A stretch of DNA of 49,502 nt from a virus. This document shows, piece by piece, positions 1-49,502 of this stretch (positions within the stretch are counted from its first letter, which is position 1; every line of letters begins with the position of its first letter). The notes under the pieces are model-generated. The model saw nothing but the letters and a program-made list of their open reading frames with translations, was not told the DNA's origin and searched no databases. A program made the translations under genes and the position numbers. The DNA lies in the IMG/VR virus record IMGVR_UViG_3300009155_002539, positions 1-49,502 of that record; one strand, written 5' to 3'.

Positions 1-54
1 AGCAATTAAAGTTAAATTAGACTTCTAATCGGAGAATAAAAATAAAAACTATTG

Positions 55-79
55 ACCCACCTTAATTTGGTGGGTTTTT
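55..79 (+). terminator. Rho-independent terminator
   Basis: A 7-bp stem (ACCCACC at 55-61 pairing with GGTGGGT at 69-75) closes a TTAATTT loop and runs into a T tract at 75-79. This is a classic intrinsic terminator. It ends whatever transcript enters from the left and isolates the gene starting at 104. Confidence 0.85.
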
Positions 80-89
80 AGTTTTGGAA

Positions 90-100
90 TATTTATATAC
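90..100 (+). promoter_or_regulatory. Candidate late-promoter motif TATTTATATAC
   Basis: TATTTATATAC lies 3 bases before the ATG at 104, just after the terminator. The identical 11-mer recurs at 1375-1385 before the next gene. TATTTATA is the reverse complement of the T4 late box TATAAATA. If it acts as a -10 box, the transcript would start near the ATG and be leaderless. Promoter function is inferred only from recurrence. Confidence 0.4.
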
Positions 101-103
101 GAT

Positions 104-1369
104 ATGTTAAAAAGAATACCAAAGTCAGATATTAGTGTAAGGCCGTTTAAGGCATATAAAGAATGGACATTTGATGATACATCATTTCCAGCTTCTTCAT
201 CTTTAGAAATAAATGAAAGAGTTACGTTATATGATGCAGATTTTAATATACCGGATACTGAATATGCAACTATGTCATATTCATCATCCGACTATCCCAC
301 CGGTAATATTTATAAGTATTATCCAAAGTCAGTATATGGACAACTAAGAGCTCAATTTTATAATGGACAAGAAGATAATCCATTTACAAGATTGGGTGCT
401 AAAACAAATGTATACAATGATGTTGAACTAACAAAAGAAAGGTTTTTAAGTGGTTCTGCAAAAGTAATATCAATTCCACAAATATATGTTGGTGAGGGAA
501 TTAAAAAAGGTTCGGTTATTTTAACTGATAATACAAATTTAGATTCTGAATTTGCATATACGGATGATTCATTTGGTAATTTACAAGATTACAGAGATAC
601 AATTTATGTTTCTAGAATTGATATAGAAAATAAAATATTTAATTTTACCGATTTAGCTGAACATATTTATAGTGCATCATTTGAAACATTAATGGTTGGT
701 CAATTTGATATAGAAGCTCAAACGTTGGATATTATATATAATGGAGAGTTACAACCAACCATAGAATTAATTAGCTTAGATATTAACACAGGTATTGCAA
801 TTGCAGAAAATATTCCATTTTTACCAAAAGAATCACAAGGTATTAAAATTGGTAATGTATTTTATAGTCAAGGATTAATAGTATTAACAAGAGATTCTGC
901 AGAAAAGTTACAAAATGATTGGAATTTAACATTCAAATCAACTGAAACTATATATGAACATGAATATCTTCTAATTGCAAATGAAGATGAATTCAATGTT
1001 TCAACAAATCCAACAGCAGTAGTGGAAGTGGGTAGAGAAACTGGATATGTAACTGGCTCCGATGGTAAGATACATAGAACAACTACATACCCTGGTGTTA
1101 AATACATTAAGAAAAAAACAACATTAGAAAACGGAAATACAATAGATTATAGTATAGGTTCTAGATATAACACTGCAATATCGGGTGGATTTGAACAGTA
1201 TGATTATAGTTCATCATTGGATTCCACTGGTTCATTCCTTGCACCATTTATTACAACAATCGGATTATATGATGATAATTGTGATTTAGTAGCAGTAGCT
1301 AAATTACCGCAACCAATAAAATCATATCCTGATTTACCTGTAAACTTTATTGTACGATTTGATACATAA
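104..1369 (+). CDS. Putative virion (baseplate or tail) structural protein
   Basis: This 421-residue protein has no signal peptide or membrane segment and looks beta-rich, with many Ser/Thr/Tyr and short hydrophobic strands. It shows no enzyme motif. The last 40 residues (ITTIGLYDDN, LVAVAKLPQPIKSYPDLP) resemble a C-terminal pattern I associate with virion structural proteins of T4-like and jumbo phages, but this is memory of a family pattern and not an alignment. It stands alone behind a terminator and a late-motif copy, which fits a late structural gene. A baseplate or tail-tube-associated role is a guess. Start: ATG with no Shine-Dalgarno, as usual here. Confidence 0.55.
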   Translation: MLKRIPKSDISVRPFKAYKEWTFDDTSFPASSSLEINERVTLYDADFNIPDTEYATMSYSSSDYPTGNIYKYYPKSVYGQLRAQFYNGQEDNPFTRLGAKTNVYNDVELTKERFLSGSAKVISIPQIYVGEGIKKGSVILTDNTNLDSEFAYTDDSFGNLQDYRDTIYVSRIDIENKIFNFTDLAEHIYSASFETLMVGQFDIEAQTLDIIYNGELQPTIELISLDINTGIAIAENIPFLPKESQGIKIGNVFYSQGLIVLTRDSAEKLQNDWNLTFKSTETIYEHEYLLIANEDEFNVSTNPTAVVEVGRETGYVTGSDGKIHRTTTYPGVKYIKKKTTLENGNTIDYSIGSRYNTAISGGFEQYDYSSSLDSTGSFLAPFITTIGLYDDNCDLVAVAKLPQPIKSYPDLPVNFIVRFDT

Positions 1370-1374
1370 TCTTA

Positions 1375-1385
1375 TATTTATATAC
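1375..1385 (+). promoter_or_regulatory. Candidate late-promoter motif TATTTATATAC
   Basis: An exact second copy of the 11-mer found at 90-100, here 14 bases before the ATG at 1400. The leader that follows is A-rich and has no Shine-Dalgarno. The shared 11-mer in consecutive intergenic gaps is what supports a regulatory role. Confidence 0.45.
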
Positions 1386-1399
1386 AAAAACAAAAAACA

Positions 1400-1678
1400 A
1401 TGGCAAAAAGTATTTTAGATTTATACGAAGATAGTAAAAACAATTCATTTGCAAAAGGTAATCCAGATGCTAAAGCATGGGAAGCCCAAAAAAGAGATAT
1501 AACTCCATATTCAAAAGAGGAAAGAAATCCACAAGGTGATATTGATTCTGATGCTATAGCTGCTTTAGAAAAGAAAAAAGGTAAAACTAAATATCAATTA
1601 GGAGATTTAGGTGGAAACAGATGGGCAGGTTATAATGATGTAAAAAAATACTCATTAGCAGTTAAAAAGGACAAATAA
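1400..1678 (+). CDS. Hypothetical protein, 92 aa
   Basis: I do not recognise this 92-residue protein. It is hydrophilic and rich in Lys, Asp and Asn, with no membrane segment and no cysteines. A late-motif copy sits 14 bases upstream, and the endonuclease gene follows after 9 bases, so the two are probably co-transcribed. The start ATG follows an A-rich leader. Coding is supported by the tight packing and by the absence of a competing frame. A small virion or DNA-metabolism accessory protein is possible. Confidence 0.7.
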   Translation: MAKSILDLYEDSKNNSFAKGNPDAKAWEAQKRDITPYSKEERNPQGDIDSDAIAALEKKKGKTKYQLGDLGGNRWAGYNDVKKYSLAVKKDK

Positions 1679-1687
1679 AAAAACTTA

Positions 1688-2104
1688 ATGGCTAAAAAAG
1701 TTACAAAAACGAGTAATCCAAAATGGGTTGCTAAAAAATATGGATTTAAGTCTGGTTTAGAAGAAACCATATCTCAACAAATAGAATCTCATGGAATTAA
1801 AGTAGAATATGAAACTGAAAAAGTTCCATACATAATTCCTGCATCCACTCACACATATAGTCCTGATTTCAAATTACCGAATGGTATTAGAGTGGAAACG
1901 AAAGGTAGGTTTGTGGCGGCCGATAGGAAAAAACATCTATTGGTCAAAGAACACAATCCACATTTAGACATTCGTTTCGTATTTTCCAATTCAAAGAACA
2001 AAATCAGTAAAAAATCCAAAACAACCTATGGTGATTGGTGTGAAAAGAATGGATATAAATACGCAGATAAAATTATTCCAATTGAATGGTTTTTAGAACC
2101 ATAA
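1688..2104 (+). CDS. Endonuclease I-type Holliday-junction resolvase
   Basis: The 138-residue product matches phage T7 endonuclease I (gp3 family), which cuts branched DNA such as Holliday junctions. Candidate catalytic residues are E25 in GLEE, D60 in YSPDFKLPN, and E70 and K72 in ETKG. The spacing between them (35, 10 and 2) equals that of T7 endonuclease I (E20, D55, E65, K67), which is strong evidence. Its basic N-terminus suits DNA binding. In a T4-like genome it would do the job of gp49 endonuclease VII: trimming replication and recombination branches before packaging. It lies just before the primase and the gp47-gp46 fusion, which supports a recombination-dependent replication module. 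A VSR-like or other PD-(D/E)XK nuclease is the alternative. Confidence 0.9.
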   Translation: MAKKVTKTSNPKWVAKKYGFKSGLEETISQQIESHGIKVEYETEKVPYIIPASTHTYSPDFKLPNGIRVETKGRFVAADRKKHLLVKEHNPHLDIRFVFSNSKNKISKKSKTTYGDWCEKNGYKYADKIIPIEWFLEP

Positions 2105-2107
2105 AAA

Positions 2108-2139
2108 TTTGGTAATATCAAATATTTGTTGTATATTTG
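2108..2139 (+). promoter_or_regulatory. Candidate Bacteroidota-type housekeeping promoter
   Basis: TTTG (2108-2111), 20 bases, then TATATTTG (2132-2139) match the known Bacteroidota promoter consensus TTTG-N19-21-TAnnTTTG. The -7 box lies inside the right arm of the palindrome at 2115-2143. The predicted transcription start falls at or just after the GTG at 2144, so the mRNA would be leaderless or would use a slightly later codon. This suggests transcription of the primase and recombination genes by unmodified host polymerase. Confidence 0.5.
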
Positions 2140-2143
2140 ATAT
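2115..2143. repeat. Perfect 11-bp inverted repeat before primase gene
   Basis: ATATCAAATAT (2115-2125) and ATATTTGATAT (2133-2143) are perfect inverted repeats separated by TTGTTGT. The right arm touches the GTG start at 2144 and contains most of the candidate -7 box. It could be an operator or an mRNA hairpin controlling the primase operon. There is no T tract, so it is not an intrinsic terminator. Confidence 0.75.
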
Positions 2144-3085
2144 GTGTTGAAGCAAAATGATAAAAATATAGTAGTATCTACGCTATCTAATGCGTTAGGT
2201 AGTTATTCCAATTTAAGGGGTAACGAATTGGCGTTTTATTGTCCATTTTGTAATCATCATAAACAAAAACTTCAAGTTAATACGGAAACTCAAAAGTGGC
2301 ATTGTTGGACGTGTAATAGTGGTGGTAAAAAAATAACATCATTATTAAAGAAGTTGGATGTTAATAGAAAAACTATATCTATTATTAGAGAGATATATGG
2401 TGATTCAAATTATAACCCGCAATTAGAGGATGCTGATACAAAGGTGTTCATTTCCCTACCAAAAGAATTTAAATCTCTTAATGAGGTTCCTAATGGGTTT
2501 AATCCCGAATATAAACACGCTATCCATTACCTTACTGAAAGAGGTATTACGGAAAAAGATATTATAAAATATAATATCGGGTATTGTACGGAAGGGTTAT
2601 ATTCTAGGAGAGTTATTATACCATCTTATAATTCCGATGGTACATTAAATTACTTTGTTTCTCGTTCTTATTATCCAGAAGAAAAGATGAAATATAAAAA
2701 TCCTCCAATTAGTAAAAATGTAATATGTTTTGATTCTCAAGTAAATTGGAACGAACCGATTATACTTTGTGAGGGTGTATTTGATGCAATCACAATTAAA
2801 AGAAATGCAATTCCACTTTTAGGAAAGTTTCCATCCAGAATATTGGTTGAGAAAATCTTTATGAGTGGGATAAGTGATATTATTATTTCGTTAGATAATG
2901 ATGCAATAAATGAGGCACTTAAAGCAGCCGAATATTTTAGAAAAAATGGTATTCATGTCAAAATGATGTACCTTAAAGATAAAGATGCCGCCGATATGGG
3001 GTATGAAAAATTCTACGAAGAACTAAAGAAAACTAAAGAGTTTTCATCCGAAGAATTATTGTTAAACAAAATAAACTCACTATGA
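2144..3085 (+). CDS. DNA primase (zinc-finger + TOPRIM), gp61-like
   Basis: This 313-residue protein makes RNA primers for lagging-strand synthesis. An N-terminal zinc finger is visible (C33-x2-C36 and C54-x2-C57), followed by a TOPRIM domain with the conserved Glu in LCEG (E210) and the metal-binding LDND (D251, D253). The layout matches DnaG/T7 gp4-type and T4 gp61-type primases. No helicase domain is attached, so the helicase must be elsewhere. I use the GTG at 2144 because no in-frame ATG precedes the zinc finger; TTG at 2147 is an alternative. The gene overlaps the next by 4 bases (ATGA), indicating translational coupling with the gp47-gp46 fusion. Confidence 0.93.
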   Translation: MLKQNDKNIVVSTLSNALGSYSNLRGNELAFYCPFCNHHKQKLQVNTETQKWHCWTCNSGGKKITSLLKKLDVNRKTISIIREIYGDSNYNPQLEDADTKVFISLPKEFKSLNEVPNGFNPEYKHAIHYLTERGITEKDIIKYNIGYCTEGLYSRRVIIPSYNSDGTLNYFVSRSYYPEEKMKYKNPPISKNVICFDSQVNWNEPIILCEGVFDAITIKRNAIPLLGKFPSRILVEKIFMSGISDIIISLDNDAINEALKAAEYFRKNGIHVKMMYLKDKDAADMGYEKFYEELKKTKEFSSEELLLNKINSL

Positions 3086-6000
3086 GTAGTAAATTAAAAA
3101 CAATTTACCACATTGCAGATGTACATATTCGTAATGTAAAAAGACACAAAGAGTATCGACAAGTATTTGAAAAAATGTTTGAAGAAATTCGTAAAAGAGG
3201 AACTGAAGATGCAATCATTTATTTGGCAGGCGATATTGCCCACGCTAAATTAGAAATGTCACCAGAATTGGTCAACGAAATAAGTTGGTTATTTAAAGAG
3301 TGTGCTAAAACTTGTCCTACAATTCTTATTACCGGAAATCACGATTGTAATATGAACAATATGGATAGAATGGATGTTCTTACTCCATTGGTTGATGCAT
3401 TGGAATTGGAAAACTTTTATTATTTAAGAGACACACAAGTTTATTCAATTGGTGGTATTGATTTTTCAGTATTTAGTATTTTAGATAACAAAGACAATTG
3501 GATTACTGCTGATAAACTATTTGGTAATAAAAAGATTGCATTATTCCACGGCCCTGTTGATAATTCACAAACTGATATTGGTTATGTGGTAAGTAGTAGA
3601 CATTTTACAACGGATATATTTGATGGTTTTGATTTAGCCTTATTAGGTGATATTCATAAGCGTCAAGAAATGATAAGTCCGAAAGGATGTAAGGTAGTTT
3701 ATGCAGGTTCATTAATTCAACAAAACTTTGGCGAGACATTAGATAGACATGGTTTTTTAGCATGGGATTTAGACACAATGAATTACGAAGAAATTGATAT
3801 TCAAAATGATTATGGTTATTATACAATGGATATTGACAATGGTAAAGTTCCAGTTGTAAATGATATGCCAAAACATCCTCGTTTGAGAGTAAGATTGTCA
3901 AACACCGATACTGCCGATACCAAAAAGGTAATTGCAGAAATCAAAATGAAATATGGTGTTGAGGATTTTACAATCATTAGAACGGATTCATTAGCAAAAA
4001 AGAAAACAGGAGATAGACAAAATAAATTAGATTTCGAAGATATTTCCGACATCAATTATCAAAATTCCTTAATCAATGAGTATGTGGAGAGAATGATGCC
4101 ATTTGTTGACAAGAATGATTTGGCAGAATTAGAAAAGATTAACAGAGATGTAAATAGTAGAATTGTACATGAAGATACTTTAAGAAACATTATGTGGAAA
4201 CCAATTAGATTTGAGTTTTCTAATATGTTCAGTTATGGTGAAGATAATAAAATTAATTTTACAAAGTTAAATGGATTGATGGGATTATTTGCACCAAATG
4301 CACAAGGTAAATCATCTATCTTTGATGCTATCTCATTTTGTCTTTATGACAAAAGTAGTAGAGCATTTAAAGCAGCTAATATTCTAAATAATCGTAAGAC
4401 CGAATTTAGATGTTATTTGAATTTTCAAGTCAACGGAGTAGATTACTTTATTGAAAGAACTGCAAAAACCATTAACAAAGGTAAGAATGTAAAAGTAGAT
4501 GTAAACTTTTGGTATATTGATGGTGATGAAAAAATATCTTTAAACGGAACGGAAAGAAGAGATACAAACCAAGTTATTGAACAATATGTTGGTAAGTATG
4601 AAGATTTTGTATTGACTACATTATCGTTGCAAGGTAATAATTCTATATTCATTGATAAATCACAAAGTGAGAGAAAAGACTTACTTGCTCAATTTATGGG
4701 ATTGAATGTATTTGACAAATTATATGATACCGCAATTGAAGATATTAAAGAAGTTTCAGTTCTTATCAAAAATTTTAAGAAAACCGACTTTACAACCGAA
4801 CTTGCAGATAAAGCAAATGAGTTGAAAGATAAGAAAGGTGAATTAAAAGAGTTTGAAAAAGAATTAGCCAGATTAAATGGTGACAAAGGTGGATTAGATG
4901 GTATTATATTAGAATTAAGTAGAAATCTTACTCCAATTGACTCTAATTTAGATTTACCTAAATTGGAAGAAAAAAGAAAGAGCTTAAATGAAGATATTAA
5001 TCGTAATACACTTTTAATTGGCACAAAAGAAAATTTTATTAAAATATTAGAAGGAAAAATTGAAGAAATTTCACAATCAATAGAAGATAAGAAATCATTT
5101 GGTGGAACTATTGATATTGAAACGGCTTATTCAAATTATCAAAGAGAACAAAAGGAATTAACCGAAGCAACGAGAGTTTATGGTATTGCAAAATTGCATG
5201 TAAGTTCTGCAGAAGAAACAATTAAAAATTTGGATAATCATAAATATGACCCTAATTGTAAGTTTTGTTGTGATAATACTTTTGTAAAAGATGCAATGAG
5301 AGTAAAAGAAGCATTACCTCAATTGAAAGAAATACTTAGAGAAGCATTAGTTGATTGTACCGGTATTCAACAAACCATAGATACGATGGAAGGTGTTGAG
5401 GAACAATATAATGAATTGACTGATTTAAAACTAAAACTTGGACAATCCAAAGGTATCTTAAAAACCGCAGAAGCAGAATTAAAAGGTTTGGAAACAAAAG
5501 AAGAATTATTACAAACTCAATTAGATAAAGTTGAAGAAGATATTGAAAAATATTTTGAAAACGAAGAAACAATTCAATCTAATAAAGATTTAGAAAAACA
5601 AATCAAAGAATTAGAAGTAGAAAAAAATAAAATTGAGTCGGAAATTAAAGATATCAGTAAACAAATAGCAACTACAAATGGTTCTATTTCATCATTACAG
5701 ACCTATATAGAGGGTATAAAACAAAAGATGAGTGATGTTAAGGAATTGGAAGAAAAGAACCGATTATACACCTATTATTTAGATGCAGTTAAAAGAGATG
5801 GTATTCCATATGAGTTAATTTCAAAAGCATTACCTGTAATTGAAAGTGAGATTAATAATATATTAGGGCAGGTTGTAGACTTTGGTATTACATTAGAAAT
5901 GGATGGTAAATCTATAAATGCAAAAATTGTTTACGAAGACCAGGAATGGCCATTGGAAATGTGTAGTGGTATGGAGAAATTTGTTAGTGGACTTGCTATT

Positions 6001-6234
6001 AGAGTTGCACTTATCAATGTGTGTAATTTACCTCGTCCAAACTTTTTAGTAGTGGATGAAGGATTTGGAACATTGGATGCAGATAACTTATCTTCATTAT
6101 TTATGATGATGCAATATCTTAAAACTCAATTCGATTTTATATGGATGATTTCTCACTTGGAACAAATGAGAGATATAGTAGATGGATTGATAGAAATAAA
6201 AAAAGAAAATGGATTTAGTAAGATTGATTTTTAA
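3082..6234 (+). CDS. Fused recombination nuclease-ATPase (gp47-gp46, Mre11-Rad50/SbcD-SbcC)
   Basis: One 1050-residue chain carries both subunits of the T4 recombination exonuclease. Residues 1 to about 360 are the Mre11/SbcD-type phosphoesterase: DVH (13-15), GDI (50-52), GNHD (85-88), FHG (near 156) and GDIH (near 188). From about 370 on is the Rad50/SbcC-type ATPase: Walker A APNAQGKSS (near 402), a long charged coiled coil with a zinc-hook CKFC (near 725), a second coiled coil, the ABC signature CSGMEKF (near 960), Walker B/D-loop LVVDEGFGTLD (near 990) and an H-loop His (near 1025). In T4 these are separate genes 47 and 46, so the fusion is notable. The complex resects DNA ends for recombination-dependent replication. 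The 3' end overlaps the antisense gene at 6215-6400 by 20 bases. Confidence 0.95.
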   Translation: MSSKLKTIYHIADVHIRNVKRHKEYRQVFEKMFEEIRKRGTEDAIIYLAGDIAHAKLEMSPELVNEISWLFKECAKTCPTILITGNHDCNMNNMDRMDVLTPLVDALELENFYYLRDTQVYSIGGIDFSVFSILDNKDNWITADKLFGNKKIALFHGPVDNSQTDIGYVVSSRHFTTDIFDGFDLALLGDIHKRQEMISPKGCKVVYAGSLIQQNFGETLDRHGFLAWDLDTMNYEEIDIQNDYGYYTMDIDNGKVPVVNDMPKHPRLRVRLSNTDTADTKKVIAEIKMKYGVEDFTIIRTDSLAKKKTGDRQNKLDFEDISDINYQNSLINEYVERMMPFVDKNDLAELEKINRDVNSRIVHEDTLRNIMWKPIRFEFSNMFSYGEDNKINFTKLNGLMGLFAPNAQGKSSIFDAISFCLYDKSSRAFKAANILNNRKTEFRCYLNFQVNGVDYFIERTAKTINKGKNVKVDVNFWYIDGDEKISLNGTERRDTNQVIEQYVGKYEDFVLTTLSLQGNNSIFIDKSQSERKDLLAQFMGLNVFDKLYDTAIEDIKEVSVLIKNFKKTDFTTELADKANELKDKKGELKEFEKELARLNGDKGGLDGIILELSRNLTPIDSNLDLPKLEEKRKSLNEDINRNTLLIGTKENFIKILEGKIEEISQSIEDKKSFGGTIDIETAYSNYQREQKELTEATRVYGIAKLHVSSAEETIKNLDNHKYDPNCKFCCDNTFVKDAMRVKEALPQLKEILREALVDCTGIQQTIDTMEGVEEQYNELTDLKLKLGQSKGILKTAEAELKGLETKEELLQTQLDKVEEDIEKYFENEETIQSNKDLEKQIKELEVEKNKIESEIKDISKQIATTNGSISSLQTYIEGIKQKMSDVKELEEKNRLYTYYLDAVKRDGIPYELISKALPVIESEINNILGQVVDFGITLEMDGKSINAKIVYEDQEWPLEMCSGMEKFVSGLAIRVALINVCNLPRPNFLVVDEGFGTLDADNLSSLFMMMQYLKTQFDFIWMISHLEQMRDIVDGLIEIKKENGFSKIDF

Positions 6235-6400
6235 TCGTCACTTTATCAGCCTTCAACACACTAGATTGTGGTTTTGAGACACCAATGTGTTTCTTGATTA
6301 AATTTTCAACTAGACTACCCATTTTAAACCCGTGTTCTTCACAATAATCTTTGAGAAGTTCATGGGTTTCTTTTTTGATTTGTAACATAGCATATTTCAT
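6215..6400 (-). CDS. Ribbon-helix-helix (Arc/MetJ-type) DNA-binding protein
   Basis: This 61-residue protein is the only gene I accept on the minus strand. The first 42 residues read as a short beta strand (YAMLQIK) and two helices (ETHELLKDYCEEHG and MGSLVENLIKKHI), the pattern of a ribbon-helix-helix repressor such as Arc, which binds DNA as a dimer. The tail is basic. It overlaps the end of the recombination gene tail-to-tail by 20 bases and diverges from the tail fibre gene. Its upstream region holds a 17-base palindrome and two copies of TAGTTTTCTTTA, plausible operators for autoregulation. Its size, start and promoter space support a real gene despite its shortness. The target genes are unknown. 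Confidence 0.8.
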   Translation of the reverse strand: MKYAMLQIKKETHELLKDYCEEHGFKMGSLVENLIKKHIGVSKPQSSVLKADKVTIKNQSY

Positions 6401-6408
6401 AACTTATT

Positions 6409-6460
6409 TAGTTTTCTTTAGTATTCTATAATAGAATAAATTATTTATTAGTTTTCTTTA
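6409..6460. repeat. Direct repeat TAGTTTTCTTTA (two copies)
   Basis: The 12-mer TAGTTTTCTTTA occurs at 6409-6420 and 6449-6460, flanking the palindrome at 6422-6438. A third copy lies at 47048-47059, before the scaffold gene. Recurrence in two distant intergenic regions suggests a protein-binding or promoter element. The ribbon-helix-helix protein encoded next to it is an obvious candidate binder. Confidence 0.6.
6422..6438. promoter_or_regulatory. Operator-like palindrome TATTCTATAATAGAATA
   Basis: TATTCTAT and ATAGAATA form a perfect 8-bp inverted repeat around a central A, in the divergent region between the ribbon-helix-helix gene and the tail fibre gene. The dyad is the size expected for a small dimeric repressor. 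Binding is inferred from position and symmetry only. Confidence 0.55.
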
Positions 6461-6468
6461 TATAAATA
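6461..6468. promoter_or_regulatory. TATAAATA box (T4 late consensus) in divergent region
   Basis: TATAAATA on the + strand equals the T4 late-promoter consensus, 42 bases before the tail fibre ATG. Read on the - strand it is TATTTATA, the form seen before many genes here, and could serve the ribbon-helix-helix gene about 60 bases away. The active direction cannot be told from sequence. Confidence 0.35.
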
Positions 6469-6491
6469 TGAAATAATTCTTTTTTTGAAGA

Positions 6492-6500
6492 TATTTATTT
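6492..6500 (+). promoter_or_regulatory. Candidate late-promoter motif TATTTATTT before tail fibre
   Basis: TATTTATTT ends 10 bases before the tail fibre ATG and resembles the TATTTATA motif at 90, 1375, 33347, 40759 and 43149. If real, it would head a transcript of about 27 kb through 33343, because no intergenic gap after it exceeds 26 bases. Confidence 0.35.
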
Positions 6501-6510
6501 AAAAGATTTC

Positions 6511-9500
6511 ATGGCCGTTATAAAGAAAACCCTATTCGCTAAAAATTTAGACAGGTATTCCGTATTAGTAACGGATACTGAACCAAATAGTAGATATTTT
6601 AAAATAACAGAATTACCAGATTCATTTACTGGAGGAAAAAATGCATTCTTAATTGCAGGGTCAGAAGAATTATTAGCAGATACTAAAATTCAAATTGAAT
6701 TAAAAGATGCTGCAGGAAATATAATCTATCATGAACCTGGAGAAGGTATAGTATCATCATCAATAAATGGTGAAACAATTGTAACCGAATATTTTGAAGG
6801 TGTTTCAAAAGTTGTTTCAGTTTACATTTATCCGGAAACTGCATATGGTCCGTGTACACTTACAATATTAGGCGAGTTATCAAAATATGAAGATGGTAAC
6901 GGGATAGTAAATTCAGTACCAATTGATTGGGAAGGTAAATATAATGTTAAGTGGCAGAAATCTATAAATGTAAATCCATCTTTATCGAATACTACAAAAA
7001 TTAGATTTTATCAAAGACCGGTTGCAACTATTAAAGAAATATTATCCCCAATTTATAGAATAGAAAATGATATAAAAGTTAATTCAGGAGTAAGTCAATC
7101 TTTTGCTGATATTAAACTTTCTAAATTAGAAACATTTGCAGGAGATGTAAAAAGAATAAAAGTATTCCGAACATCAGAAGGAGATATTTCTGATTATGAT
7201 TTAATACAAGATATATTAGTTGAAGCAAAAGAATTGTTAACATCATATGGGTTAACTGGTAGTGTTGTTGGACAAACAGGTATATTAACATCTGAAACTC
7301 TTAAAAGTTTTTGGAATACCGGTTCATTAAATGCGTATCTCACATCGAGTAGAGTTGAGAGTGGTGTTAGATTAACCGGAAGTGGCAATTTTACATATAC
7401 ATCTTCGTTGGATATAAAATCCACAAATACATATGAATTAAATTTAGATGCTTTTTATTCATCATCTACACCAAGCAATTTAGGAATATATTTAGCTTCT
7501 GGTTCATTAAGTAGTAGTATTGGAACTTTATATGGAATACAACCCACTAAAAATTTATTAGATACGGTCATTCCATTTAAAATACCTACGGATTTTCCAT
7601 CAGCTAGTTTATATTTTTCACAATCACAAGGAGAATGGCATTTAGGAAATATTAGTTTAAAATTATCACAAGATACGGCATTTTCTCCGGATGAAGTTTC
7701 TTTTATTACTACAATGCCTTCGGTAATTGGTAATGAAACATTTAATTTTAAATTTGAATTTTATGATGTAAATAATAACTATGTTCCAGTAGCAGTAACA
7801 CAATCTGCAACATTCACTGGTGGTGTCAATGTTAATAATACTTTATTATTAGTAAGTTCATCAACTTCACAATCTCTCGCAGCACTTGCAGCCGTATCAT
7901 CCTCTATTAGTGGAACTATGACTGTTTATAGTTCATCTGCAAGTAGTTCGGTAAATATATTAAGTGGTTCTGTTAGTGGTACAATTGGCAGTGTAAGTTC
8001 ATCGGTTAGTGGTACAATTGGCAGAGTTAGTGGTTCTATAAGTGGTTCGATATATAGTTTAAGTGGTTCTGTATCAAGTTCATTAACTCTAACAAGTGGT
8101 AGTATAACATTAGTTAGTAGTAGTTTGTTATTTACATCACAAAGTTTGAGTAGTAGTTTAACAACATTAAGTGCATCGGTATCTTCATCATTTTCATTTA
8201 ATGCATCACAATCGGCATATCAGGTTTATTCCGCATCACAATATTTGGATAAATTTATTTTTACGGATGCTAATGGTAAATTAAATCAACCACCCACTGC
8301 ATCTGACCCTGGACTTTATTTGGGTAGCGAATATTTGGGATATTTTAGTGGTAGTGGTACAAGTGGGTGGAAAACTTATATGGATAATCAGGGTGATTTT
8401 TATTTAACATCATCCGTTCCTGGAGGTGGGTTATTAGCATGGGATTCGTCTACTGCAACATTACAAATAAATGGTTCAATTAATATACAAGGTGGAAATG
8501 CTGCAACAACAACGGCATTATCTTCATCATTAAATGCGGTAAGTGGAGCTATCAACTCCGCAACATCATCATTAAGTTCATCTGTTGCATCTTCACAAAA
8601 TTCATTATCAAGTTCAGTTGCAACAACAACATTTACAACAGCAACGGGATTAATAGCAAAACCACCAACCGTTTTGGTTGGTTCTACATCGGGATTATAT
8701 TTAGGTTCAACTTATTTGGGATATTACAATGGTACCGATTGGAAAACTTATATGGCCAACAACGGTAATTTTTATTTAAGTGGAGCGGGGAGTGATTCAT
8801 TGACGTGGGCAAGTGGTGTATTAACGATAAATGGTGCAATAAATATTACAGGTGGAAATGCGGCAACTACAACAAATGTTTCAAATGCAGTTACTTCGGG
8901 TTCATTATTTGCGAGTAATGCAGTCACATCAGGGTCAAATGCAGCTACAAATGCAGCAACATCGGGGTCAACTGCCGCTGCACGTGCAGTTACATCCGGT
9001 TCATTATTTGCAGCTAATGCAGCTGCTTCGGCATCGATATCAGCATCAGCAGTAGATGATAAAGTATTTACAAATACATTAGGAAGAATTACAAAAACAC
9101 CTACACCAGGTTCAACATCGGGATTATATTTAGGACAGGCTAATTTGGGATATTATGATGGAGCACGTTGGAAAACATATATGGATAATACTGGTTTATT
9201 TTATTTAACAGGAAGTGCAGGTGGGAATGCATTATTATGGGATGGTTCGACACTTACTATTAAAGGAAATTTATCGGTTGGTAGTTCGGTTCCAAATTCG
9301 GTAGTAACTGGATTAGGTTCTCTTGCTACAAAAAGTAGTGTATCTGCAACTACCGATGTAACTGGATTAGGTGCATTAGCAACAAGAGATACAGTTGCAG
9401 CCACACACATAGATGCTAATGCCGTTACCAATGCAAAAATTGCAGCTGATGCGGTTACCGAAGGTAAGTTAGCAACGGATGCAGTAACATCGGGAAAAAT

Positions 9501-10575
9501 ATCAGCAAATGCAATTATTGCGGGTAAAATAGCTACGGATGCAATAACAGCAGATACGATTGCAGCGGGTGCAATTACTGCAACAAAAATATATGCAGGT
9601 GCAGTAGAAGCTGATGCTATTAAGGCCGGTGCAATTGTTGCAGGTAAAATAGCAACGGATGCAATAACGGCGGGTAATATTCAAGCTGGGGCTGTAACGG
9701 CTACTAAAATAAGTGTTGCAGATTTATCTGCTCTTAACGCGTCGATTGGTGGTTGGTCTATTAATAGTGATTCTATTTCAAAAACGGCAAGTGGTAAAAC
9801 GATTACATTAAATTCTGCAGGTAGAGAAATTAGTTTAACAGGATTAGGAACAACAAATGTTAAAATAGGAACAGAGGGAATATACACTTTGGGTGCAAGT
9901 GCAGCAAATACAACCTATATCGGTGATGGTGGTGTAATGGTTGGAGGTCGTTGGTCGGCCGGTGACCAACCAGATAATTATATTACATTGTTAGTAACAG
10001 AATTATCACCCGGAGTAAACGTTGCTAGACAAGTTATATATAATAGTGTGGGTAATCCAAACTACGAAGCATTGGGTATATATTCGGTTCCAGATTCTAG
10101 TAATTCATCTTTAAAAATTTCACAAGGTGGTGCAAATATTCAAAATAGTGCATCATCAAATTCTGGTTATGCTATTCAATGTATAGGTGCTTTTTATTGT
10201 AGTTCAACGGGTGCATTTGTAGGTGATGTAACTGCTAATACATCGGATAAAAGATTAAAAACAAATATAAAAAATATAGATTCTCCATTAGAAAAATTAT
10301 CTAAAATAAATGGTGTATATTTTAATTGGAATGATAAGGCAAAAAAATTAGCAAATAAAAATACAAAAATAAGAGAAGTTGGATTTATTGCACAAGAAGT
10401 TCAATCAATATTACCTGAAATTATAAAAGCTGCACCATTTGATGTAATAAATTCGGAGGGTGGTTCTAAATCAGGTGAAAATTACTTAACAATTCAATAT
10501 GAAAAAATGGTTCCATTATTAGTAGAATGTATTAAAGAATTACAAAAAGAAATTCAAGAATTAAAAAATAAATAA
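6511..10575 (+). CDS. Long tail fibre with C-terminal S74 intramolecular chaperone
   Basis: This 1354-residue fibre protein probably forms a trimer that contacts the host surface. Residues 1 to about 430 look beta-rich and may attach to the virion. A Ser/Gly-rich stretch follows (about 440-560). Then come three copies of a module marked by GLYLGxxxLGYY, W-K-TYM-N and a closing LxIxGxI element (about 592-668, 717-788 and 863-922). A run of short Ala/Ile/Lys-rich repeats (DAITAxxIxAGA type, about 970-1067) suggests a fibrous shaft. The end is a peptidase S74 (endosialidase-type) chaperone with TSDKRLKTNI (S1245-D1246 the expected self-cleavage point) and a final coiled coil. It is the first gene of the long late block. 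Confidence 0.92.
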   Translation: MAVIKKTLFAKNLDRYSVLVTDTEPNSRYFKITELPDSFTGGKNAFLIAGSEELLADTKIQIELKDAAGNIIYHEPGEGIVSSSINGETIVTEYFEGVSKVVSVYIYPETAYGPCTLTILGELSKYEDGNGIVNSVPIDWEGKYNVKWQKSINVNPSLSNTTKIRFYQRPVATIKEILSPIYRIENDIKVNSGVSQSFADIKLSKLETFAGDVKRIKVFRTSEGDISDYDLIQDILVEAKELLTSYGLTGSVVGQTGILTSETLKSFWNTGSLNAYLTSSRVESGVRLTGSGNFTYTSSLDIKSTNTYELNLDAFYSSSTPSNLGIYLASGSLSSSIGTLYGIQPTKNLLDTVIPFKIPTDFPSASLYFSQSQGEWHLGNISLKLSQDTAFSPDEVSFITTMPSVIGNETFNFKFEFYDVNNNYVPVAVTQSATFTGGVNVNNTLLLVSSSTSQSLAALAAVSSSISGTMTVYSSSASSSVNILSGSVSGTIGSVSSSVSGTIGRVSGSISGSIYSLSGSVSSSLTLTSGSITLVSSSLLFTSQSLSSSLTTLSASVSSSFSFNASQSAYQVYSASQYLDKFIFTDANGKLNQPPTASDPGLYLGSEYLGYFSGSGTSGWKTYMDNQGDFYLTSSVPGGGLLAWDSSTATLQINGSINIQGGNAATTTALSSSLNAVSGAINSATSSLSSSVASSQNSLSSSVATTTFTTATGLIAKPPTVLVGSTSGLYLGSTYLGYYNGTDWKTYMANNGNFYLSGAGSDSLTWASGVLTINGAINITGGNAATTTNVSNAVTSGSLFASNAVTSGSNAATNAATSGSTAAARAVTSGSLFAANAAASASISASAVDDKVFTNTLGRITKTPTPGSTSGLYLGQANLGYYDGARWKTYMDNTGLFYLTGSAGGNALLWDGSTLTIKGNLSVGSSVPNSVVTGLGSLATKSSVSATTDVTGLGALATRDTVAATHIDANAVTNAKIAADAVTEGKLATDAVTSGKISANAIIAGKIATDAITADTIAAGAITATKIYAGAVEADAIKAGAIVAGKIATDAITAGNIQAGAVTATKISVADLSALNASIGGWSINSDSISKTASGKTITLNSAGREISLTGLGTTNVKIGTEGIYTLGASAANTTYIGDGGVMVGGRWSAGDQPDNYITLLVTELSPGVNVARQVIYNSVGNPNYEALGIYSVPDSSNSSLKISQGGANIQNSASSNSGYAIQCIGAFYCSSTGAFVGDVTANTSDKRLKTNIKNIDSPLEKLSKINGVYFNWNDKAKKLANKNTKIREVGFIAQEVQSILPEIIKAAPFDVINSEGGSKSGENYLTIQYEKMVPLLVECIKELQKEIQELKNK
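8287..9276 (+). repeat. Three repeated modules inside the tail fibre gene
   Basis: Segments at about 8287-8515, 8660-8874 and 9097-9276 encode the same unit (PPT or TPT, GLYLG, LGYY, WKTYM, then an INITGGNAATTT-type tail in the first two). The DNA is similar but not identical, so these are diverged protein repeats and not recent duplications. Copies differ in linker length. Such repeats set fibre length and can recombine. Confidence 0.75.
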
Positions 10576-10577
10576 TT

Positions 10578-11120
10578 ATGGCAACTTTACCAGCACAGGG
10601 TCAACCAATAACATTTAGTCAAATACAAAGTTTTGTTTCATCTACATATTCGGTTGGTTCAACATCTCTTAGAACATTAAGTAATGCGGCGGGTAAGGGT
10701 GCACCCGATAGTATGTCTGAATTTGCAGCCATACCAATCACAATATGGGCAAGAAATAGATTTACATTATCAAATTCATCAAATGCAATATCAATTAAAT
10801 ACCAAATTAGTACAAGTTATAATGCATTTAATTTTAGTACATTAACAACTCAATCTATTGGTACAAATTATGTTAATATGGGAACAATTTTAGTAGACCC
10901 AGGTGAAATAACTTCTACAAAAAGATTAAGAATAGGTTGTCAGTTTACACAATCTGGTGGAGGAATAATTAATGTTCCATTTGGTCAGGGAAATGGTGGA
11001 ACTAACTGGACATTTTATTGTGGAATAACTGCCGGTGGACATTATGCTTTAACAACAACACCTACTGACATATATTTAAATATAAATGTTTCATCAGGCC
11101 AATATCCTTCATGTGGATAA
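10578..11120 (+). CDS. Small tail fibre or appendage protein
   Basis: This 180-residue protein starts two bases after the fibre gene. Its N-terminus (GQPITFSQIQSF) matches a short 'PISLSQIQ'-like pattern that is common at the start of phage appendage and tail-tip proteins, followed by a Gly/Ser/Thr-rich beta region (residues 55-180). There is no membrane segment or catalytic motif. The context, directly after a fibre with an S74 domain, suggests a fibre tip, adhesin or fibre-associated protein. It precedes the glycan gene run, so it may itself be a substrate for those enzymes; that is conjecture. Confidence 0.65.
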   Translation: MATLPAQGQPITFSQIQSFVSSTYSVGSTSLRTLSNAAGKGAPDSMSEFAAIPITIWARNRFTLSNSSNAISIKYQISTSYNAFNFSTLTTQSIGTNYVNMGTILVDPGEITSTKRLRIGCQFTQSGGGIINVPFGQGNGGTNWTFYCGITAGGHYALTTTPTDIYLNINVSSGQYPSCG

Positions 11121-11129
11121 AATAAAATT

Positions 11130-12110
11130 ATGATAGTTTTTATTACAACAGGTTACGGAAAAAATGTTATAGGTGGTGCTGATATTTGGTGCAACAACTT
11201 TATAGAAAATATTTTACCATTAGTCAAAGAAGATTACAAAATTATAATTGATGGTCGACCTTTGGTTAGAGAAATTGATGCAATCTATACTTTTGGAAAC
11301 GAAAAAGAAGTTGATAAAATATTAGATGAATGTGATAAGATTATATTCTTACATCATGCTTACAAACCAAATCCTATTATTCAAAAGTATTTACACAAAA
11401 CATATCTTACATTTGTCCATGCTTTCATTCCCGATATGGTTGGACTGAATGATGAATATGAAAATTTAATGACAAGATTGGATTGGCATTGGCAAAAAGA
11501 TATTTTAGATAATTCACAAAATATTGTTTGGATTGGCTATGAAAAGGATACAATACATACTTATTATCCAAAAACAATTACAATTCCAAATTATTATGAA
11601 TGGAAAAATAAAAAGCCATTTGTTGGTGTGATTGGTAACAGAGTCGGTTATGCTGCAAGGTGTGAAACGAGAAAAAACGCTCACTATTTAGATGGAATAC
11701 CTTCGTTTGTATTTTCAAATAAATATGATTATAAAAGAATGCTAGAAGGTTCTAATATAGATAATGGTCTACACCAGTTTATAGAATTTGATTATCGTTT
11801 TCATAATAAATTTTTTGAAAAGAATTTCCAAATATTCCATGGAGCATATACTAAAGAACCATTTGGTTATGCTATTTTTGATGCAATCGATAATGGTAAA
11901 TTACCTATATTGGATGGTAATTGGATGAAAGATATTAAATACAGATATAGAGCAATTAATAAAAAACAATTTCATTATCAATATCTTAGAATATTAGAAG
12001 ATGGATTTGAAAAAAATAAAAAACAATTTGATAGATTAAAAGCTGGATTAGAAAAATATAATAATAAAAAAGAATGGGTGGAAAAAGTTGGTAATTTGAA
12101 TTTTTTTTAG
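11130..12110 (+). CDS. GT-B glycosyltransferase (GT4-like)
   Basis: This 326-residue protein is likely to transfer a sugar from a nucleotide-sugar donor. The N-terminus has a Rossmann strand and a glycine turn (FITTGYGKN, GGADIW), and the C-terminal half has the donor-site motif EPFGYAIFDAIDNGKLPIL (from about E243), corresponding to the E-x7-E region of GT4 enzymes. No signal peptide or membrane segment is visible, so it acts in the cytoplasm. It opens the glycan gene run, nine bases after the appendage gene. Donor and acceptor cannot be read from the sequence. Confidence 0.8.
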   Translation: MIVFITTGYGKNVIGGADIWCNNFIENILPLVKEDYKIIIDGRPLVREIDAIYTFGNEKEVDKILDECDKIIFLHHAYKPNPIIQKYLHKTYLTFVHAFIPDMVGLNDEYENLMTRLDWHWQKDILDNSQNIVWIGYEKDTIHTYYPKTITIPNYYEWKNKKPFVGVIGNRVGYAARCETRKNAHYLDGIPSFVFSNKYDYKRMLEGSNIDNGLHQFIEFDYRFHNKFFEKNFQIFHGAYTKEPFGYAIFDAIDNGKLPILDGNWMKDIKYRYRAINKKQFHYQYLRILEDGFEKNKKQFDRLKAGLEKYNNKKEWVEKVGNLNFF

Positions 12111-12136
12111 TATATTGAATTTAAAAATAACAATAA

Positions 12137-12892
12137 ATGTTACAGGATACAAGTTACATAAAGCATAATATAACAAACAATAGAGAAATAGATGAAGTTG
12201 GTGATGAGATACTTAAGAATGTTCCATATAGATGGTCTCATGGTGCAACTGATACTCATTTAGGAGACGGTTTAATTATATATTCTATTATTCAGTATAT
12301 GAGAGCAAAAGTGTGTGTTTGCCTAGGAAGTGGTGGAGGATTTATACCTAGAATTATGACACAAGCTAGAATTGATTTACATAATCAGGGAATATTTGAA
12401 GGTGATGGAAATTATAGTTGGGGAGATATAGGAACTACTTATATTGTAGATGCTATGAATGGTATTGGTGGAAAAGTAGATTGGTTTGTAGAAGAATCTT
12501 TTTTCAGAAGACAATTTTGTCCTAGAATTATTAATGATACAACTTTAAATGCATTTCATAACTATTTTGTGTTAAATGATATTAAAATTGATTATTTACA
12601 TATTGATGCTGGACATTCATATGAAAATGTAAAAGAAGATTTTGAATTATATTCTCAATTAATTTCACCAAATGGAATTATATCAATTCACGATACTGAC
12701 CCTAATTATGCTGATAAGTATATAGTTACATCCGAAGTAAAAGATAGAGGAGATTTTGAAGATTGGAGTGGACCAGTTAGATTGGTAAAAGAAATAGATT
12801 CAACTAAATGGGAATCTTTTAATTTATTTAATTTTGGTATCGTAAAAAACAAACCAGCTTCAACTGGATTAACATTGATAAGAAAAAAATGA
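12137..12892 (+). CDS. Class I SAM-dependent methyltransferase-like protein
   Basis: The 251-residue product has a glycine-rich SAM-type loop (VCLGSGGG, about residue 57) and, near residues 152-180, the IDYLHIDAGHSYENVKEDF and PNGIISIHDTD segments typical of the Methyltransf_24 group that modifies sugars and small molecules. It overlaps the next gene by 4 bases. In a glycan cluster, O- or N-methylation of a sugar is likely. The upstream gap of 26 bases is the largest in the run. An oxygenase-like relative of the cephalosporin hydroxylase group, which shares this fold, is the main alternative. Confidence 0.75.
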   Translation: MLQDTSYIKHNITNNREIDEVGDEILKNVPYRWSHGATDTHLGDGLIIYSIIQYMRAKVCVCLGSGGGFIPRIMTQARIDLHNQGIFEGDGNYSWGDIGTTYIVDAMNGIGGKVDWFVEESFFRRQFCPRIINDTTLNAFHNYFVLNDIKIDYLHIDAGHSYENVKEDFELYSQLISPNGIISIHDTDPNYADKYIVTSEVKDRGDFEDWSGPVRLVKEIDSTKWESFNLFNFGIVKNKPASTGLTLIRKK

Positions 12893-13728
12893 TAAGATTA
12901 GTTACAGTCACCGGAAGCAGAACAAACACTCTTCCTCATATGTTAAATCATTACAAAGATTTAGTTGATGAAATTTATGTTGTAGTTTATGAGTGGGAGA
13001 ATTTTTCTACATATGATTCAGTAGAAAAAATTGTTTCATATTTTCCAAATGCTAAAATAGTAAGAAGAGAGGTAAAAGAAAAATATAATTGGGAATATGT
13101 AACTCAACTATATAATGAAACAAAAATGACGCATCCTAATGATTGGTGGGTAGTTTCAGATGATGATGAGTTCCATGTTTATTCACATGATTTAAGTGAG
13201 ATAATTGCAGATTGTGAAGTAAATGGTTGGGAATTGGTTAGAGGTGGATTTATTGATAGAATTGGTATTGATGGGATTTTTCCTGAAATAAAAGATAATG
13301 TGGATATATTTAAACAATTTCCATTAGCAGGATTTTTTAGATATCCGTTATCTGGAGCATGTCCAAATAAAGTTTGTATAATGAAAGGTTATATTGAAAT
13401 AACTCCAGGACAACATTATGCAAAAATAGATGGACAAACTACGTGGAAATGGCAAGGTTGGAATCACCCATTAATTGCACCTTATCATTATTACAATGTT
13501 CAAGTTCATCATTTTAAATGGGATAGTACATGTGTTGAAAGAATTAAAGCAGTAGCAGATATCAAAAAGGATTATTCATTTTCAAACGAATATTTAAAAA
13601 TGTATCAGGCTATAAGAAGAAATAATTTTCAAATTGATATTACTAATCAAGAATTTATGATTGAAAATGATGGATTCAAAGATTATGGTCAATGGATTAA
13701 ATTATTCAAAAAAATAATATCTATATAA
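12889..13728 (+). CDS. GT-A-type glycosyltransferase-like protein
   Basis: This 279-residue protein begins with a strand-turn pattern (IRLVTVTGSRTNTLPHMLNHYKDLVDEIYVVVY) like GT2/GT92-type transferases that scan from 'I handle accounts of monologue' domains. A metal-binding acidic cluster, SDDDEF, lies near residues 90-95, as expected for a DxD motif. Later aromatic and His-rich segments (HHFKWDS, about 206-212) could shape the acceptor site. There are no membrane helices. It overlaps the methyltransferase by 4 bases and precedes the first galactosyltransferase-like gene. The substrate is unknown. Confidence in 'glycosyltransferase' is moderate because only the DxD and the fold pattern support it. 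Confidence 0.65.
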   Translation: MIRLVTVTGSRTNTLPHMLNHYKDLVDEIYVVVYEWENFSTYDSVEKIVSYFPNAKIVRREVKEKYNWEYVTQLYNETKMTHPNDWWVVSDDDEFHVYSHDLSEIIADCEVNGWELVRGGFIDRIGIDGIFPEIKDNVDIFKQFPLAGFFRYPLSGACPNKVCIMKGYIEITPGQHYAKIDGQTTWKWQGWNHPLIAPYHYYNVQVHHFKWDSTCVERIKAVADIKKDYSFSNEYLKMYQAIRRNNFQIDITNQEFMIENDGFKDYGQWIKLFKKIISI

Positions 13729-13740
13729 TATAAAAAGGTT

Positions 13741-15219
13741 ATGATTTCAGAAAAGTTAGCTATTATAGTTCCCTACCAAAATAGAGAAGAACAACTCTAT
13801 AAGTTTTTAGGACACATGGATTGGTATTTAGGGGATAAGTTTGAAAATTACACAATATACATTGTAGAACAAGAATCTCCAACATTATTTAATTATGGAG
13901 CATTATGTAATGCTGCCGTAGATGTTTTAAAAGATGAAGGGTATTCATATTTTGTATTTCAAGATATAGATTTACTTCCGCAAGAGGGTTGCGATTACTC
14001 TAGTTTAAACATTCAATACCCAACACACATCTCATCTAAAATTTTAGATATTCATAAATTCAAACCATATCCACATTATACTGGTGGTGTATTTAAAATA
14101 TCCAAAGAACATTTTGAAAAAATAAATGGATTTAGTAATGATTATTGGGGTGGTGGTTTTGAATATTTGGATTTACTTTATAGAATGAATAAAATAATTC
14201 CTGATAATTTGCCTATAATAAAATTCTTTAATAAAGATATTTTTGATTATCATAGATTCATTGACATAGTGGAAGTTGATTCAGAAATAAAAAAGAAAAT
14301 AAATTCATTTATTTGTAAAAATGGTAATAGTTTATTTATTCAACCAAATACAAAATTAGATTATGTATTTTCCGATTCGTTTACCATATCTTTTGATATT
14401 TTTGTTGATGATGACCAATCGGAAGATGGATGCATTGTTGGTAAAGAAGGATATGATTCTGGAATATTTATTAAAAATAATGAAGCAATAGTTTTTCAAC
14501 ATTGGACGGAAGATGGTGAAATAATACAAATATGGAATGATAATTCTATTCTAAAAAATAAATGGACAAATGTTACAATTAAATTAAGTACATCCACTGG
14601 TATCGCATCTATGTATTTTGATGGAAGATTGGTTAATGAAACATTTTACGACAATACAAAAAATTTAATGGATTTTGCTGGAAAAAATTTATGGATAGGT
14701 TCGTTATCGTTACGAAATAGGTTTAAAGGAAAAATTAGTAATCTATGTATTTTTGATTATGATTTGACTCAAACTGAAATAGAAATGTTGTATAGTAATA
14801 ATTACGACGCATCGTTAACAACATTTGAACCAGTTTTAAATATACCATTTAATAAATCCGTAGGTCAATTTTTTGTTGATACTCAAGAATTTAAAAGTAA
14901 TGCTAGAATTATTAAAATGGATAATTCTATACAAGGAAATGAAGAAGAACAAAAATATTCATATAAAATAAAAATGCCAGCTGAAGATTTTGGAAAATAT
15001 AAAATTTTGGAAAATTCAAATAAATTTAGTATATTAGAGAAATATTATTGGCAAGAAAAAGATGATGATATGATTGAAAATGAAAAAATATTTTTCTACG
15101 AAACAACTAAACAAAAAAGAAATTCTTTTAAATTTGGTTTAAGTTCTATAAATTATAAGTTAAAAACAAAACAAAATATAAACAATCATACACAAAAATT
15201 AATATTAAAATTAAAATAA
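13741..15219 (+). CDS. GT7 (beta-1,4-galactosyltransferase-like) with inserted LamG domain; probably inactive
   Basis: The first of three paralogues (492 aa). The N-terminal part keeps GT7 features: PYQNREEQL (11-19), FNYG (50-53), DIDLLP (75-80) and GGVFKISKEHFEKINGFSNDYWG (115-137). The acidic catalytic motif WGWGxEDDD of the family has become WGGGFEYLD (136-144). About residues 193-360 form a LamG/concanavalin-like domain (FTISFDIF, WTNVTIKLST, MYFDGRLVNE, LWIGS, GKISNLCIFDYDLT). The C-terminal part resembles the GT7 end (GLSSINYKL) but lacks the PH metal-ligand motif seen in the two paralogues. It may be a structural or binding partner of the active copies. Confidence 0.8.
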   Translation: MISEKLAIIVPYQNREEQLYKFLGHMDWYLGDKFENYTIYIVEQESPTLFNYGALCNAAVDVLKDEGYSYFVFQDIDLLPQEGCDYSSLNIQYPTHISSKILDIHKFKPYPHYTGGVFKISKEHFEKINGFSNDYWGGGFEYLDLLYRMNKIIPDNLPIIKFFNKDIFDYHRFIDIVEVDSEIKKKINSFICKNGNSLFIQPNTKLDYVFSDSFTISFDIFVDDDQSEDGCIVGKEGYDSGIFIKNNEAIVFQHWTEDGEIIQIWNDNSILKNKWTNVTIKLSTSTGIASMYFDGRLVNETFYDNTKNLMDFAGKNLWIGSLSLRNRFKGKISNLCIFDYDLTQTEIEMLYSNNYDASLTTFEPVLNIPFNKSVGQFFVDTQEFKSNARIIKMDNSIQGNEEEQKYSYKIKMPAEDFGKYKILENSNKFSILEKYYWQEKDDDMIENEKIFFYETTKQKRNSFKFGLSSINYKLKTKQNINNHTQKLILKLK

Positions 15220-15220
15220 A

Positions 15221-15517
15221 ATGGCAACAACAACAAAAACATCAGTAGAAAAACTAGAAACTACTCAATCAGAATCTCTTCTTTTAGAACAACGAAAAGT
15301 TAAAGCATTGGAAAAAATATCCAACTCTTTAGATGCATTGACAGTTTGGTTTGAAGAAATTGAAAAACAAGATTGGAGTGATAGATTACAATATTATCTA
15401 TATGAGTTTCATAATAATTCAAAAGCAATTGCAGATAATTTAGAAGCGTTAACCACTTCTTCACCTGCAGCAGTAAAAGAAATTGTAGGTAGACCTAAAA
15501 AAGATTCTGAAAAATAA
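15221..15517 (+). CDS. Small coiled-coil protein, 98 aa
   Basis: I do not recognise this protein. It is hydrophilic and mostly helical, with a predicted coiled coil across about residues 20-75 and a basic C-terminal GRPKK tail. It starts one base after the first GT7-LamG gene and its stop shares a base with the next start, so it is translated with two galactosyltransferase-like paralogues. It could be a scaffold for them or an unrelated small virion protein. The GRPKK tail resembles an AT-hook core, but a single copy proves nothing. Confidence 0.7.
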   Translation: MATTTKTSVEKLETTQSESLLLEQRKVKALEKISNSLDALTVWFEEIEKQDWSDRLQYYLYEFHNNSKAIADNLEALTTSSPAAVKEIVGRPKKDSEK

Positions 15518-16980
15518 TGAAATTAGGAATAATAGTTCCATATAAAAAAAGAGAATCTCAATTAAAATTATTCAAAAAAGAAATAACTGAATTTTTAAAT
15601 TCAAAAAATATTAATTTTGAATTAATAGTAGTTGAACAAGCAGATGATAAACCATTTAATAGAGGAAAACTATTAAATATTGGTTTTGATAATGCTAAAA
15701 AATTGGGATGCAATTATGTTGTATTTCATGACGTAGATATGCTACCCGTAAAAGCGGATTATTCATATCCAAATCATCCTGTACATTTGGCTACCAATTT
15801 TGAATTCAATCCAAATATTAAAAGAATTATATTTGATGAATATTTTGGAGGAGTAACTATGTTTCCTGTTGAAGATTTTGAAAGAATAAATGGATACTCC
15901 AATGAGTATTGGGGCTGGGGATTCGAGGATGATGATTTATTATATAGATGTAAAAAATACAACATAGGTTGTGAAAAAAAATCTATTGCAAAAAATATCA
16001 TTAATAAAAAAGGAATGTATTTTAATGGAAAGAGTTCATTTGTTGAGTGTAATAAATTAAAAGAAATTTTTGATTTTAAAACTAATAAAACAATTAGCGT
16101 TTCATTTAAATCGGATGATATTATATTAAATCCAAATAAAGAATACGACGATTTTACTATATTTTCTATTCCTGGATATGATTTAAATATAACTTATAAT
16201 TCATTTAAACGATATAAAGTAGAAGCCTGGTCCGAAAAATTAGAACCCCAATCCATAACAACCGATATTACTACAAACATATACACTACAATTGTTTTTT
16301 GTTTAGATTTTAAAAACAAAAAAATATCAATGTACCAAGATGGAAAATTTGTAGAAGAAAAACAAATTGGATTTCATCATTTAGAAGATGGTATTGAAAA
16401 ATTTAGATTGTCAAACATATATAATCATCCAGACGAAGAATCGTTTTATATTGGTTGTGGTAATCCAATAAGAACAGAAAATCCAAATTTTTTTAAAGGA
16501 ACAATAACTGATTTTGCAATATATGATGGAATACTTTCTGATTTAGAAATTCAAACATTAAATGATAATACATTAATACCATTGACAACTAATTTCAAAA
16601 AATATAAATCAGCTGATAAATTATTATGTTATTACGATTTTAATTTAATTAAAAATGAAATTTTATTTGATTTATCTATGAATGGCAATGATGGTATTAT
16701 AAATAATTGTCATTTAGTTGAAATTCAAAACATAAAAGAAGAAGAAATTATAATTCCTAAAAGAAGAAAATCATTATTCAAATTAGTACCACATAAAGAG
16801 AATGGATATGTAGACGGTGTTTGGAAAGAAAAGGGAACACGAATAAATCAAGTAAAATTTTTTAGTAATATTGCAAATGATATTTTGGAAAATGAAAAAG
16901 ACGGATTAAGTACCTGTAAATATAGAGAATTAACAAATGTAGATAAGGATAATTATCATTTTATATCAGTATTATTATAA
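15517..16980 (+). CDS. GT7 (beta-1,4-galactosyltransferase-like) with inserted LamG domain
   Basis: The 487-residue second paralogue appears catalytically intact. GT7 features: VPYKKRESQL (7-16), FNRGKLLNIG (47-56), HDVDMLP (71-77), GGVTMFPVEDFERINGYSNEYWGWGFEDDD (111-140). A LamG/concanavalin-like domain spans about 167-360. After it the GT7 end resumes: LVPH (H426, aligned with the metal-binding His of animal beta4-galactosyltransferases) and EKDGLSTCKY (460-469), comparable to the SDGLNSLTY of those enzymes. Thus the lectin-like domain interrupts the catalytic domain. Cytoplasmic; donor probably UDP-hexose. It is joined by 1-base overlaps to both neighbours. Confidence 0.85.
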   Translation: MKLGIIVPYKKRESQLKLFKKEITEFLNSKNINFELIVVEQADDKPFNRGKLLNIGFDNAKKLGCNYVVFHDVDMLPVKADYSYPNHPVHLATNFEFNPNIKRIIFDEYFGGVTMFPVEDFERINGYSNEYWGWGFEDDDLLYRCKKYNIGCEKKSIAKNIINKKGMYFNGKSSFVECNKLKEIFDFKTNKTISVSFKSDDIILNPNKEYDDFTIFSIPGYDLNITYNSFKRYKVEAWSEKLEPQSITTDITTNIYTTIVFCLDFKNKKISMYQDGKFVEEKQIGFHHLEDGIEKFRLSNIYNHPDEESFYIGCGNPIRTENPNFFKGTITDFAIYDGILSDLEIQTLNDNTLIPLTTNFKKYKSADKLLCYYDFNLIKNEILFDLSMNGNDGIINNCHLVEIQNIKEEEIIIPKRRKSLFKLVPHKENGYVDGVWKEKGTRINQVKFFSNIANDILENEKDGLSTCKYRELTNVDKDNYHFISVLL

Positions 16981-18440
16981 TGAAATTAGGAGTTTGTGTA
17001 CCATATAGAAATAGAGAGGAACATATGAACCAGTTTGTTCCTCACATTCATAAATTTTTGAATGATAGGGGAATCGAACATGCTATCTATTTAGGACACC
17101 AATGTGATGATAAATTATTCAATAGAGGTTTAATGAAAAATGTTGCTGCTAAAGCTGCATTTGATGATGGGTGTGATTATATTGTTTGGCACGATATTGA
17201 TATGGTACCTGAAGATGAATCCTGTGATTATAGTTACAATCCTGAGAACCCAAAACATTTGGCAGTAAGAATATCACAATCGGATTATAACCTCAAATAT
17301 GAGGAGTATTTTGGTGGCGCCGTATTGTTTACAAAGGAACAAGTAGAAAAAACCAATGGTTATTCAAATGATTATTGGGATTGGGGTATGGAAGATGATG
17401 ACCTTTTTTGGAGATGTCAATTAGAAGGGTATACTGATAAAAAATATATAGATGAACCAAAAATTGAAAATGTAGCTAAATATAATGGAATTGATTCGGT
17501 TACACAATTATTACCATCATCTCAATTAAGGGGATGTTTAAATGAAAATCATACAATTTCAATATTAGTAAAAGCAGAACAACAAATAGAAAAGGCACCA
17601 ATTTATTTAATAGGTGATAATGAAAGAATATTTGTGGAATATCCAATATTTAGAAAGCCTGGATTTGACTGGGGCATTTCATTTAATAATAGTAGAGCTT
17701 ATACTGCTATGATGTGGGATTCAAAAAAAAATCACATATATCAATGGATGAAGAGGTATGAAGGTGAATGGACTTGGGTAACTATGTCAGTTGATGTAAA
17801 AAATAAAAAAATGCATCTTTATTTAAATGGAAATGAAAGTGAGGCAAGAAATGGCACAGGCACACAGTCACCAATTGATTATGATAATGATTTGAAAAGA
17901 TATGGAGCTGAGCCATTTTATATAGGGCATACTCCGTCTTGGGAAAATGGAAATCCTAATAAATGGTTCAAAGGATTTGTTTCTAAAATTAAAATGTGGA
18001 ATAAATGTCTGACACAGGAAGAAATATTAGATTCATTAAATAACGATATTAATAATAAAAATTTTATTTTAAATTTAAATTTTAATAAAGTTATAAAGGA
18101 TAATTCATATTTAATGCATAAAACTTTTTCTAAAAATGTAGAATTTGTTGAGCAAGAAATAAAAATACCATCAACATCTTTACCATATAGAAGAGATGGT
18201 AAATTTTTATGTTTACCACATCAAACCGAAGGATTAATTAGTGTTGGTGGTATAGATAAATGGGCAAAGGGTGAAACAACAGCTGCAAATGAAAGAAGAT
18301 ATATTTTACAAATGCAACAAGGTGAAATAAATTATAAAAATGATGGCATGAGTAATTTAGAAGAAAAATATGAATATTTAAATAAAGAAAATATTTTAGG
18401 AATCAATAACGCTTTCCTAATAAATGTAAAATGTAAATAA
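16980..18440 (+). CDS. GT7 (beta-1,4-galactosyltransferase-like) with inserted LamG domain
   Basis: The third tandem paralogue (486 aa) also looks active. It has VPYRNREEHM (7-16), FNRG (47-50), HDIDMVP (71-77), GGAVLFTKEQVEKTNGYSNDYWDWGMEDDD (112-141). The LamG-like domain covers about 168-370 (HTISILVKA, WVTMSVDVKNKKMHLYLNG, FYIGHTPSW, GFVSKIKMWNKCLTQEE). The GT7 C-terminus resumes with CLPH (H414) and DGMSNL (455-460). It starts inside the stop of the previous gene (TAATG). Together the three genes look like a duplicated enzyme family with diverged lectin domains, as if each were tuned to a different acceptor. Confidence 0.85.
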   Translation: MKLGVCVPYRNREEHMNQFVPHIHKFLNDRGIEHAIYLGHQCDDKLFNRGLMKNVAAKAAFDDGCDYIVWHDIDMVPEDESCDYSYNPENPKHLAVRISQSDYNLKYEEYFGGAVLFTKEQVEKTNGYSNDYWDWGMEDDDLFWRCQLEGYTDKKYIDEPKIENVAKYNGIDSVTQLLPSSQLRGCLNENHTISILVKAEQQIEKAPIYLIGDNERIFVEYPIFRKPGFDWGISFNNSRAYTAMMWDSKKNHIYQWMKRYEGEWTWVTMSVDVKNKKMHLYLNGNESEARNGTGTQSPIDYDNDLKRYGAEPFYIGHTPSWENGNPNKWFKGFVSKIKMWNKCLTQEEILDSLNNDINNKNFILNLNFNKVIKDNSYLMHKTFSKNVEFVEQEIKIPSTSLPYRRDGKFLCLPHQTEGLISVGGIDKWAKGETTAANERRYILQMQQGEINYKNDGMSNLEEKYEYLNKENILGINNAFLINVKCK

Positions 18441-18441
18441 T

Positions 18442-19866
18442 ATGGCAGAAAAATACAAAATGGATTTGGAAAAACAGAATCCATTATATGTTGGTATAAA
18501 AAATGAATTAGATTCTGTTGGACCTGGAATGTGTTTAGCAAAATGGACACAGGTAACTTTATCTTTACAAATAGGCCATAACCACTCATGTCACCACCCT
18601 CGTACACATGCTATATCAACAGCAGAGATTGCACGAAACCCATCGGCACTTCACAATACAAGATATAAAAAACTTCGTAGAAAAGAAATGTTAAATGGTT
18701 CTAGACCAGTTGAATGTGATTATTGTTGGGGAGTAGAAGATAATTCGGACTTATTTTCGGATAGAATTTTTAAATCATCAGAAGATTGGTCCAGACCATA
18801 TATGCAAGAAATTAAAGCATTGGATTGGAGAGATGATTATAATCCAAAATATGTTGAAGTTGCATTTAGTAATGCATGTAATTTTAAATGTTCATATTGT
18901 TCACCGGCATACTCGTCACAATGGATGGAGGAAATACAGGAGCATGGTGCATATCCAACGCCTGATAGATTTAATGATTTACAATATTTGATTGATGAGC
19001 ATAAGATGCCTTTAAAACATTCTGAATTAAATCCATATACCGAAGCGTTTTGGAAGTGGTGGCCTGATTTATATAAAGACCTAAATACTTTTAGAATAAC
19101 TGGTGGAGAACCTTTGTTATCAAAAGATACATGGGGAGTATTGGATTATATTATTGAAAACCCAAATCCAAATAGAGAATTAAAATTAGCAATTAATTCA
19201 AATTTAGGTGCACCAGATGCATTGATTAATAAGTTAATTGAAAAAATTAAAAAAATTGAAGATGGAAACAGAGTAAAACAATTGGTAATATTTACATCAG
19301 TTGATACGTGGGGAGAACAGGCAGAATATATTAGAAATGGTTTAGAATTCAATAGATTCTGGGATAATGTAAATAAAATTATGAGCCAATGCCCGAGAGT
19401 TATTATAACATTCATGTCTACTTATAACGCTTTGAGTTTATTTAATTATAATAAACTAATTAAAGAAGTTTATAATTTAAAAGATATGTATGGTAGTTAC
19501 GATAGATATTGGAACTCTGCTGTATTTTTAGATTCATCATATTTAAGATACCCAACACACCAGACGGTTCAGGTGTTACCATATGAATTTTCTAAAAAAA
19601 TATTAGAACAAACGAAACTAATCACATACTACGCTATTCCAATTTTTGACCCAAAATATATTGGATTTTCTGATATTGAAGTTCAAAAATTAAAAAGAAT
19701 ACATGATTGGATGGTTGCACCACAAGACCCAACTCAACAAATGAAAAATAGAAATGGATTTTATCAATTTTTTAGTGAACATGATAAAAGACGCGGAACC
19801 AATTTTGTAAAAACATTCCCAGAATTAGAAGAATTTTATAATTTTTGTGGAACAATTAAAATATAA
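18442..19866 (+). CDS. Radical SAM enzyme with extra Cys-rich N-terminal region
   Basis: The 474-residue protein has the radical SAM cluster motif C146-x3-C150-x2-C153 (NACNFKCSYC) and the SAM-binding GGEP (221-224). An N-terminal region with Cys/His (MCLAKW, HSCHHP, ECDYCW, about residues 30-95) looks like an auxiliary iron-sulfur or twitch/SPASM-type site placed before the core. Reactions of this family are radical-based changes to sugars, peptides or tRNA. Placement between a GT7-LamG and a LamG gene suggests modification of a glycan or of a glycan-bearing protein. Starts one base after the stop of its neighbour. No membrane segment. Confidence 0.9.
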   Translation: MAEKYKMDLEKQNPLYVGIKNELDSVGPGMCLAKWTQVTLSLQIGHNHSCHHPRTHAISTAEIARNPSALHNTRYKKLRRKEMLNGSRPVECDYCWGVEDNSDLFSDRIFKSSEDWSRPYMQEIKALDWRDDYNPKYVEVAFSNACNFKCSYCSPAYSSQWMEEIQEHGAYPTPDRFNDLQYLIDEHKMPLKHSELNPYTEAFWKWWPDLYKDLNTFRITGGEPLLSKDTWGVLDYIIENPNPNRELKLAINSNLGAPDALINKLIEKIKKIEDGNRVKQLVIFTSVDTWGEQAEYIRNGLEFNRFWDNVNKIMSQCPRVIITFMSTYNALSLFNYNKLIKEVYNLKDMYGSYDRYWNSAVFLDSSYLRYPTHQTVQVLPYEFSKKILEQTKLITYYAIPIFDPKYIGFSDIEVQKLKRIHDWMVAPQDPTQQMKNRNGFYQFFSEHDKRRGTNFVKTFPELEEFYNFCGTIKI

Positions 19867-19871
19867 TTAAA

Positions 19872-20636
19872 ATGAGTTTACTTATAAGATACGCCGAACC
19901 TTGGATAATTTTACCAGAAAGTAGGTATGATATTAGTGATAGAAAAATTGACAAATATATGGATGAAGATTTTTCATTGTATATGCGAGTTAAAATATTT
20001 CCGGATAGGATGATTCCAAATGAAGAAGGATTTGCATTTGCAAGAAGTGGTAAACATTCTGGTATATCCTTTGTTAAATTTATAGACCAAAATGATAATG
20101 AAATTATAACAATGATGTTTACATATTGGTTTAAAGATAGTACATTTGTTCAGATAACAAAAAATTTGACAAGAGAAGAAGCAAATGAATTTATAGAAAT
20201 TGCTGTTATAAATGATGATTTAAATAAAAAATCATTTTCATTGTATGTAAATGGTGAACACATTGATACGAAGGAATATCATAACGAAAAACAATTATAT
20301 AAATTTGGAGAAATGGGTGGTGGAGGATTTTATCAATTTGGTAATGGAAACTTTGAAGTGCCATCTATTGCAATGTATTTAGAATGTGAATTTGATATGA
20401 TTTTTTTATTAAAAAAAGAATTATCATACGAAGAATTAAAAGAATTGTCGGAAAATTATAAAAATTATTTAGAATCGTTTTTAGAAGAACTAGATGTGTT
20501 GAGTAAAGATTTTCCACATAGAAAAGATTTGGCTTTTTTCTTAGATTTTAAAAATAAAAACAGATATAAAGTTTGGGAATTATCTCATAATGGAAATTAT
20601 TTATCAAAAGCAAATTTAGAAAATTTATTCTTTTAA
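19872..20636 (+). CDS. Stand-alone LamG/concanavalin-like lectin domain protein
   Basis: This 254-residue protein has the strand pattern of the LamG domains in the three GT7 fusions: DEDFSLYMRVKIFP near residue 31, a KSFSLYVNGEHIDTKEY hairpin near 122, and a DMIFLLKKELSYEELKELSE end near 173. This last element parallels the 'F-Y-D-LT-EI--L' close of LamG folds. The C-terminal 70 residues are extra and helical at first. It has no signal peptide, so it is not obviously secreted. It could bind a glycan or present an acceptor to the transferases, or be a virion lectin. The assignment rests on pattern only. Confidence 0.6.
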   Translation: MSLLIRYAEPWIILPESRYDISDRKIDKYMDEDFSLYMRVKIFPDRMIPNEEGFAFARSGKHSGISFVKFIDQNDNEIITMMFTYWFKDSTFVQITKNLTREEANEFIEIAVINDDLNKKSFSLYVNGEHIDTKEYHNEKQLYKFGEMGGGGFYQFGNGNFEVPSIAMYLECEFDMIFLLKKELSYEELKELSENYKNYLESFLEELDVLSKDFPHRKDLAFFLDFKNKNRYKVWELSHNGNYLSKANLENLFF

Positions 20637-20637
20637 T

Positions 20638-21609
20638 ATGAAAATACTAATAACCGGTGGAGCAGGATATTTAGGTTCAGTATTAGTTGGAAAACTATTA
20701 GAACAAAGTTATGAGGTTATTGTTTTGGATAAATTATTATTCAATCAAACTTCCTTATTACAATATACCTCAAAGTCCAAATTTAAATTTATACATGGTG
20801 ATGTTCGTAATGAAACTTTATTAGAAAAACTTTGTAATGAGGCGGATATTATCATTCCATTAGCAGCTATTGTAGGATTTCCTGCATGCCAACAAGACCC
20901 AAAACTTGCAAAAGAAATAAACTTTCAACAAATAGTAAACATAGTTAAATTCACAAACGGAAAGGGTAAAAAGATTTTATATCCAAATACAAATAGCGGT
21001 TATGGTTTAGGAACCGGACAATTAGAATGTACCGAAGAATCTCCACTTACACCGATATCAGTTTACGGACAAACTAAATGTGATGCGGAAAACTTTTTAA
21101 GAAATTGTACGGATGCAATCGTATTTAGATTGGCAACTGTCTTTGGAGTTTCACCAAGAATGAGAACTGACTTGTTAGTAAACGATTTTGTTTATAAGGC
21201 AATAACAGACAAATATATTGTTGTATTTGAAAAAACATTTAAAAGAAATTTCATACACATACAGGATGTAGGATTTACTTTTTGCTTTATGATTCAACAT
21301 TATGACAAATATAAAGGTGAAATTTTTAATGTAGGTTTGAGTAATGCAAATCTTTCAAAACAAGAGTTATTAGAAAAAATACAATCCCATGTAAAAGATT
21401 TTGCAGTATCTTATAATGATTTTTATGAGGACCCGGACAAGAGGAACTACATTGTATCAAACGATAAATTAGAATCAACGGGTTGGGGACCACAATGGAA
21501 TTTAGATAGAGGTATTAACGAACTTATAATGGCATATCAAATGATAGTTCCAAAAATGGGTTCAGAATTTAGAAATGGCTTTCCTTTGGGATACGCAAAT
21601 CAAACATAA
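20638..21609 (+). CDS. NAD-dependent nucleotide-sugar epimerase/dehydratase (SDR)
   Basis: A 323-residue extended short-chain dehydrogenase/reductase. The Rossmann motif GGAGYLG (7-13) binds NAD(P), and the catalytic Y143-x3-K147 pair (VYGQTK) is present after the NTNSGYG strand. Full length for the family. Such enzymes epimerise, dehydrate or reduce nucleotide sugars. The RmlC-like gene follows at once, which suggests that the two act in succession on the same sugar (4-keto intermediate). G+C content and codon choice look slightly different from the neighbouring transferases, possibly reflecting acquisition from a host. Confidence 0.92.
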   Translation: MKILITGGAGYLGSVLVGKLLEQSYEVIVLDKLLFNQTSLLQYTSKSKFKFIHGDVRNETLLEKLCNEADIIIPLAAIVGFPACQQDPKLAKEINFQQIVNIVKFTNGKGKKILYPNTNSGYGLGTGQLECTEESPLTPISVYGQTKCDAENFLRNCTDAIVFRLATVFGVSPRMRTDLLVNDFVYKAITDKYIVVFEKTFKRNFIHIQDVGFTFCFMIQHYDKYKGEIFNVGLSNANLSKQELLEKIQSHVKDFAVSYNDFYEDPDKRNYIVSNDKLESTGWGPQWNLDRGINELIMAYQMIVPKMGSEFRNGFPLGYANQT

Positions 21610-21610
21610 T

Positions 21611-22156
21611 ATGAGTAATAAATGGGATGAGTTTCAAATTACTCCATCAAAAAAATTTGGGTATGAAGTGCCAACATACACTCCATCAATTTATAGAGAA
21701 TATAGAGGTGAAATATTTACAACCTTTCATTCAGAAGAACATCCTGTGATGACACAAATTCATTATGATAAAAGTGAGATTAGTATTCATGGTAGATTCT
21801 CAAAATCATATAAAGGTGTATTAAGAGGATTGCATTACGATAATAAGACTTGGAAATTAGTACAAGCAGCAGTTGGAGATATTTACCTAATTGTTTTGGA
21901 TATGAGAAAAAATAGTCCTACATTTGGTGAGTGGGAAAATTTTATTATAAGTGAAAAAGATAGAAATCAAGTATTAGTTCCACCAGGATTTGCAAACGGC
22001 CACTACGCATTAACCGATTGTATGTTTCATTATAATTTATTTTACAAAGATGGTTATGTGGATGCTGATGAACAGGGTGTGGTTAAATGGAACGACCCTG
22101 AATATCAAATGGAATGGCCAACCGATAAACCAATATTACAAAAACGAGATAGATAA
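21611..22156 (+). CDS. RmlC-like cupin, dTDP-4-keto sugar 3,5-epimerase family
   Basis: This cupin of 181 residues (from the ATG at 21611) matches RmlC: RGLHYD with the catalytic His, a GDIYLIVLDMRKNSPTFG strand, and PPGFANGHYAL. I choose 21611 because it begins 1 base after the upstream stop; an in-frame ATG at 21575 would overlap that gene by 35 bases and add an unrelated-looking N-terminus. Usual RmlC enzymes are about 180 residues, matching this start. Substrate: probably a dTDP- or UDP-4-keto-6-deoxy sugar made via the preceding SDR. No glucose-1-phosphate thymidylyltransferase is visible, so the activated sugar must come from the host or from elsewhere in the genome. Confidence 0.9.
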   Translation: MSNKWDEFQITPSKKFGYEVPTYTPSIYREYRGEIFTTFHSEEHPVMTQIHYDKSEISIHGRFSKSYKGVLRGLHYDNKTWKLVQAAVGDIYLIVLDMRKNSPTFGEWENFIISEKDRNQVLVPPGFANGHYALTDCMFHYNLFYKDGYVDADEQGVVKWNDPEYQMEWPTDKPILQKRDR

Positions 22157-22878
22157 TGAATCCAGATTTTATTTTATTTAATGGATGTAGTTTTACCGAA
22201 GGTGGAGGCCTGGAAGACCCCTATATTTTAAATCAATATGGATACAATCTTATTGAACGAAAGCCACAATATTTTGAAATAAGAGAAGAATTGAGATATT
22301 CAAAAGTATTATCTACAAAATGTAATTGTGATTACATAAATTTATCAGAATCATGTAATTCAAATGAAAATATTTTTCAAACTACATTCGATTATATACA
22401 TGAAACGGATTTATCTGAATATAAAAATAAAATTGCAATAATACAATTGACCATGCCTCAAAGAAAAACGATTTGGTGGAATGGTGTTAAATATAATTTA
22501 AATAGTGTTTTATATTCCGATAGTCCATACAACAATAATGAAGAATTTAAACCTTTATTTGATTATTATTCAAATTTTGTATTAAACATATTTGATGAAA
22601 ATGTTCAAAGTTCAATAGATAAAAAAGAAATATATTTATTAAATTCTTATTTAGTATCTAAAGGATTTAAACCATATTTCATTTTGTATGATTATTTTTT
22701 ATTAGAAAATGAAGATATTAATATTGTTAATTTTCAAGGCCATAAAAATTTAAAAAATTATATAGAAAATAATAAATTAAGAATCTCCGATGAAATTGAT
22801 TCAAATGACGGCCATTTTTCAATAAATGGACATAAAAATGTAGCAGAACTTTTATATAAAAATATAACAAATGATTAA
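22156..22878 (+). CDS. SGNH-hydrolase-like protein
   Basis: This 240-residue protein has the SGNH/GDSL block I GCSFTEG (nucleophile S12) and a C-terminal DGH (D218, H220) that would complete the Ser-Asp-His triad. A central strand (IAIIQLTMPQRKTIWW) lies where block III usually sits. SGNH enzymes in polysaccharide clusters add or remove acetyl groups on sugars. It shares its first base with the RmlC-like stop and overlaps the next gene by 8 bases. Two larger relatives occur at 25788 and 30847. Not secreted: no signal peptide is seen. Acyl transfer rather than hydrolysis is possible. Confidence 0.75.
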   Translation: MNPDFILFNGCSFTEGGGLEDPYILNQYGYNLIERKPQYFEIREELRYSKVLSTKCNCDYINLSESCNSNENIFQTTFDYIHETDLSEYKNKIAIIQLTMPQRKTIWWNGVKYNLNSVLYSDSPYNNNEEFKPLFDYYSNFVLNIFDENVQSSIDKKEIYLLNSYLVSKGFKPYFILYDYFLLENEDINIVNFQGHKNLKNYIENNKLRISDEIDSNDGHFSINGHKNVAELLYKNITND

Positions 22879-23503
22879 AAATTTAGAACAATATCCAATA
22901 GTTAGAAAAGATATTGGATGGACACCAGAAAAACTTATTCGTTTTGAAGAAAGAATTGTTGAACATTGGGAAGCAGGAAAAATCAGAGGTCCAATACACT
23001 TATCAAATGGAAACGAAGAACAATTGGTTGAGATATTCAAACGAGTTTCAGAAAATGACTGGGTATTTAGTACGTGGCGTTCTCATTACCATTGGTTATT
23101 AAAGGGTATTTCAGCAGATTACGCGGAAGCACTTATATTGGATGGTAAATCTATAACACTATGTGATATAGACGATAAATTTTACGCATCAGCAATTGTA
23201 GGAGGTACTCTATCAATTGCATTAGGTGTTGCAATGGGGATTAAACAAAAAGGTAGTGATGAAAAAGTATTTGTGTTTCTAGGTGATATGTCGTTTGAAA
23301 GTGGTATATTCTATGAAGTTCACAAATATGCGAAAAACTTTGATTTACCAATTGTATTTGTGGTAGAAGATAATGGAGTATCAACATATACACCAACCGA
23401 AGCAACTTGGAATACAAAAAGAGAAGTTCCATCGGATGTAATATATTATACATATAAATCAAAATTCCCACATTACGGGACTGGTAAGTGGATAGCTTTT
23501 TAA
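22871..23503 (+). CDS. Thiamine-diphosphate enzyme, TPP-binding (alpha) half, short
   Basis: This 210-residue protein resembles E1-alpha/transketolase N-terminal domains. STWRSHYHWLLKG (about 68-80) parallels the usual 'YRgHg-lakG' segment, and the cofactor/Mg motif is GDM (138-140) followed 25 residues on by EDN (166-168), a variant of GDG...NN. Typical E1-alpha proteins are about 330 residues, and this one stops soon after the motif, with no trace of the rest before the next gene at 23514. The partner pyrimidine domain is probably the gene at 28983. Likely chemistry: transfer of a two-carbon unit to a sugar or decarboxylation of an oxoacid. The start ATG overlaps the SGNH gene by 8 bases. 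Confidence 0.8.
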   Translation: MIKNLEQYPIVRKDIGWTPEKLIRFEERIVEHWEAGKIRGPIHLSNGNEEQLVEIFKRVSENDWVFSTWRSHYHWLLKGISADYAEALILDGKSITLCDIDDKFYASAIVGGTLSIALGVAMGIKQKGSDEKVFVFLGDMSFESGIFYEVHKYAKNFDLPIVFVVEDNGVSTYTPTEATWNTKREVPSDVIYYTYKSKFPHYGTGKWIAF

Positions 23504-23513
23504 AAAATATTTT

Positions 23514-24887
23514 ATGATAAAATTTGCATTTGATAGAGAAGATTATATGAGAAACCGACCATATCCAAATTTATGGCATAGAGAAATTTTTTTGAAATAT
23601 AATCATACAAACGAAGAATATAATTATAATGCCAATACTCAAGAGTTTGAGTTGCATACTTGTCATTCGGAATTATATCACAATTTAATAAAACATCCAA
23701 AAGATTATGTTTATTTAAACGGAGATATTGATATTTTGGGATTTTATTTTTATCCAATAGAACTTTATGGTGACCACAGAAATTTAATAAAAGAAGATAA
23801 AATTTCTACAAATGGAAAAAAATATAGTACATCTTTTATAAAAAATATACCATTTAAAGCTATCCAAATGGCAAAGTGGGAAAAATTAAAATTTGTAATT
23901 AATTATTCACATGAACCATTTTCAGATTTAGATTTTATAAATAAATTTGATAAAGATATACAATCTATTGGATTACATCCTTCTCATTTTATATTTTTTG
24001 TTGGAACTTCAAATTTATTTGAATTACTTCCAGAAATAAAAGATATTGGGTATACTTTTTTATTTGAAGATAGTATTTTGATATCAACTGCTAAAAAAAT
24101 AAAAGAATTACAATATAAACCGAATAATACTCTTGGATACGAAACTACATTTATTAAAGAAGATGAAATTGATACAAAAAGAAACAAACATTTTGTATGT
24201 TTAAATAGAAATTCTCAAAAGCCTTTTAGATATACATTTGGTTGTTTTTTAGAAAGTAAAAATATGTGGGATAAAATATATGCAAGTTTTCTTAAAAAAT
24301 CGGAAAATAAAACACTATATAAAACAGGAAATGAAAAATTTGATTTAGAAATTATAGAAGCAGAAAAAACATTTTCAAATAAATTACCAATAGAAGTTGA
24401 TACCCAACACTCAGAAGATAAAGAATCATTTGAAGTTGCAAAAGCCTATAAAAAAGAAATTTATTTAGATTCTTACATATACATTGTTACAGAAACTAAT
24501 TTTGAAAAAGATATATTTCTTACCGAAAAAATATGCAATCCTATGGCAGTATTGCAACCATTTATAGTATTTGGTGCATACGGCTATTTAAAATATTTAA
24601 AATCATTGGGATTTGAAACTTTTGATGGGCTTATTGATGAAAGTTATGATGAAATAGAAAACAATGAAGAAAGATATTTAAAAGTTTGTAGTGAAATAGA
24701 AAGAATATCTAATTTACCATTAGAAGATTTACATAACTGGTATATTTCAATAAAAGAAAAATTAATACATAATAGAAAACATTTAATATCTTTTGCAGAT
24801 AAAATAATGTTTAAAGATAATTTAGAAAAAATAGAAAAAGAATGGGTAAAGAGACAAATGCAAATAGAAGGAAGAAAGTTATTATAA
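23514..24887 (+). CDS. GT10-like (fucosyltransferase-fold) protein, paralogue 1
   Basis: This 457-residue protein shares a C-terminal signature with the genes at 29671 and 31922: a SYIYIVTE strand, LTEKI (E338, K339), a hydrophobic QPFIVFG strand, LKSLGFETF and a DESYDEIENNEERY segment (about 375-390). That arrangement resembles the donor site of GT10 fucosyltransferase-like GT-B enzymes (EKI, P-x-G, then D-S-Y-D). The N-terminal 200 residues diverge strongly and may define the acceptor. No membrane segment. It begins 10 bases after the thiamine enzyme gene and its 3' end overlaps the next by 46 bases. Glycosyltransferase is likely but not certain. Confidence 0.6.
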   Translation: MIKFAFDREDYMRNRPYPNLWHREIFLKYNHTNEEYNYNANTQEFELHTCHSELYHNLIKHPKDYVYLNGDIDILGFYFYPIELYGDHRNLIKEDKISTNGKKYSTSFIKNIPFKAIQMAKWEKLKFVINYSHEPFSDLDFINKFDKDIQSIGLHPSHFIFFVGTSNLFELLPEIKDIGYTFLFEDSILISTAKKIKELQYKPNNTLGYETTFIKEDEIDTKRNKHFVCLNRNSQKPFRYTFGCFLESKNMWDKIYASFLKKSENKTLYKTGNEKFDLEIIEAEKTFSNKLPIEVDTQHSEDKESFEVAKAYKKEIYLDSYIYIVTETNFEKDIFLTEKICNPMAVLQPFIVFGAYGYLKYLKSLGFETFDGLIDESYDEIENNEERYLKVCSEIERISNLPLEDLHNWYISIKEKLIHNRKHLISFADKIMFKDNLEKIEKEWVKRQMQIEGRKLL

Positions 24888-25798
24888 CTGGATGTAGTGG
24901 ATTAGTAGGAATCCATTTAGTAAAAAAATCCTTAGAAAAAGGATATAATGTAATCGGTGTCGATTTAAAATATTCAGAAAACTTACCAAAGTCGGATAAT
25001 TTTACATTTTATCAAATGGATTTAACAATAGAAGATAATGTTAAAAATCTTTTCTTTTATGAAACACCTGATGCCGTATTTAATACATTTGGTATTAAAG
25101 GCTCTCCATTAAGAGCAAAAAATAATCCAGTTGATTTTTTATATCCTTCATTTAAAATTAATACTGAGATTATTAATCAATGTGCAAAAAATAACATTTG
25201 GTTAGTATTTGTAAGTTCGGTTGGTGTATATGCACCTGCAGAAAAATTTGAAGAAGAAAGTGTTTGGAAAACCCTACCGTCAGAAGCAGATTGGTTTCCA
25301 AGTTGGAGTAAGAGAATGGGTGAAATTTTATTAGAAGCATATAAAGTTCAACATAATTATCTTCGTTGGGCAATAATAAGACCGGCAAACATATTTGGTG
25401 AGTATGATGATTTTAGTGGAAATGGTACGGTCATTGCAACTCAATGTAAAAAAATATATGAAGCAATTGATTCAATTGAAGCATGGGGTGATGGTACACC
25501 AATTAGAGATTTTGTATATGCTGGAGATGTGGCAGATGCCATTATTCAGTTATATGAAATGAGAATGCATACGACAGTAAATTTTGGTGCAGGAGAAGAA
25601 ATTACTATTAAATCTATGATTGAAGAATTGATTAAAATTAGTGGTAAAGATATATCTATAAATTGGGATACTACAAAACCAAATGGTGATATGAGAAGAC
25701 AGATGGATACTACAAAACAAAAAGCATTATCACTATTACCAAAATTAGGATTTAAAGAAGCATTACAAAAAACATATAATTTTTATTGTGGAAAATAA
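24842..25798 (+). CDS. NAD-dependent epimerase/dehydratase-like SDR lacking canonical Tyr
   Basis: A 318-residue extended SDR with the Rossmann motif GCSGLVG (17-23) and the usual central strands (FVSSVGVYAP; RPANIFGEYDD; WGDGTPIRDFVYAGDVA). In the catalytic segment PSWSKRMGE the Lys is K157, but the residue four before it, normally Tyr, is P153. The enzyme may use another residue, or may bind rather than catalyse. The start ATG lies inside the preceding gene (46-base overlap); no later in-frame start precedes the Rossmann strand. It overlaps the next gene by 11 bases. Confidence 0.85.
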   Translation: MGKETNANRRKKVIITGCSGLVGIHLVKKSLEKGYNVIGVDLKYSENLPKSDNFTFYQMDLTIEDNVKNLFFYETPDAVFNTFGIKGSPLRAKNNPVDFLYPSFKINTEIINQCAKNNIWLVFVSSVGVYAPAEKFEEESVWKTLPSEADWFPSWSKRMGEILLEAYKVQHNYLRWAIIRPANIFGEYDDFSGNGTVIATQCKKIYEAIDSIEAWGDGTPIRDFVYAGDVADAIIQLYEMRMHTTVNFGAGEEITIKSMIEELIKISGKDISINWDTTKPNGDMRRQMDTTKQKALSLLPKLGFKEALQKTYNFYCGK

Positions 25799-26864
25799 AT
25801 TACATATAGTTACATCTGGTTGTTCATTTACTCACAATTATAGAGTTAATATATCTTTACCAGAAAAAGAAGATAGATGGAAAAATGATGTAAAAGAAGA
25901 TTATACTTGGTTTCATTGGTTATGGAGAACATTGGGTAAAGATGCTGAATTTCATAATTATGGAACAATTACAAATGACAACAAAACAATATGTCGTTCA
26001 ATATTTTATAAAGTAAGTGATTTAATTTATAATCAGAAAATTAATCCAAAAGATATAATAGTTGTTGCGCAATGGACAACATTGACTAGAAATTCATTTT
26101 TTATTTCACCATCAAAATATGTTGAAAACCCAAAAAATGATTTAACAAAATTATGGTTGGAAAAAAATGATTCACACCCACATACTAATGATTTTATTAA
26201 ATTTGGTGAAAAAGATTATTGTTATCAACATGGATATTATTATTTAACAGGTGGATATAATTTAACCGAACATCCTGGAAAAGTAGACGAATTTGCTGCT
26301 CACTATTTAGATGCTGTAATGTCAAAAGAAGAACGATATATAGATTGGTTTGATTCTTTGGTTGGTTTATTAAGTTGGTTAGAAAAAGTTGGAGTTACAA
26401 AATTTTATTCATTTAATATGAATAATAATTTTTCTAAAAATGCATTAGATACACGAACTCCACCATACGATACTTGGGATAATCCTAAATTTGGAACACC
26501 ATATCAACAAATGATAGAGCAAAGAAAAATACAAAATACGTGGAAACAACCTACTATATTAGAAAATAACCCATATGTAAAAATGTATTCAGATAGAATT
26601 AATTTTGAAAAATACTTTTGGTTTTTTGAAGAAAATTCCGTATCTTCGTTTGGAGGTCTAATTGAATGGAGTATTAGAAACTTTGATTACAATTTGGATG
26701 ATGGTAATTATAATTTACCAAAAGTTATATGGAGAGAAATGAATGGATTGGATATTGATGGACAAAAAAAATATTTAGAAAAAAGTTGGTATGGACACAC
26801 ATCATCCATTTTAACAAGAAAATTTGTAAATGATGTAGTTTTAAATTGGGATATATTCAAATAA
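25788..26864 (+). CDS. SGNH-hydrolase-like protein, large form
   Basis: The 358-residue product has block I TSGCSFTHN (S13), a block II-like NYGTITNDN, a block III-like VVAQWTTLTR (about 85-95) and a terminal WYGHTSS (H337). It is a close relative of the protein at 30847 (same GCSFT, NYG-TNDN, AQW, and GHxSS elements in the same order) and a distant one of that at 22156. Start is GTG at 25788, overlapping the SDR gene by 11 bases; I find no better start. Its role is probably to add or remove acyl groups on a sugar or glycan. Confidence 0.75.
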   Translation: MENKLHIVTSGCSFTHNYRVNISLPEKEDRWKNDVKEDYTWFHWLWRTLGKDAEFHNYGTITNDNKTICRSIFYKVSDLIYNQKINPKDIIVVAQWTTLTRNSFFISPSKYVENPKNDLTKLWLEKNDSHPHTNDFIKFGEKDYCYQHGYYYLTGGYNLTEHPGKVDEFAAHYLDAVMSKEERYIDWFDSLVGLLSWLEKVGVTKFYSFNMNNNFSKNALDTRTPPYDTWDNPKFGTPYQQMIEQRKIQNTWKQPTILENNPYVKMYSDRINFEKYFWFFEENSVSSFGGLIEWSIRNFDYNLDDGNYNLPKVIWREMNGLDIDGQKKYLEKSWYGHTSSILTRKFVNDVVLNWDIFK

Positions 26865-26869
26865 AAAAT

Positions 26870-27862
26870 ATGAAAAAAACAGACAAAATTTTAGTTACAG
26901 GAGCAAGTGGATTTATTGGTTCACGATTAATTAAATCCCTATGGGAGCAAGGATATACTAATATCCGTGCAATTACCTTTGGTAGAGGTTTAAGAGAAGA
27001 TTTCAAGGGTTGGGAAAATGTAGAACATTTAAAAGGAGATTTACAAACTGCAGAGTTTTGTAATAAAGTTACAGAAAATGTTGACGTAATTTTTCATTGT
27101 GCAGCAAACACATCAAATGCGTTAGATACCAAAGTTAATCCTTTATTACACGTTACGGCAAATGTGGAAATGAATGTAAATCTAATGGAACAAGCTTGGA
27201 AAAACAAAGTTCGTAAATTTATGTATATTTCTTCAAATACTGTCTATCCTGATTTGGGTAGTGAGTATTGTTATGAGGATGAAAATTGCCAAACACCTAA
27301 CATATTTCCGGTATATAAAGCGGTAGGTAATATGAAAAGATATGGTGAAACACTTTGTGATTTTTTATCAAATCATATTCATAATCCAATGCAATGTGTA
27401 ATTATTAGACCTTCAAACGCATTTGGTCCAAATGATAAATACGATTACGAAAAGTGTCACGTTACTCCTGCAAATATTCGTAAAGTAGCAGATAATTTAA
27501 ATCCAATACCAGTATGGGGAGATGGTAGTGAAGTTAGAGATGTAATCCATGTAGATGATATGGTTAGTGGGTTTATATGTGTTGCAGAAAATGTAGATAC
27601 TTACGATATCTATAATGTGTGTTATGGTAGTGGATATAGTGTTAATGAAGTTTTAAACACCATTAAAGAGGTTGAGAATAATAATAACCCAATTGAGTAT
27701 GTAAGTAACAAAGCTCCAATGATACCCGTTAGATTACTTTCTAATGAGAAGTTGCGTAAGTTAGGTTGGAAACCAAAATACGATTTAAAAACTGGTTTAG
27801 AAAACGCTTTACAATGGTATAAAACTCATAAAAATGAATTCAATCCAAACTCAAAACCATAA
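26870..27862 (+). CDS. NAD-dependent nucleotide-sugar epimerase-like SDR
   Basis: Third extended SDR, 330 residues from the ATG at 26870, 5 bases after the previous stop (an upstream in-frame ATG at 26846 would overlap that gene and add 8 unlikely residues). The Rossmann motif is GASGFIG (11-17). The substrate-side landmarks RPSNAFGPND, VWGDGSEVRDVIHVDDM and LLSNEKLRKLGWKPKY are typical of UDP-sugar epimerases. The catalytic region PVYKAVGNMKRYGE has Tyr149 and Lys156 seven apart instead of four, so the active site is unusual. The stop overlaps the radical SAM start by 1 base. Confidence 0.88.
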   Translation: MKKTDKILVTGASGFIGSRLIKSLWEQGYTNIRAITFGRGLREDFKGWENVEHLKGDLQTAEFCNKVTENVDVIFHCAANTSNALDTKVNPLLHVTANVEMNVNLMEQAWKNKVRKFMYISSNTVYPDLGSEYCYEDENCQTPNIFPVYKAVGNMKRYGETLCDFLSNHIHNPMQCVIIRPSNAFGPNDKYDYEKCHVTPANIRKVADNLNPIPVWGDGSEVRDVIHVDDMVSGFICVAENVDTYDIYNVCYGSGYSVNEVLNTIKEVENNNNPIEYVSNKAPMIPVRLLSNEKLRKLGWKPKYDLKTGLENALQWYKTHKNEFNPNSKP

Positions 27863-28980
27863 TGGATAATAAAGAGGAAATATTAAAAAAATATGTGTGT
27901 GAGATGCCATTTATGTATAGTGATGTACAATGGTCATCTCAATTCATATGCTGTCCATCATGGGCACCTCAAAGTATTAGAGTAGACGAAAATGGAAAAG
28001 AAAATTGGTTTCCTGTAAATGAAAGTGATGATGTTATGAGAAATTGGACATCGGAGCCTGCTCAAAATATTCGTAAATCGGTTATGGATGGCACATACAA
28101 ATATTGTAACCACACTATATGTCCAAGACTAAACGAATTAATAAACACAGGGAGAAAACCATATTTGTTTAGAGAAATAGAAGAGTTTAGAGAAGTTTAT
28201 AATATACATACCGAAGAAGATATAATTAATTTCAAAACACCTCCAGAAGAGATACTCTTTGGATTTGATAGGAGTTGTAATTTAAGATGTCCTTCTTGTA
28301 GAGTTAGTTTAATACCAAATGATGATTTGGAATCACCTGAACATAAATCAAAATTACATTTACTAAAATCAATAGAAGATAATTTTGCAAGTGGATTAAA
28401 AAGAATTATGGTTACCGGAAGTGGTGACCCATTTTATTCAAAAATTTATAGAGATTATTTAATAAATTTTGATATAACAAAATATCCAAAATTAGAACAA
28501 TTGCAAATAATAACAAACGGAAATTTATTAGATGAACCTTTGTGGAAAAAAATGAAAGCAACTCCATACATAAAAACAATTGAAATTAGTATAGATGCTG
28601 CTACAAAAGAAACATACGAAAAGAAAACTAGATGGAATGGACAATGGGATAGGTTGATAGAAAATTTAAAATTTTTAGCAACACAAGACCATATAATAGA
28701 AGAGTTTGTATGTTCAATGGTAGTTAGCAAACATAATTACAAAGAAATGTTTATGTTTTATGAACTAATAACTGACATATTTAAAGATTCCAAATTTAAA
28801 TGGGGTATAACTTTAAATTATAGACAGATAGTAGATTGGGGAACCTTTTCCGCAGACTATTTAGAAGAATTGCAGGTATTTAATCCAACAAATATTTTAT
28901 TTAGAGATTTTATGACAGAAGTAAAAAAAATACATAATTTAAAATATGTAAATCACAATTTTCATCACTTATTTAATTAA
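27862..28980 (+). CDS. Radical SAM enzyme with SPASM-like N-terminal domain
   Basis: The 372-residue protein carries the radical SAM motif C139-x3-C143-x2-C146 (RSCNLRCPSC) and a SAM-site TGSGDP (about 181-186). The N-terminal 85 residues contain CC (about 33-34), then SEPAQNIRKSVMDGTYKYCNHTICPRL, which strongly resembles SPASM auxiliary [4Fe-4S] domains, placed before instead of after the core. It is unlike the other radical SAM protein in this run outside the core. The substrate could be a sugar or a peptide. Preceded by a 1-base overlap with the SDR and followed after 2 bases by the thiamine-enzyme beta half. Confidence 0.9.
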   Translation: MDNKEEILKKYVCEMPFMYSDVQWSSQFICCPSWAPQSIRVDENGKENWFPVNESDDVMRNWTSEPAQNIRKSVMDGTYKYCNHTICPRLNELINTGRKPYLFREIEEFREVYNIHTEEDIINFKTPPEEILFGFDRSCNLRCPSCRVSLIPNDDLESPEHKSKLHLLKSIEDNFASGLKRIMVTGSGDPFYSKIYRDYLINFDITKYPKLEQLQIITNGNLLDEPLWKKMKATPYIKTIEISIDAATKETYEKKTRWNGQWDRLIENLKFLATQDHIIEEFVCSMVVSKHNYKEMFMFYELITDIFKDSKFKWGITLNYRQIVDWGTFSADYLEELQVFNPTNILFRDFMTEVKKIHNLKYVNHNFHHLFN

Positions 28981-28982
28981 TT

Positions 28983-29525
28983 ATGAGCACACCACAATAT
29001 TCTCCATATAAAGATGCATTAACAAATGCAATGACGGAGTTAGCAAAATTAGAAGATACAATTTTTATAGGACAACAAATTGTTTATGCAGGAAATCCAA
29101 TGAGTACAACTTTGGGAGAAGTACCAAAAGAAAAAATGATTGAAGTACCTGTAATGGAAGAAACTCAAATGGGTATGAGTTTAGGATTGGCAATAACTGG
29201 TAAAAGAGTTGTTACATTTTATCCTAGATGGGATTTCATAGTATCAGCGGCAAATCAACTAATAAATCACGTTGATAAATTTGAATTAATGACTGGAAAA
29301 AAATTAAACTTAATTATTAGATTAGGTAAAGGTAGTGATACCCCATTAGACCCAGGTCACCAACATAAAGGAAATTATTTTGAAGAATTTAAATCAAGTT
29401 GTAAAAATATTGAATTTCACGATTTAAAAAGTTGGCAAGATATAGAATTAGCATATAAATATGCATTAAAAGAAGGTGGTGTTCATTTATTAGTTGAATA
29501 TCCTGAATTATATTATAAAAATTAA
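28983..29525 (+). CDS. Thiamine-diphosphate enzyme, pyrimidine-binding (beta) half
   Basis: This 180-residue protein matches the pyrimidine-binding domain of E1-beta/transketolase enzymes. EVPVMEETQMGMSLGLAITGKRVVTFYPRWDF contains the conserved Glu (E59 or E60) that activates the cofactor. It lacks the C-terminal transketolase domain of normal beta subunits (about 330 residues). With the short alpha half at 22871 it would form a minimal split enzyme. The two genes are 5.5 kb apart in the same run. Likely involved in building a branched or extended sugar, by analogy with thiamine enzymes of surface-glycan clusters, but this is inference. Confidence 0.82.
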   Translation: MSTPQYSPYKDALTNAMTELAKLEDTIFIGQQIVYAGNPMSTTLGEVPKEKMIEVPVMEETQMGMSLGLAITGKRVVTFYPRWDFIVSAANQLINHVDKFELMTGKKLNLIIRLGKGSDTPLDPGHQHKGNYFEEFKSSCKNIEFHDLKSWQDIELAYKYALKEGGVHLLVEYPELYYKN

Positions 29526-29530
29526 AAAAT

Positions 29531-29668
29531 ATGAAAAAATTATTAAAAAAAATCCCTATAATTTCTTTTTTTGTTAAGAAATACGATGATTATAAAACCA
29601 AAAAGAGGATTAAAAAAAAATTAGAAGAACTTAAAAAAAGAGACCCGTTTGTATATAAATCGTTTTAA
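29531..29668 (+). CDS. Small basic amphipathic protein, 45 aa
   Basis: A 45-residue reading frame fills the gap between the thiamine-enzyme beta gene and the GT10-like gene with 5- and 2-base spacers. It begins MKKLLKKIPIISFFVKKYDDY, a basic amphipathic and hydrophobic start that could associate with membranes, then a Lys-rich helix, and ends DPFVYKSF. The exact filling of the gap, in the same strand and packing style, argues for a real gene. It might be a membrane anchor for the enzymes beside it. No family is recognised. Confidence 0.65.
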   Translation: MKKLLKKIPIISFFVKKYDDYKTKKRIKKKLEELKKRDPFVYKSF

Positions 29669-29670
29669 TT

Positions 29671-30843
29671 ATGAAAAAATTTTGTTTTGTACATCTAAAA
29701 AAAACAAATAGTTTAGAACGATATAAAATAATACCCGGTTCATTTGAATCCAATTTTAATGAGCTTATTAAATCTTTTGATTTATTTACTAAATTTGAAT
29801 TAGTAAATTTAGACTCAATAGATTTAAATACATCTTTATTTATTTCTTTTGAATCGTTTGATTCTCCAGAAATGGGTATGCATGATTTTTTAAATTCGTT
29901 TATAAAATCAATATCATTAAAAAATGTTTTTTTTGATTTTTCAACATATGATAATCAAGAAATTAATCAAAAACATATAGACCAATTATGCGATTTGATT
30001 AAGGTTGAAAATTATGTGATATCTAAAAATTTAATTAAAAATAGAGATAATCAATTATGGTTTGAAGAATTGATGTTTCATTATATCCAACCAACTAGTA
30101 TAATTCCTCAAAACATTTTAGCTTTTAAAAAAGTTGAAATGGCCTCTAATAAAGTTTTAAGGAAATTTAAAGGTATGTTTTATGCAGGCCATACTAGAAT
30201 ACATAAACTACAATTTTTAGAATTTTTATATGAAAATGATTATATAAAAGATTTTATATGGGCATCAACTGGTCCTGATTATGAGCCAACTTTATTTGAT
30301 GATTTTATACCTGTTGCATTTAGAGAGGAATATAATAATATGAAAATATTAAAAGAATTGCCGCATTTAAATGATTATGAAAATTATGAAAAATATAGAG
30401 AAAGAAATAACGCTTATAATTTTGTTTCTTATTTAGATTCTTATTTTGATATTGTAGCCGAAACTAGGTTTTACCATACGGAAAGGTCCAGAGGTACAGC
30501 AGATACCTTTTTAAATTGGAATAATATTTCAGAAAAAACAATGAAACCAACTTTAATGGGTCACCCATTTATTATGATTTCAAAGGTTAACACTATATCA
30601 ATGCTAGAAAATATGGGATTAAAATATAGATATGATTTTTGGAATCATTCATATAATGATATAGCAAATGATTCTGAAAGAATGGATGGCATTAAAAATT
30701 TTACTAAAAAAGTAATGTCTTTATCAAAAAGAGAATTAAAACAATTTAAAGAAGATTATAATAATTATTCAAAAGATAATTTCAATATATTGACAAATGA
30801 AATATATCCAAATTCAATAAAAAAAATATACGAAACTGCTTAA
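29671..30843 (+). CDS. GT10-like (fucosyltransferase-fold) protein, paralogue 2
   Basis: This 390-residue relative of the proteins at 23514 and 31922 shares the DIVAETRFY strand, ISEKTMKP (about 285-292), MGHPFIMIS, ENMGLKY and NHSYNDIANDSERM (about 326-340). The family-specific last segment has SYND where the others have SYD. The N-terminal half is unrelated in detail. An AG-HTR segment (about 172-176) may correspond to the mid-domain basic loop. Probably a glycosyltransferase acting on the same glycan. Starts 2 bases after the small basic gene, and 3 bases separate it from the next gene. Confidence 0.6.
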   Translation: MKKFCFVHLKKTNSLERYKIIPGSFESNFNELIKSFDLFTKFELVNLDSIDLNTSLFISFESFDSPEMGMHDFLNSFIKSISLKNVFFDFSTYDNQEINQKHIDQLCDLIKVENYVISKNLIKNRDNQLWFEELMFHYIQPTSIIPQNILAFKKVEMASNKVLRKFKGMFYAGHTRIHKLQFLEFLYENDYIKDFIWASTGPDYEPTLFDDFIPVAFREEYNNMKILKELPHLNDYENYEKYRERNNAYNFVSYLDSYFDIVAETRFYHTERSRGTADTFLNWNNISEKTMKPTLMGHPFIMISKVNTISMLENMGLKYRYDFWNHSYNDIANDSERMDGIKNFTKKVMSLSKRELKQFKEDYNNYSKDNFNILTNEIYPNSIKKIYETA

Positions 30844-30846
30844 TAA

Positions 30847-31920
30847 ATGAAATATTTAATAACAAGTGGATGTTCTTTTACACGTCAAGAATATAGATGC
30901 AATACCGAAGGTACTTGTTCTGATTTTCAAAATGATTTTATAGAAATGTGGAGATGGCCACATTGGATTGAAAATTTATATAATGTAAATGTTTTAAATT
31001 ATGGAAGTGCAACAAATGATAATCACACAATAGCAAATTCAATAATATACGGAGTAGAAAAGTTATTAAAAAAAGGAGTATTAGCAGAAGATATTTCTGT
31101 GATAGCCCAATGGTCAAATTTTTCAAGACAAGCTTTTTTTATATCAAATGAAAAAATAGATGAATTTGGTATAGATTTAAAAGGATTGGCACATATATCG
31201 GATTGGATTGAAGAAAAAGAATACAATGGTCAATATGGATATTGGTTTTTAACCGGAGGATATGGTGTTGGACATGTTGATAACAAAATAAAAGAATTTT
31301 TACCATATTTTATAAAATACATTCTATCAAATGATAATTGTTTAATATATCATTTTGAAGCAATGTTAAAACTTCAAAATTATTTAAAATTAAAAGGTAT
31401 AGAATATAAAACTTTTGATATTCAAAATAATTTTTCTAAAAGTTACACAAAAGATTGGGGAATGGGATTTCCAAATTATAGAGAAACTGATAAAGATAAA
31501 TTTTCAGAATCAGTATTGGATAAAAAATTTATACCAAATACTTGGGAATTGGATAATTTATATGACTATTCAGATACACCATATGTTAAAAATTTAATAG
31601 ATATGATAGATTGGTCAAATCATTGGTTTTATAAAGAAGATGGTATTACAAAACATGGTGGTATAATTGAATGGGCGATTCGAAATTGGGATGTTTCTAA
31701 TTTAAAAACATATCCAAATAGACCATTAGATATGAATAAATCAGTATATGCGGATATTTTATTTATGGAACATCATGATAAAACATTAGAAGAAATAAAA
31801 TATGAAATGGATAATAGATGGTATTTAGGACATGTTTCATCTAGATTAAATAAAAAATTTGTAAAAGAAATTCTTTCTGAATTTTTATCAAAATATACTT
31901 TAAAAAATAAATTATTATAA
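30847..31920 (+). CDS. SGNH-hydrolase-like protein, large form
   Basis: This 357-residue paralogue of the protein at 25788 has TSGCSFTRQE (S10), NYGSATNDN, VIAQWSNFSRQ and WYLGHVSS (H329). A GGIIEWAIRNWD segment near residue 270 also matches the sister (FGGLIEWSIRNFD), confirming duplication. The presence of two long copies plus one short SGNH gene in the run suggests several acylation steps or sites. No signal peptide, so probably cytoplasmic before export or assembly. The 5' neighbour ends 3 bases upstream; the next gene starts 1 base after its stop. Confidence 0.75.
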   Translation: MKYLITSGCSFTRQEYRCNTEGTCSDFQNDFIEMWRWPHWIENLYNVNVLNYGSATNDNHTIANSIIYGVEKLLKKGVLAEDISVIAQWSNFSRQAFFISNEKIDEFGIDLKGLAHISDWIEEKEYNGQYGYWFLTGGYGVGHVDNKIKEFLPYFIKYILSNDNCLIYHFEAMLKLQNYLKLKGIEYKTFDIQNNFSKSYTKDWGMGFPNYRETDKDKFSESVLDKKFIPNTWELDNLYDYSDTPYVKNLIDMIDWSNHWFYKEDGITKHGGIIEWAIRNWDVSNLKTYPNRPLDMNKSVYADILFMEHHDKTLEEIKYEMDNRWYLGHVSSRLNKKFVKEILSEFLSKYTLKNKLL

Positions 31921-31921
31921 T

Positions 31922-33343
31922 ATGATAGAACAATTAATATTTGGTTATGATGTGGTAACACATAATGGAGAACAACCAAATTGTTTAAATCCTAAATTTT
32001 TAGGTTCAATTGCAAGAGCATCTGATTTTAAATTTGACCAATCTGGTCCGTATTTTAGAGAAAGATGGGGAGATGATTGGGCGGTTTATAATAGTAATTA
32101 TTTATCAGAATATACTAATAGAAAGTCTATATTTGAAATAATAAAAGATAGAGAAAAAAAAGGAATAAGAAAAAAATGGTTTTATGTGGTAGAACCATTT
32201 GGTAATTTTGAAAAGTTTTTTGGAATCGGAAGCTCAATACATTCTCAATTGGCATTAGAATTTGTTTCTAAAACTGCAATTGAAGAAATTAAAAATTATG
32301 ATGGAAATTTAGTTATAAGTTATTTTATAGATGGTGGATTAGGTGTTAATAAAGAAAATTTTGAAAAAATATTTAACTTTATTGATAAGAATGAAATACC
32401 AGATGAAAAAGTTTATTTTATTTTTCAAGATTTTAAATTAAAAAAGAATATTGAAAAATTAGGAAGAAATATAAAAGTATTGGATTATAATCAAGCATTA
32501 ATAGCAAAATCTCAAGAATTTTTAAATACATTAACAAATCCAGATTTTTCATATTGGAATAATAATGATGAACCACAGGTTGGAAAAATAGGGAATACAA
32601 AAAATTCAGTAGTTACACCGGAAGAATTTATAGATTCAATTGGTAAAGATAAAAAAGATTTTTTATTTCTTTGTAGACATTGGAAACCGCATAGAATAAA
32701 AGTATTGTATGATTTATGGAGAGCTGGGTTAGATAATTTTTTAGTTTCTTGGGATAAAAAGTTTTATTCACAACAACTTATAGATGAGCATAGATATATG
32801 TTTGATGATGATTCGTTTATAGATTTAGTAAAAAATACATCGAATCATTTGGATATTGATGATTTAACAAAAATAGCTGGATATGGGTTTGAAAATAAAG
32901 ATATATATTTAAATTCATATATGAGTATTGTTACTGAATCTATATTTTTTCAAACATCACATGGTCACGAAGAAAAAGAATTTGCTACTGGATATCTTTC
33001 TGAAAAAATATGGAAACCCATTGGCCATTGTCAACCATTTATATTATTAGGACCTGCAAAATCATTGGAATATATTCGTTCTTTGGGATTTAAAACATTT
33101 GATGGATTTATTGATGAAAGTTATGATACGGAAGTAAAAGATTCAAATAGAATGTATAAAGTAATACATGAAATAATGAAATTTCATAATAAACCAAAAG
33201 ATGAAAAAGATGAATTTTTAAGAAATGTTAAAGAAATTTGTTTGTATAATCAGGAACATTTTCTTTCTTTTTCAAAAAAGCATCAACACGAACAATCAAA
33301 AATGATTAACTTTTTGTTACAAGGTGAAAATACTTTGATTTAG
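31922..33343 (+). CDS. GT10-like (fucosyltransferase-fold) protein, paralogue 3
   Basis: This 473-residue protein closes the accessory run. It shares with paralogue 1 the SYMSIVTE strand, LSEKIWKPIGHCQPFILLG (about 359-377), IRSLGFKTFDGFIDESYD (about 386-403) and the following acidic-Arg segment. Paralogues 1 and 3 resemble each other most. The N-terminal part includes PFGNFEKFFGIGSS and an FYVVE strand but no further motif. Glycosyltransferase is the best guess. A TATTTATAG motif follows before the large nucleotidyltransferase gene, so a new transcript may start there. Confidence 0.6.
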   Translation: MIEQLIFGYDVVTHNGEQPNCLNPKFLGSIARASDFKFDQSGPYFRERWGDDWAVYNSNYLSEYTNRKSIFEIIKDREKKGIRKKWFYVVEPFGNFEKFFGIGSSIHSQLALEFVSKTAIEEIKNYDGNLVISYFIDGGLGVNKENFEKIFNFIDKNEIPDEKVYFIFQDFKLKKNIEKLGRNIKVLDYNQALIAKSQEFLNTLTNPDFSYWNNNDEPQVGKIGNTKNSVVTPEEFIDSIGKDKKDFLFLCRHWKPHRIKVLYDLWRAGLDNFLVSWDKKFYSQQLIDEHRYMFDDDSFIDLVKNTSNHLDIDDLTKIAGYGFENKDIYLNSYMSIVTESIFFQTSHGHEEKEFATGYLSEKIWKPIGHCQPFILLGPAKSLEYIRSLGFKTFDGFIDESYDTEVKDSNRMYKVIHEIMKFHNKPKDEKDEFLRNVKEICLYNQEHFLSFSKKHQHEQSKMINFLLQGENTLI

Positions 33344-33346
33344 AGA

Positions 33347-33355
33347 TATTTATAG
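33347..33355 (+). promoter_or_regulatory. Candidate late-promoter motif TATTTATAG
   Basis: TATTTATAG lies 2 bases before the ATG at 33358, after the last glycan gene. It resembles the motif copies at 90, 1375, 40759 and 43149. As at 90-100, the spacing would give a leaderless message if it is a -10 box. It marks the boundary between the accessory run and the head-side genes. Confidence 0.35.
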
Positions 33356-33357
33356 TT

Positions 33358-36300
33358 ATGAATTTAATAAATGAAGCAAACAAACCAAAAGTAACTAAAA
33401 CAATAGTTGTTTATGCGGGTAGATTTCAGCCTTTTCATAAAGGACACTATGCTGCATATCAACATTTAGTATCTGAATTTGGTTCCGGTAATGTTTATAT
33501 TGCAACATCGAATGATACATCTTCGGATAAATCTCCATTTTCATTTAATGAAAAGAAAGAAATTGCAACTAAAATGTTTGGAGTACCATCGACTAAATTT
33601 GTAAAAGTTAGCAATCCATACAGACCTATGGAACTACTTAAAAAATTTGATGGCAAAGATACACAATATATTGCTGCCGTAGGTGAAAAGGATGCTGATA
33701 GATTAAATGGTAAATATTTTAAACCATATAACGGGAAAGCCGGATATGGTTATGATGAAATTGGTTACACATATCCAATACCTGGAGAAGAAAATCCAAT
33801 AAGTGGGACACAAGTTAGAAAAGGATTGGGAAGTGATGATAAAGAAAAAGCTAAAAAGTTTTTTCTTAAAGCGTATCCAAAATTCGATAAAGATATTTTT
33901 AAAATGATAACATCAAAATTAAATGAAGGATTTCCAGGTGGTATAGGAGTTGGATTAGATTTACCAGGTGGATATATTAACGGAGCTCCAACAGGTTCAG
34001 TAGATGAAACAAATAATACACAACCTTCATCAAAAATGAGACCAGAACCACATCCTACAAGACATGAAACGGAGCATCCATCAGATGAACCAGATTGGCA
34101 TAAAAAGAATGAACCATATGACCCTATTTCAGAAATAGTAGAAAGATATATTACAAATGAAATGTTTGAAGAATTTGCTAAACAATATTTTGGTGAAGCA
34201 CCTAATAAAGCATTAGATAGAGATATAACATATACAAATTCAAAAGGAAAATCAACTAAAATTAAAGCTAGAGATGCTTTAAGATTACCAAAAGAACATC
34301 CTGCACATATTCAAGCAGCAAAAATAGTTGGACCATCGGATGCACCGGCAAATGAACCAAAACCAAAAGAACAACCTGGAAAAGCAGCAACTCAAGCAGC
34401 AAAACCAGCTGAACCTGGCCAACCAACAAAAAAAGGTCAAACACAACAAGGGAAAATAGATAAGGAAACTGGAACATCTGCTCCTGGAGAAAAAGGACAA
34501 GAACAAGGCCCCCCACCTGAACAAAAATTAGGAGGTGGTGAATTAAAATCCGATGCTGAAAAATCTAATATAGATAAAATTAAAGAAAAGGCTGCAGAAA
34601 TAGCTAAAGAAGCAAAAAGAAAATGTGAAGATATAATCAAAGATTTTTCAGAAGAAGAACAACATGAAGTACACGAAACAACCAACCCACATTCCGAAAC
34701 AAGAAAAGAGTGGACTCAAAAAATTGGTGATTTTATTTCAAATCTTCCAAAAAATATAGCAGAAAAAGTATATGAAGTTGTAAAACAAAAATACCACCAA
34801 CTAAAAAATACAGGTAGAGGCCTAAAATCTTTGGCATTATCAACAATGTATACCGGTAAACCACAATTTGGTTGGTTTAAAGATAAAGATGGACAATACA
34901 AATATAGTGAGCATGAGGAAAAAAGACAAAGAAAAGCGTGTATTTCAACTCTTAAAGATGTAGCGGTAATAGGGGCATCGGTTGTAGTAGGTGCAGCAAT
35001 TGCAGGAGCAAGTGGAGCAGCAGTAGCTGGAAAGGGTATTGGTGGTATTATCCACGCTGCGACTCATGGTGCAGCTCATTCGGTATCAAGCGTTGGTGGA
35101 TTTTCAGCACATGCAGCGATTGATTTCGCAAAACATTGCGGACTAGAAGCAGTTGGATTGGCAGCGGGTGAGGGACATGTCGAAGCACAAGTTGGTGCAG
35201 GCGTTGCTGGGTTAGGACATATGGCGCTTAAAGGTATGGGATTAATGGAAGAAATGGATGAAACAAAGGCACATGGTGATATGTTTATAAAATTAGTTGC
35301 AGATGTTGTTAAAAAAATGGAAACATTTGAACCAAATCCTCAACAATTATTAAAAACATTAGAATCTTATAAAAAACAAAAAGAAGTTTCAAAATTACAA
35401 AATATTACAAAAGGATTAAATGAAAACATTTCAGAAACTAAACAAAATTCAATTCAACATTTTGTAGAATTTGCAACTAAACGATTAAAATTAAAAGAAA
35501 CGCCAAAAGTTAATTTAATTACAGGTAGAGATTTTGCAGAAGTAAAAACAAGTTTAGGTGGGTATAATCCAGATGATAAATCTATATATGTAGCAATCGA
35601 AGGTAGATTAACCGCTGATATTTGTAGAACTCTTGCACATGAAATGGTTCATAGAAAGCAAGATGAAATGGGATTAGTTAGAAATGTTAATAAAGATGGA
35701 GCGGATGGTTCACCAATAGAAAATCAAGCACATGCAGTTGCAGGAATTCTAATGAGAGAATATGGTAGAGTTAATAAACAAATTTATCAAGAAGCACACA
35801 CAGCATATAATCACGTACCTGTAAGTAAGGCGGATAAGGATTTTACAAATAATCACAAATTCGATATAGGAATAAAAGCAGATGATGATACGATTGATTT
35901 TGATGGCAAAGGTGGATATCAAAAGGTGGAAGATATTAATGTAGATGTTGATAAGGGAGATACCGTCTTAATGGGAAAATTTAAAAACAAAAAAGTTGTT
36001 GTTAAGGATTTTGGAAAAGATGACCATGGAATGCCAACAATAAATGGTAAAGTAGCAACTACATTTAGAATGGATAAGAAAGGGCAGAATATATACGAAA
36101 TGGGAAGTAAAGATGTCCATTTTAAAAATGTTGTAAAGTATTTTGATAAAGGAGGACCTAACATTAAAAAACAAGTTAGTTTAGTAGTTTGTGGAAGTAA
36201 AAAACCAAATAGAGATGAAATAGTTGGAAGTTTAAGGGATATGGGATATGAAGAAATCACATCAATTGAAAAAAGATTAGGTATAGAAGATTTATTTGAA

Positions 36301-37776
36301 AAAAAAAATCTAAAAGAAGTTAGTTTAAACACATCCGAAGATGGTTCACCTGACGGTGGATATGTTCCAAAAGGTAAAAAAAGAGTATTAGACGGACAAG
36401 ATGGTATAAACAAACAAGAAGATTGGTATACAAATGGTGGATATACACAAACCGAATTTCCAACAGCAGATGCGATATTTGGAGATGAAGATGGTGAAGA
36501 AAGAACTATTAGATATACAATTAAAAATCTTCCTGATGTTGATTATGTAGAAACGGATTTTATTAAAGAAGGTTTATTAATGGAAGGTGGTGCATATGGT
36601 CATATGAGCCATCCATTTGATGATATGGATTTAACTTTTGGTGATTTAAAAGATATTATTACAAAAGCATTAGAAGGAGATTTAGGTGTAGTAAGAGAAA
36701 AAACTGATGGACAGGCTTTGGCAATAAGTTGGAAAAGTGGTAGATTAATCGCAGCTAGAAATAAAGGAAATTTAGCAAACGCTGGAGCAAATGCAATGGG
36801 TATCGAAGATGTTGCATCAAAGTTTGCAGGTAGAGGTGGTTTAACTGATGCATATAATTTTGCTATGAGAGATTTATCAGCTGCAATACAATCTCTTTCG
36901 GAAACTCAAAGAAAAAAGATATTTAACGAAGGAAAATGTTTTATGAATTTGGAAGTAATCTGGCCTACATCGGTAAATGTTATTCCTTACGGACAAGCTT
37001 TATTAATATTTCATAATACAACTTGTTATGATGAGAAAGGAAACGCAATTGGTGCAGACCAGGGTACAGCAAGAACATTAGCTGGTATGATTAAACAAGT
37101 TAATGCAGATGTTCAATCTAAATATACAATTCAAGGCCCGCCGGTAACTGAAATACCAAAATCATCAGATTTGGCATCTAAAAAAGGAAAATATCTTTCA
37201 AAATTAAATAAAGTACAAAATGAATTTGGTTTAAAAGATAGTGATAATGTTTCAGTATATCATCAAACTTGGTGGGAAAATTTTATTGATACAAAAGCAC
37301 CATCAAAGGTTGATAAAATGACAAAAGAATCATTAGTTAGAAGATGGGCGTTTGGAGATAAATCATTTCGTTTAAATACAATATCAAATCCTAAATTACA
37401 GGATTGGGCGGTTGAAAACGATAAAGTAAATGTTATAAAACAACAAAAAGAAAATATCAAACCATTTGAAGAAATATTTTTAGGAGTTGGTGCAGATGTA
37501 TTAGAATTTGTTGGAAGTGTATTGACTGTTCATCCAGATAAAGCCATTCGTTCAATGAAAGAGAAATTAAAATCAGTTGCAAGTCAGGTAAGAGATTCTG
37601 GAAGTCCGGCCCAAATACAAAAATTAAAACAAGAATTAAATAGATTAAATCAATTGGGTGGTATTGATAAAATAGTTGCAAATGAAGGATTAGTATTTTT
37701 TTATAATGGTAACACATATAAACTTACTGGTACATTTGCACCTCTAAATCAAATACTTGGTATTTTTTACGAATAA
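33358..37776 (+). CDS. Giant multidomain protein: HIGH nucleotidyltransferase, zincin peptidase, ligase-type nucleotidyltransferase
   Basis: 1472 residues in one frame. Residues 15-190 are an NMN/cytidylyltransferase-like domain: GRFQPFHKGH (21-30, H27 and H30) and ISGTQVR (148-154). A Pro/Lys/Glu/Gln-rich linker spans about 210-430, and an Ala/Gly-rich hydrophobic segment about 535-640. A zincin motif HEMVH (761-765) with a possible third ligand E788 (ENQAHA) follows. The C-terminus (about 1085-1472) has ligase-superfamily motifs: REKTDG (K1115 nucleophile, D1117, G1118), the AARNKGN motif, MNLEVIWP, EGLVFFYNG (E1443) and YKLTG (K1455). The order I-III-IV-V matches Rnl2-type ligases, with a long insertion between III and IV. 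Virion or RNA/DNA-repair role unknown. Confidence 0.8.
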   Translation: MNLINEANKPKVTKTIVVYAGRFQPFHKGHYAAYQHLVSEFGSGNVYIATSNDTSSDKSPFSFNEKKEIATKMFGVPSTKFVKVSNPYRPMELLKKFDGKDTQYIAAVGEKDADRLNGKYFKPYNGKAGYGYDEIGYTYPIPGEENPISGTQVRKGLGSDDKEKAKKFFLKAYPKFDKDIFKMITSKLNEGFPGGIGVGLDLPGGYINGAPTGSVDETNNTQPSSKMRPEPHPTRHETEHPSDEPDWHKKNEPYDPISEIVERYITNEMFEEFAKQYFGEAPNKALDRDITYTNSKGKSTKIKARDALRLPKEHPAHIQAAKIVGPSDAPANEPKPKEQPGKAATQAAKPAEPGQPTKKGQTQQGKIDKETGTSAPGEKGQEQGPPPEQKLGGGELKSDAEKSNIDKIKEKAAEIAKEAKRKCEDIIKDFSEEEQHEVHETTNPHSETRKEWTQKIGDFISNLPKNIAEKVYEVVKQKYHQLKNTGRGLKSLALSTMYTGKPQFGWFKDKDGQYKYSEHEEKRQRKACISTLKDVAVIGASVVVGAAIAGASGAAVAGKGIGGIIHAATHGAAHSVSSVGGFSAHAAIDFAKHCGLEAVGLAAGEGHVEAQVGAGVAGLGHMALKGMGLMEEMDETKAHGDMFIKLVADVVKKMETFEPNPQQLLKTLESYKKQKEVSKLQNITKGLNENISETKQNSIQHFVEFATKRLKLKETPKVNLITGRDFAEVKTSLGGYNPDDKSIYVAIEGRLTADICRTLAHEMVHRKQDEMGLVRNVNKDGADGSPIENQAHAVAGILMREYGRVNKQIYQEAHTAYNHVPVSKADKDFTNNHKFDIGIKADDDTIDFDGKGGYQKVEDINVDVDKGDTVLMGKFKNKKVVVKDFGKDDHGMPTINGKVATTFRMDKKGQNIYEMGSKDVHFKNVVKYFDKGGPNIKKQVSLVVCGSKKPNRDEIVGSLRDMGYEEITSIEKRLGIEDLFEKKNLKEVSLNTSEDGSPDGGYVPKGKKRVLDGQDGINKQEDWYTNGGYTQTEFPTADAIFGDEDGEERTIRYTIKNLPDVDYVETDFIKEGLLMEGGAYGHMSHPFDDMDLTFGDLKDIITKALEGDLGVVREKTDGQALAISWKSGRLIAARNKGNLANAGANAMGIEDVASKFAGRGGLTDAYNFAMRDLSAAIQSLSETQRKKIFNEGKCFMNLEVIWPTSVNVIPYGQALLIFHNTTCYDEKGNAIGADQGTARTLAGMIKQVNADVQSKYTIQGPPVTEIPKSSDLASKKGKYLSKLNKVQNEFGLKDSDNVSVYHQTWWENFIDTKAPSKVDKMTKESLVRRWAFGDKSFRLNTISNPKLQDWAVENDKVNVIKQQKENIKPFEEIFLGVGADVLEFVGSVLTVHPDKAIRSMKEKLKSVASQVRDSGSPAQIQKLKQELNRLNQLGGIDKIVANEGLVFFYNGNTYKLTGTFAPLNQILGIFYE

Positions 37777-37822
37777 AATTGATATATATAGTATAAACAA
37801 TTAGTTATTTAAACATAGTAGT

Positions 37823-38491
37823 ATGGCAAAAAGAAAAAGTTTTGATGAGAAAAATAAAAATATTCATAAATCTCGTAAACTTATTATAGATACCGTCTTT
37901 GGTAGAGAAGATAATACACAAAGAGTATTTGGTTATGAAAAGGAAACGGAAACAAAAAGAGAAGTAGGTGATAGGTGGACGGATAGTGATGGAAAGGAAT
38001 GGGAACAGAAAGAAGGTTTTAAAATAGCAGTTTCTCAAATGGATGATGTGAGGGATTTTTTACAAAAAATGAACACATGTCATGGAGTAGATTGTAAAAC
38101 AGATAAATACAGCAATGCGGATAAAAAATTAATTCGTAGAACTGGATTATGTATTGTTTGTTTAGCTAAAAAAGAAAGAGAACTTCAACAAGATGGAACA
38201 TATCCATTTTATGAAGATTATAAAATAACTTTAAATAAACTAGCATATGTTAGAGATATGAAAGTTAAAATGGAAGAAAGTTTGGCAGGTATAAAATCTC
38301 ATTTTGAAACCATTACCGAAGATGGTAAATTAGAAAAGTGGGAATGGAAAGTGGATATAGAACAAGTTAAAAAAGATGTGAAAAAAGATATTGATGGTGC
38401 TTACGATGCTATTGAAACATTGATAGAACGTAAGTTGGCATTAGAAAATAAGTTACGTGAATTAAATCATCCAGAATTGATAAAAAATTAA
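37823..38491 (+). CDS. Hypothetical protein with Cys pairs, 222 aa
   Basis: I do not recognise this 222-residue protein. It has a charged N-terminus, a WTDSDGKEWEQKEGF segment (about 52-66), two Cys pairs (CHGVDC about 88-93 and CIVC about 112-115) that could bind zinc, and a helical Lys/Glu-rich C-terminal half. It lies two genes before the large terminase, the position of the small terminase (gp16) in T4, but it shows no clear helix-turn-helix. A DNA-binding packaging or head role is possible only from position. Preceded by a TATATATAG stretch at 37783-37791, weakly like the late motif. Confidence 0.6.
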   Translation: MAKRKSFDEKNKNIHKSRKLIIDTVFGREDNTQRVFGYEKETETKREVGDRWTDSDGKEWEQKEGFKIAVSQMDDVRDFLQKMNTCHGVDCKTDKYSNADKKLIRRTGLCIVCLAKKERELQQDGTYPFYEDYKITLNKLAYVRDMKVKMEESLAGIKSHFETITEDGKLEKWEWKVDIEQVKKDVKKDIDGAYDAIETLIERKLALENKLRELNHPELIKN

Positions 38492-38493
38492 TT

Positions 38494-39141
38494 ATGAAAA
38501 AATTATTAAATTTAAAAAACATTGCAATTGCAGTTTTAATTGCAATTATTTTATTAGAGTATTTTAATCCAGGTGGTAAAATGCCAGGAAGAACCATTAA
38601 AATTGATGGAAAAAAATACGAAGTTATTAAACATGAAATAGACACTGTCGAAGTTGTAAAAACAAAAACTTTAACTAAAAAAGGAGCAGATATTATACAT
38701 GAAGTAATTCTACATGATACGGCAATTAGACTAGTTGATGTGGACACAGCGGCATTATTACATGATTATTTAGCAAAATATATCTACAAAGATACATTAC
38801 ATTTACCAGATAGTTTAGGTGAAGTTTCTCTTATAGATACAATTACAAAAAACAAAATTTTAGGTAGAACCTTCAACGCAAAAGTAAAGCAAAGAGAAAT
38901 TAAAGAAACTTTAATTGTTAAAGAATTACCTAAAACTCAAGTATATTATGGATTAACTGGTGGATTTAATAAAGCAGATGTGGTTTCAAATTTAGGTGCA
39001 GGATTATTAATCAAAACTAAAAAAGATAAAATCTATAATTTGGGTGTTGGTATTTCTAATAGAGTAACCGATGGAACTAACGGAACATTATCTCCATATA
39101 TCGGTGGTGGTGTATATTGGAAAATAAAATTTAAAAAATAA
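38494..39141 (+). CDS. Membrane-anchored protein with beta-rich C-terminus
   Basis: This 215-residue protein starts with a positively charged cap (MKKLLNLKN) and a single hydrophobic helix at about residues 10-24, a probable inner-membrane anchor with the rest in the periplasm. Residues 45-150 are mixed and charged. The last 65 residues alternate aromatic/Gly strands (YYGLTGGF, LGAGLLI, YNLGVGIS, YIGGGVYWKIKF) like outer-membrane beta hairpins. This could suit a one-piece spanin for lysis or another envelope protein; no lysis motif is diagnostic. Overlaps the terminase start by 1 base (TAATG). Confidence 0.65.
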   Translation: MKKLLNLKNIAIAVLIAIILLEYFNPGGKMPGRTIKIDGKKYEVIKHEIDTVEVVKTKTLTKKGADIIHEVILHDTAIRLVDVDTAALLHDYLAKYIYKDTLHLPDSLGEVSLIDTITKNKILGRTFNAKVKQREIKETLIVKELPKTQVYYGLTGGFNKADVVSNLGAGLLIKTKKDKIYNLGVGISNRVTDGTNGTLSPYIGGGVYWKIKFKK

Positions 39142-40751
39142 TGTCTGTTCAAGGGCAACCTAAAAAGTCATTAAAAGAGATAATAGCTGAAGAATTTCGT
39201 AAATGTGCGGGAGACCCGATATATTTTATGAAAAAATATTGTATAATTCAGCATCCGGTGAGAGGAAAAATACCCTTTCACCTTTATCATTTCCAGGAAG
39301 ATTGTTTAACAGACTTCAAAGATAATCGTTTTAATATTATTCTTAAATCTCGTCAGTTAGGGTTATCAACTCTTTCTGCGGGATTTATACTTTGGAAGAT
39401 GTTGTTTAATCAAGATTTTAACGCATTGGTTATTGCAACAAAAGTGACTGTAGCAAAGAATCTGGTAGAGAAAGTAAGAGTTATGCACGACTTACTTCCT
39501 ATTTGGTTAAGAGATGGTAGTAATAGTTCGGTAGAAGATAATAAACTTTCTCTTAAATTAAAAAATGGTTCACAAGTAAAAGCAATCGCATCTTCTCCAG
39601 ATGCAGGACGTTCTGAAGCCCTATCCCTATTAGTTGTGGATGAGGCGGCGTTCATTAGAGATATTGATGAAATTTGGTTATCAGCACAATCTACATTATC
39701 AACGGGTGGTTCTGCAATTGTATTATCTACTCCAAATGGTGTGGGTAACTGGTTCCATAAAATGTGGGTAGAAGGGGAAAGTGGAAGTAATGGTTTCAAT
39801 TGTATCAATCTTCATTGGACTGTTCATCCAGAAAGAAATCAGGCATGGAGAGATGAACAAACTCGTATTTTAGGAGTTAAAGGAGCGGCACAAGAATGTG
39901 ATTGTGACTTTGTTGGTTCCGGTGATACCGTCATTGACCCTGAATTACTAATGTGGTATAAAGATACATATGTGATGGACCCTGTCGAAAAAGTTGGATT
40001 TGATGGTAACTATTGGAAATGGGAACATCCTAACTACAATCGAAACTATATGGTAGTTGCCGACGTAGCTAGAGGTGATGGTTCGGATTATTCTACATTT
40101 CAGGTAATTGATATTGAAGATAGTTCACAAGTTGCCGAATATAGAGGTAAAATCGAAACAAAAGATTTTGGTAATTTTTTAACAGCGGTAGCAACCGAAT
40201 GGAATAACGCACTTTTAGTAGTAGAAAATTCAAATGTTGGTTGGTCAACTATACAAACTATTATAGATAGAGGATATGGAAATCTATTCTATATGAGTAA
40301 TGATTTAAAATATATTGATGTTGAAAAACAAATGTCTAATAAATTTTATAGAGACGAAAAGAAAATGATTGCAGGTTTTAGTACGACTTCAAAAACTAGA
40401 CCATTAATTATATCAGCATTGGACACCTATATGACAGATAAAGATATTCTAATTCGTTCACAAAGATTGATAGATGAAATGTTTACTTTTATTTGGAGTG
40501 GTGGTAGAGCCGAAGCTATGAAAAGTTATAATGATGATTTAATTATGGCATTAGCAATTGGATTGTGGGTTCGTAATACAGCACTTCGTTTAAAGCAAGA
40601 AGGGATTGATTTAACTAAAAGTATGTTAAACTCTGCTCATGTAAATAAACATTCTGGACTATATACAGCACATAGTCATTTAAAAGATAATCCATATGAA
40701 ATGAATGTAGGTAGAGGTGAAAAAGAAAACTTAACTTGGTTAATTGGTTAA
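39141..40751 (+). CDS. 17: Terminase large subunit (gp17-like)
   Basis: The 536-residue DNA-packaging motor protein has an N-terminal ATPase with SRQLGLST (70-77, Walker A-like), VVDEAAF (165-171, Walker B with catalytic Glu) and the LSTPNGVGNWF coupling motif. The C-terminal RNase H-fold nuclease shows ADVARGDGSD (D308), a VENSNVG strand and YNDD (D465, D466). This is the T4 gp17 layout; T4's is somewhat longer (610). It docks on the portal at the prohead and cuts concatemers. It comes directly after the membrane protein and is followed, after a late-motif copy, by a small conserved gene and the portal. No intein or intron. Confidence 0.95.
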   Translation: MSVQGQPKKSLKEIIAEEFRKCAGDPIYFMKKYCIIQHPVRGKIPFHLYHFQEDCLTDFKDNRFNIILKSRQLGLSTLSAGFILWKMLFNQDFNALVIATKVTVAKNLVEKVRVMHDLLPIWLRDGSNSSVEDNKLSLKLKNGSQVKAIASSPDAGRSEALSLLVVDEAAFIRDIDEIWLSAQSTLSTGGSAIVLSTPNGVGNWFHKMWVEGESGSNGFNCINLHWTVHPERNQAWRDEQTRILGVKGAAQECDCDFVGSGDTVIDPELLMWYKDTYVMDPVEKVGFDGNYWKWEHPNYNRNYMVVADVARGDGSDYSTFQVIDIEDSSQVAEYRGKIETKDFGNFLTAVATEWNNALLVVENSNVGWSTIQTIIDRGYGNLFYMSNDLKYIDVEKQMSNKFYRDEKKMIAGFSTTSKTRPLIISALDTYMTDKDILIRSQRLIDEMFTFIWSGGRAEAMKSYNDDLIMALAIGLWVRNTALRLKQEGIDLTKSMLNSAHVNKHSGLYTAHSHLKDNPYEMNVGRGEKENLTWLIG

Positions 40752-40758
40752 TTCTTTA

Positions 40759-40768
40759 TATTTATATG
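40759..40768 (+). promoter_or_regulatory. Candidate late-promoter motif TATTTATATG
   Basis: This copy lies in the 33-base gap after the terminase and 16 bases before the ATG at 40785. Together with the copies at 90, 1375, 33347 and 43149 it forms a consistent TATTTATA core. Spacing here would give a leader of about a dozen bases. Confidence 0.45.
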
Positions 40769-40784
40769 TTGAAACTATTGTAAT

Positions 40785-41333
40785 ATGAGACTAATAAACT
40801 TAATTCCATTGAAAGAAATGGAAAATCCTTGTTGGAAAGGATACGAAATGGTTGGAACAAAGAATAAAAATGGTAAAGAAGTACCAAATTGTGTTCCAGT
40901 AAAAGAAAATGATAATCCAGGTGGTTATTGGGGAGATGAAGCAACGGAAGATATTAATAGTGATGACGATGTTAATTATGGTTTAGTTGAACCAGAAGAA
41001 TATGATGTAGAAGATGAGGACATGGGAGATTTTATTTCTTTTATGAGAGCATACGCTAAAGATTTAAATGAAGCAACTTGCCCTTGTATGCATGAAGCAG
41101 AATATCAAGGTAGAGAAGTTAAGTTGGGCAAACCAATGCAAGGTGATGTTAAGAAATTCAAAGTATATGTAAAGAATCCTGCAGGAAATGTTGTTAAAGT
41201 AAACTTCGGACAAAAAGGAATGAAGATTAGAAAATCAAATCCTGCTGCAAGAAAATCATTTAGAGCTAGAATGAATTGTGATAGTCCAGGACCTAGACAT
41301 AAAGCAAATTATTGGTCTTGTAGAAAATGGTAA
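40785..41333 (+). CDS. Conserved phage head-cluster protein, 182 aa
   Basis: This 182-residue protein has three parts: an N-terminal MRLINLIPLKE leader, a CWKGYEMVGTKNKNGKEVPNC motif (about 16-36) that recurs in phage proteins, an acidic middle, and a conserved basic C-terminus (KKFKVYVKNPAGNVVKVNFG, then ARKSFRARMNCD and WSCRKW). The last block has Cys residues that may bind metal, and the pattern is familiar from T4-like marine phages, often near head genes; its function is not known to me. The leader resembles that of the gene at 45806 (MKLVNLIPGKE), which may be a prohead targeting or cleavage signal. Confidence 0.7.
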   Translation: MRLINLIPLKEMENPCWKGYEMVGTKNKNGKEVPNCVPVKENDNPGGYWGDEATEDINSDDDVNYGLVEPEEYDVEDEDMGDFISFMRAYAKDLNEATCPCMHEAEYQGREVKLGKPMQGDVKKFKVYVKNPAGNVVKVNFGQKGMKIRKSNPAARKSFRARMNCDSPGPRHKANYWSCRKW

Positions 41334-41344
41334 ATTTGGAAAAG

Positions 41345-41358
41345 TGGAAAATTTTCCA
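41345..41358. repeat. 14-base perfect palindrome TGGAAAATTTTCCA
   Basis: A 7+7 perfect dyad without spacer lies between the head-cluster gene and the portal gene, just before a TATTTAG stretch (41361-41367). It could be a protein operator. As RNA it would be a poor hairpin (no loop), so an intrinsic terminator is unlikely. Confidence 0.5.
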
Positions 41359-41387
41359 TATATTTAGAAAAATAGAATTATATAAAA

Positions 41388-43130
41388 ATGGCAGATAAAA
41401 CAATATTCGGTAGGTTACAAAAATTATTTTCAACAAATACCATAGTTCGTAAAACTACAAAAGGTGTTAAAGTTGTTGATACTGATGAGTATCAATCAAT
41501 GACAACTAACCTTGTTGACCGTTTTATGAAAATGAGAGTAACCAATTTTGGTACGGGTCAGTTAGAATCTTCGATGGCATATCAACAAGTTAGAATTGAT
41601 TTGTTTAGAGATTATGATTCAATGGATAGTGACCCAATTTTATCATCAGCGTTAAATATATACGCAGATGAATCTACTGCTAGAAACGAACAAGGAAATG
41701 TATTAAAAATTCATCATGAAGATGATAATATTAAACAAATATTAGAAAATTTATTTTATGATATTGTAAATGTTGAATTTAACTTATGGCCTTGGGTAAG
41801 AAATTTGGTTAAGTATGGTGATTTTTATTTACAATTAGAAATGGCGGAAGGATTGGGTATTGTGAATGTTCTCCCAATGTCTACATATGAAATGAGTAGA
41901 ATTGAAGGATTTGACCCAAAAAATCCACAAAGAGTTAAATTTATTTATGCTCCATATCAAAATCCATATAACGCAGTAGGGCAAACTGCAAAGAAAGAAT
42001 ATGAGAACTATGAGATTGCCCATTTTCGTTTAAATAATGATTCTAACTTCTTACCTTATGGTAAATCAATGCTAGAAGGTGCAAGAAGAGTTTGGAAACA
42101 AGTTATGTTAATGGAGGATGCTATGTTAATTCATAGAGTAATGAGAGCTCCTGAAAAAAGAATCTTTAAAATTGATGTTGGTAATATTCCACCAAATGAA
42201 GTGGATAACTACATGCAAAAAATTATCAATTCATCTAAAAAAGTTCCTTTTGTGGATGAAAAAACAGGTGAATATAATTTAAAATATAATGTTCAAAATC
42301 TTATAGAAGATTATTATATGCCAGTAAGAGGTAGTGATAATGGTACTTCTATTGATACCCTAAAAGGATTGGAGTATAATATGATTGATGATATTAACTA
42401 CTTAAAAGGTAAGTTAATGGCCGCTCTTCAAATTCCAAAAGCATATTTAGGATATGAAGAAGATACCAATGGTAAAGCTACATTGGCAGCAATGGATGTT
42501 AGATTTGCAAAAACAATTGAAAGAATACAAAGAGTAGTTATATCGGAATTAACAAAAATAGCAATCATTCATTTATATGCACAAGGAATAGATGATGACC
42601 GTTTGACGGATTTTACTTTAGAATTAACTATTCCATCTAAAATCTATGAGCAAGAGCAAGTTGAACTATATACTTCAAAGGTAGCTTTAATTCAACAAAT
42701 GCAGCAAACGAAAATGTTCTCTAAAGAATGGATGTATGAAGCGGTAATGAAAATGGCTAAAGATGAACAAGATGAAATGACATTACAAGTATTAGATGAT
42801 ACTAAACAAACATTCCGTTTAACATCAATTGAAACTCAAGGCGTTGACCCTGCAAAAGAAACCGGTACCGATGGTCCTACTAATGTTGAAGAAGAATTGG
42901 ATAGATTAAAAACTGAATTAGAAGAAGATGGTGTTGGTAGACCTAAAGACCCTGTTAGATATGGTAAAGATGACCATCCAGAAGGTAGAGACCCATTAGG
43001 TATTAAGACCCTTAAACAAAAAGAAGGTTCGGTAGGATATAAACCTAGAAAAAATTCATATTTTGAGATATTTAAAGATATGAATGGAAACAAAAAAAAG
43101 ATTTTAACAGAGAATTTAGATAAAGAGTAG
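41388..43130 (+). CDS. 20: Portal protein (gp20-like)
   Basis: The 580-residue protein matches T4-type portals. The N-terminal part includes DYDSMDSDPILSSALNIYADEST (about 75-97), followed by WPWVRNLVKYGDFYLQLE (about 134-151), a typical portal core. A central PKAYLGYEEDTNGKATLAAMDVRFAKTIERIQ segment (about 352-385) matches the stem and wing region. The C-terminus is charged and disordered. Twelve copies would form the head vertex through which DNA passes and on which the prohead is nucleated. Location two genes after the terminase and before the protease, scaffold and capsid genes agrees with T4 order. Confidence 0.93.
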   Translation: MADKTIFGRLQKLFSTNTIVRKTTKGVKVVDTDEYQSMTTNLVDRFMKMRVTNFGTGQLESSMAYQQVRIDLFRDYDSMDSDPILSSALNIYADESTARNEQGNVLKIHHEDDNIKQILENLFYDIVNVEFNLWPWVRNLVKYGDFYLQLEMAEGLGIVNVLPMSTYEMSRIEGFDPKNPQRVKFIYAPYQNPYNAVGQTAKKEYENYEIAHFRLNNDSNFLPYGKSMLEGARRVWKQVMLMEDAMLIHRVMRAPEKRIFKIDVGNIPPNEVDNYMQKIINSSKKVPFVDEKTGEYNLKYNVQNLIEDYYMPVRGSDNGTSIDTLKGLEYNMIDDINYLKGKLMAALQIPKAYLGYEEDTNGKATLAAMDVRFAKTIERIQRVVISELTKIAIIHLYAQGIDDDRLTDFTLELTIPSKIYEQEQVELYTSKVALIQQMQQTKMFSKEWMYEAVMKMAKDEQDEMTLQVLDDTKQTFRLTSIETQGVDPAKETGTDGPTNVEEELDRLKTELEEDGVGRPKDPVRYGKDDHPEGRDPLGIKTLKQKEGSVGYKPRKNSYFEIFKDMNGNKKKILTENLDKE

Positions 43131-43148
43131 TATTCTCATAGAAAGATA

Positions 43149-43158
43149 TATTTATATC
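43149..43158 (+). promoter_or_regulatory. Candidate late-promoter motif TATTTATATC
   Basis: TATTTATATC is 19 bases before the ATG at 43178, after the portal stop. It closely matches the copies at 90, 1375 and 40759. The next genes through 47047 are nearly gapless, so this could drive the protease and small head proteins. Confidence 0.45.
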
Positions 43159-43177
43159 TGACAAATTATACAAATTG

Positions 43178-44050
43178 ATGAAAAAAATAAAGCATTCGAA
43201 GTTTAAAAATACTGGATTTATATTTGAATTATTAGTAAGACAGATTACTTCGGAAATAATGTCTGCAAACAAATCGGTAGCAGAAAAGATTTTAAAAGAA
43301 CATTTTAATTCAAAAAAAGAATTATCAAAAGAATTAAAATTATATCAATATTTGATTAATGAAAAATATAACTCGGAATCAAAAGCTGAGCAATTTATTA
43401 ATACAATATGCGAAGCTCGTAAAAGATTAGATGAGAAAAAACTTATTAAAGAAAAATATAATTTAATTAAAGAAATTAAAGAAACTTATAATTTAGATGA
43501 GTTTATCAAATCTCCAATTTCAAATTATAAAACATTAGCATCTATTTATAAAATATTTGAAATTACAACTACCGATGACCAATACGACCCAACGGACATC
43601 GTATCATCTAGATTTACAATTGCAGAAAATATTATAAATTCTTCTATTCAAAATAAAGATGTAAAAGTAAAAGATGCAGTTTTAGAAGAATATAGAAAAC
43701 AGGATGATGATTTGAGAGCCATATCTTACAAAATATTAGTTGAAAATTTCAACAACAAATATAAGAATTTAACCGAACAGCAAAAAGGATTATTAAGAGA
43801 ATATATTAATAATATAAATAATACTGGTAAATTAAATGAATACGTTAGCAATGAAGTAACTAATTTGGTTAATTCATTGAAAGAAGTTGGTTCTAAAATT
43901 ACTGACAAAGTTACAAAAATAAAATTAGCAGAAACAATTTCAAATATTAGAAAAATTAAATCTGTTAAAAAGATTAAAGAACAACATTTATCAGCAATGA
44001 TGATGACGTATGAGTTATTAAATGAATTAAAACAATCGTTAAAAAAATAA
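43178..44050 (+). CDS. Hypothetical helical head-cluster protein, 290 aa
   Basis: This protein of 290 residues (from the ATG at 43178; a TTG at 43175 is less likely) is rich in Lys, Glu and Ile and predicted almost fully helical. A KFKNTGFIFELLVRQITSE start and a KEQHLSAMMMTYELLNELK end are the most distinctive stretches. There are no cysteine clusters or membrane segments. In T4-like marine phages a protein of similar kind follows the portal; its function is unknown to me. It may belong to the prohead core or act in head assembly. A late-motif copy precedes it. Confidence 0.65.
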   Translation: MKKIKHSKFKNTGFIFELLVRQITSEIMSANKSVAEKILKEHFNSKKELSKELKLYQYLINEKYNSESKAEQFINTICEARKRLDEKKLIKEKYNLIKEIKETYNLDEFIKSPISNYKTLASIYKIFEITTTDDQYDPTDIVSSRFTIAENIINSSIQNKDVKVKDAVLEEYRKQDDDLRAISYKILVENFNNKYKNLTEQQKGLLREYINNINNTGKLNEYVSNEVTNLVNSLKEVGSKITDKVTKIKLAETISNIRKIKSVKKIKEQHLSAMMMTYELLNELKQSLKK

Positions 44051-44053
44051 AAA

Positions 44054-44311
44054 ATGACAAATTATAGAATTTCAAAAATAGATTATTTTACATCATCGTC
44101 AGTTTGGACTAAAATAGGAAACCAATCAACATCATCATTGTATACAAAAGTGTGGGGTGTAATGATTCCATCTGGTTCGGTAGTACAAGGAAATATATCG
44201 TTAGAAGGTGGTGGAGACATTTATTTAAATCAATTAGTACCTGGACAAATTTATCCATGTTATCCAACGGCAATTAGAGTATCTGCAGGAACCGGTTCAA
44301 TATTATCATAA
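44054..44311 (+). CDS. Small beta-rich protein, 85 aa
   Basis: A compact 85-residue protein that is largely beta-strand by composition (VWGVMIPSGSVVQGNISLEGGG), with few charged residues. It has no signal peptide or membrane helix. Located between the helical post-portal gene and the DUF3008 protein, with 3- and 10-base spacers. Candidate roles are head decoration or fibre-like capsid spike; neither is shown. I do not recognise a family. Confidence 0.65.
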   Translation: MTNYRISKIDYFTSSSVWTKIGNQSTSSLYTKVWGVMIPSGSVVQGNISLEGGGDIYLNQLVPGQIYPCYPTAIRVSAGTGSILS

Positions 44312-44321
44312 AATTAAACAA

Positions 44322-44918
44322 ATGCCATCAGTATCAAAAGCACAACAACGATTTATGGGTATGGTTCATGCCGCTCAAAAGGGTGATATGGAAAATCCAT
44401 CGCCAGAAGTTAGTAAAGCGGCAGATTCAATGAGTGATAAAGATGCCAAAGATTTTGCATCTACATCACACGATGGATTGCCTGATAAAAAAGAAGAGCG
44501 TATCAACAAACTTAAAGAAATCATTCGTAATATGGTTAGAGAAAGAATGATTGATGAAATGAATACAACTGGTGGTGTAGAAGGATATAATACTCCTTTT
44601 GCATTTAGTGGTAAAGATAGTGAAAAGAAAAAAGGAAAAAAACAAGCAGACTTAACAGGCTATACTGTCGTTAATGAAAATCGTTGGTTAGAATTAAAAA
44701 ATGAAGAAGCAAGTGCACAGGCTAAAATTGGTAGAGGTATATCTAATATCAATAAGCAATTAAGAGAAATGGAAAGATTTCTTAATTGGTATGGTAAAAT
44801 TAAGAATGAAAGTGGTGTAAATAATAAAAGTTATTGGAAAAGAACAAATAATCATATTTATAGTATACAAGAAAGATTATTAAAATTAGACCAAAAAATC
44901 AGACAAATTTCAGAATAA
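44322..44918 (+). CDS. DUF3008-domain protein
   Basis: Residues 1-57 match the DUF3008 family: SKAQQRFMGMVHAAQKG, then VSKAADSMSDKDAKDFAST and HDGLP. That family is widespread in phages and has no known function. Residues 58-198 carry a helix (RINKLKEIIRNMVRERMIDEM) and a charged coiled-coil end. The KLKEIIRNMVRE segment echoes the N-terminus of the next protein (ELKELIRQVVKE), suggesting a shared assembly signal. Ends with a 1-base overlap to the EF-hand gene. Confidence 0.8.
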   Translation: MPSVSKAQQRFMGMVHAAQKGDMENPSPEVSKAADSMSDKDAKDFASTSHDGLPDKKEERINKLKEIIRNMVRERMIDEMNTTGGVEGYNTPFAFSGKDSEKKKGKKQADLTGYTVVNENRWLELKNEEASAQAKIGRGISNINKQLREMERFLNWYGKIKNESGVNNKSYWKRTNNHIYSIQERLLKLDQKIRQISE

Positions 44919-45211
44919 TGAAAACATCAGAATTAAAAGAACTTATTCGTCAGGTAGTTAAAGAAGAAAGTGACTATCAAGAATTATTTAAACATATGTT
45001 AGATAGAACAGGTAAATCTATTCCTGATATGTCAGATGATGAAAAAGCAAAATTCTTTCAAGCAGTGGATAAAGCTGCAAAAGCAAAAACAGAAGGAAGA
45101 TTGAGAGGATATAATGAGGCAGAATTAACTGCAGGTCAAAAAAAAATTGATACTGATGGTGATGGTGAAATTGAAGGTTCAGATTTAGCAGCATTAAGAA
45201 ATAAAAAATAA
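44918..45211 (+). CDS. Small protein with C-terminal EF-hand-like loop
   Basis: This 97-residue protein starts with MKTSELKELIRQVVKEE and ends with a calcium-loop pattern DTDGDGEIEGSD (residues 78-89; D78, D80, D82, E84 and D89 in the canonical positions 1, 3, 5, 7 and 12). Only one loop is present, so it may bind Ca2+ weakly, pair with a second copy, or resemble a dockerin-like half. It sits just before the prohead protease with a 1-base overlap. A capsid-core or maturation-linked role is inferred from place. The function is unknown. Confidence 0.75.
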   Translation: MKTSELKELIRQVVKEESDYQELFKHMLDRTGKSIPDMSDDEKAKFFQAVDKAAKAKTEGRLRGYNEAELTAGQKKIDTDGDGEIEGSDLAALRNKK

Positions 45212-45801
45212 TGAGTAAAGGATTATTGATAGAAACGCATTTGTTTGAAGCAAAACTTCAACAAGAAGAAAATGGAACTTATTTAGTTAAGGGAATTCTT
45301 CAAAGAGCAGGTGCTGCAAATCAAAATGGTAGAAGATATCCTAAAGAAATTTTAATGAGAGAGTGTGAAAAATACGGCCAACTTATTAAAGAACGTAGAG
45401 CTTTGGGTGAATTAGACCATCCTGAATCTCCGGTTATTAATTTAAAGAATGTATCACACAACATTAGAGAAATTTTTTGGGAAGGTGATGATGTTTGTGG
45501 TGTAGTGGAAATTCTTTCAACACCATCAGGAAATATCTTAAAAGAATTATTAAAAAATAATATTCGTTTGGGTATTTCATCTAGAGGATTGGGTTCAGTA
45601 AAAGAATTAAGAGATGGGACTGTAATGGTTCAGGAAGATTTCGAATTAGTGGGTTGGGACTTTGTATCTAATCCATCAACACATGGGGCATTTATGGCAC
45701 CAATGAATGAATTAAAAGAATGGAAACAAATAGCAGAAGAATGTGGTAAATGGTGTAAAGCACAAGATTTAATGAGAGAAATTATAATTGAATTAAATTA
45801 A
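45211..45801 (+). CDS. 21: Prohead core protease (gp21-like)
   Basis: This 196-residue serine protease (T4 gp21/U9-S80 family) has GELDHPE with catalytic H70 and GISSRG with a serine at 123-124, about 50 residues apart as in the family. It cleaves scaffold, core and capsid propeptides within the prohead. T4 gp21 is slightly longer. It has no leader beyond MSKGLLIETHLFEAK. The gene begins in the stop of the EF-hand gene. The scaffold and major capsid genes further downstream are its expected substrates; candidate L-x-E cleavage sites are visible in several proteins here. Confidence 0.92.
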   Translation: MSKGLLIETHLFEAKLQQEENGTYLVKGILQRAGAANQNGRRYPKEILMRECEKYGQLIKERRALGELDHPESPVINLKNVSHNIREIFWEGDDVCGVVEILSTPSGNILKELLKNNIRLGISSRGLGSVKELRDGTVMVQEDFELVGWDFVSNPSTHGAFMAPMNELKEWKQIAEECGKWCKAQDLMREIIIELN

Positions 45802-45805
45802 TAAA

Positions 45806-46054
45806 ATGAAATTAGTAAATTTAATACCTGGTAAAGAGATTACAAAAGAAGATTTGGAAGATATGGATACTGCTTTACCGGCACAAGTTGATAGATTTTT
45901 AGAAAGATTAGTGGCTCAAATAAGAAATTACAATTTGTCAAGAAAAAAAGAACAATTAGTAATTGCTAAAATTATCGATTCATTAGGATTGGATAAACAA
46001 CAATTAATGCAAGCGGTTTCAAAGATTAGAAAAAACGATATTTTAAAGAAATAG
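45806..46054 (+). CDS. Small head-cluster protein, 82 aa
   Basis: An unrecognised 82-residue, helical, charged protein. Its start MKLVNLIPGKEITKEDLEDMD resembles the start of the protein at 40785 (MRLINLIPLKEME), the only clear similarity between the two. The rest has no motif. It lies 4 bases after the protease and 3 bases before the next gene. An L-x-E-rich N-terminus in a protein next to the gp21 protease would suit a prohead internal protein. Confidence 0.7.
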   Translation: MKLVNLIPGKEITKEDLEDMDTALPAQVDRFLERLVAQIRNYNLSRKKEQLVIAKIIDSLGLDKQQLMQAVSKIRKNDILKK

Positions 46055-46057
46055 TAT

Positions 46058-46486
46058 ATGATAAAGTTAAGAGATTTAATGAAAGAAAATGAAGAATTTC
46101 AACAATTGCCTTCTCAATTAAAGAAGCATTTTTTGGAAATCATTTCTACATATGGTCAATATAGAGAGCAAATGGGAAGAAAATCTGACATCAGACAAGT
46201 TGCTGAAACGTTAGGTGGTATTGCAGATGCAGCACAAGAATATACTTTAAGAGAAGGTGGTGACTGGTTTGATAGAGTTACTATTAAAAGAAATATGAAC
46301 GAACTTAAAAAGTTACAAGGTGCATTTGAAAAAGAAGCTGTTGAAGCGCAATCACAACAACAAAGATTAGATGCATTATATGAAGATATGGGACATGTAT
46401 TAGGAAGATATTTTGAAATAGCAGAAATATCCGAACAACAAATGAAAGAAAGATTGGGATTACAAGAATGTAAAACCTGTAAATAA
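46058..46486 (+). CDS. Hypothetical helical protein, 142 aa
   Basis: This 142-residue protein is mainly helical with MIKLRDLMKENEEFQQLPSQLKKHFLEIISTYG at the N-terminus and a terminal CKTC. Charged heptads in residues 70-130 suggest a coiled coil. The KLRDLMKEN start is a frequent style of head-region proteins in T4-like marine phages, which supports a structural role. The function is unknown. It is followed by the Dps-like gene after 8 bases. Confidence 0.7.
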   Translation: MIKLRDLMKENEEFQQLPSQLKKHFLEIISTYGQYREQMGRKSDIRQVAETLGGIADAAQEYTLREGGDWFDRVTIKRNMNELKKLQGAFEKEAVEAQSQQQRLDALYEDMGHVLGRYFEIAEISEQQMKERLGLQECKTCK

Positions 46487-46494
46487 TAAATAAA

Positions 46495-46866
46495 ATGGAA
46501 CAATTAGCATCATTATTATTACATAGTAGAACACAAACACATTCATTCCATGTAGGAGTTAAAGGTGTTGGTTCATTTTCAGCACATGTTGCGTTAGGAA
46601 ACTATTATGATGCAATTGGCGGATTAGTAGATGGATTAGTTGAAGCATATCAAGGACAATACGGATTAATTAAATTACAACCGGTAAGTGGTTTAGATAC
46701 AAATAATGATATCAAAAATGTAATTGCATATTTTGATAAATTGATTACAGTAGTTGCAAAATTAAGAAAAGACGAAAAATTACAAATGAGTTGGTTACAA
46801 AACGATATAGATACGATTGTAACTTTATTATACTCAACAAAATACAAATTGGTTAATTTACAATAG
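46495..46866 (+). CDS. Ferritin/Dps-like protein (DUF5856-like)
   Basis: The 123-residue product resembles the first helices of Dps/ferritin-like proteins: QTHSFHVGVKGVGSFSAHVALGNYYDAIGGLVDGL (residues 14-48) parallels the FHWNVKG...H...YE-L-D-I core that holds iron in Dps, with H16/H19, H31 and D39 as possible ligands. I recall the related phage family as DUF5856. It is shorter than Dps and may have lost full ferroxidase residues. Placed in the head gene block, it might protect or condense DNA, or be a structural protein that borrowed the fold. Four bases separate it from the bS21 gene. Confidence 0.65.
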   Translation: MEQLASLLLHSRTQTHSFHVGVKGVGSFSAHVALGNYYDAIGGLVDGLVEAYQGQYGLIKLQPVSGLDTNNDIKNVIAYFDKLITVVAKLRKDEKLQMSWLQNDIDTIVTLLYSTKYKLVNLQ

Positions 46867-46870
46867 AAGA

Positions 46871-47047
46871 ATGTTAGTAGTAAGTGTTAGAGGTGGAAAT
46901 ATAGAGTGGGCAATAAAAGATTACAAAAAGAGAGTTCAGTCCACAAAACAAATAGAAGAACTTAGAGAAAGGAAGAATTTTATTAAACCTTCCAAAAGAA
47001 AGAGGTTACAAAAAGAAGAAACTATAAGAAAAAACAAACTATTTTAG
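46871..47047 (+). CDS. rpsU: Phage-encoded small-subunit ribosomal protein bS21
   Basis: A short gene of 58 residues. MLVVSVRGGNIEWAIKDYKKRVQ, IEELRERKNFIKPSKRKR and a final basic tail match bS21, whose pattern is V-EN---AL--FKR and E-R-R--Y-KPS-KRK. bS21 of E. coli is 71 residues; phage forms are often shorter. It binds the 30S platform near the 3' end of 16S rRNA, where it affects mRNA choice. Its start ATG at 46871 follows a purine run (AGAAG) too close to be a Shine-Dalgarno. It stands between the Dps-like gene and the structured leader of the scaffold gene. Confidence 0.9.
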   Translation: MLVVSVRGGNIEWAIKDYKKRVQSTKQIEELRERKNFIKPSKRKRLQKEETIRKNKLF

Positions 47048-47126
47048 TAGTTTTCTTTAGTTTTCTAAAAAATTTACATATATATTATCAAATATCTTAT
47101 TTTTTATTATAAGATTACAAGACATA

Positions 47127-47209
47127 GTTGATTAATGAATACCCTTCTCTATAAGGTGTGACCGAACAATCAACATAATTACATTGGAGTTCCCTACAAG
47201 AATAACTTC
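47127..47209 (+). ncRNA. Candidate structured 5' leader (possible riboregulator)
   Basis: GTTGATT (47127-47133) pairs perfectly with AATCAAC (47168-47174), enclosing a smaller hairpin (ACCCTT with AAGGTGT, one bulge, loop CTCTAT). A second hairpin, GGAGTT (47186-47191) with AACTTC (47204-47209, one G-U pair), follows, and lies 12 bases before the Shine-Dalgarno. The total is compact and comparatively G+C-rich against the surrounding DNA, which argues for function. No known riboswitch class is recognised. Conservation in related phages would be needed to confirm it. Confidence 0.4.
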
Positions 47210-47221
47210 ACAACAAAATTT

Positions 47222-47226
47222 AAGGA
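47222..47226 (+). promoter_or_regulatory. Shine-Dalgarno sequence AAGGA of the scaffold gene
   Basis: AAGGA ends 6 bases before the ATG at 47233. It is complementary to the 16S rRNA 3' end and is the only canonically spaced Shine-Dalgarno I see in the window; most other genes have A-rich leaders or overlap upstream stops. It fits a gene needing strong, possibly specifically regulated, translation. Confidence 0.75.
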
Positions 47227-47232
47227 AAAAAG

Positions 47233-48492
47233 ATGGCAAATTCAAAATTATTGAAGGAATCTATTGCCGATGCTAAAGCCGTTAAAGAAACTGCATTAGC
47301 TAACGCAAAAATCGCTCTTGAAGAAGCTTTTACTCCTAGACTTCAATCTATCTTATCTGCAAAGATGAGAGCAGAAGCAGAAGCACAGGATGATGAAGCT
47401 GAAAAAGTAGACGAAGAATTAACATCTACTGGTATTGGTTCAAAAGTTGATGCAGGTTATGCAGAAAACCCAGGAACACAACCAACATTAGATGCTAACA
47501 CAGACTTATCAGTTGGTGTTAAAAAAGACTCAGGTAAACCTGAACAAGCTGGTACTGACTATAAGAAAGTAGCAGACATTTCTGAAGAAGAAAATCCTTT
47601 CGGTGATGACCAAGAAAGTGACAAAGATGCAGAAATTGCAGAATTGAAAGCTAGATTGGCAGAATTAGAAGGTGAAGATTCTCAAGAAGAAAATCCTTTT
47701 GCACAAGGTGATGATTCAGAAGTAAATCCATTTGGACAAGAGACTGAAGAAGAAAACCCATTTGCACAAGGTGGTGATGACCAATTTGGCGGAGACGACC
47801 AATTCGGTGATGACAACAACGAAGATGATATGGACTTAGAAGCTATCATCAGAGAATTAGAAGCACAATTAGGTGGTGATGACCAAGAAGGTGCAGAAGA
47901 CGATACATATGGTGATGATTCAGCAGTTGCTGAAAATTTAGCAGATGGTTCTGAAGCTGGTACTGACAAAGGTGAAACACCAAAAGTTGTTGTAACTAAT
48001 GAAGCGGAAGAAGATTCTAAAGAAGATGACAAAGATGTTGTTGACTTAGAAGAAATCTTACGTGAAATGGAAGATGATATGAAAGGTGATGCAGAAGATA
48101 AGAAAGCTGACGAAAAAGACGCTGAATTAAACGAAGCTTACAAAACTATCAAATTCTTACAAAAAACAATTAACGAAGTTAACTTATTAAACGCTAAGTT
48201 ATTATTCGCTAATAAATTATTCAGAGCTCACAACATGACTAACGAACAAAAAGTGAAAGTGATTGAAACTTTGGATAGAACAAAATCAGTTAGAGAAGTT
48301 AAATTGGTATACTCTACATTAGCAGAGAATTTCAAATATTCATCATCTAACAAATCTACTAAAAAATCTATTTCTGAAGGAATTGCTAGTAAAGTAACAA
48401 AATCTACTAAACCAGCAGTATCTAAGCAAGTAATTGCAGAAAATACTCAAATTTCTAATAGATTTCAAAAGTTAGCAGGTATTATTAAATAA
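47233..48492 (+). CDS. 22: Capsid scaffold / prohead core protein (gp22-like)
   Basis: A 419-residue, strongly acidic protein. The N-terminal helix (KESIADAKAVKETALANAK) is followed by an acidic, low-complexity middle (about 100-270) with four repeats of E-NPF (near 119, 152, 164, 173). The C-terminal part has a helical LNEAYKTIKFLQKTINEVNLLNAKLLFANKLFRA stretch (about 300-333) that matches gp22-type scaffolds. Being acidic, abundant and adjacent to the capsid gene is typical. gp21 cleaves it to small peptides during maturation. Translation starts behind the AAGGA site; the capsid gene follows after 20 bases. Confidence 0.88.
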   Translation: MANSKLLKESIADAKAVKETALANAKIALEEAFTPRLQSILSAKMRAEAEAQDDEAEKVDEELTSTGIGSKVDAGYAENPGTQPTLDANTDLSVGVKKDSGKPEQAGTDYKKVADISEEENPFGDDQESDKDAEIAELKARLAELEGEDSQEENPFAQGDDSEVNPFGQETEEENPFAQGGDDQFGGDDQFGDDNNEDDMDLEAIIRELEAQLGGDDQEGAEDDTYGDDSAVAENLADGSEAGTDKGETPKVVVTNEAEEDSKEDDKDVVDLEEILREMEDDMKGDAEDKKADEKDAELNEAYKTIKFLQKTINEVNLLNAKLLFANKLFRAHNMTNEQKVKVIETLDRTKSVREVKLVYSTLAENFKYSSSNKSTKKSISEGIASKVTKSTKPAVSKQVIAENTQISNRFQKLAGIIK

Positions 48493-48512
48493 AAATATTA
48501 AAAAACAAAAAA

Positions 48513-49502
48513 ATGGACATTAAAAAATTAATGACTGGCGCAAACCCACAAAGCGTAATGCTTGAACAAACTCGTGGTTTGAAAGCTAAATGGGAAAAAA
48601 CAGGCTTACTTGAAGGAGTAGGTTCTGAAACAACTAAGCATGGTATGGCAGTAATGTTAGAAAACCAAGCTAAACAATTATTAGATGAGGCTACAAGAAC
48701 AGGTACATCTTCTGGTTCAGAAGAGTGGGCTGGTGTTGCGTTACCTTTAGTAAGAAGAATCTTCGGTTCTATCGCAGCTAAAGAATTCGTTTCAGTTCAA
48801 CCAATGAACTTACCTTCTGGTCTTATTTTCTACATGGATTTCAAATATGGTACTCAAAACGACGCAAACAGACCAGCTTCTGGTTCTTCTATGTTCGGTA
48901 ATGGTGGTACTTTCGGTAAAGATAACTTATCTCCAGCAGGTAACAAATTGGGTTCTACTCAAGCTACTGAAGGTGGTCTTTACGGAGCAGGTAGATTCGG
49001 ATATACAATCAATGATGTAACTGCAGCAGTTACAGCAACTGTAGCTTCAGCTTCTGCATCTGATTTCTTAGGTAATGAAACATTATCTGCATCTTTTGCA
49101 GCTACAAGTGGTTCTCAAGCTTGGAGAAAAGTGACAGTAGGTTTACCTTCTAACGCTGATTATAATGCAGTAAGAGCATTTAAAGTTTCAGGTTCTACAT
49201 CTATAACTCATTTCCCTGAATTGACTACATTGAATACTTTAGGTTCTGCATCTTTCTTTTTATCAGCTTCAATCGATACAAGAGCAATTGTGGCAACTGA
49301 TTTTGTAACTCAAACTTTAGTTTACTCTAAACAACCTGATGATATCTCTAGAGGTGACTTTGAAGATAGAGGAACAGACTTAGCAATCCCAGAAATCGAA
49401 TTAGAATTGAAATCTGAACCAATTGTTGCTAAGACAAGAAAATTAAAAGCAATTTGGACACCGGAATTAGCTCAAGATTTAAACGCTTACCATAGTGTAG
49501 AC
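48513..49502 (+). CDS. 23: Major capsid protein (gp23-like), 3' end beyond window
   Basis: The reading frame runs from the ATG at 48513 to the window edge without a stop (330 codons). VRRIFGSIAAKEFVSVQPMNLPSGLIFYMDFKYG (about 80-113) and KTRKLKAIWTPELAQDLNAYH (about 308-328) match T4 gp23, the HK97-fold capsid subunit. Residues 1-59 are a likely propeptide, with LDE (57-59) as the candidate gp21 cleavage site before the mature start, comparable to T4 gp23 cleavage after residue 65. The leader is A-rich without a Shine-Dalgarno. It closes the T4-type order protease-scaffold-capsid. Confidence 0.95.
   Translation, partial: MDIKKLMTGANPQSVMLEQTRGLKAKWEKTGLLEGVGSETTKHGMAVMLENQAKQLLDEATRTGTSSGSEEWAGVALPLVRRIFGSIAAKEFVSVQPMNLPSGLIFYMDFKYGTQNDANRPASGSSMFGNGGTFGKDNLSPAGNKLGSTQATEGGLYGAGRFGYTINDVTAAVTATVASASASDFLGNETLSASFAATSGSQAWRKVTVGLPSNADYNAVRAFKVSGSTSITHFPELTTLNTLGSASFFLSASIDTRAIVATDFVTQTLVYSKQPDDISRGDFEDRGTDLAIPEIELELKSEPIVAKTRKLKAIWTPELAQDLNAYHSVD

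Follow-up and report, generated by a model that had tools for sequence, protein, structure and literature searches.

GT7-type glycosyltransferases of a T4-like phage with a LamG-type domain inside the catalytic domain

Introduction

In lactose synthase, which consists of the beta-1,4-galactosyltransferase B4GalT1 and alpha-lactalbumin (1nf5), a second domain sits beside the GT7 acceptor site and resets acceptor choice. Other glycosyltransferases carry a lectin domain in the same chain; in the ppGalNAc-transferases and in MGAT4A/GnT-IVa, this lectin is attached outside the catalytic domain. The ppGalNAc-transferases (family GT27) combine a GT-A domain with a ricin-type lectin, MGAT4A/GnT-IVa combines a GT-A domain with a lectin domain, and these lectins are reported to modulate substrate choice or activity (PMC4432651; PMC9296478). 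In a survey of GT-A enzymes, hypervariable regions were tied to acceptor specificity, and the C-terminal tails (HV3) were found to carry acceptor determinants (PMC7185993).

Here, we describe two adjoining phage genes that encode GT7 proteins with an internal LamG domain. The window, i.e. the whole stretch of DNA that was analysed, comprises 49,502 nucleotides of the IMG/VR virus record IMGVR_UViG_3300009155_002539, and this 49.5-kb record encodes a T4-type terminase, portal protein (gp20) and major capsid protein (gp23). Protein B has 487 aa (positions 15517–16980) and protein C has 486 aa (16980–18440), and the last base of the B stop codon is the first base of the C open reading frame (position 16980). 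The genes for the GT7-LamG proteins and their conserved neighbours, with the features located in them below, lie on the plus strand.

Results

Domain architecture of proteins B and C

Pfam searches placed Glyco_transf_7N, Glyco_transf_7C and Laminin_G_3 in this order along both chains, with all matches above the curated cut-offs (E-values of 9.2e-20, 5.1e-19 and 1.2e-6 in B, and of 9.6e-18, 5.3e-20 and 1.9e-11 in C). The region of the EDDD motif is the part covered by the Glyco_transf_7C model, and it lies in the N-terminal half, before the LamG domain. Both GT7 models are also matched above cut-off by a third protein of the window, A. Membership in the LamG/concanavalin-like lectin superfamily is indicated by Laminin_G_3 matches above cut-off in A, B and C, and by a fold match in B and C.

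In protein B, the N-terminal GT7 part spans residues 1–156 (15517–15984), as delimited by both GT7 models and by B4GalT matches over residues 2–152. It contains the donor- and metal-binding DVD motif (D72–D74, 15730–15738), which is present in 103 of 104 B-clade members, the remaining one being gapped, and the catalytic-base motif WGWGFEDDD (residues 132–140, 15910–15936), which was placed by the B-clade alignment. The LamG insert follows at residues ~157–413 (15985–16755), with Laminin_G_3 over residues 209–346 and structural matches to the LamG module of PAPP-A (Z 22.5) and to PTX3 (Z 19.6). The C-terminal GT7 part (residues 414–487, 16756–16977), which was defined by a two-segment HMM match and by superposition on 1tvy to the last residue, contains P414, a VPH motif with the metal-binding histidine H426 (C-His) and a DGLS motif.

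Protein C is organised in the same way. Its N-terminal GT7 part (residues 1–156, 16980–17447; Pfam and phmmer) carries a DID motif (17193–17201), found in all 104 C-clade members, and the motif WDWGMEDDD (residues 133–141, 17376–17402; C-clade alignment). The LamG insert (residues ~157–401, 17448–18182) was identified by Laminin_G_3, by a PAPP-A match over residues 161–396 (Z 21.8) and by conservation, and includes a highly conserved patch at residues 191–268. The C-terminal GT7 part (residues 402–486, 18183–18437), with P402, an LPH motif containing C-His H414, and DGMS, was located by a 1tvy superposition with a range of 1..486 and by the two-segment HMM.

Structural models of the split fold

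AlphaFold2 models were built from alignments of 70 and 74 relatives and are confident (C: pLDDT 93.3, pTM 0.85; B: pLDDT 94.6, pTM 0.90). The top structural match of both was bovine B4GalT1 (1tvy), with 213 residues of B aligned over the range 1..487 (Z 26.6, rmsd 2.5) and 215 residues of C over the range 1..486 (Z 27.9, rmsd 1.9). Since the 1tvy chain has 272 residues and the models have ~487, a match from first to last residue is possible solely by skipping the middle. In the models, the middle segments separately matched the PAPP-A LamG module (B, ~162–411, Z 22.5; C, ~161–396, Z 21.8) and pentraxins (Z ~18–20). Foldseek alone aligned B4GalT to only the first ~150 residues of both models, because a local aligner cannot bridge the insert, whereas the second structural aligner does.

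Sequence searches reach less far. Divergence in the stretch after the LamG domain is too great for phmmer to extend into it, and a C-terminal profile (A3) compared with PDB sequences retrieved B4GalT1 at E ~0.05, below a chance-level match to an arenavirus-type glycoprotein (E 0.014). This weak result means that sequence search alone is no proof of the C-terminal part, and a two-segment HMM with controls, together with the superposition, was used instead.

Compact relatives and the insertion point

Compact GT7 proteins of 214–285 aa that lack LamG were found on viral contigs and also in records of cellular origin (Halieaceae, Planctomycetota twice, Simkania). An HMM of this empty site was built from 25 compact proteins and has 221 positions. 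It was matched as two collinear pieces by 619 of 641 complete interrupted ORF records; the pieces mostly join at model position ~153–161 and are separated by a median of 244 extra residues. Of the 330 split proteins that remained after removal of duplicates, 307 had the C-terminal piece at the expected place in the model. Reversing or shuffling the tails left 0/330 C-terminal matches in each control, which rules out chance as the source of the C-terminal GT7 match. The distance from the EDDD glutamate to C-His is 28 and 27 residues in two compact proteins (L261 and L162, respectively) versus 276 in C and 289 in B. An invariant proline (P402 in C, P414 in B) stands 12 residues ahead of C-His in both, which is the spacing of Pro335 and His347 in bovine B4GalT1.

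The insert is located between two strands, the one following the EDDD (xED) helix and the one with the metal-binding C-His, a site that we read as the root of the GT-A C-terminal tail, corresponding to the HV3 region. Homology between the inserts of B and C is detectable, so that, judged from the sequences, a single insertion event appears likelier than two. In a tree, the LamG-bearing sequences fall on one side of one branch, which has a support of 0.

These results bear on a first-pass annotation of this DNA, which had described two proteins starting like GT7 enzymes, with a LamG domain inserted in a catalytic domain that resumes afterwards, and had named structure prediction and alignment against GT7 as the check. 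The motifs that it listed (DVD/DID, WGWGFEDDD/WDWGMEDDD, VPH/LPH, DGLS/DGMS) are all present, in ORFs at the coordinates that it gave, and Pfam agrees. The insertion is borne out by the first-to-last superposition on 1tvy and by the empty-site comparison, and the models contain neither a GT domain that is complete before LamG nor an unrelated C-terminal piece. Its assignment of the insert to the LamG type also stands, but the length of about 200 residues needs correction, the insert being nearer 245–257. We are thus practically certain that B and C each consist of a GT7 catalytic domain split by a whole LamG/pentraxin-type domain.

Family size, conservation and selection

In IMG/VR, three scans with queries taken from the window yielded 174, 74 and 505 confirmed stretches, the 505 being N-domain stretches from one scan, and a fourth scan with compact proteins as queries gave 272 stretches. 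The full-length relatives first collected comprised 252 distinct proteins, with 104 in the B clade, 104 in the C clade and 14 in the A clade. The EDDD glutamate, the first and last aspartates of this motif and C-His are present in 104/104 members of each of the B and C clades, and so is DxD, barring one gapped B row. The second aspartate is found in 104/104 C-clade and 91/104 B-clade members (N in 12, T in 1). The equivalent of Tyr289 of bovine B4GalT1, which is the Gal/GalNAc gate of that enzyme, is tyrosine in 93/93 (C) and 99/100 (B) sequences, and an aromatic residue (Tyr/Phe) occupies the position that we align with the Phe360 acceptor pocket of B4GalT1.

Compared with their closest relatives, B and C have dN/dS values of 0.053 and 0.066, respectively, indicating purifying selection, and the LamG part (0.03–0.07) is constrained to an equally low value as the GT part. 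Mean identities in clades B/C are 60/71% for the N-terminal GT part, 33/47% for LamG and 39/56% for the C-terminal GT part. The three parts evolve in step (correlations of 0.73–0.88), which argues that LamG is not freely swapped, and LamG is retained in every one of the 640 complete ORF records (duplicates included) from the B/C/A group. Clade C contains a near-invariant polar and aromatic patch at residues 191–268 (E220-YPI-R225 ... SxNNSRAY ... YxWxKRYxxxWxW), whose conservation is similar to that of much of the GT core, with the remaining LamG variable; the LamG of clade B has few near-invariant residues. Another GT7-LamG gene lies directly upstream of C, mostly overlapping or abutting, in 77 of the 79 contigs with room for it.

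A degenerate third copy

The first-pass annotation had counted two tandem proteins; both are there, but it had overlooked a third protein of the same architecture upstream. Protein A (13741–15219) matches the GT7N, LamG and GT7C models with E-values of 1.9e-16, 2.8e-15 and 2.1e-11, respectively. Among the catalytic residues of GT7 (DxD, W(G)WGxEDDD and the C-terminal metal-binding histidine), A has lost EDD and the histidine: its motif columns read WGGGFEYLD, with Asn425 at the C-His position. In the A clade (n=14), the EDD motif is mostly lost and C-His is always lost. The copy in the window has a dN/dS of 0.075 against its closest relative, indicating purifying selection. Loss of these residues under continued selection suggests that A is probably a non-catalytic member (a pseudo-glycosyltransferase) with a retained role, and at least one member thus probably uses the architecture without this catalysis.

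Gene neighbourhood

The genes for A, B and C lie in a cassette whose members recur across 152 loci, which were drawn partly from the same contigs and are not independent genome counts. Conserved neighbours are a Methyltransf_24 protein (12137–12892; Pfam; 135/152 loci), a GT2-like glycosyltransferase (12889–13728; Pfam match below cut-off; 140/152 loci) and a twitch-domain radical SAM protein (18442–19866; NF033640, 2.6e-105; 146/152 loci). The radical SAM gene is followed by a gene for a stand-alone LamG-like protein (19872–20636), recognised by a weak Laminin_G_3 match below cut-off (0.00099). Very divergent genes of this type, encoding 220–280 aa, are located at the equivalent place in many loci, where a LamG HMM gave hits (e.g. 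L051:7834-8556 and L054:8927-9709); together with sugar epimerases, they are rarer cassette members among the 152 loci. By phmmer, neither the LamG domain of A nor the stand-alone LamG has detectable sequence similarity to the LamG domains in B and C. Upstream in the window, there is a gene for a long tail-fibre-like protein that contains a peptidase S74 chaperone domain. The cassette genes fit a phage-specified glycan, located on the virion or the host surface; hints to the acceptor are absent from most neighbouring genes.

Elsewhere in the window, positions 33358–37776 encode a 1472-aa protein that starts with a cytidylyltransferase-like domain and has no other Pfam match, and a protein resembling TPP-dependent E1-dehydrogenase/DXP-synthase (22871–23503) is encoded amid the phage sugar genes.

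Distribution

The first-pass annotation knew of no described phage enzyme of this kind, and this agrees with our searches. Among 50,697 cultured-phage records, no significant or convincing relative was found, the N-domain alone giving E-values of 0.3–0.9. Word searches of the open-access literature returned no description of a GT7-LamG architecture, and an interrupted GT7 is absent among the solved structures returned as matches.

Full-length GT7-LamG proteins also occur in bacterial bins. One is encoded next to an LRR-kinase gene and a GT2 gene (L159, bacterium bin_47), and it has a counterpart in another genome (G005:C331:451-1881). This context and the counterpart suggest that the architecture probably exists outside phages as well. 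LamG-GT7 matches were further found in Flavobacteriales and Pelagibacterales MAGs, which may reflect phage contigs assigned to the wrong bin. Six T4-portal matches are present in the Flavobacteriales bin (MAG NAT55), whose contigs L156 and L157 are probably phage contigs binned with the bacterium; no T4-portal matches were found in the Pelagibacterales bin.

Discussion

Proposed function and alternative explanations

Based on the fixed catalytic residues, B and C are likely to be active GT7-type transferases. By analogy with GT7 biochemistry, they would catalyse a metal-dependent (Mn2+), inverting transfer from a UDP donor, probably UDP-galactose, which is favoured because nearly all members have tyrosine at the equivalent of B4GalT1 Tyr289. 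The LamG domain would hold the acceptor, which may be a glycan or else a protein of the phage or host surface, beside the active site, thus coupling recognition to transfer within one chain; the first-pass annotation had likewise inferred a self-guided transferase whose lectin domain would position the acceptor. B and C might act in succession, or on two positions, in building a single glycan specified by the phage, along with the products of the neighbouring GT2-like, methyltransferase and radical SAM genes. We lean modestly towards this explanation as a whole, that is, LamG-split enzymes whose LamG holds the acceptor and which act as a pair on one glycan. That LamG contributes to acceptor choice is, taken by itself, an evenly balanced proposition. 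The best hint for a LamG that presents the acceptor is the near-invariant patch of clade C, while the far lower conservation of LamG than of the GT part in clade B (33% versus 60% mean identity) speaks against acceptor guidance. The ligands of LamG domains are often proteins and not sugars, and "lectin" is therefore to be read as a label for the fold.

The main rival explanation sees LamG as a targeting or assembly module, which would tether the transferase to the host surface, to some component of the virion or to the cassette's other LamG proteins, thereby forming a complex, and would have no part in choosing the acceptor sugar. PAPP-A and pentraxins, the best structural matches of the insert, bind proteins or oligomerise. 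Several LamG proteins, including the stand-alone one, adjoin in one cassette, the window has a tail-fibre-like gene upstream, and the catalytically degenerate LamG-GT7 protein A is under purifying selection, all of which would suit such a role. However, targeting creates no need for a position inside the catalytic domain, terminal fusion being the usual solution, and the LamG domains of A and of the stand-alone protein lack phmmer-detectable similarity to those of B and C. We regard this explanation as rather unlikely.

Much less credible is a near-neutral relic, in which a LamG domain landed in a permissive loop and is tolerated with little function. It would accord with an insertion point in a variable region of the fold (PMC7185993) and with a LamG that is less conserved than the N-terminal GT part, but it is at odds with LamG dN/dS values of 0.03–0.07, as low as in the GT part, with retention of LamG in all 640 complete records (duplicates included) and with the near-invariant patch of clade C. 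It is also very improbable that B and C are inactive transferases serving as lectins only, as is suspected for A. Protein A does demonstrate that the architecture can persist despite a lost EDD motif and C-His, yet the B and C clades show little or no variation at the key catalytic and metal-binding positions, and the blocks that form the catalytic site rank among the best-conserved stretches of the proteins.

Beyond the acceptor-holding function preferred for B and C, we tentatively propose a wider reading, which we rate as possible but somewhat short of an even chance. The proteins would represent a widespread phage GT7 lineage in which the internal LamG next to the active site is a built-in acceptor reader, so that glycan is written only on LamG-recognised targets and the paired B and C write successive residues on the virion or host surface. 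The architecture could thereby tie target recognition to sugar transfer, and might offer a natural template from which transferases with a chosen acceptor specificity could be made. Compact and interrupted GT7 proteins form natural before-and-after pairs, which makes the effect of the insert directly testable. With 505 N-domain stretches found in a single scan, enzymes of the beta-1,4-galactosyltransferase type are a common feature of uncultured T4-like aquatic phages, although the 50,697 cultured-phage records searched yielded no convincing relative; this points to a phage glycan pathway that is hidden from isolates.

Comparison with known systems

The animal beta-1,4-galactosyltransferases (CAZy GT7; B4GalT1, B4GalT7) share with B and C the whole catalytic-domain fold (Z 26–28), the DxD and WGWGxEDDD motifs, C-His and the DGL/M block, at ~30% identity over aligned residues. 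Unlike the animal enzymes, B and C contain ~245–257 extra LamG residues between the EDDD helix and C-His, have no membrane anchor or stem, and are found in T4-like phages. Their nearest insert-free relatives are the short uninterrupted GT7 proteins of uncultured viruses and bacteria (L257-L282, L313, L315, L319; L160-L163), which have the same GT7 domain in 214–285 aa and a glutamate-to-histidine spacing of 27–28 (two examples) versus 276–289 in B/C.

The inserts adopt the same fold as LamG/pentraxin domains such as the PAPP-A LamG module, PTX3 and CRP (Z ~18–22.5), with ~9–16% identity, but in B and C this domain sits inside an enzyme. In lactose synthase, the partner of the GT7 domain is a separate, unrelated and reversibly bound protein, whereas the LamG of B and C belongs to the same chain. 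Compared with the externally appended lectins of the ppGalNAc-transferases and MGAT4A/GnT-IVa, the insert of B and C is LamG/pentraxin-like and lies inside the catalytic domain, such that a recognition-type domain is nested within a GT-A fold between the catalytic base and a metal ligand. B and C are thus members of GT7 by sequence and fold, and it is their internal arrangement that is new.

Follow-up and report, generated by a model that had tools for sequence, protein, structure and literature searches.

A phage polyprotein combining HIGH nucleotidylyltransferase, zincin and RNA-ligase-like domains, predicted to be head-packaged cargo cut by the prohead protease

The open reading frame of 1472 codons at positions 33,358 to 37,776 of IMG/VR record IMGVR_UViG_3300009155_002539, from an aquatic T4-like phage (the whole analysed stretch, 49,502 nucleotides, is called the window), probably encodes a polyprotein carried as cargo in a T4-type capsid, which would be cut by the prohead protease and would deliver RNA-repair and nucleotide enzymes. 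We give this reading a probability of roughly 0.6. The domain and junction architecture behind it is well supported, and the enzyme activities are predicted; cleavage and packaging are suggested by sequence motifs, and ejection and an RNA substrate are likewise proposed. An earlier sequence-only reading had guessed at a self-processing polyprotein or an injected repair enzyme. The idea of a polyprotein or injected enzyme gained support, but self-processing is disfavoured.

The frame, which lies on the plus strand like all features described here, starts with ATG and is uninterrupted; a second contig (L005) carries all of it at 100%, and it is kept in about 80 relatives. The single 1472-residue protein described earlier is thus real, as are its three enzyme-like domains in one chain: all of the motifs quoted for them (HIGH, HEMVH and ligase motifs I, III, IV and V) were located in the frame, and their conservation rules out chance. 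The same architecture was also sought in other phages, a check proposed with the sequence-only reading. The fusion proved to be intact in many independent contigs, and its HIGH and ligase core is common to the window ORF, Microcystis phage Mel-JY01 and LR756508, so that an assembly artefact or a chance fusion was rejected. Domain-wise structure prediction, another proposed check, gave models with a pLDDT of 88.8 for the zincin and of 86.7 (pTM 0.82) for the ligase domain.

The N-terminal domain (residues 7–190; 33,376–33,927) is a cytidylyltransferase/NMNAT-like member of the HIGH nucleotidylyltransferase superfamily. It scores above the Pfam gathering cut-off for PF01467 (23.1 vs. 21 bits), matches phrog_395 ('cytidyltransferase') at 3.7e-11, and carries conserved HxGH and [IV]SGTxxR motifs within the CTP_transf_like domain (GRFQPFHKGH, residues 21–30, and ISGTQVR, residues 148–154), the first being HxGH in freshwater forms and GPHH in marine ones. 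Matches to NMN adenylyltransferases in the PDB were weak (2qjt, E 0.0039, over 55 residues only). Judging from its motifs, the domain is a predicted nucleotidylyltransferase that may function in NAD synthesis or in another nucleotidylyl transfer. The poorly conserved middle of the protein (33,928–35,424) comprises a Pro/Lys-rich linker, a CTS-like helix at about residues 258–282 that ends in YFGE↓APN (arrows mark presumed cuts), and a hydrophobic Gly/Ala-rich stretch at residues 535–625; it is missing in short forms such as L030–L035. A small KOW-like module with its tail (residues 857–987; 35,926–36,318; VDKGDTVLMGKFKNKK...HGMPTINGK.ATTFR), ending at NLKE↓V, is also present in the marine polyproteins L106 and L135, where it comes after the N-terminal targeting peptide.

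The assignment of the C-terminal domain (residues 1077–1472; 36,586–37,773) to the ligase superfamily was supported by motif invariance, by the model and by RNA-ligase fold matches. The domain has motifs I (EKTDG with K1115, in REKTDGQ, 1113–1119), Ia (AARNKG, in AARNKGN, 1132–1138), III (NLEV with E1199, in FMNLEV, 1195–1200), IV (EGLVF, 1443–1447, with E1443) and V (YKLTG, 1454–1458, with K1455), so that the Glu of motif III, the E-G of motif IV and the Lys of motif V follow in the order expected of covalent nucleotidyltransferases. In a set of 50 divergent ligase domains with identities as low as 34%, E38, K39, D41 and G42 (domain numbering) are invariant, motif I reading EK[TL]DG, and so are R58, N59, K60, E123, E367, G368, Y378, K379, T381 and G382. 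When the PDB was searched blindly with the model, RNA ligases took 17 of the 19 top places and proteins titled DNA ligase the other two, with weak matches throughout (best E 4.6e-3, global TM about 0.22–0.26); in BFVD, RNA ligases were matched at around E 3e-3. Fold matches spanned Rnl1, Rnl2 and Rnl3. No model or match was found for the domain in Pfam or PHROGs, profile searches of the PDB with ligase alignments returned chance matches only, such as ribosomal proteins, and no significant sequence match to Rnl1 or Rnl2 was obtained in Pfam, PHROGs or the PDB. The resemblance to Rnl2-type ligases claimed earlier is not specifically supported: hhalign gave P 0.09, motif I is EKTDG/EKLDG and not EKIHG-like, motif III (FMNLEVIWPTSVNVIPY) aligns with that of T4 Rnl1, and the folds are mixed, so that Rnl2 is not favoured over an Rnl1-type. 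Membership of Rnl1 by significant similarity failed as well, as the hhalign P of 0.054 is not significant alone and only motifs I, Ia and III were aligned in the right register. Motifs III and IV are 244 residues apart, unlike in typical RNA ligases, with a large helical insertion between them. We therefore do not class the domain as Rnl1, though it may work like Rnl1; it is a predicted RNA-ligase-like adenylyltransferase that may act on RNA. Hundreds of aquatic phage contigs encode this ligase-like family. In L036/L037, a split intein is located exactly after the motif I lysine.

The zincin domain (residues 690–812; 35,425–35,793) is supported by its model, fold matches and invariant residues. 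HEMVH occupies residues 761–765, and E788 is the candidate third ligand; the corresponding H71, E72, H75 and E98 of the domain are invariant across 31 divergent peptidase domains. In the model, which contains no metal, the HExxH helix (62–80 of the domain) is followed by a helix (96–115) bearing the Glu, as in gluzincins, and the fold matches include PprI/IrrE, abylysin, jannalysin, selecase and a DPC-repair protease. No Pfam family was matched at its cut-off. The domain may thus be considered a gluzincin-type candidate peptidase. Its motif had been proposed to release parts of the protein in the virion. However, none of the 82 marine family members has the zincin, and no HExxH was found in the eight with complete 5' ends in which it was looked for, whereas 73 of the 82 retain the (L/I)xE junction. 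As relatives without the zincin still hold this junction, the zincin appears dispensable for release, and it is unlikely to do the cutting.

The junctions themselves are of the type recognised by a capsid protease, as T4 gp21 cleaves after L/I-X-E (PMC9026906). Conserved [LI]xE sites are found at E6, E190, E259, E631, E689/E693, E714, E987 and E1071/E1076. The first, LINE↓A (33,367–33,375; 40/46 aligned relatives), would free a six-residue N-terminal peptide, the second, KLNE↓GFPGG (33,919–33,927; 39/46), closes the HIGH domain, and the next are ISE at E259 (34,126–34,134; 41/44) and GLME at E631, past the hydrophobic stretch (35,242–35,250; 32/35). GLNE↓NISE at E689 (35,416–35,424) starts the peptidase module and matches FLRE↓STEK of a standalone cyanophage protein, and the tandem sites FIKE↓GLLME↓ at E1071 and E1076 (36,562–36,585) lie directly before the ligase domain. 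The HIGH-domain core has no such site before the closing E190, and the 396-residue ligase domain has one, which is poorly conserved. Upstream of the ligase domain, [LI]xE ends 37 of 39 distinct contexts, against a background of 1.1% per offset, and it is kept even though the linkers differ completely; some lineages lack the junction Glu (LLM↓GG, LLC↓GG). Of the breakpoints of local alignments, 20% fall no more than 3 residues from an [LI]xE, compared with 6% for random positions. The total in the whole protein is uninformative (16 vs. 12.5 expected from composition), and since it barely exceeds expectation, the case for cleavage rests on the position and conservation of the sites.

A candidate processing enzyme is encoded in the window itself. 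The prohead protease gene (45,211–45,801) matches phrog_207 at 2.9e-51, and its product aligns with T4 gp21 at ALGELxHP and GxSSRGLGS. The major capsid protein, whose gene runs off the record (48,513–49,502), contains QLLDE↓ATRTG (LDE at 48,681–48,689), corresponding to LTE↓A of T4 gp23 (SFLTE↓AEIGG), and gene order places an acidic scaffold-like protein with 13 (L/I)xE sites (47,233–48,492) at the position of T4 gp22. The same phage thus combines a gp21-type protease with (L/I)xE sites, as is typical of T4-type internal head proteins, and its protease would be expected to cut the junctions of the polyprotein.

Internal proteins of T4 are targeted to the head by a 10-residue N-terminal peptide (PMC9026906). 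As the peptide before the first site of the window ORF (MNLINE↓A) has only 6 residues, its targeting signal is not obvious. Standalone relatives of two of its modules, in contrast, have clear N-terminal peptides of the T4 capsid-targeting type: in Synechococcus phage B23, the zincin starts MNYKQFLRE↓STEKQ, comparable to MKTYQEFIAE↓A of T4 ipII/ipIII, and the LR756500/L086 ligase starts MKFLKSYEEFLNE↓NLILE↓GGSYGH. Marine ORFs start MNKLTRWLVETILAE↓APR and similarly, and Flavobacterium phage immuto carries a module of L036/L048 on its own, preceded by MKKSQLRQIIKE↓. The marine relatives shuffle other modules, namely a P-loop kinase (AAA_33/zeta-type, in L106, L135 and L165), a CCA-adding enzyme/poly(A) polymerase and HD (L087: PolyA_pol at 5e-31, PolyA_pol_RNAbd and HD); the CCA-adding and HD modules occur in few relatives and are absent from the window. 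The polyprotein gene is placed within the terminase–portal–protease–capsid block. The gene for the terminase large subunit lies downstream of it (39,141–40,751), and in 114 of 118 loci it is found on the same strand, at most 6 kb downstream.

A chain joined at capsid-protease-type sites is probably packed in the head and injected with the DNA. The polyprotein would be made late, alongside the head proteins, and would enter the prohead core, where the gp21-type protease would cut after (L/I)-x-E to yield a HIGH nucleotidylyltransferase, a small gluzincin and an RNA-ligase-like adenylyltransferase. The freed enzymes would remain in the mature head, be ejected with the DNA, and act ahead of phage gene expression. 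They might, for instance, seal tRNAs that host anticodon nucleases have cleaved; tRNA is one among several possible substrates. Because the same slot in related phages holds a kinase, a CCA-adding enzyme/poly(A) polymerase and an HD phosphohydrolase, the cargo is most likely a kit for RNA-end repair and nucleotide metabolism. More tentatively, and at less than even odds, aquatic T4-like phages may preload their virions with a modular, prohead-protease-cut kit for RNA repair and NAD/nucleotide metabolism (kinase, CCA-adding enzyme, HD phosphatase, RNA ligase of a new family, HIGH nucleotidylyltransferase). Injected together with the genome, it would reverse tRNA cleavage or counter NAD-based defences ahead of all phage gene expression.

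Could the protein instead be an injected multidomain effector of the polyvalent type, cut by its own zincin or left uncut, with incidental (L/I)xE sites? Multidomain phage proteins with zincins and a predicted injection are a described class for which processing by the zincin was proposed (PMC5512222), and the window ORF does have a conserved zincin. We nevertheless consider this unlikely, as the marine members keep the junction without a zincin, and as the junction motif is that of a prohead protease which the phage encodes. An ordinary intracellular fusion enzyme of NAD/nucleotide metabolism and RNA ligation, never packaged, is equally improbable. T4 RNA ligase and polynucleotide kinase are normal cytoplasmic enzymes, which provides a precedent, and the fusion of a nucleotide-generating domain to a nucleotidyltransferase is metabolically plausible; the position of the gene in the head block of 114/118 loci, the capsid-targeting-like peptides of standalone relatives and the retention of (L/I)xE between wholly divergent linkers all argue against it.

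Other doubts concern what the modules do. A more serious contender than the preceding two, though still improbable, is another identity for the C-terminal domain: DNA ligase, RNA-capping guanylyltransferase or nucleotidyl-protein transferase, with a possible role in healing packaged DNA ends or in modifying host proteins. The entire superfamily of covalent nucleotidyltransferases shares motifs I, III, IV and V, the fold list includes a DNA-ligase-titled protein (ranks 14–15), capping enzymes and LigD, and the III–IV spacing is atypical of RNA ligases. Yet RNA ligases dominate the top PDB matches, no capping enzyme ranks above 20, motif III is like that of Rnl1, and the modules linked to the domain in relatives are RNA enzymes. 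That the enzyme folds are inactive and reused as structural parts of the head or tail seems very improbable, even if dead enzyme domains do occur in some phage virion proteins, given catalytic residues that are invariant in such distant members and the L036/L037 intein site, as inteins favour catalytic sites.

Should the cargo-polyprotein reading be true, a capsid-protease-cut polyprotein would serve tailed phages as a rack for cargo that differs from lineage to lineage through shuffling, and RNA repair could arrive together with the DNA instead of being made solely after infection. The presence of (L/I)xE where modules meet would then be a simple sequence rule for reading out injected cargo. 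The ligase-like domain defines an uncatalogued family in hundreds of environmental phage contigs, possibly of practical use as a new RNA-joining enzyme.

A search of the literature, with preprints and most subscription journals outside its scope, found no prior description of such a phage polyprotein. Among the closest parallels are the internal head proteins of T4 (IPI, IPII, IPIII and Alt; PMC9026906), with which the window shares the gene set and order 20-21-22-23, the gp21-type protease, (L/I)-x-E↓(A/S/G/N) sites and standalone relatives with MKTYQEFIAE-like starts. However, the proteins packaged by T4 are single ones that each have one targeting peptide at the N-terminus, whereas the window ORF joins several enzymes in one chain, with a site wherever two modules meet, and lineages exchange the modules. 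In the giant phages phiKZ and SPN3US, too, a gp21 homologue cleaves many head and ejection proteins after Glu (PMC9026906), but those cuts mostly remove propeptides, while here they would separate distinct enzymes. Like polyvalent proteins (Iyer et al. 2017, PMC5512222), the window ORF is very large and multidomain and is predicted to be injected, and, as is often the case in them, it contains a zincin with RNA/nucleotide-acting domains. It differs from them in that its processing is most likely due to the prohead protease, with the zincin dispensable, and in that the ligase-type domain is its most conserved module; for the 2H domains of polyvalent proteins, by contrast, that study states that no association with RNA ligases was ever observed (PMC5512222). 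The zincin itself resembles minigluzincins, IrrE/ImmA and SprT-like zincins (fold matches 8sln, 4jiu, 4jix and 6mdx) in having an HExxH helix and then a Glu-ligand helix in about 120 residues, but it scores below Pfam cut-offs and is joined to a KOW-like module; its cyanophage relatives are standalone proteins with a capsid-targeting-like peptide. Finally, the ligase domain shares with T4 RNA ligase 1 (RnlA) and the PseT–Rnl1 pair the order of K-x-D-G, R/K-x-K-G and N-x-E...P...V..Y motifs, fold matches (2c5u, 9do4 and 5tt6) and, in relatives, linkage to P-loop kinase and phosphohydrolase modules, and is set apart from Rnl1 by its sequence, its helical III–IV insertion and its encoding in a head-module polyprotein.

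The ORF at 33358-37776 (+) is real and encodes 1472 residues in one uninterrupted frame, in which all the motifs quoted in the sequence-only reading were located where it had placed them. The same architecture was found in other phages. A scan of IMG/VR gave 430 candidate stretches coding for relatives, and most of the best 80 of these 430, which were retained, span the protein end to end with 45-100% identity. Conservation is confined to residues 1-190, 690-910 and 1077-1472; the remainder is variable and absent from short forms. Microcystis phage Mel-JY01 encodes a 639-residue form (first and last domains only), LR756508 one of 919 residues and LR756500 the last, ligase domain by itself. A long Gly/Ala-rich hydrophobic stretch in mid-polyprotein (window 34960-35232, residues about 535-625) has a possible membrane role at ejection.

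The T4 prohead protease gp21 cleaves after L/I-X-E, and T4 internal proteins are targeted to the head by a 10-residue N-terminal peptide (PMC9026906). Well-conserved [LI]xE sites of the polyprotein end at E6, 190, 259, 631, 689/693, 714, 987 and 1071/1076; no such site lies in the HIGH core, and the ligase domain has a single, poorly conserved one. Among the sequences directly upstream of the ligase domain, reduced to 39 distinct contexts by discarding similar ones, 37 had [LI]xE ending exactly at the domain boundary, versus a mean of 1.1% at other upstream offsets. Across the whole family, 20% of local-alignment breakpoints, which are not independent of one another, fell within 3 residues of [LI]xE, versus 6% at random.

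A gp21-type protease is encoded at 45211-45801 (phrog_207, 2.9e-51) and aligns with T4 gp21 around ALGELxHP and GxSSRGLGS. The window's capsid protein aligns at QLLDE↓ATRTG (arrow, expected cut point) with SFLTE↓AEIGG, the exact position at which T4 gp23 is cut. The order of portal, small proteins, protease, scaffold and capsid matches that of T4. For 114 of the 118 loci with sufficient sequence, TerL follows the polyprotein gene on its strand, at most 6 kb downstream. Small proteins flanking the protease (44918-46486) have targeting-peptide-like starts, MKTSELKELIRQVVKEES and MIKLRDLMKENEEF, and are possible counterparts of T4 gp67/gp68. Between the tail fibre and the polyprotein lie about 17 genes (11130-33343). 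Several are glycan-type genes, such as those for a nucleotide-sugar epimerase and a radical SAM protein, which suggests that this locus decorates fibres or makes surface sugars.

The peptidase domain (residues 690-812) was modelled with pLDDT 88.8 and pTM 0.85, with a HExxH helix followed by a helix beginning near E788; H761, E762, H765 and E788 are invariant in 31 sequences. A Pfam scan gave no family at its cut-off. The model matched PprI/IrrE, abylysin, jannalysin, selecase and a DPC-repair protease, and the domain is a predicted small gluzincin. The suggestion that it releases parts in the virion fared poorly. The Mel-JY01 form as query led to 304 further candidates (80 of the 304 retained) and to marine relatives, whose hydrophobic module differs from that of the window. 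AHE[ML]xH was present in 0 of 82 marine members, and HExxH was absent from the eight complete ones searched for it, yet 73 of the 82 retained the [LI]xE↓GG junction. Thus, the zincin is probably cargo, not the processing enzyme.

In the C-terminal domain (residues 1077-1472), E-K-x-D-G, A-R-N-K, the motif III Glu, E-G and Y-K-x-T-G were kept in 50 aligned sequences, down to 34% identity. In a fold search with its predicted structure (pLDDT 86.7, pTM 0.82), RNA ligases of Rnl1, Rnl2 and Rnl3 types took 17 of the 19 top PDB places, with weak E-values (4.6e-3 to 0.54); ranks 14-15 were an Aquifex protein titled DNA ligase. In BFVD, family members named just 'cytidyltransferase-like' were closest, and RNA ligases came next. 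Profile alignment with RnlA homologues placed KTDG on KEDG, NKGN on SKGS and FMNLEVIWPTSVNVIPYGQALLIFHN on the motif III region, at P 0.054 only; reversed and unrelated controls scored lower, and RnlA versus RnlB lower still. Because of these fold matches and this alignment, we regard the domain as RNA-ligase-like, with predicted RNA ligase activity, but file it as neither Rnl1 nor Rnl2, so that the proposed Rnl2-type assignment is not retained. Matches to PF01467 (23.1 bits, cut-off 21) and phrog_395 (3.7e-11) make the N-terminal domain (residues 7-190) a predicted HIGH-superfamily nucleotidylyltransferase. The noted resemblance to NMN adenylyltransferases recurred in PDB, although weakly.

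Complete marine relatives start with targeting-like peptides (e.g., MNKLTRWLVETILAE↓APR), and their modules are shuffled between [LI]xE sites. In L087, a related locus, the ligase is preceded by a P-loop kinase-like module, PolyA_pol (5.2e-31), PolyA_pol_RNAbd, HD and CTP_transf_like. This polyprotein (1-7221; at least 2407 residues, 5' end outside the locus) combines P-loop kinase, CCA-adding/poly(A) polymerase, HD, HIGH, hydrophobic module and ligase. AAA_33/zeta-type kinases occur in three further loci (L106, L135, L165). A freshwater polyprotein (L083:7983-13922) has at residues 931-996 a weak match, below cut-off (E 0.0057), to RegB, a T4 endoribonuclease.

Modules also stand alone. Synechococcus phage B23 gp332 is a lone zincin starting MNYKQFLRE↓STEKQ, and its relatives start MLYKQFLxE↓S; the T4 starts are MKTYQEFIAE↓A (ipII and ipIII) and MELITELFDE↓D (Alt). 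A standalone ligase starts MKFLKSYEEFLNE↓NLILE↓GGSYGH, and Flavobacterium phage immuto has a module of loci L036/L048 (VERYADxEL...HFFDR) on its own, preceded by MKKSQLRQIIKE↓AL. The same phage (L171/L173) encodes at 107131-109854 of its record a 907-aa protein annotated NadR, with a nucleotidyltransferase-like start, a HIGH-like domain after TLAE↓ and two HExxH segments, which looks like another cargo polyprotein of this sort.

Catalytic sites are favoured insertion places of inteins. The gene in L036/L037 carries a split intein, inserted precisely after the motif I lysine of the ligase domain and before TDG. Its N-intein, which starts CIAGDTIIHT, closes the first half of the gene; the C-intein opens the second half and ends at ILVHN, with TDGQ directly after it. 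A separate 249-aa ORF, possibly a nuclease, lies between the halves (L036:7956-14456 and L037).

The simplest account is that the polyprotein is a predicted head cargo, in which the prohead protease would cut between modules. The earlier guess of a polyprotein or injected enzyme is supported, but self-processing is unlikely, as the zincin is probably cargo. Given the kinase, CCA-adding, HD and ligase modules, RNA-end repair is the predicted role; in T4-like and jumbo phages such repair counters host RNases (PMC7824862). No earlier description of such a phage polyprotein was found in the literature searched. Conceptually, the window's polyprotein is nearest to the internal proteins of T4 and to polyvalent proteins (PMC5512222), but predicted prohead-protease sites between its enzymes, and the ligase family, set it apart from both.
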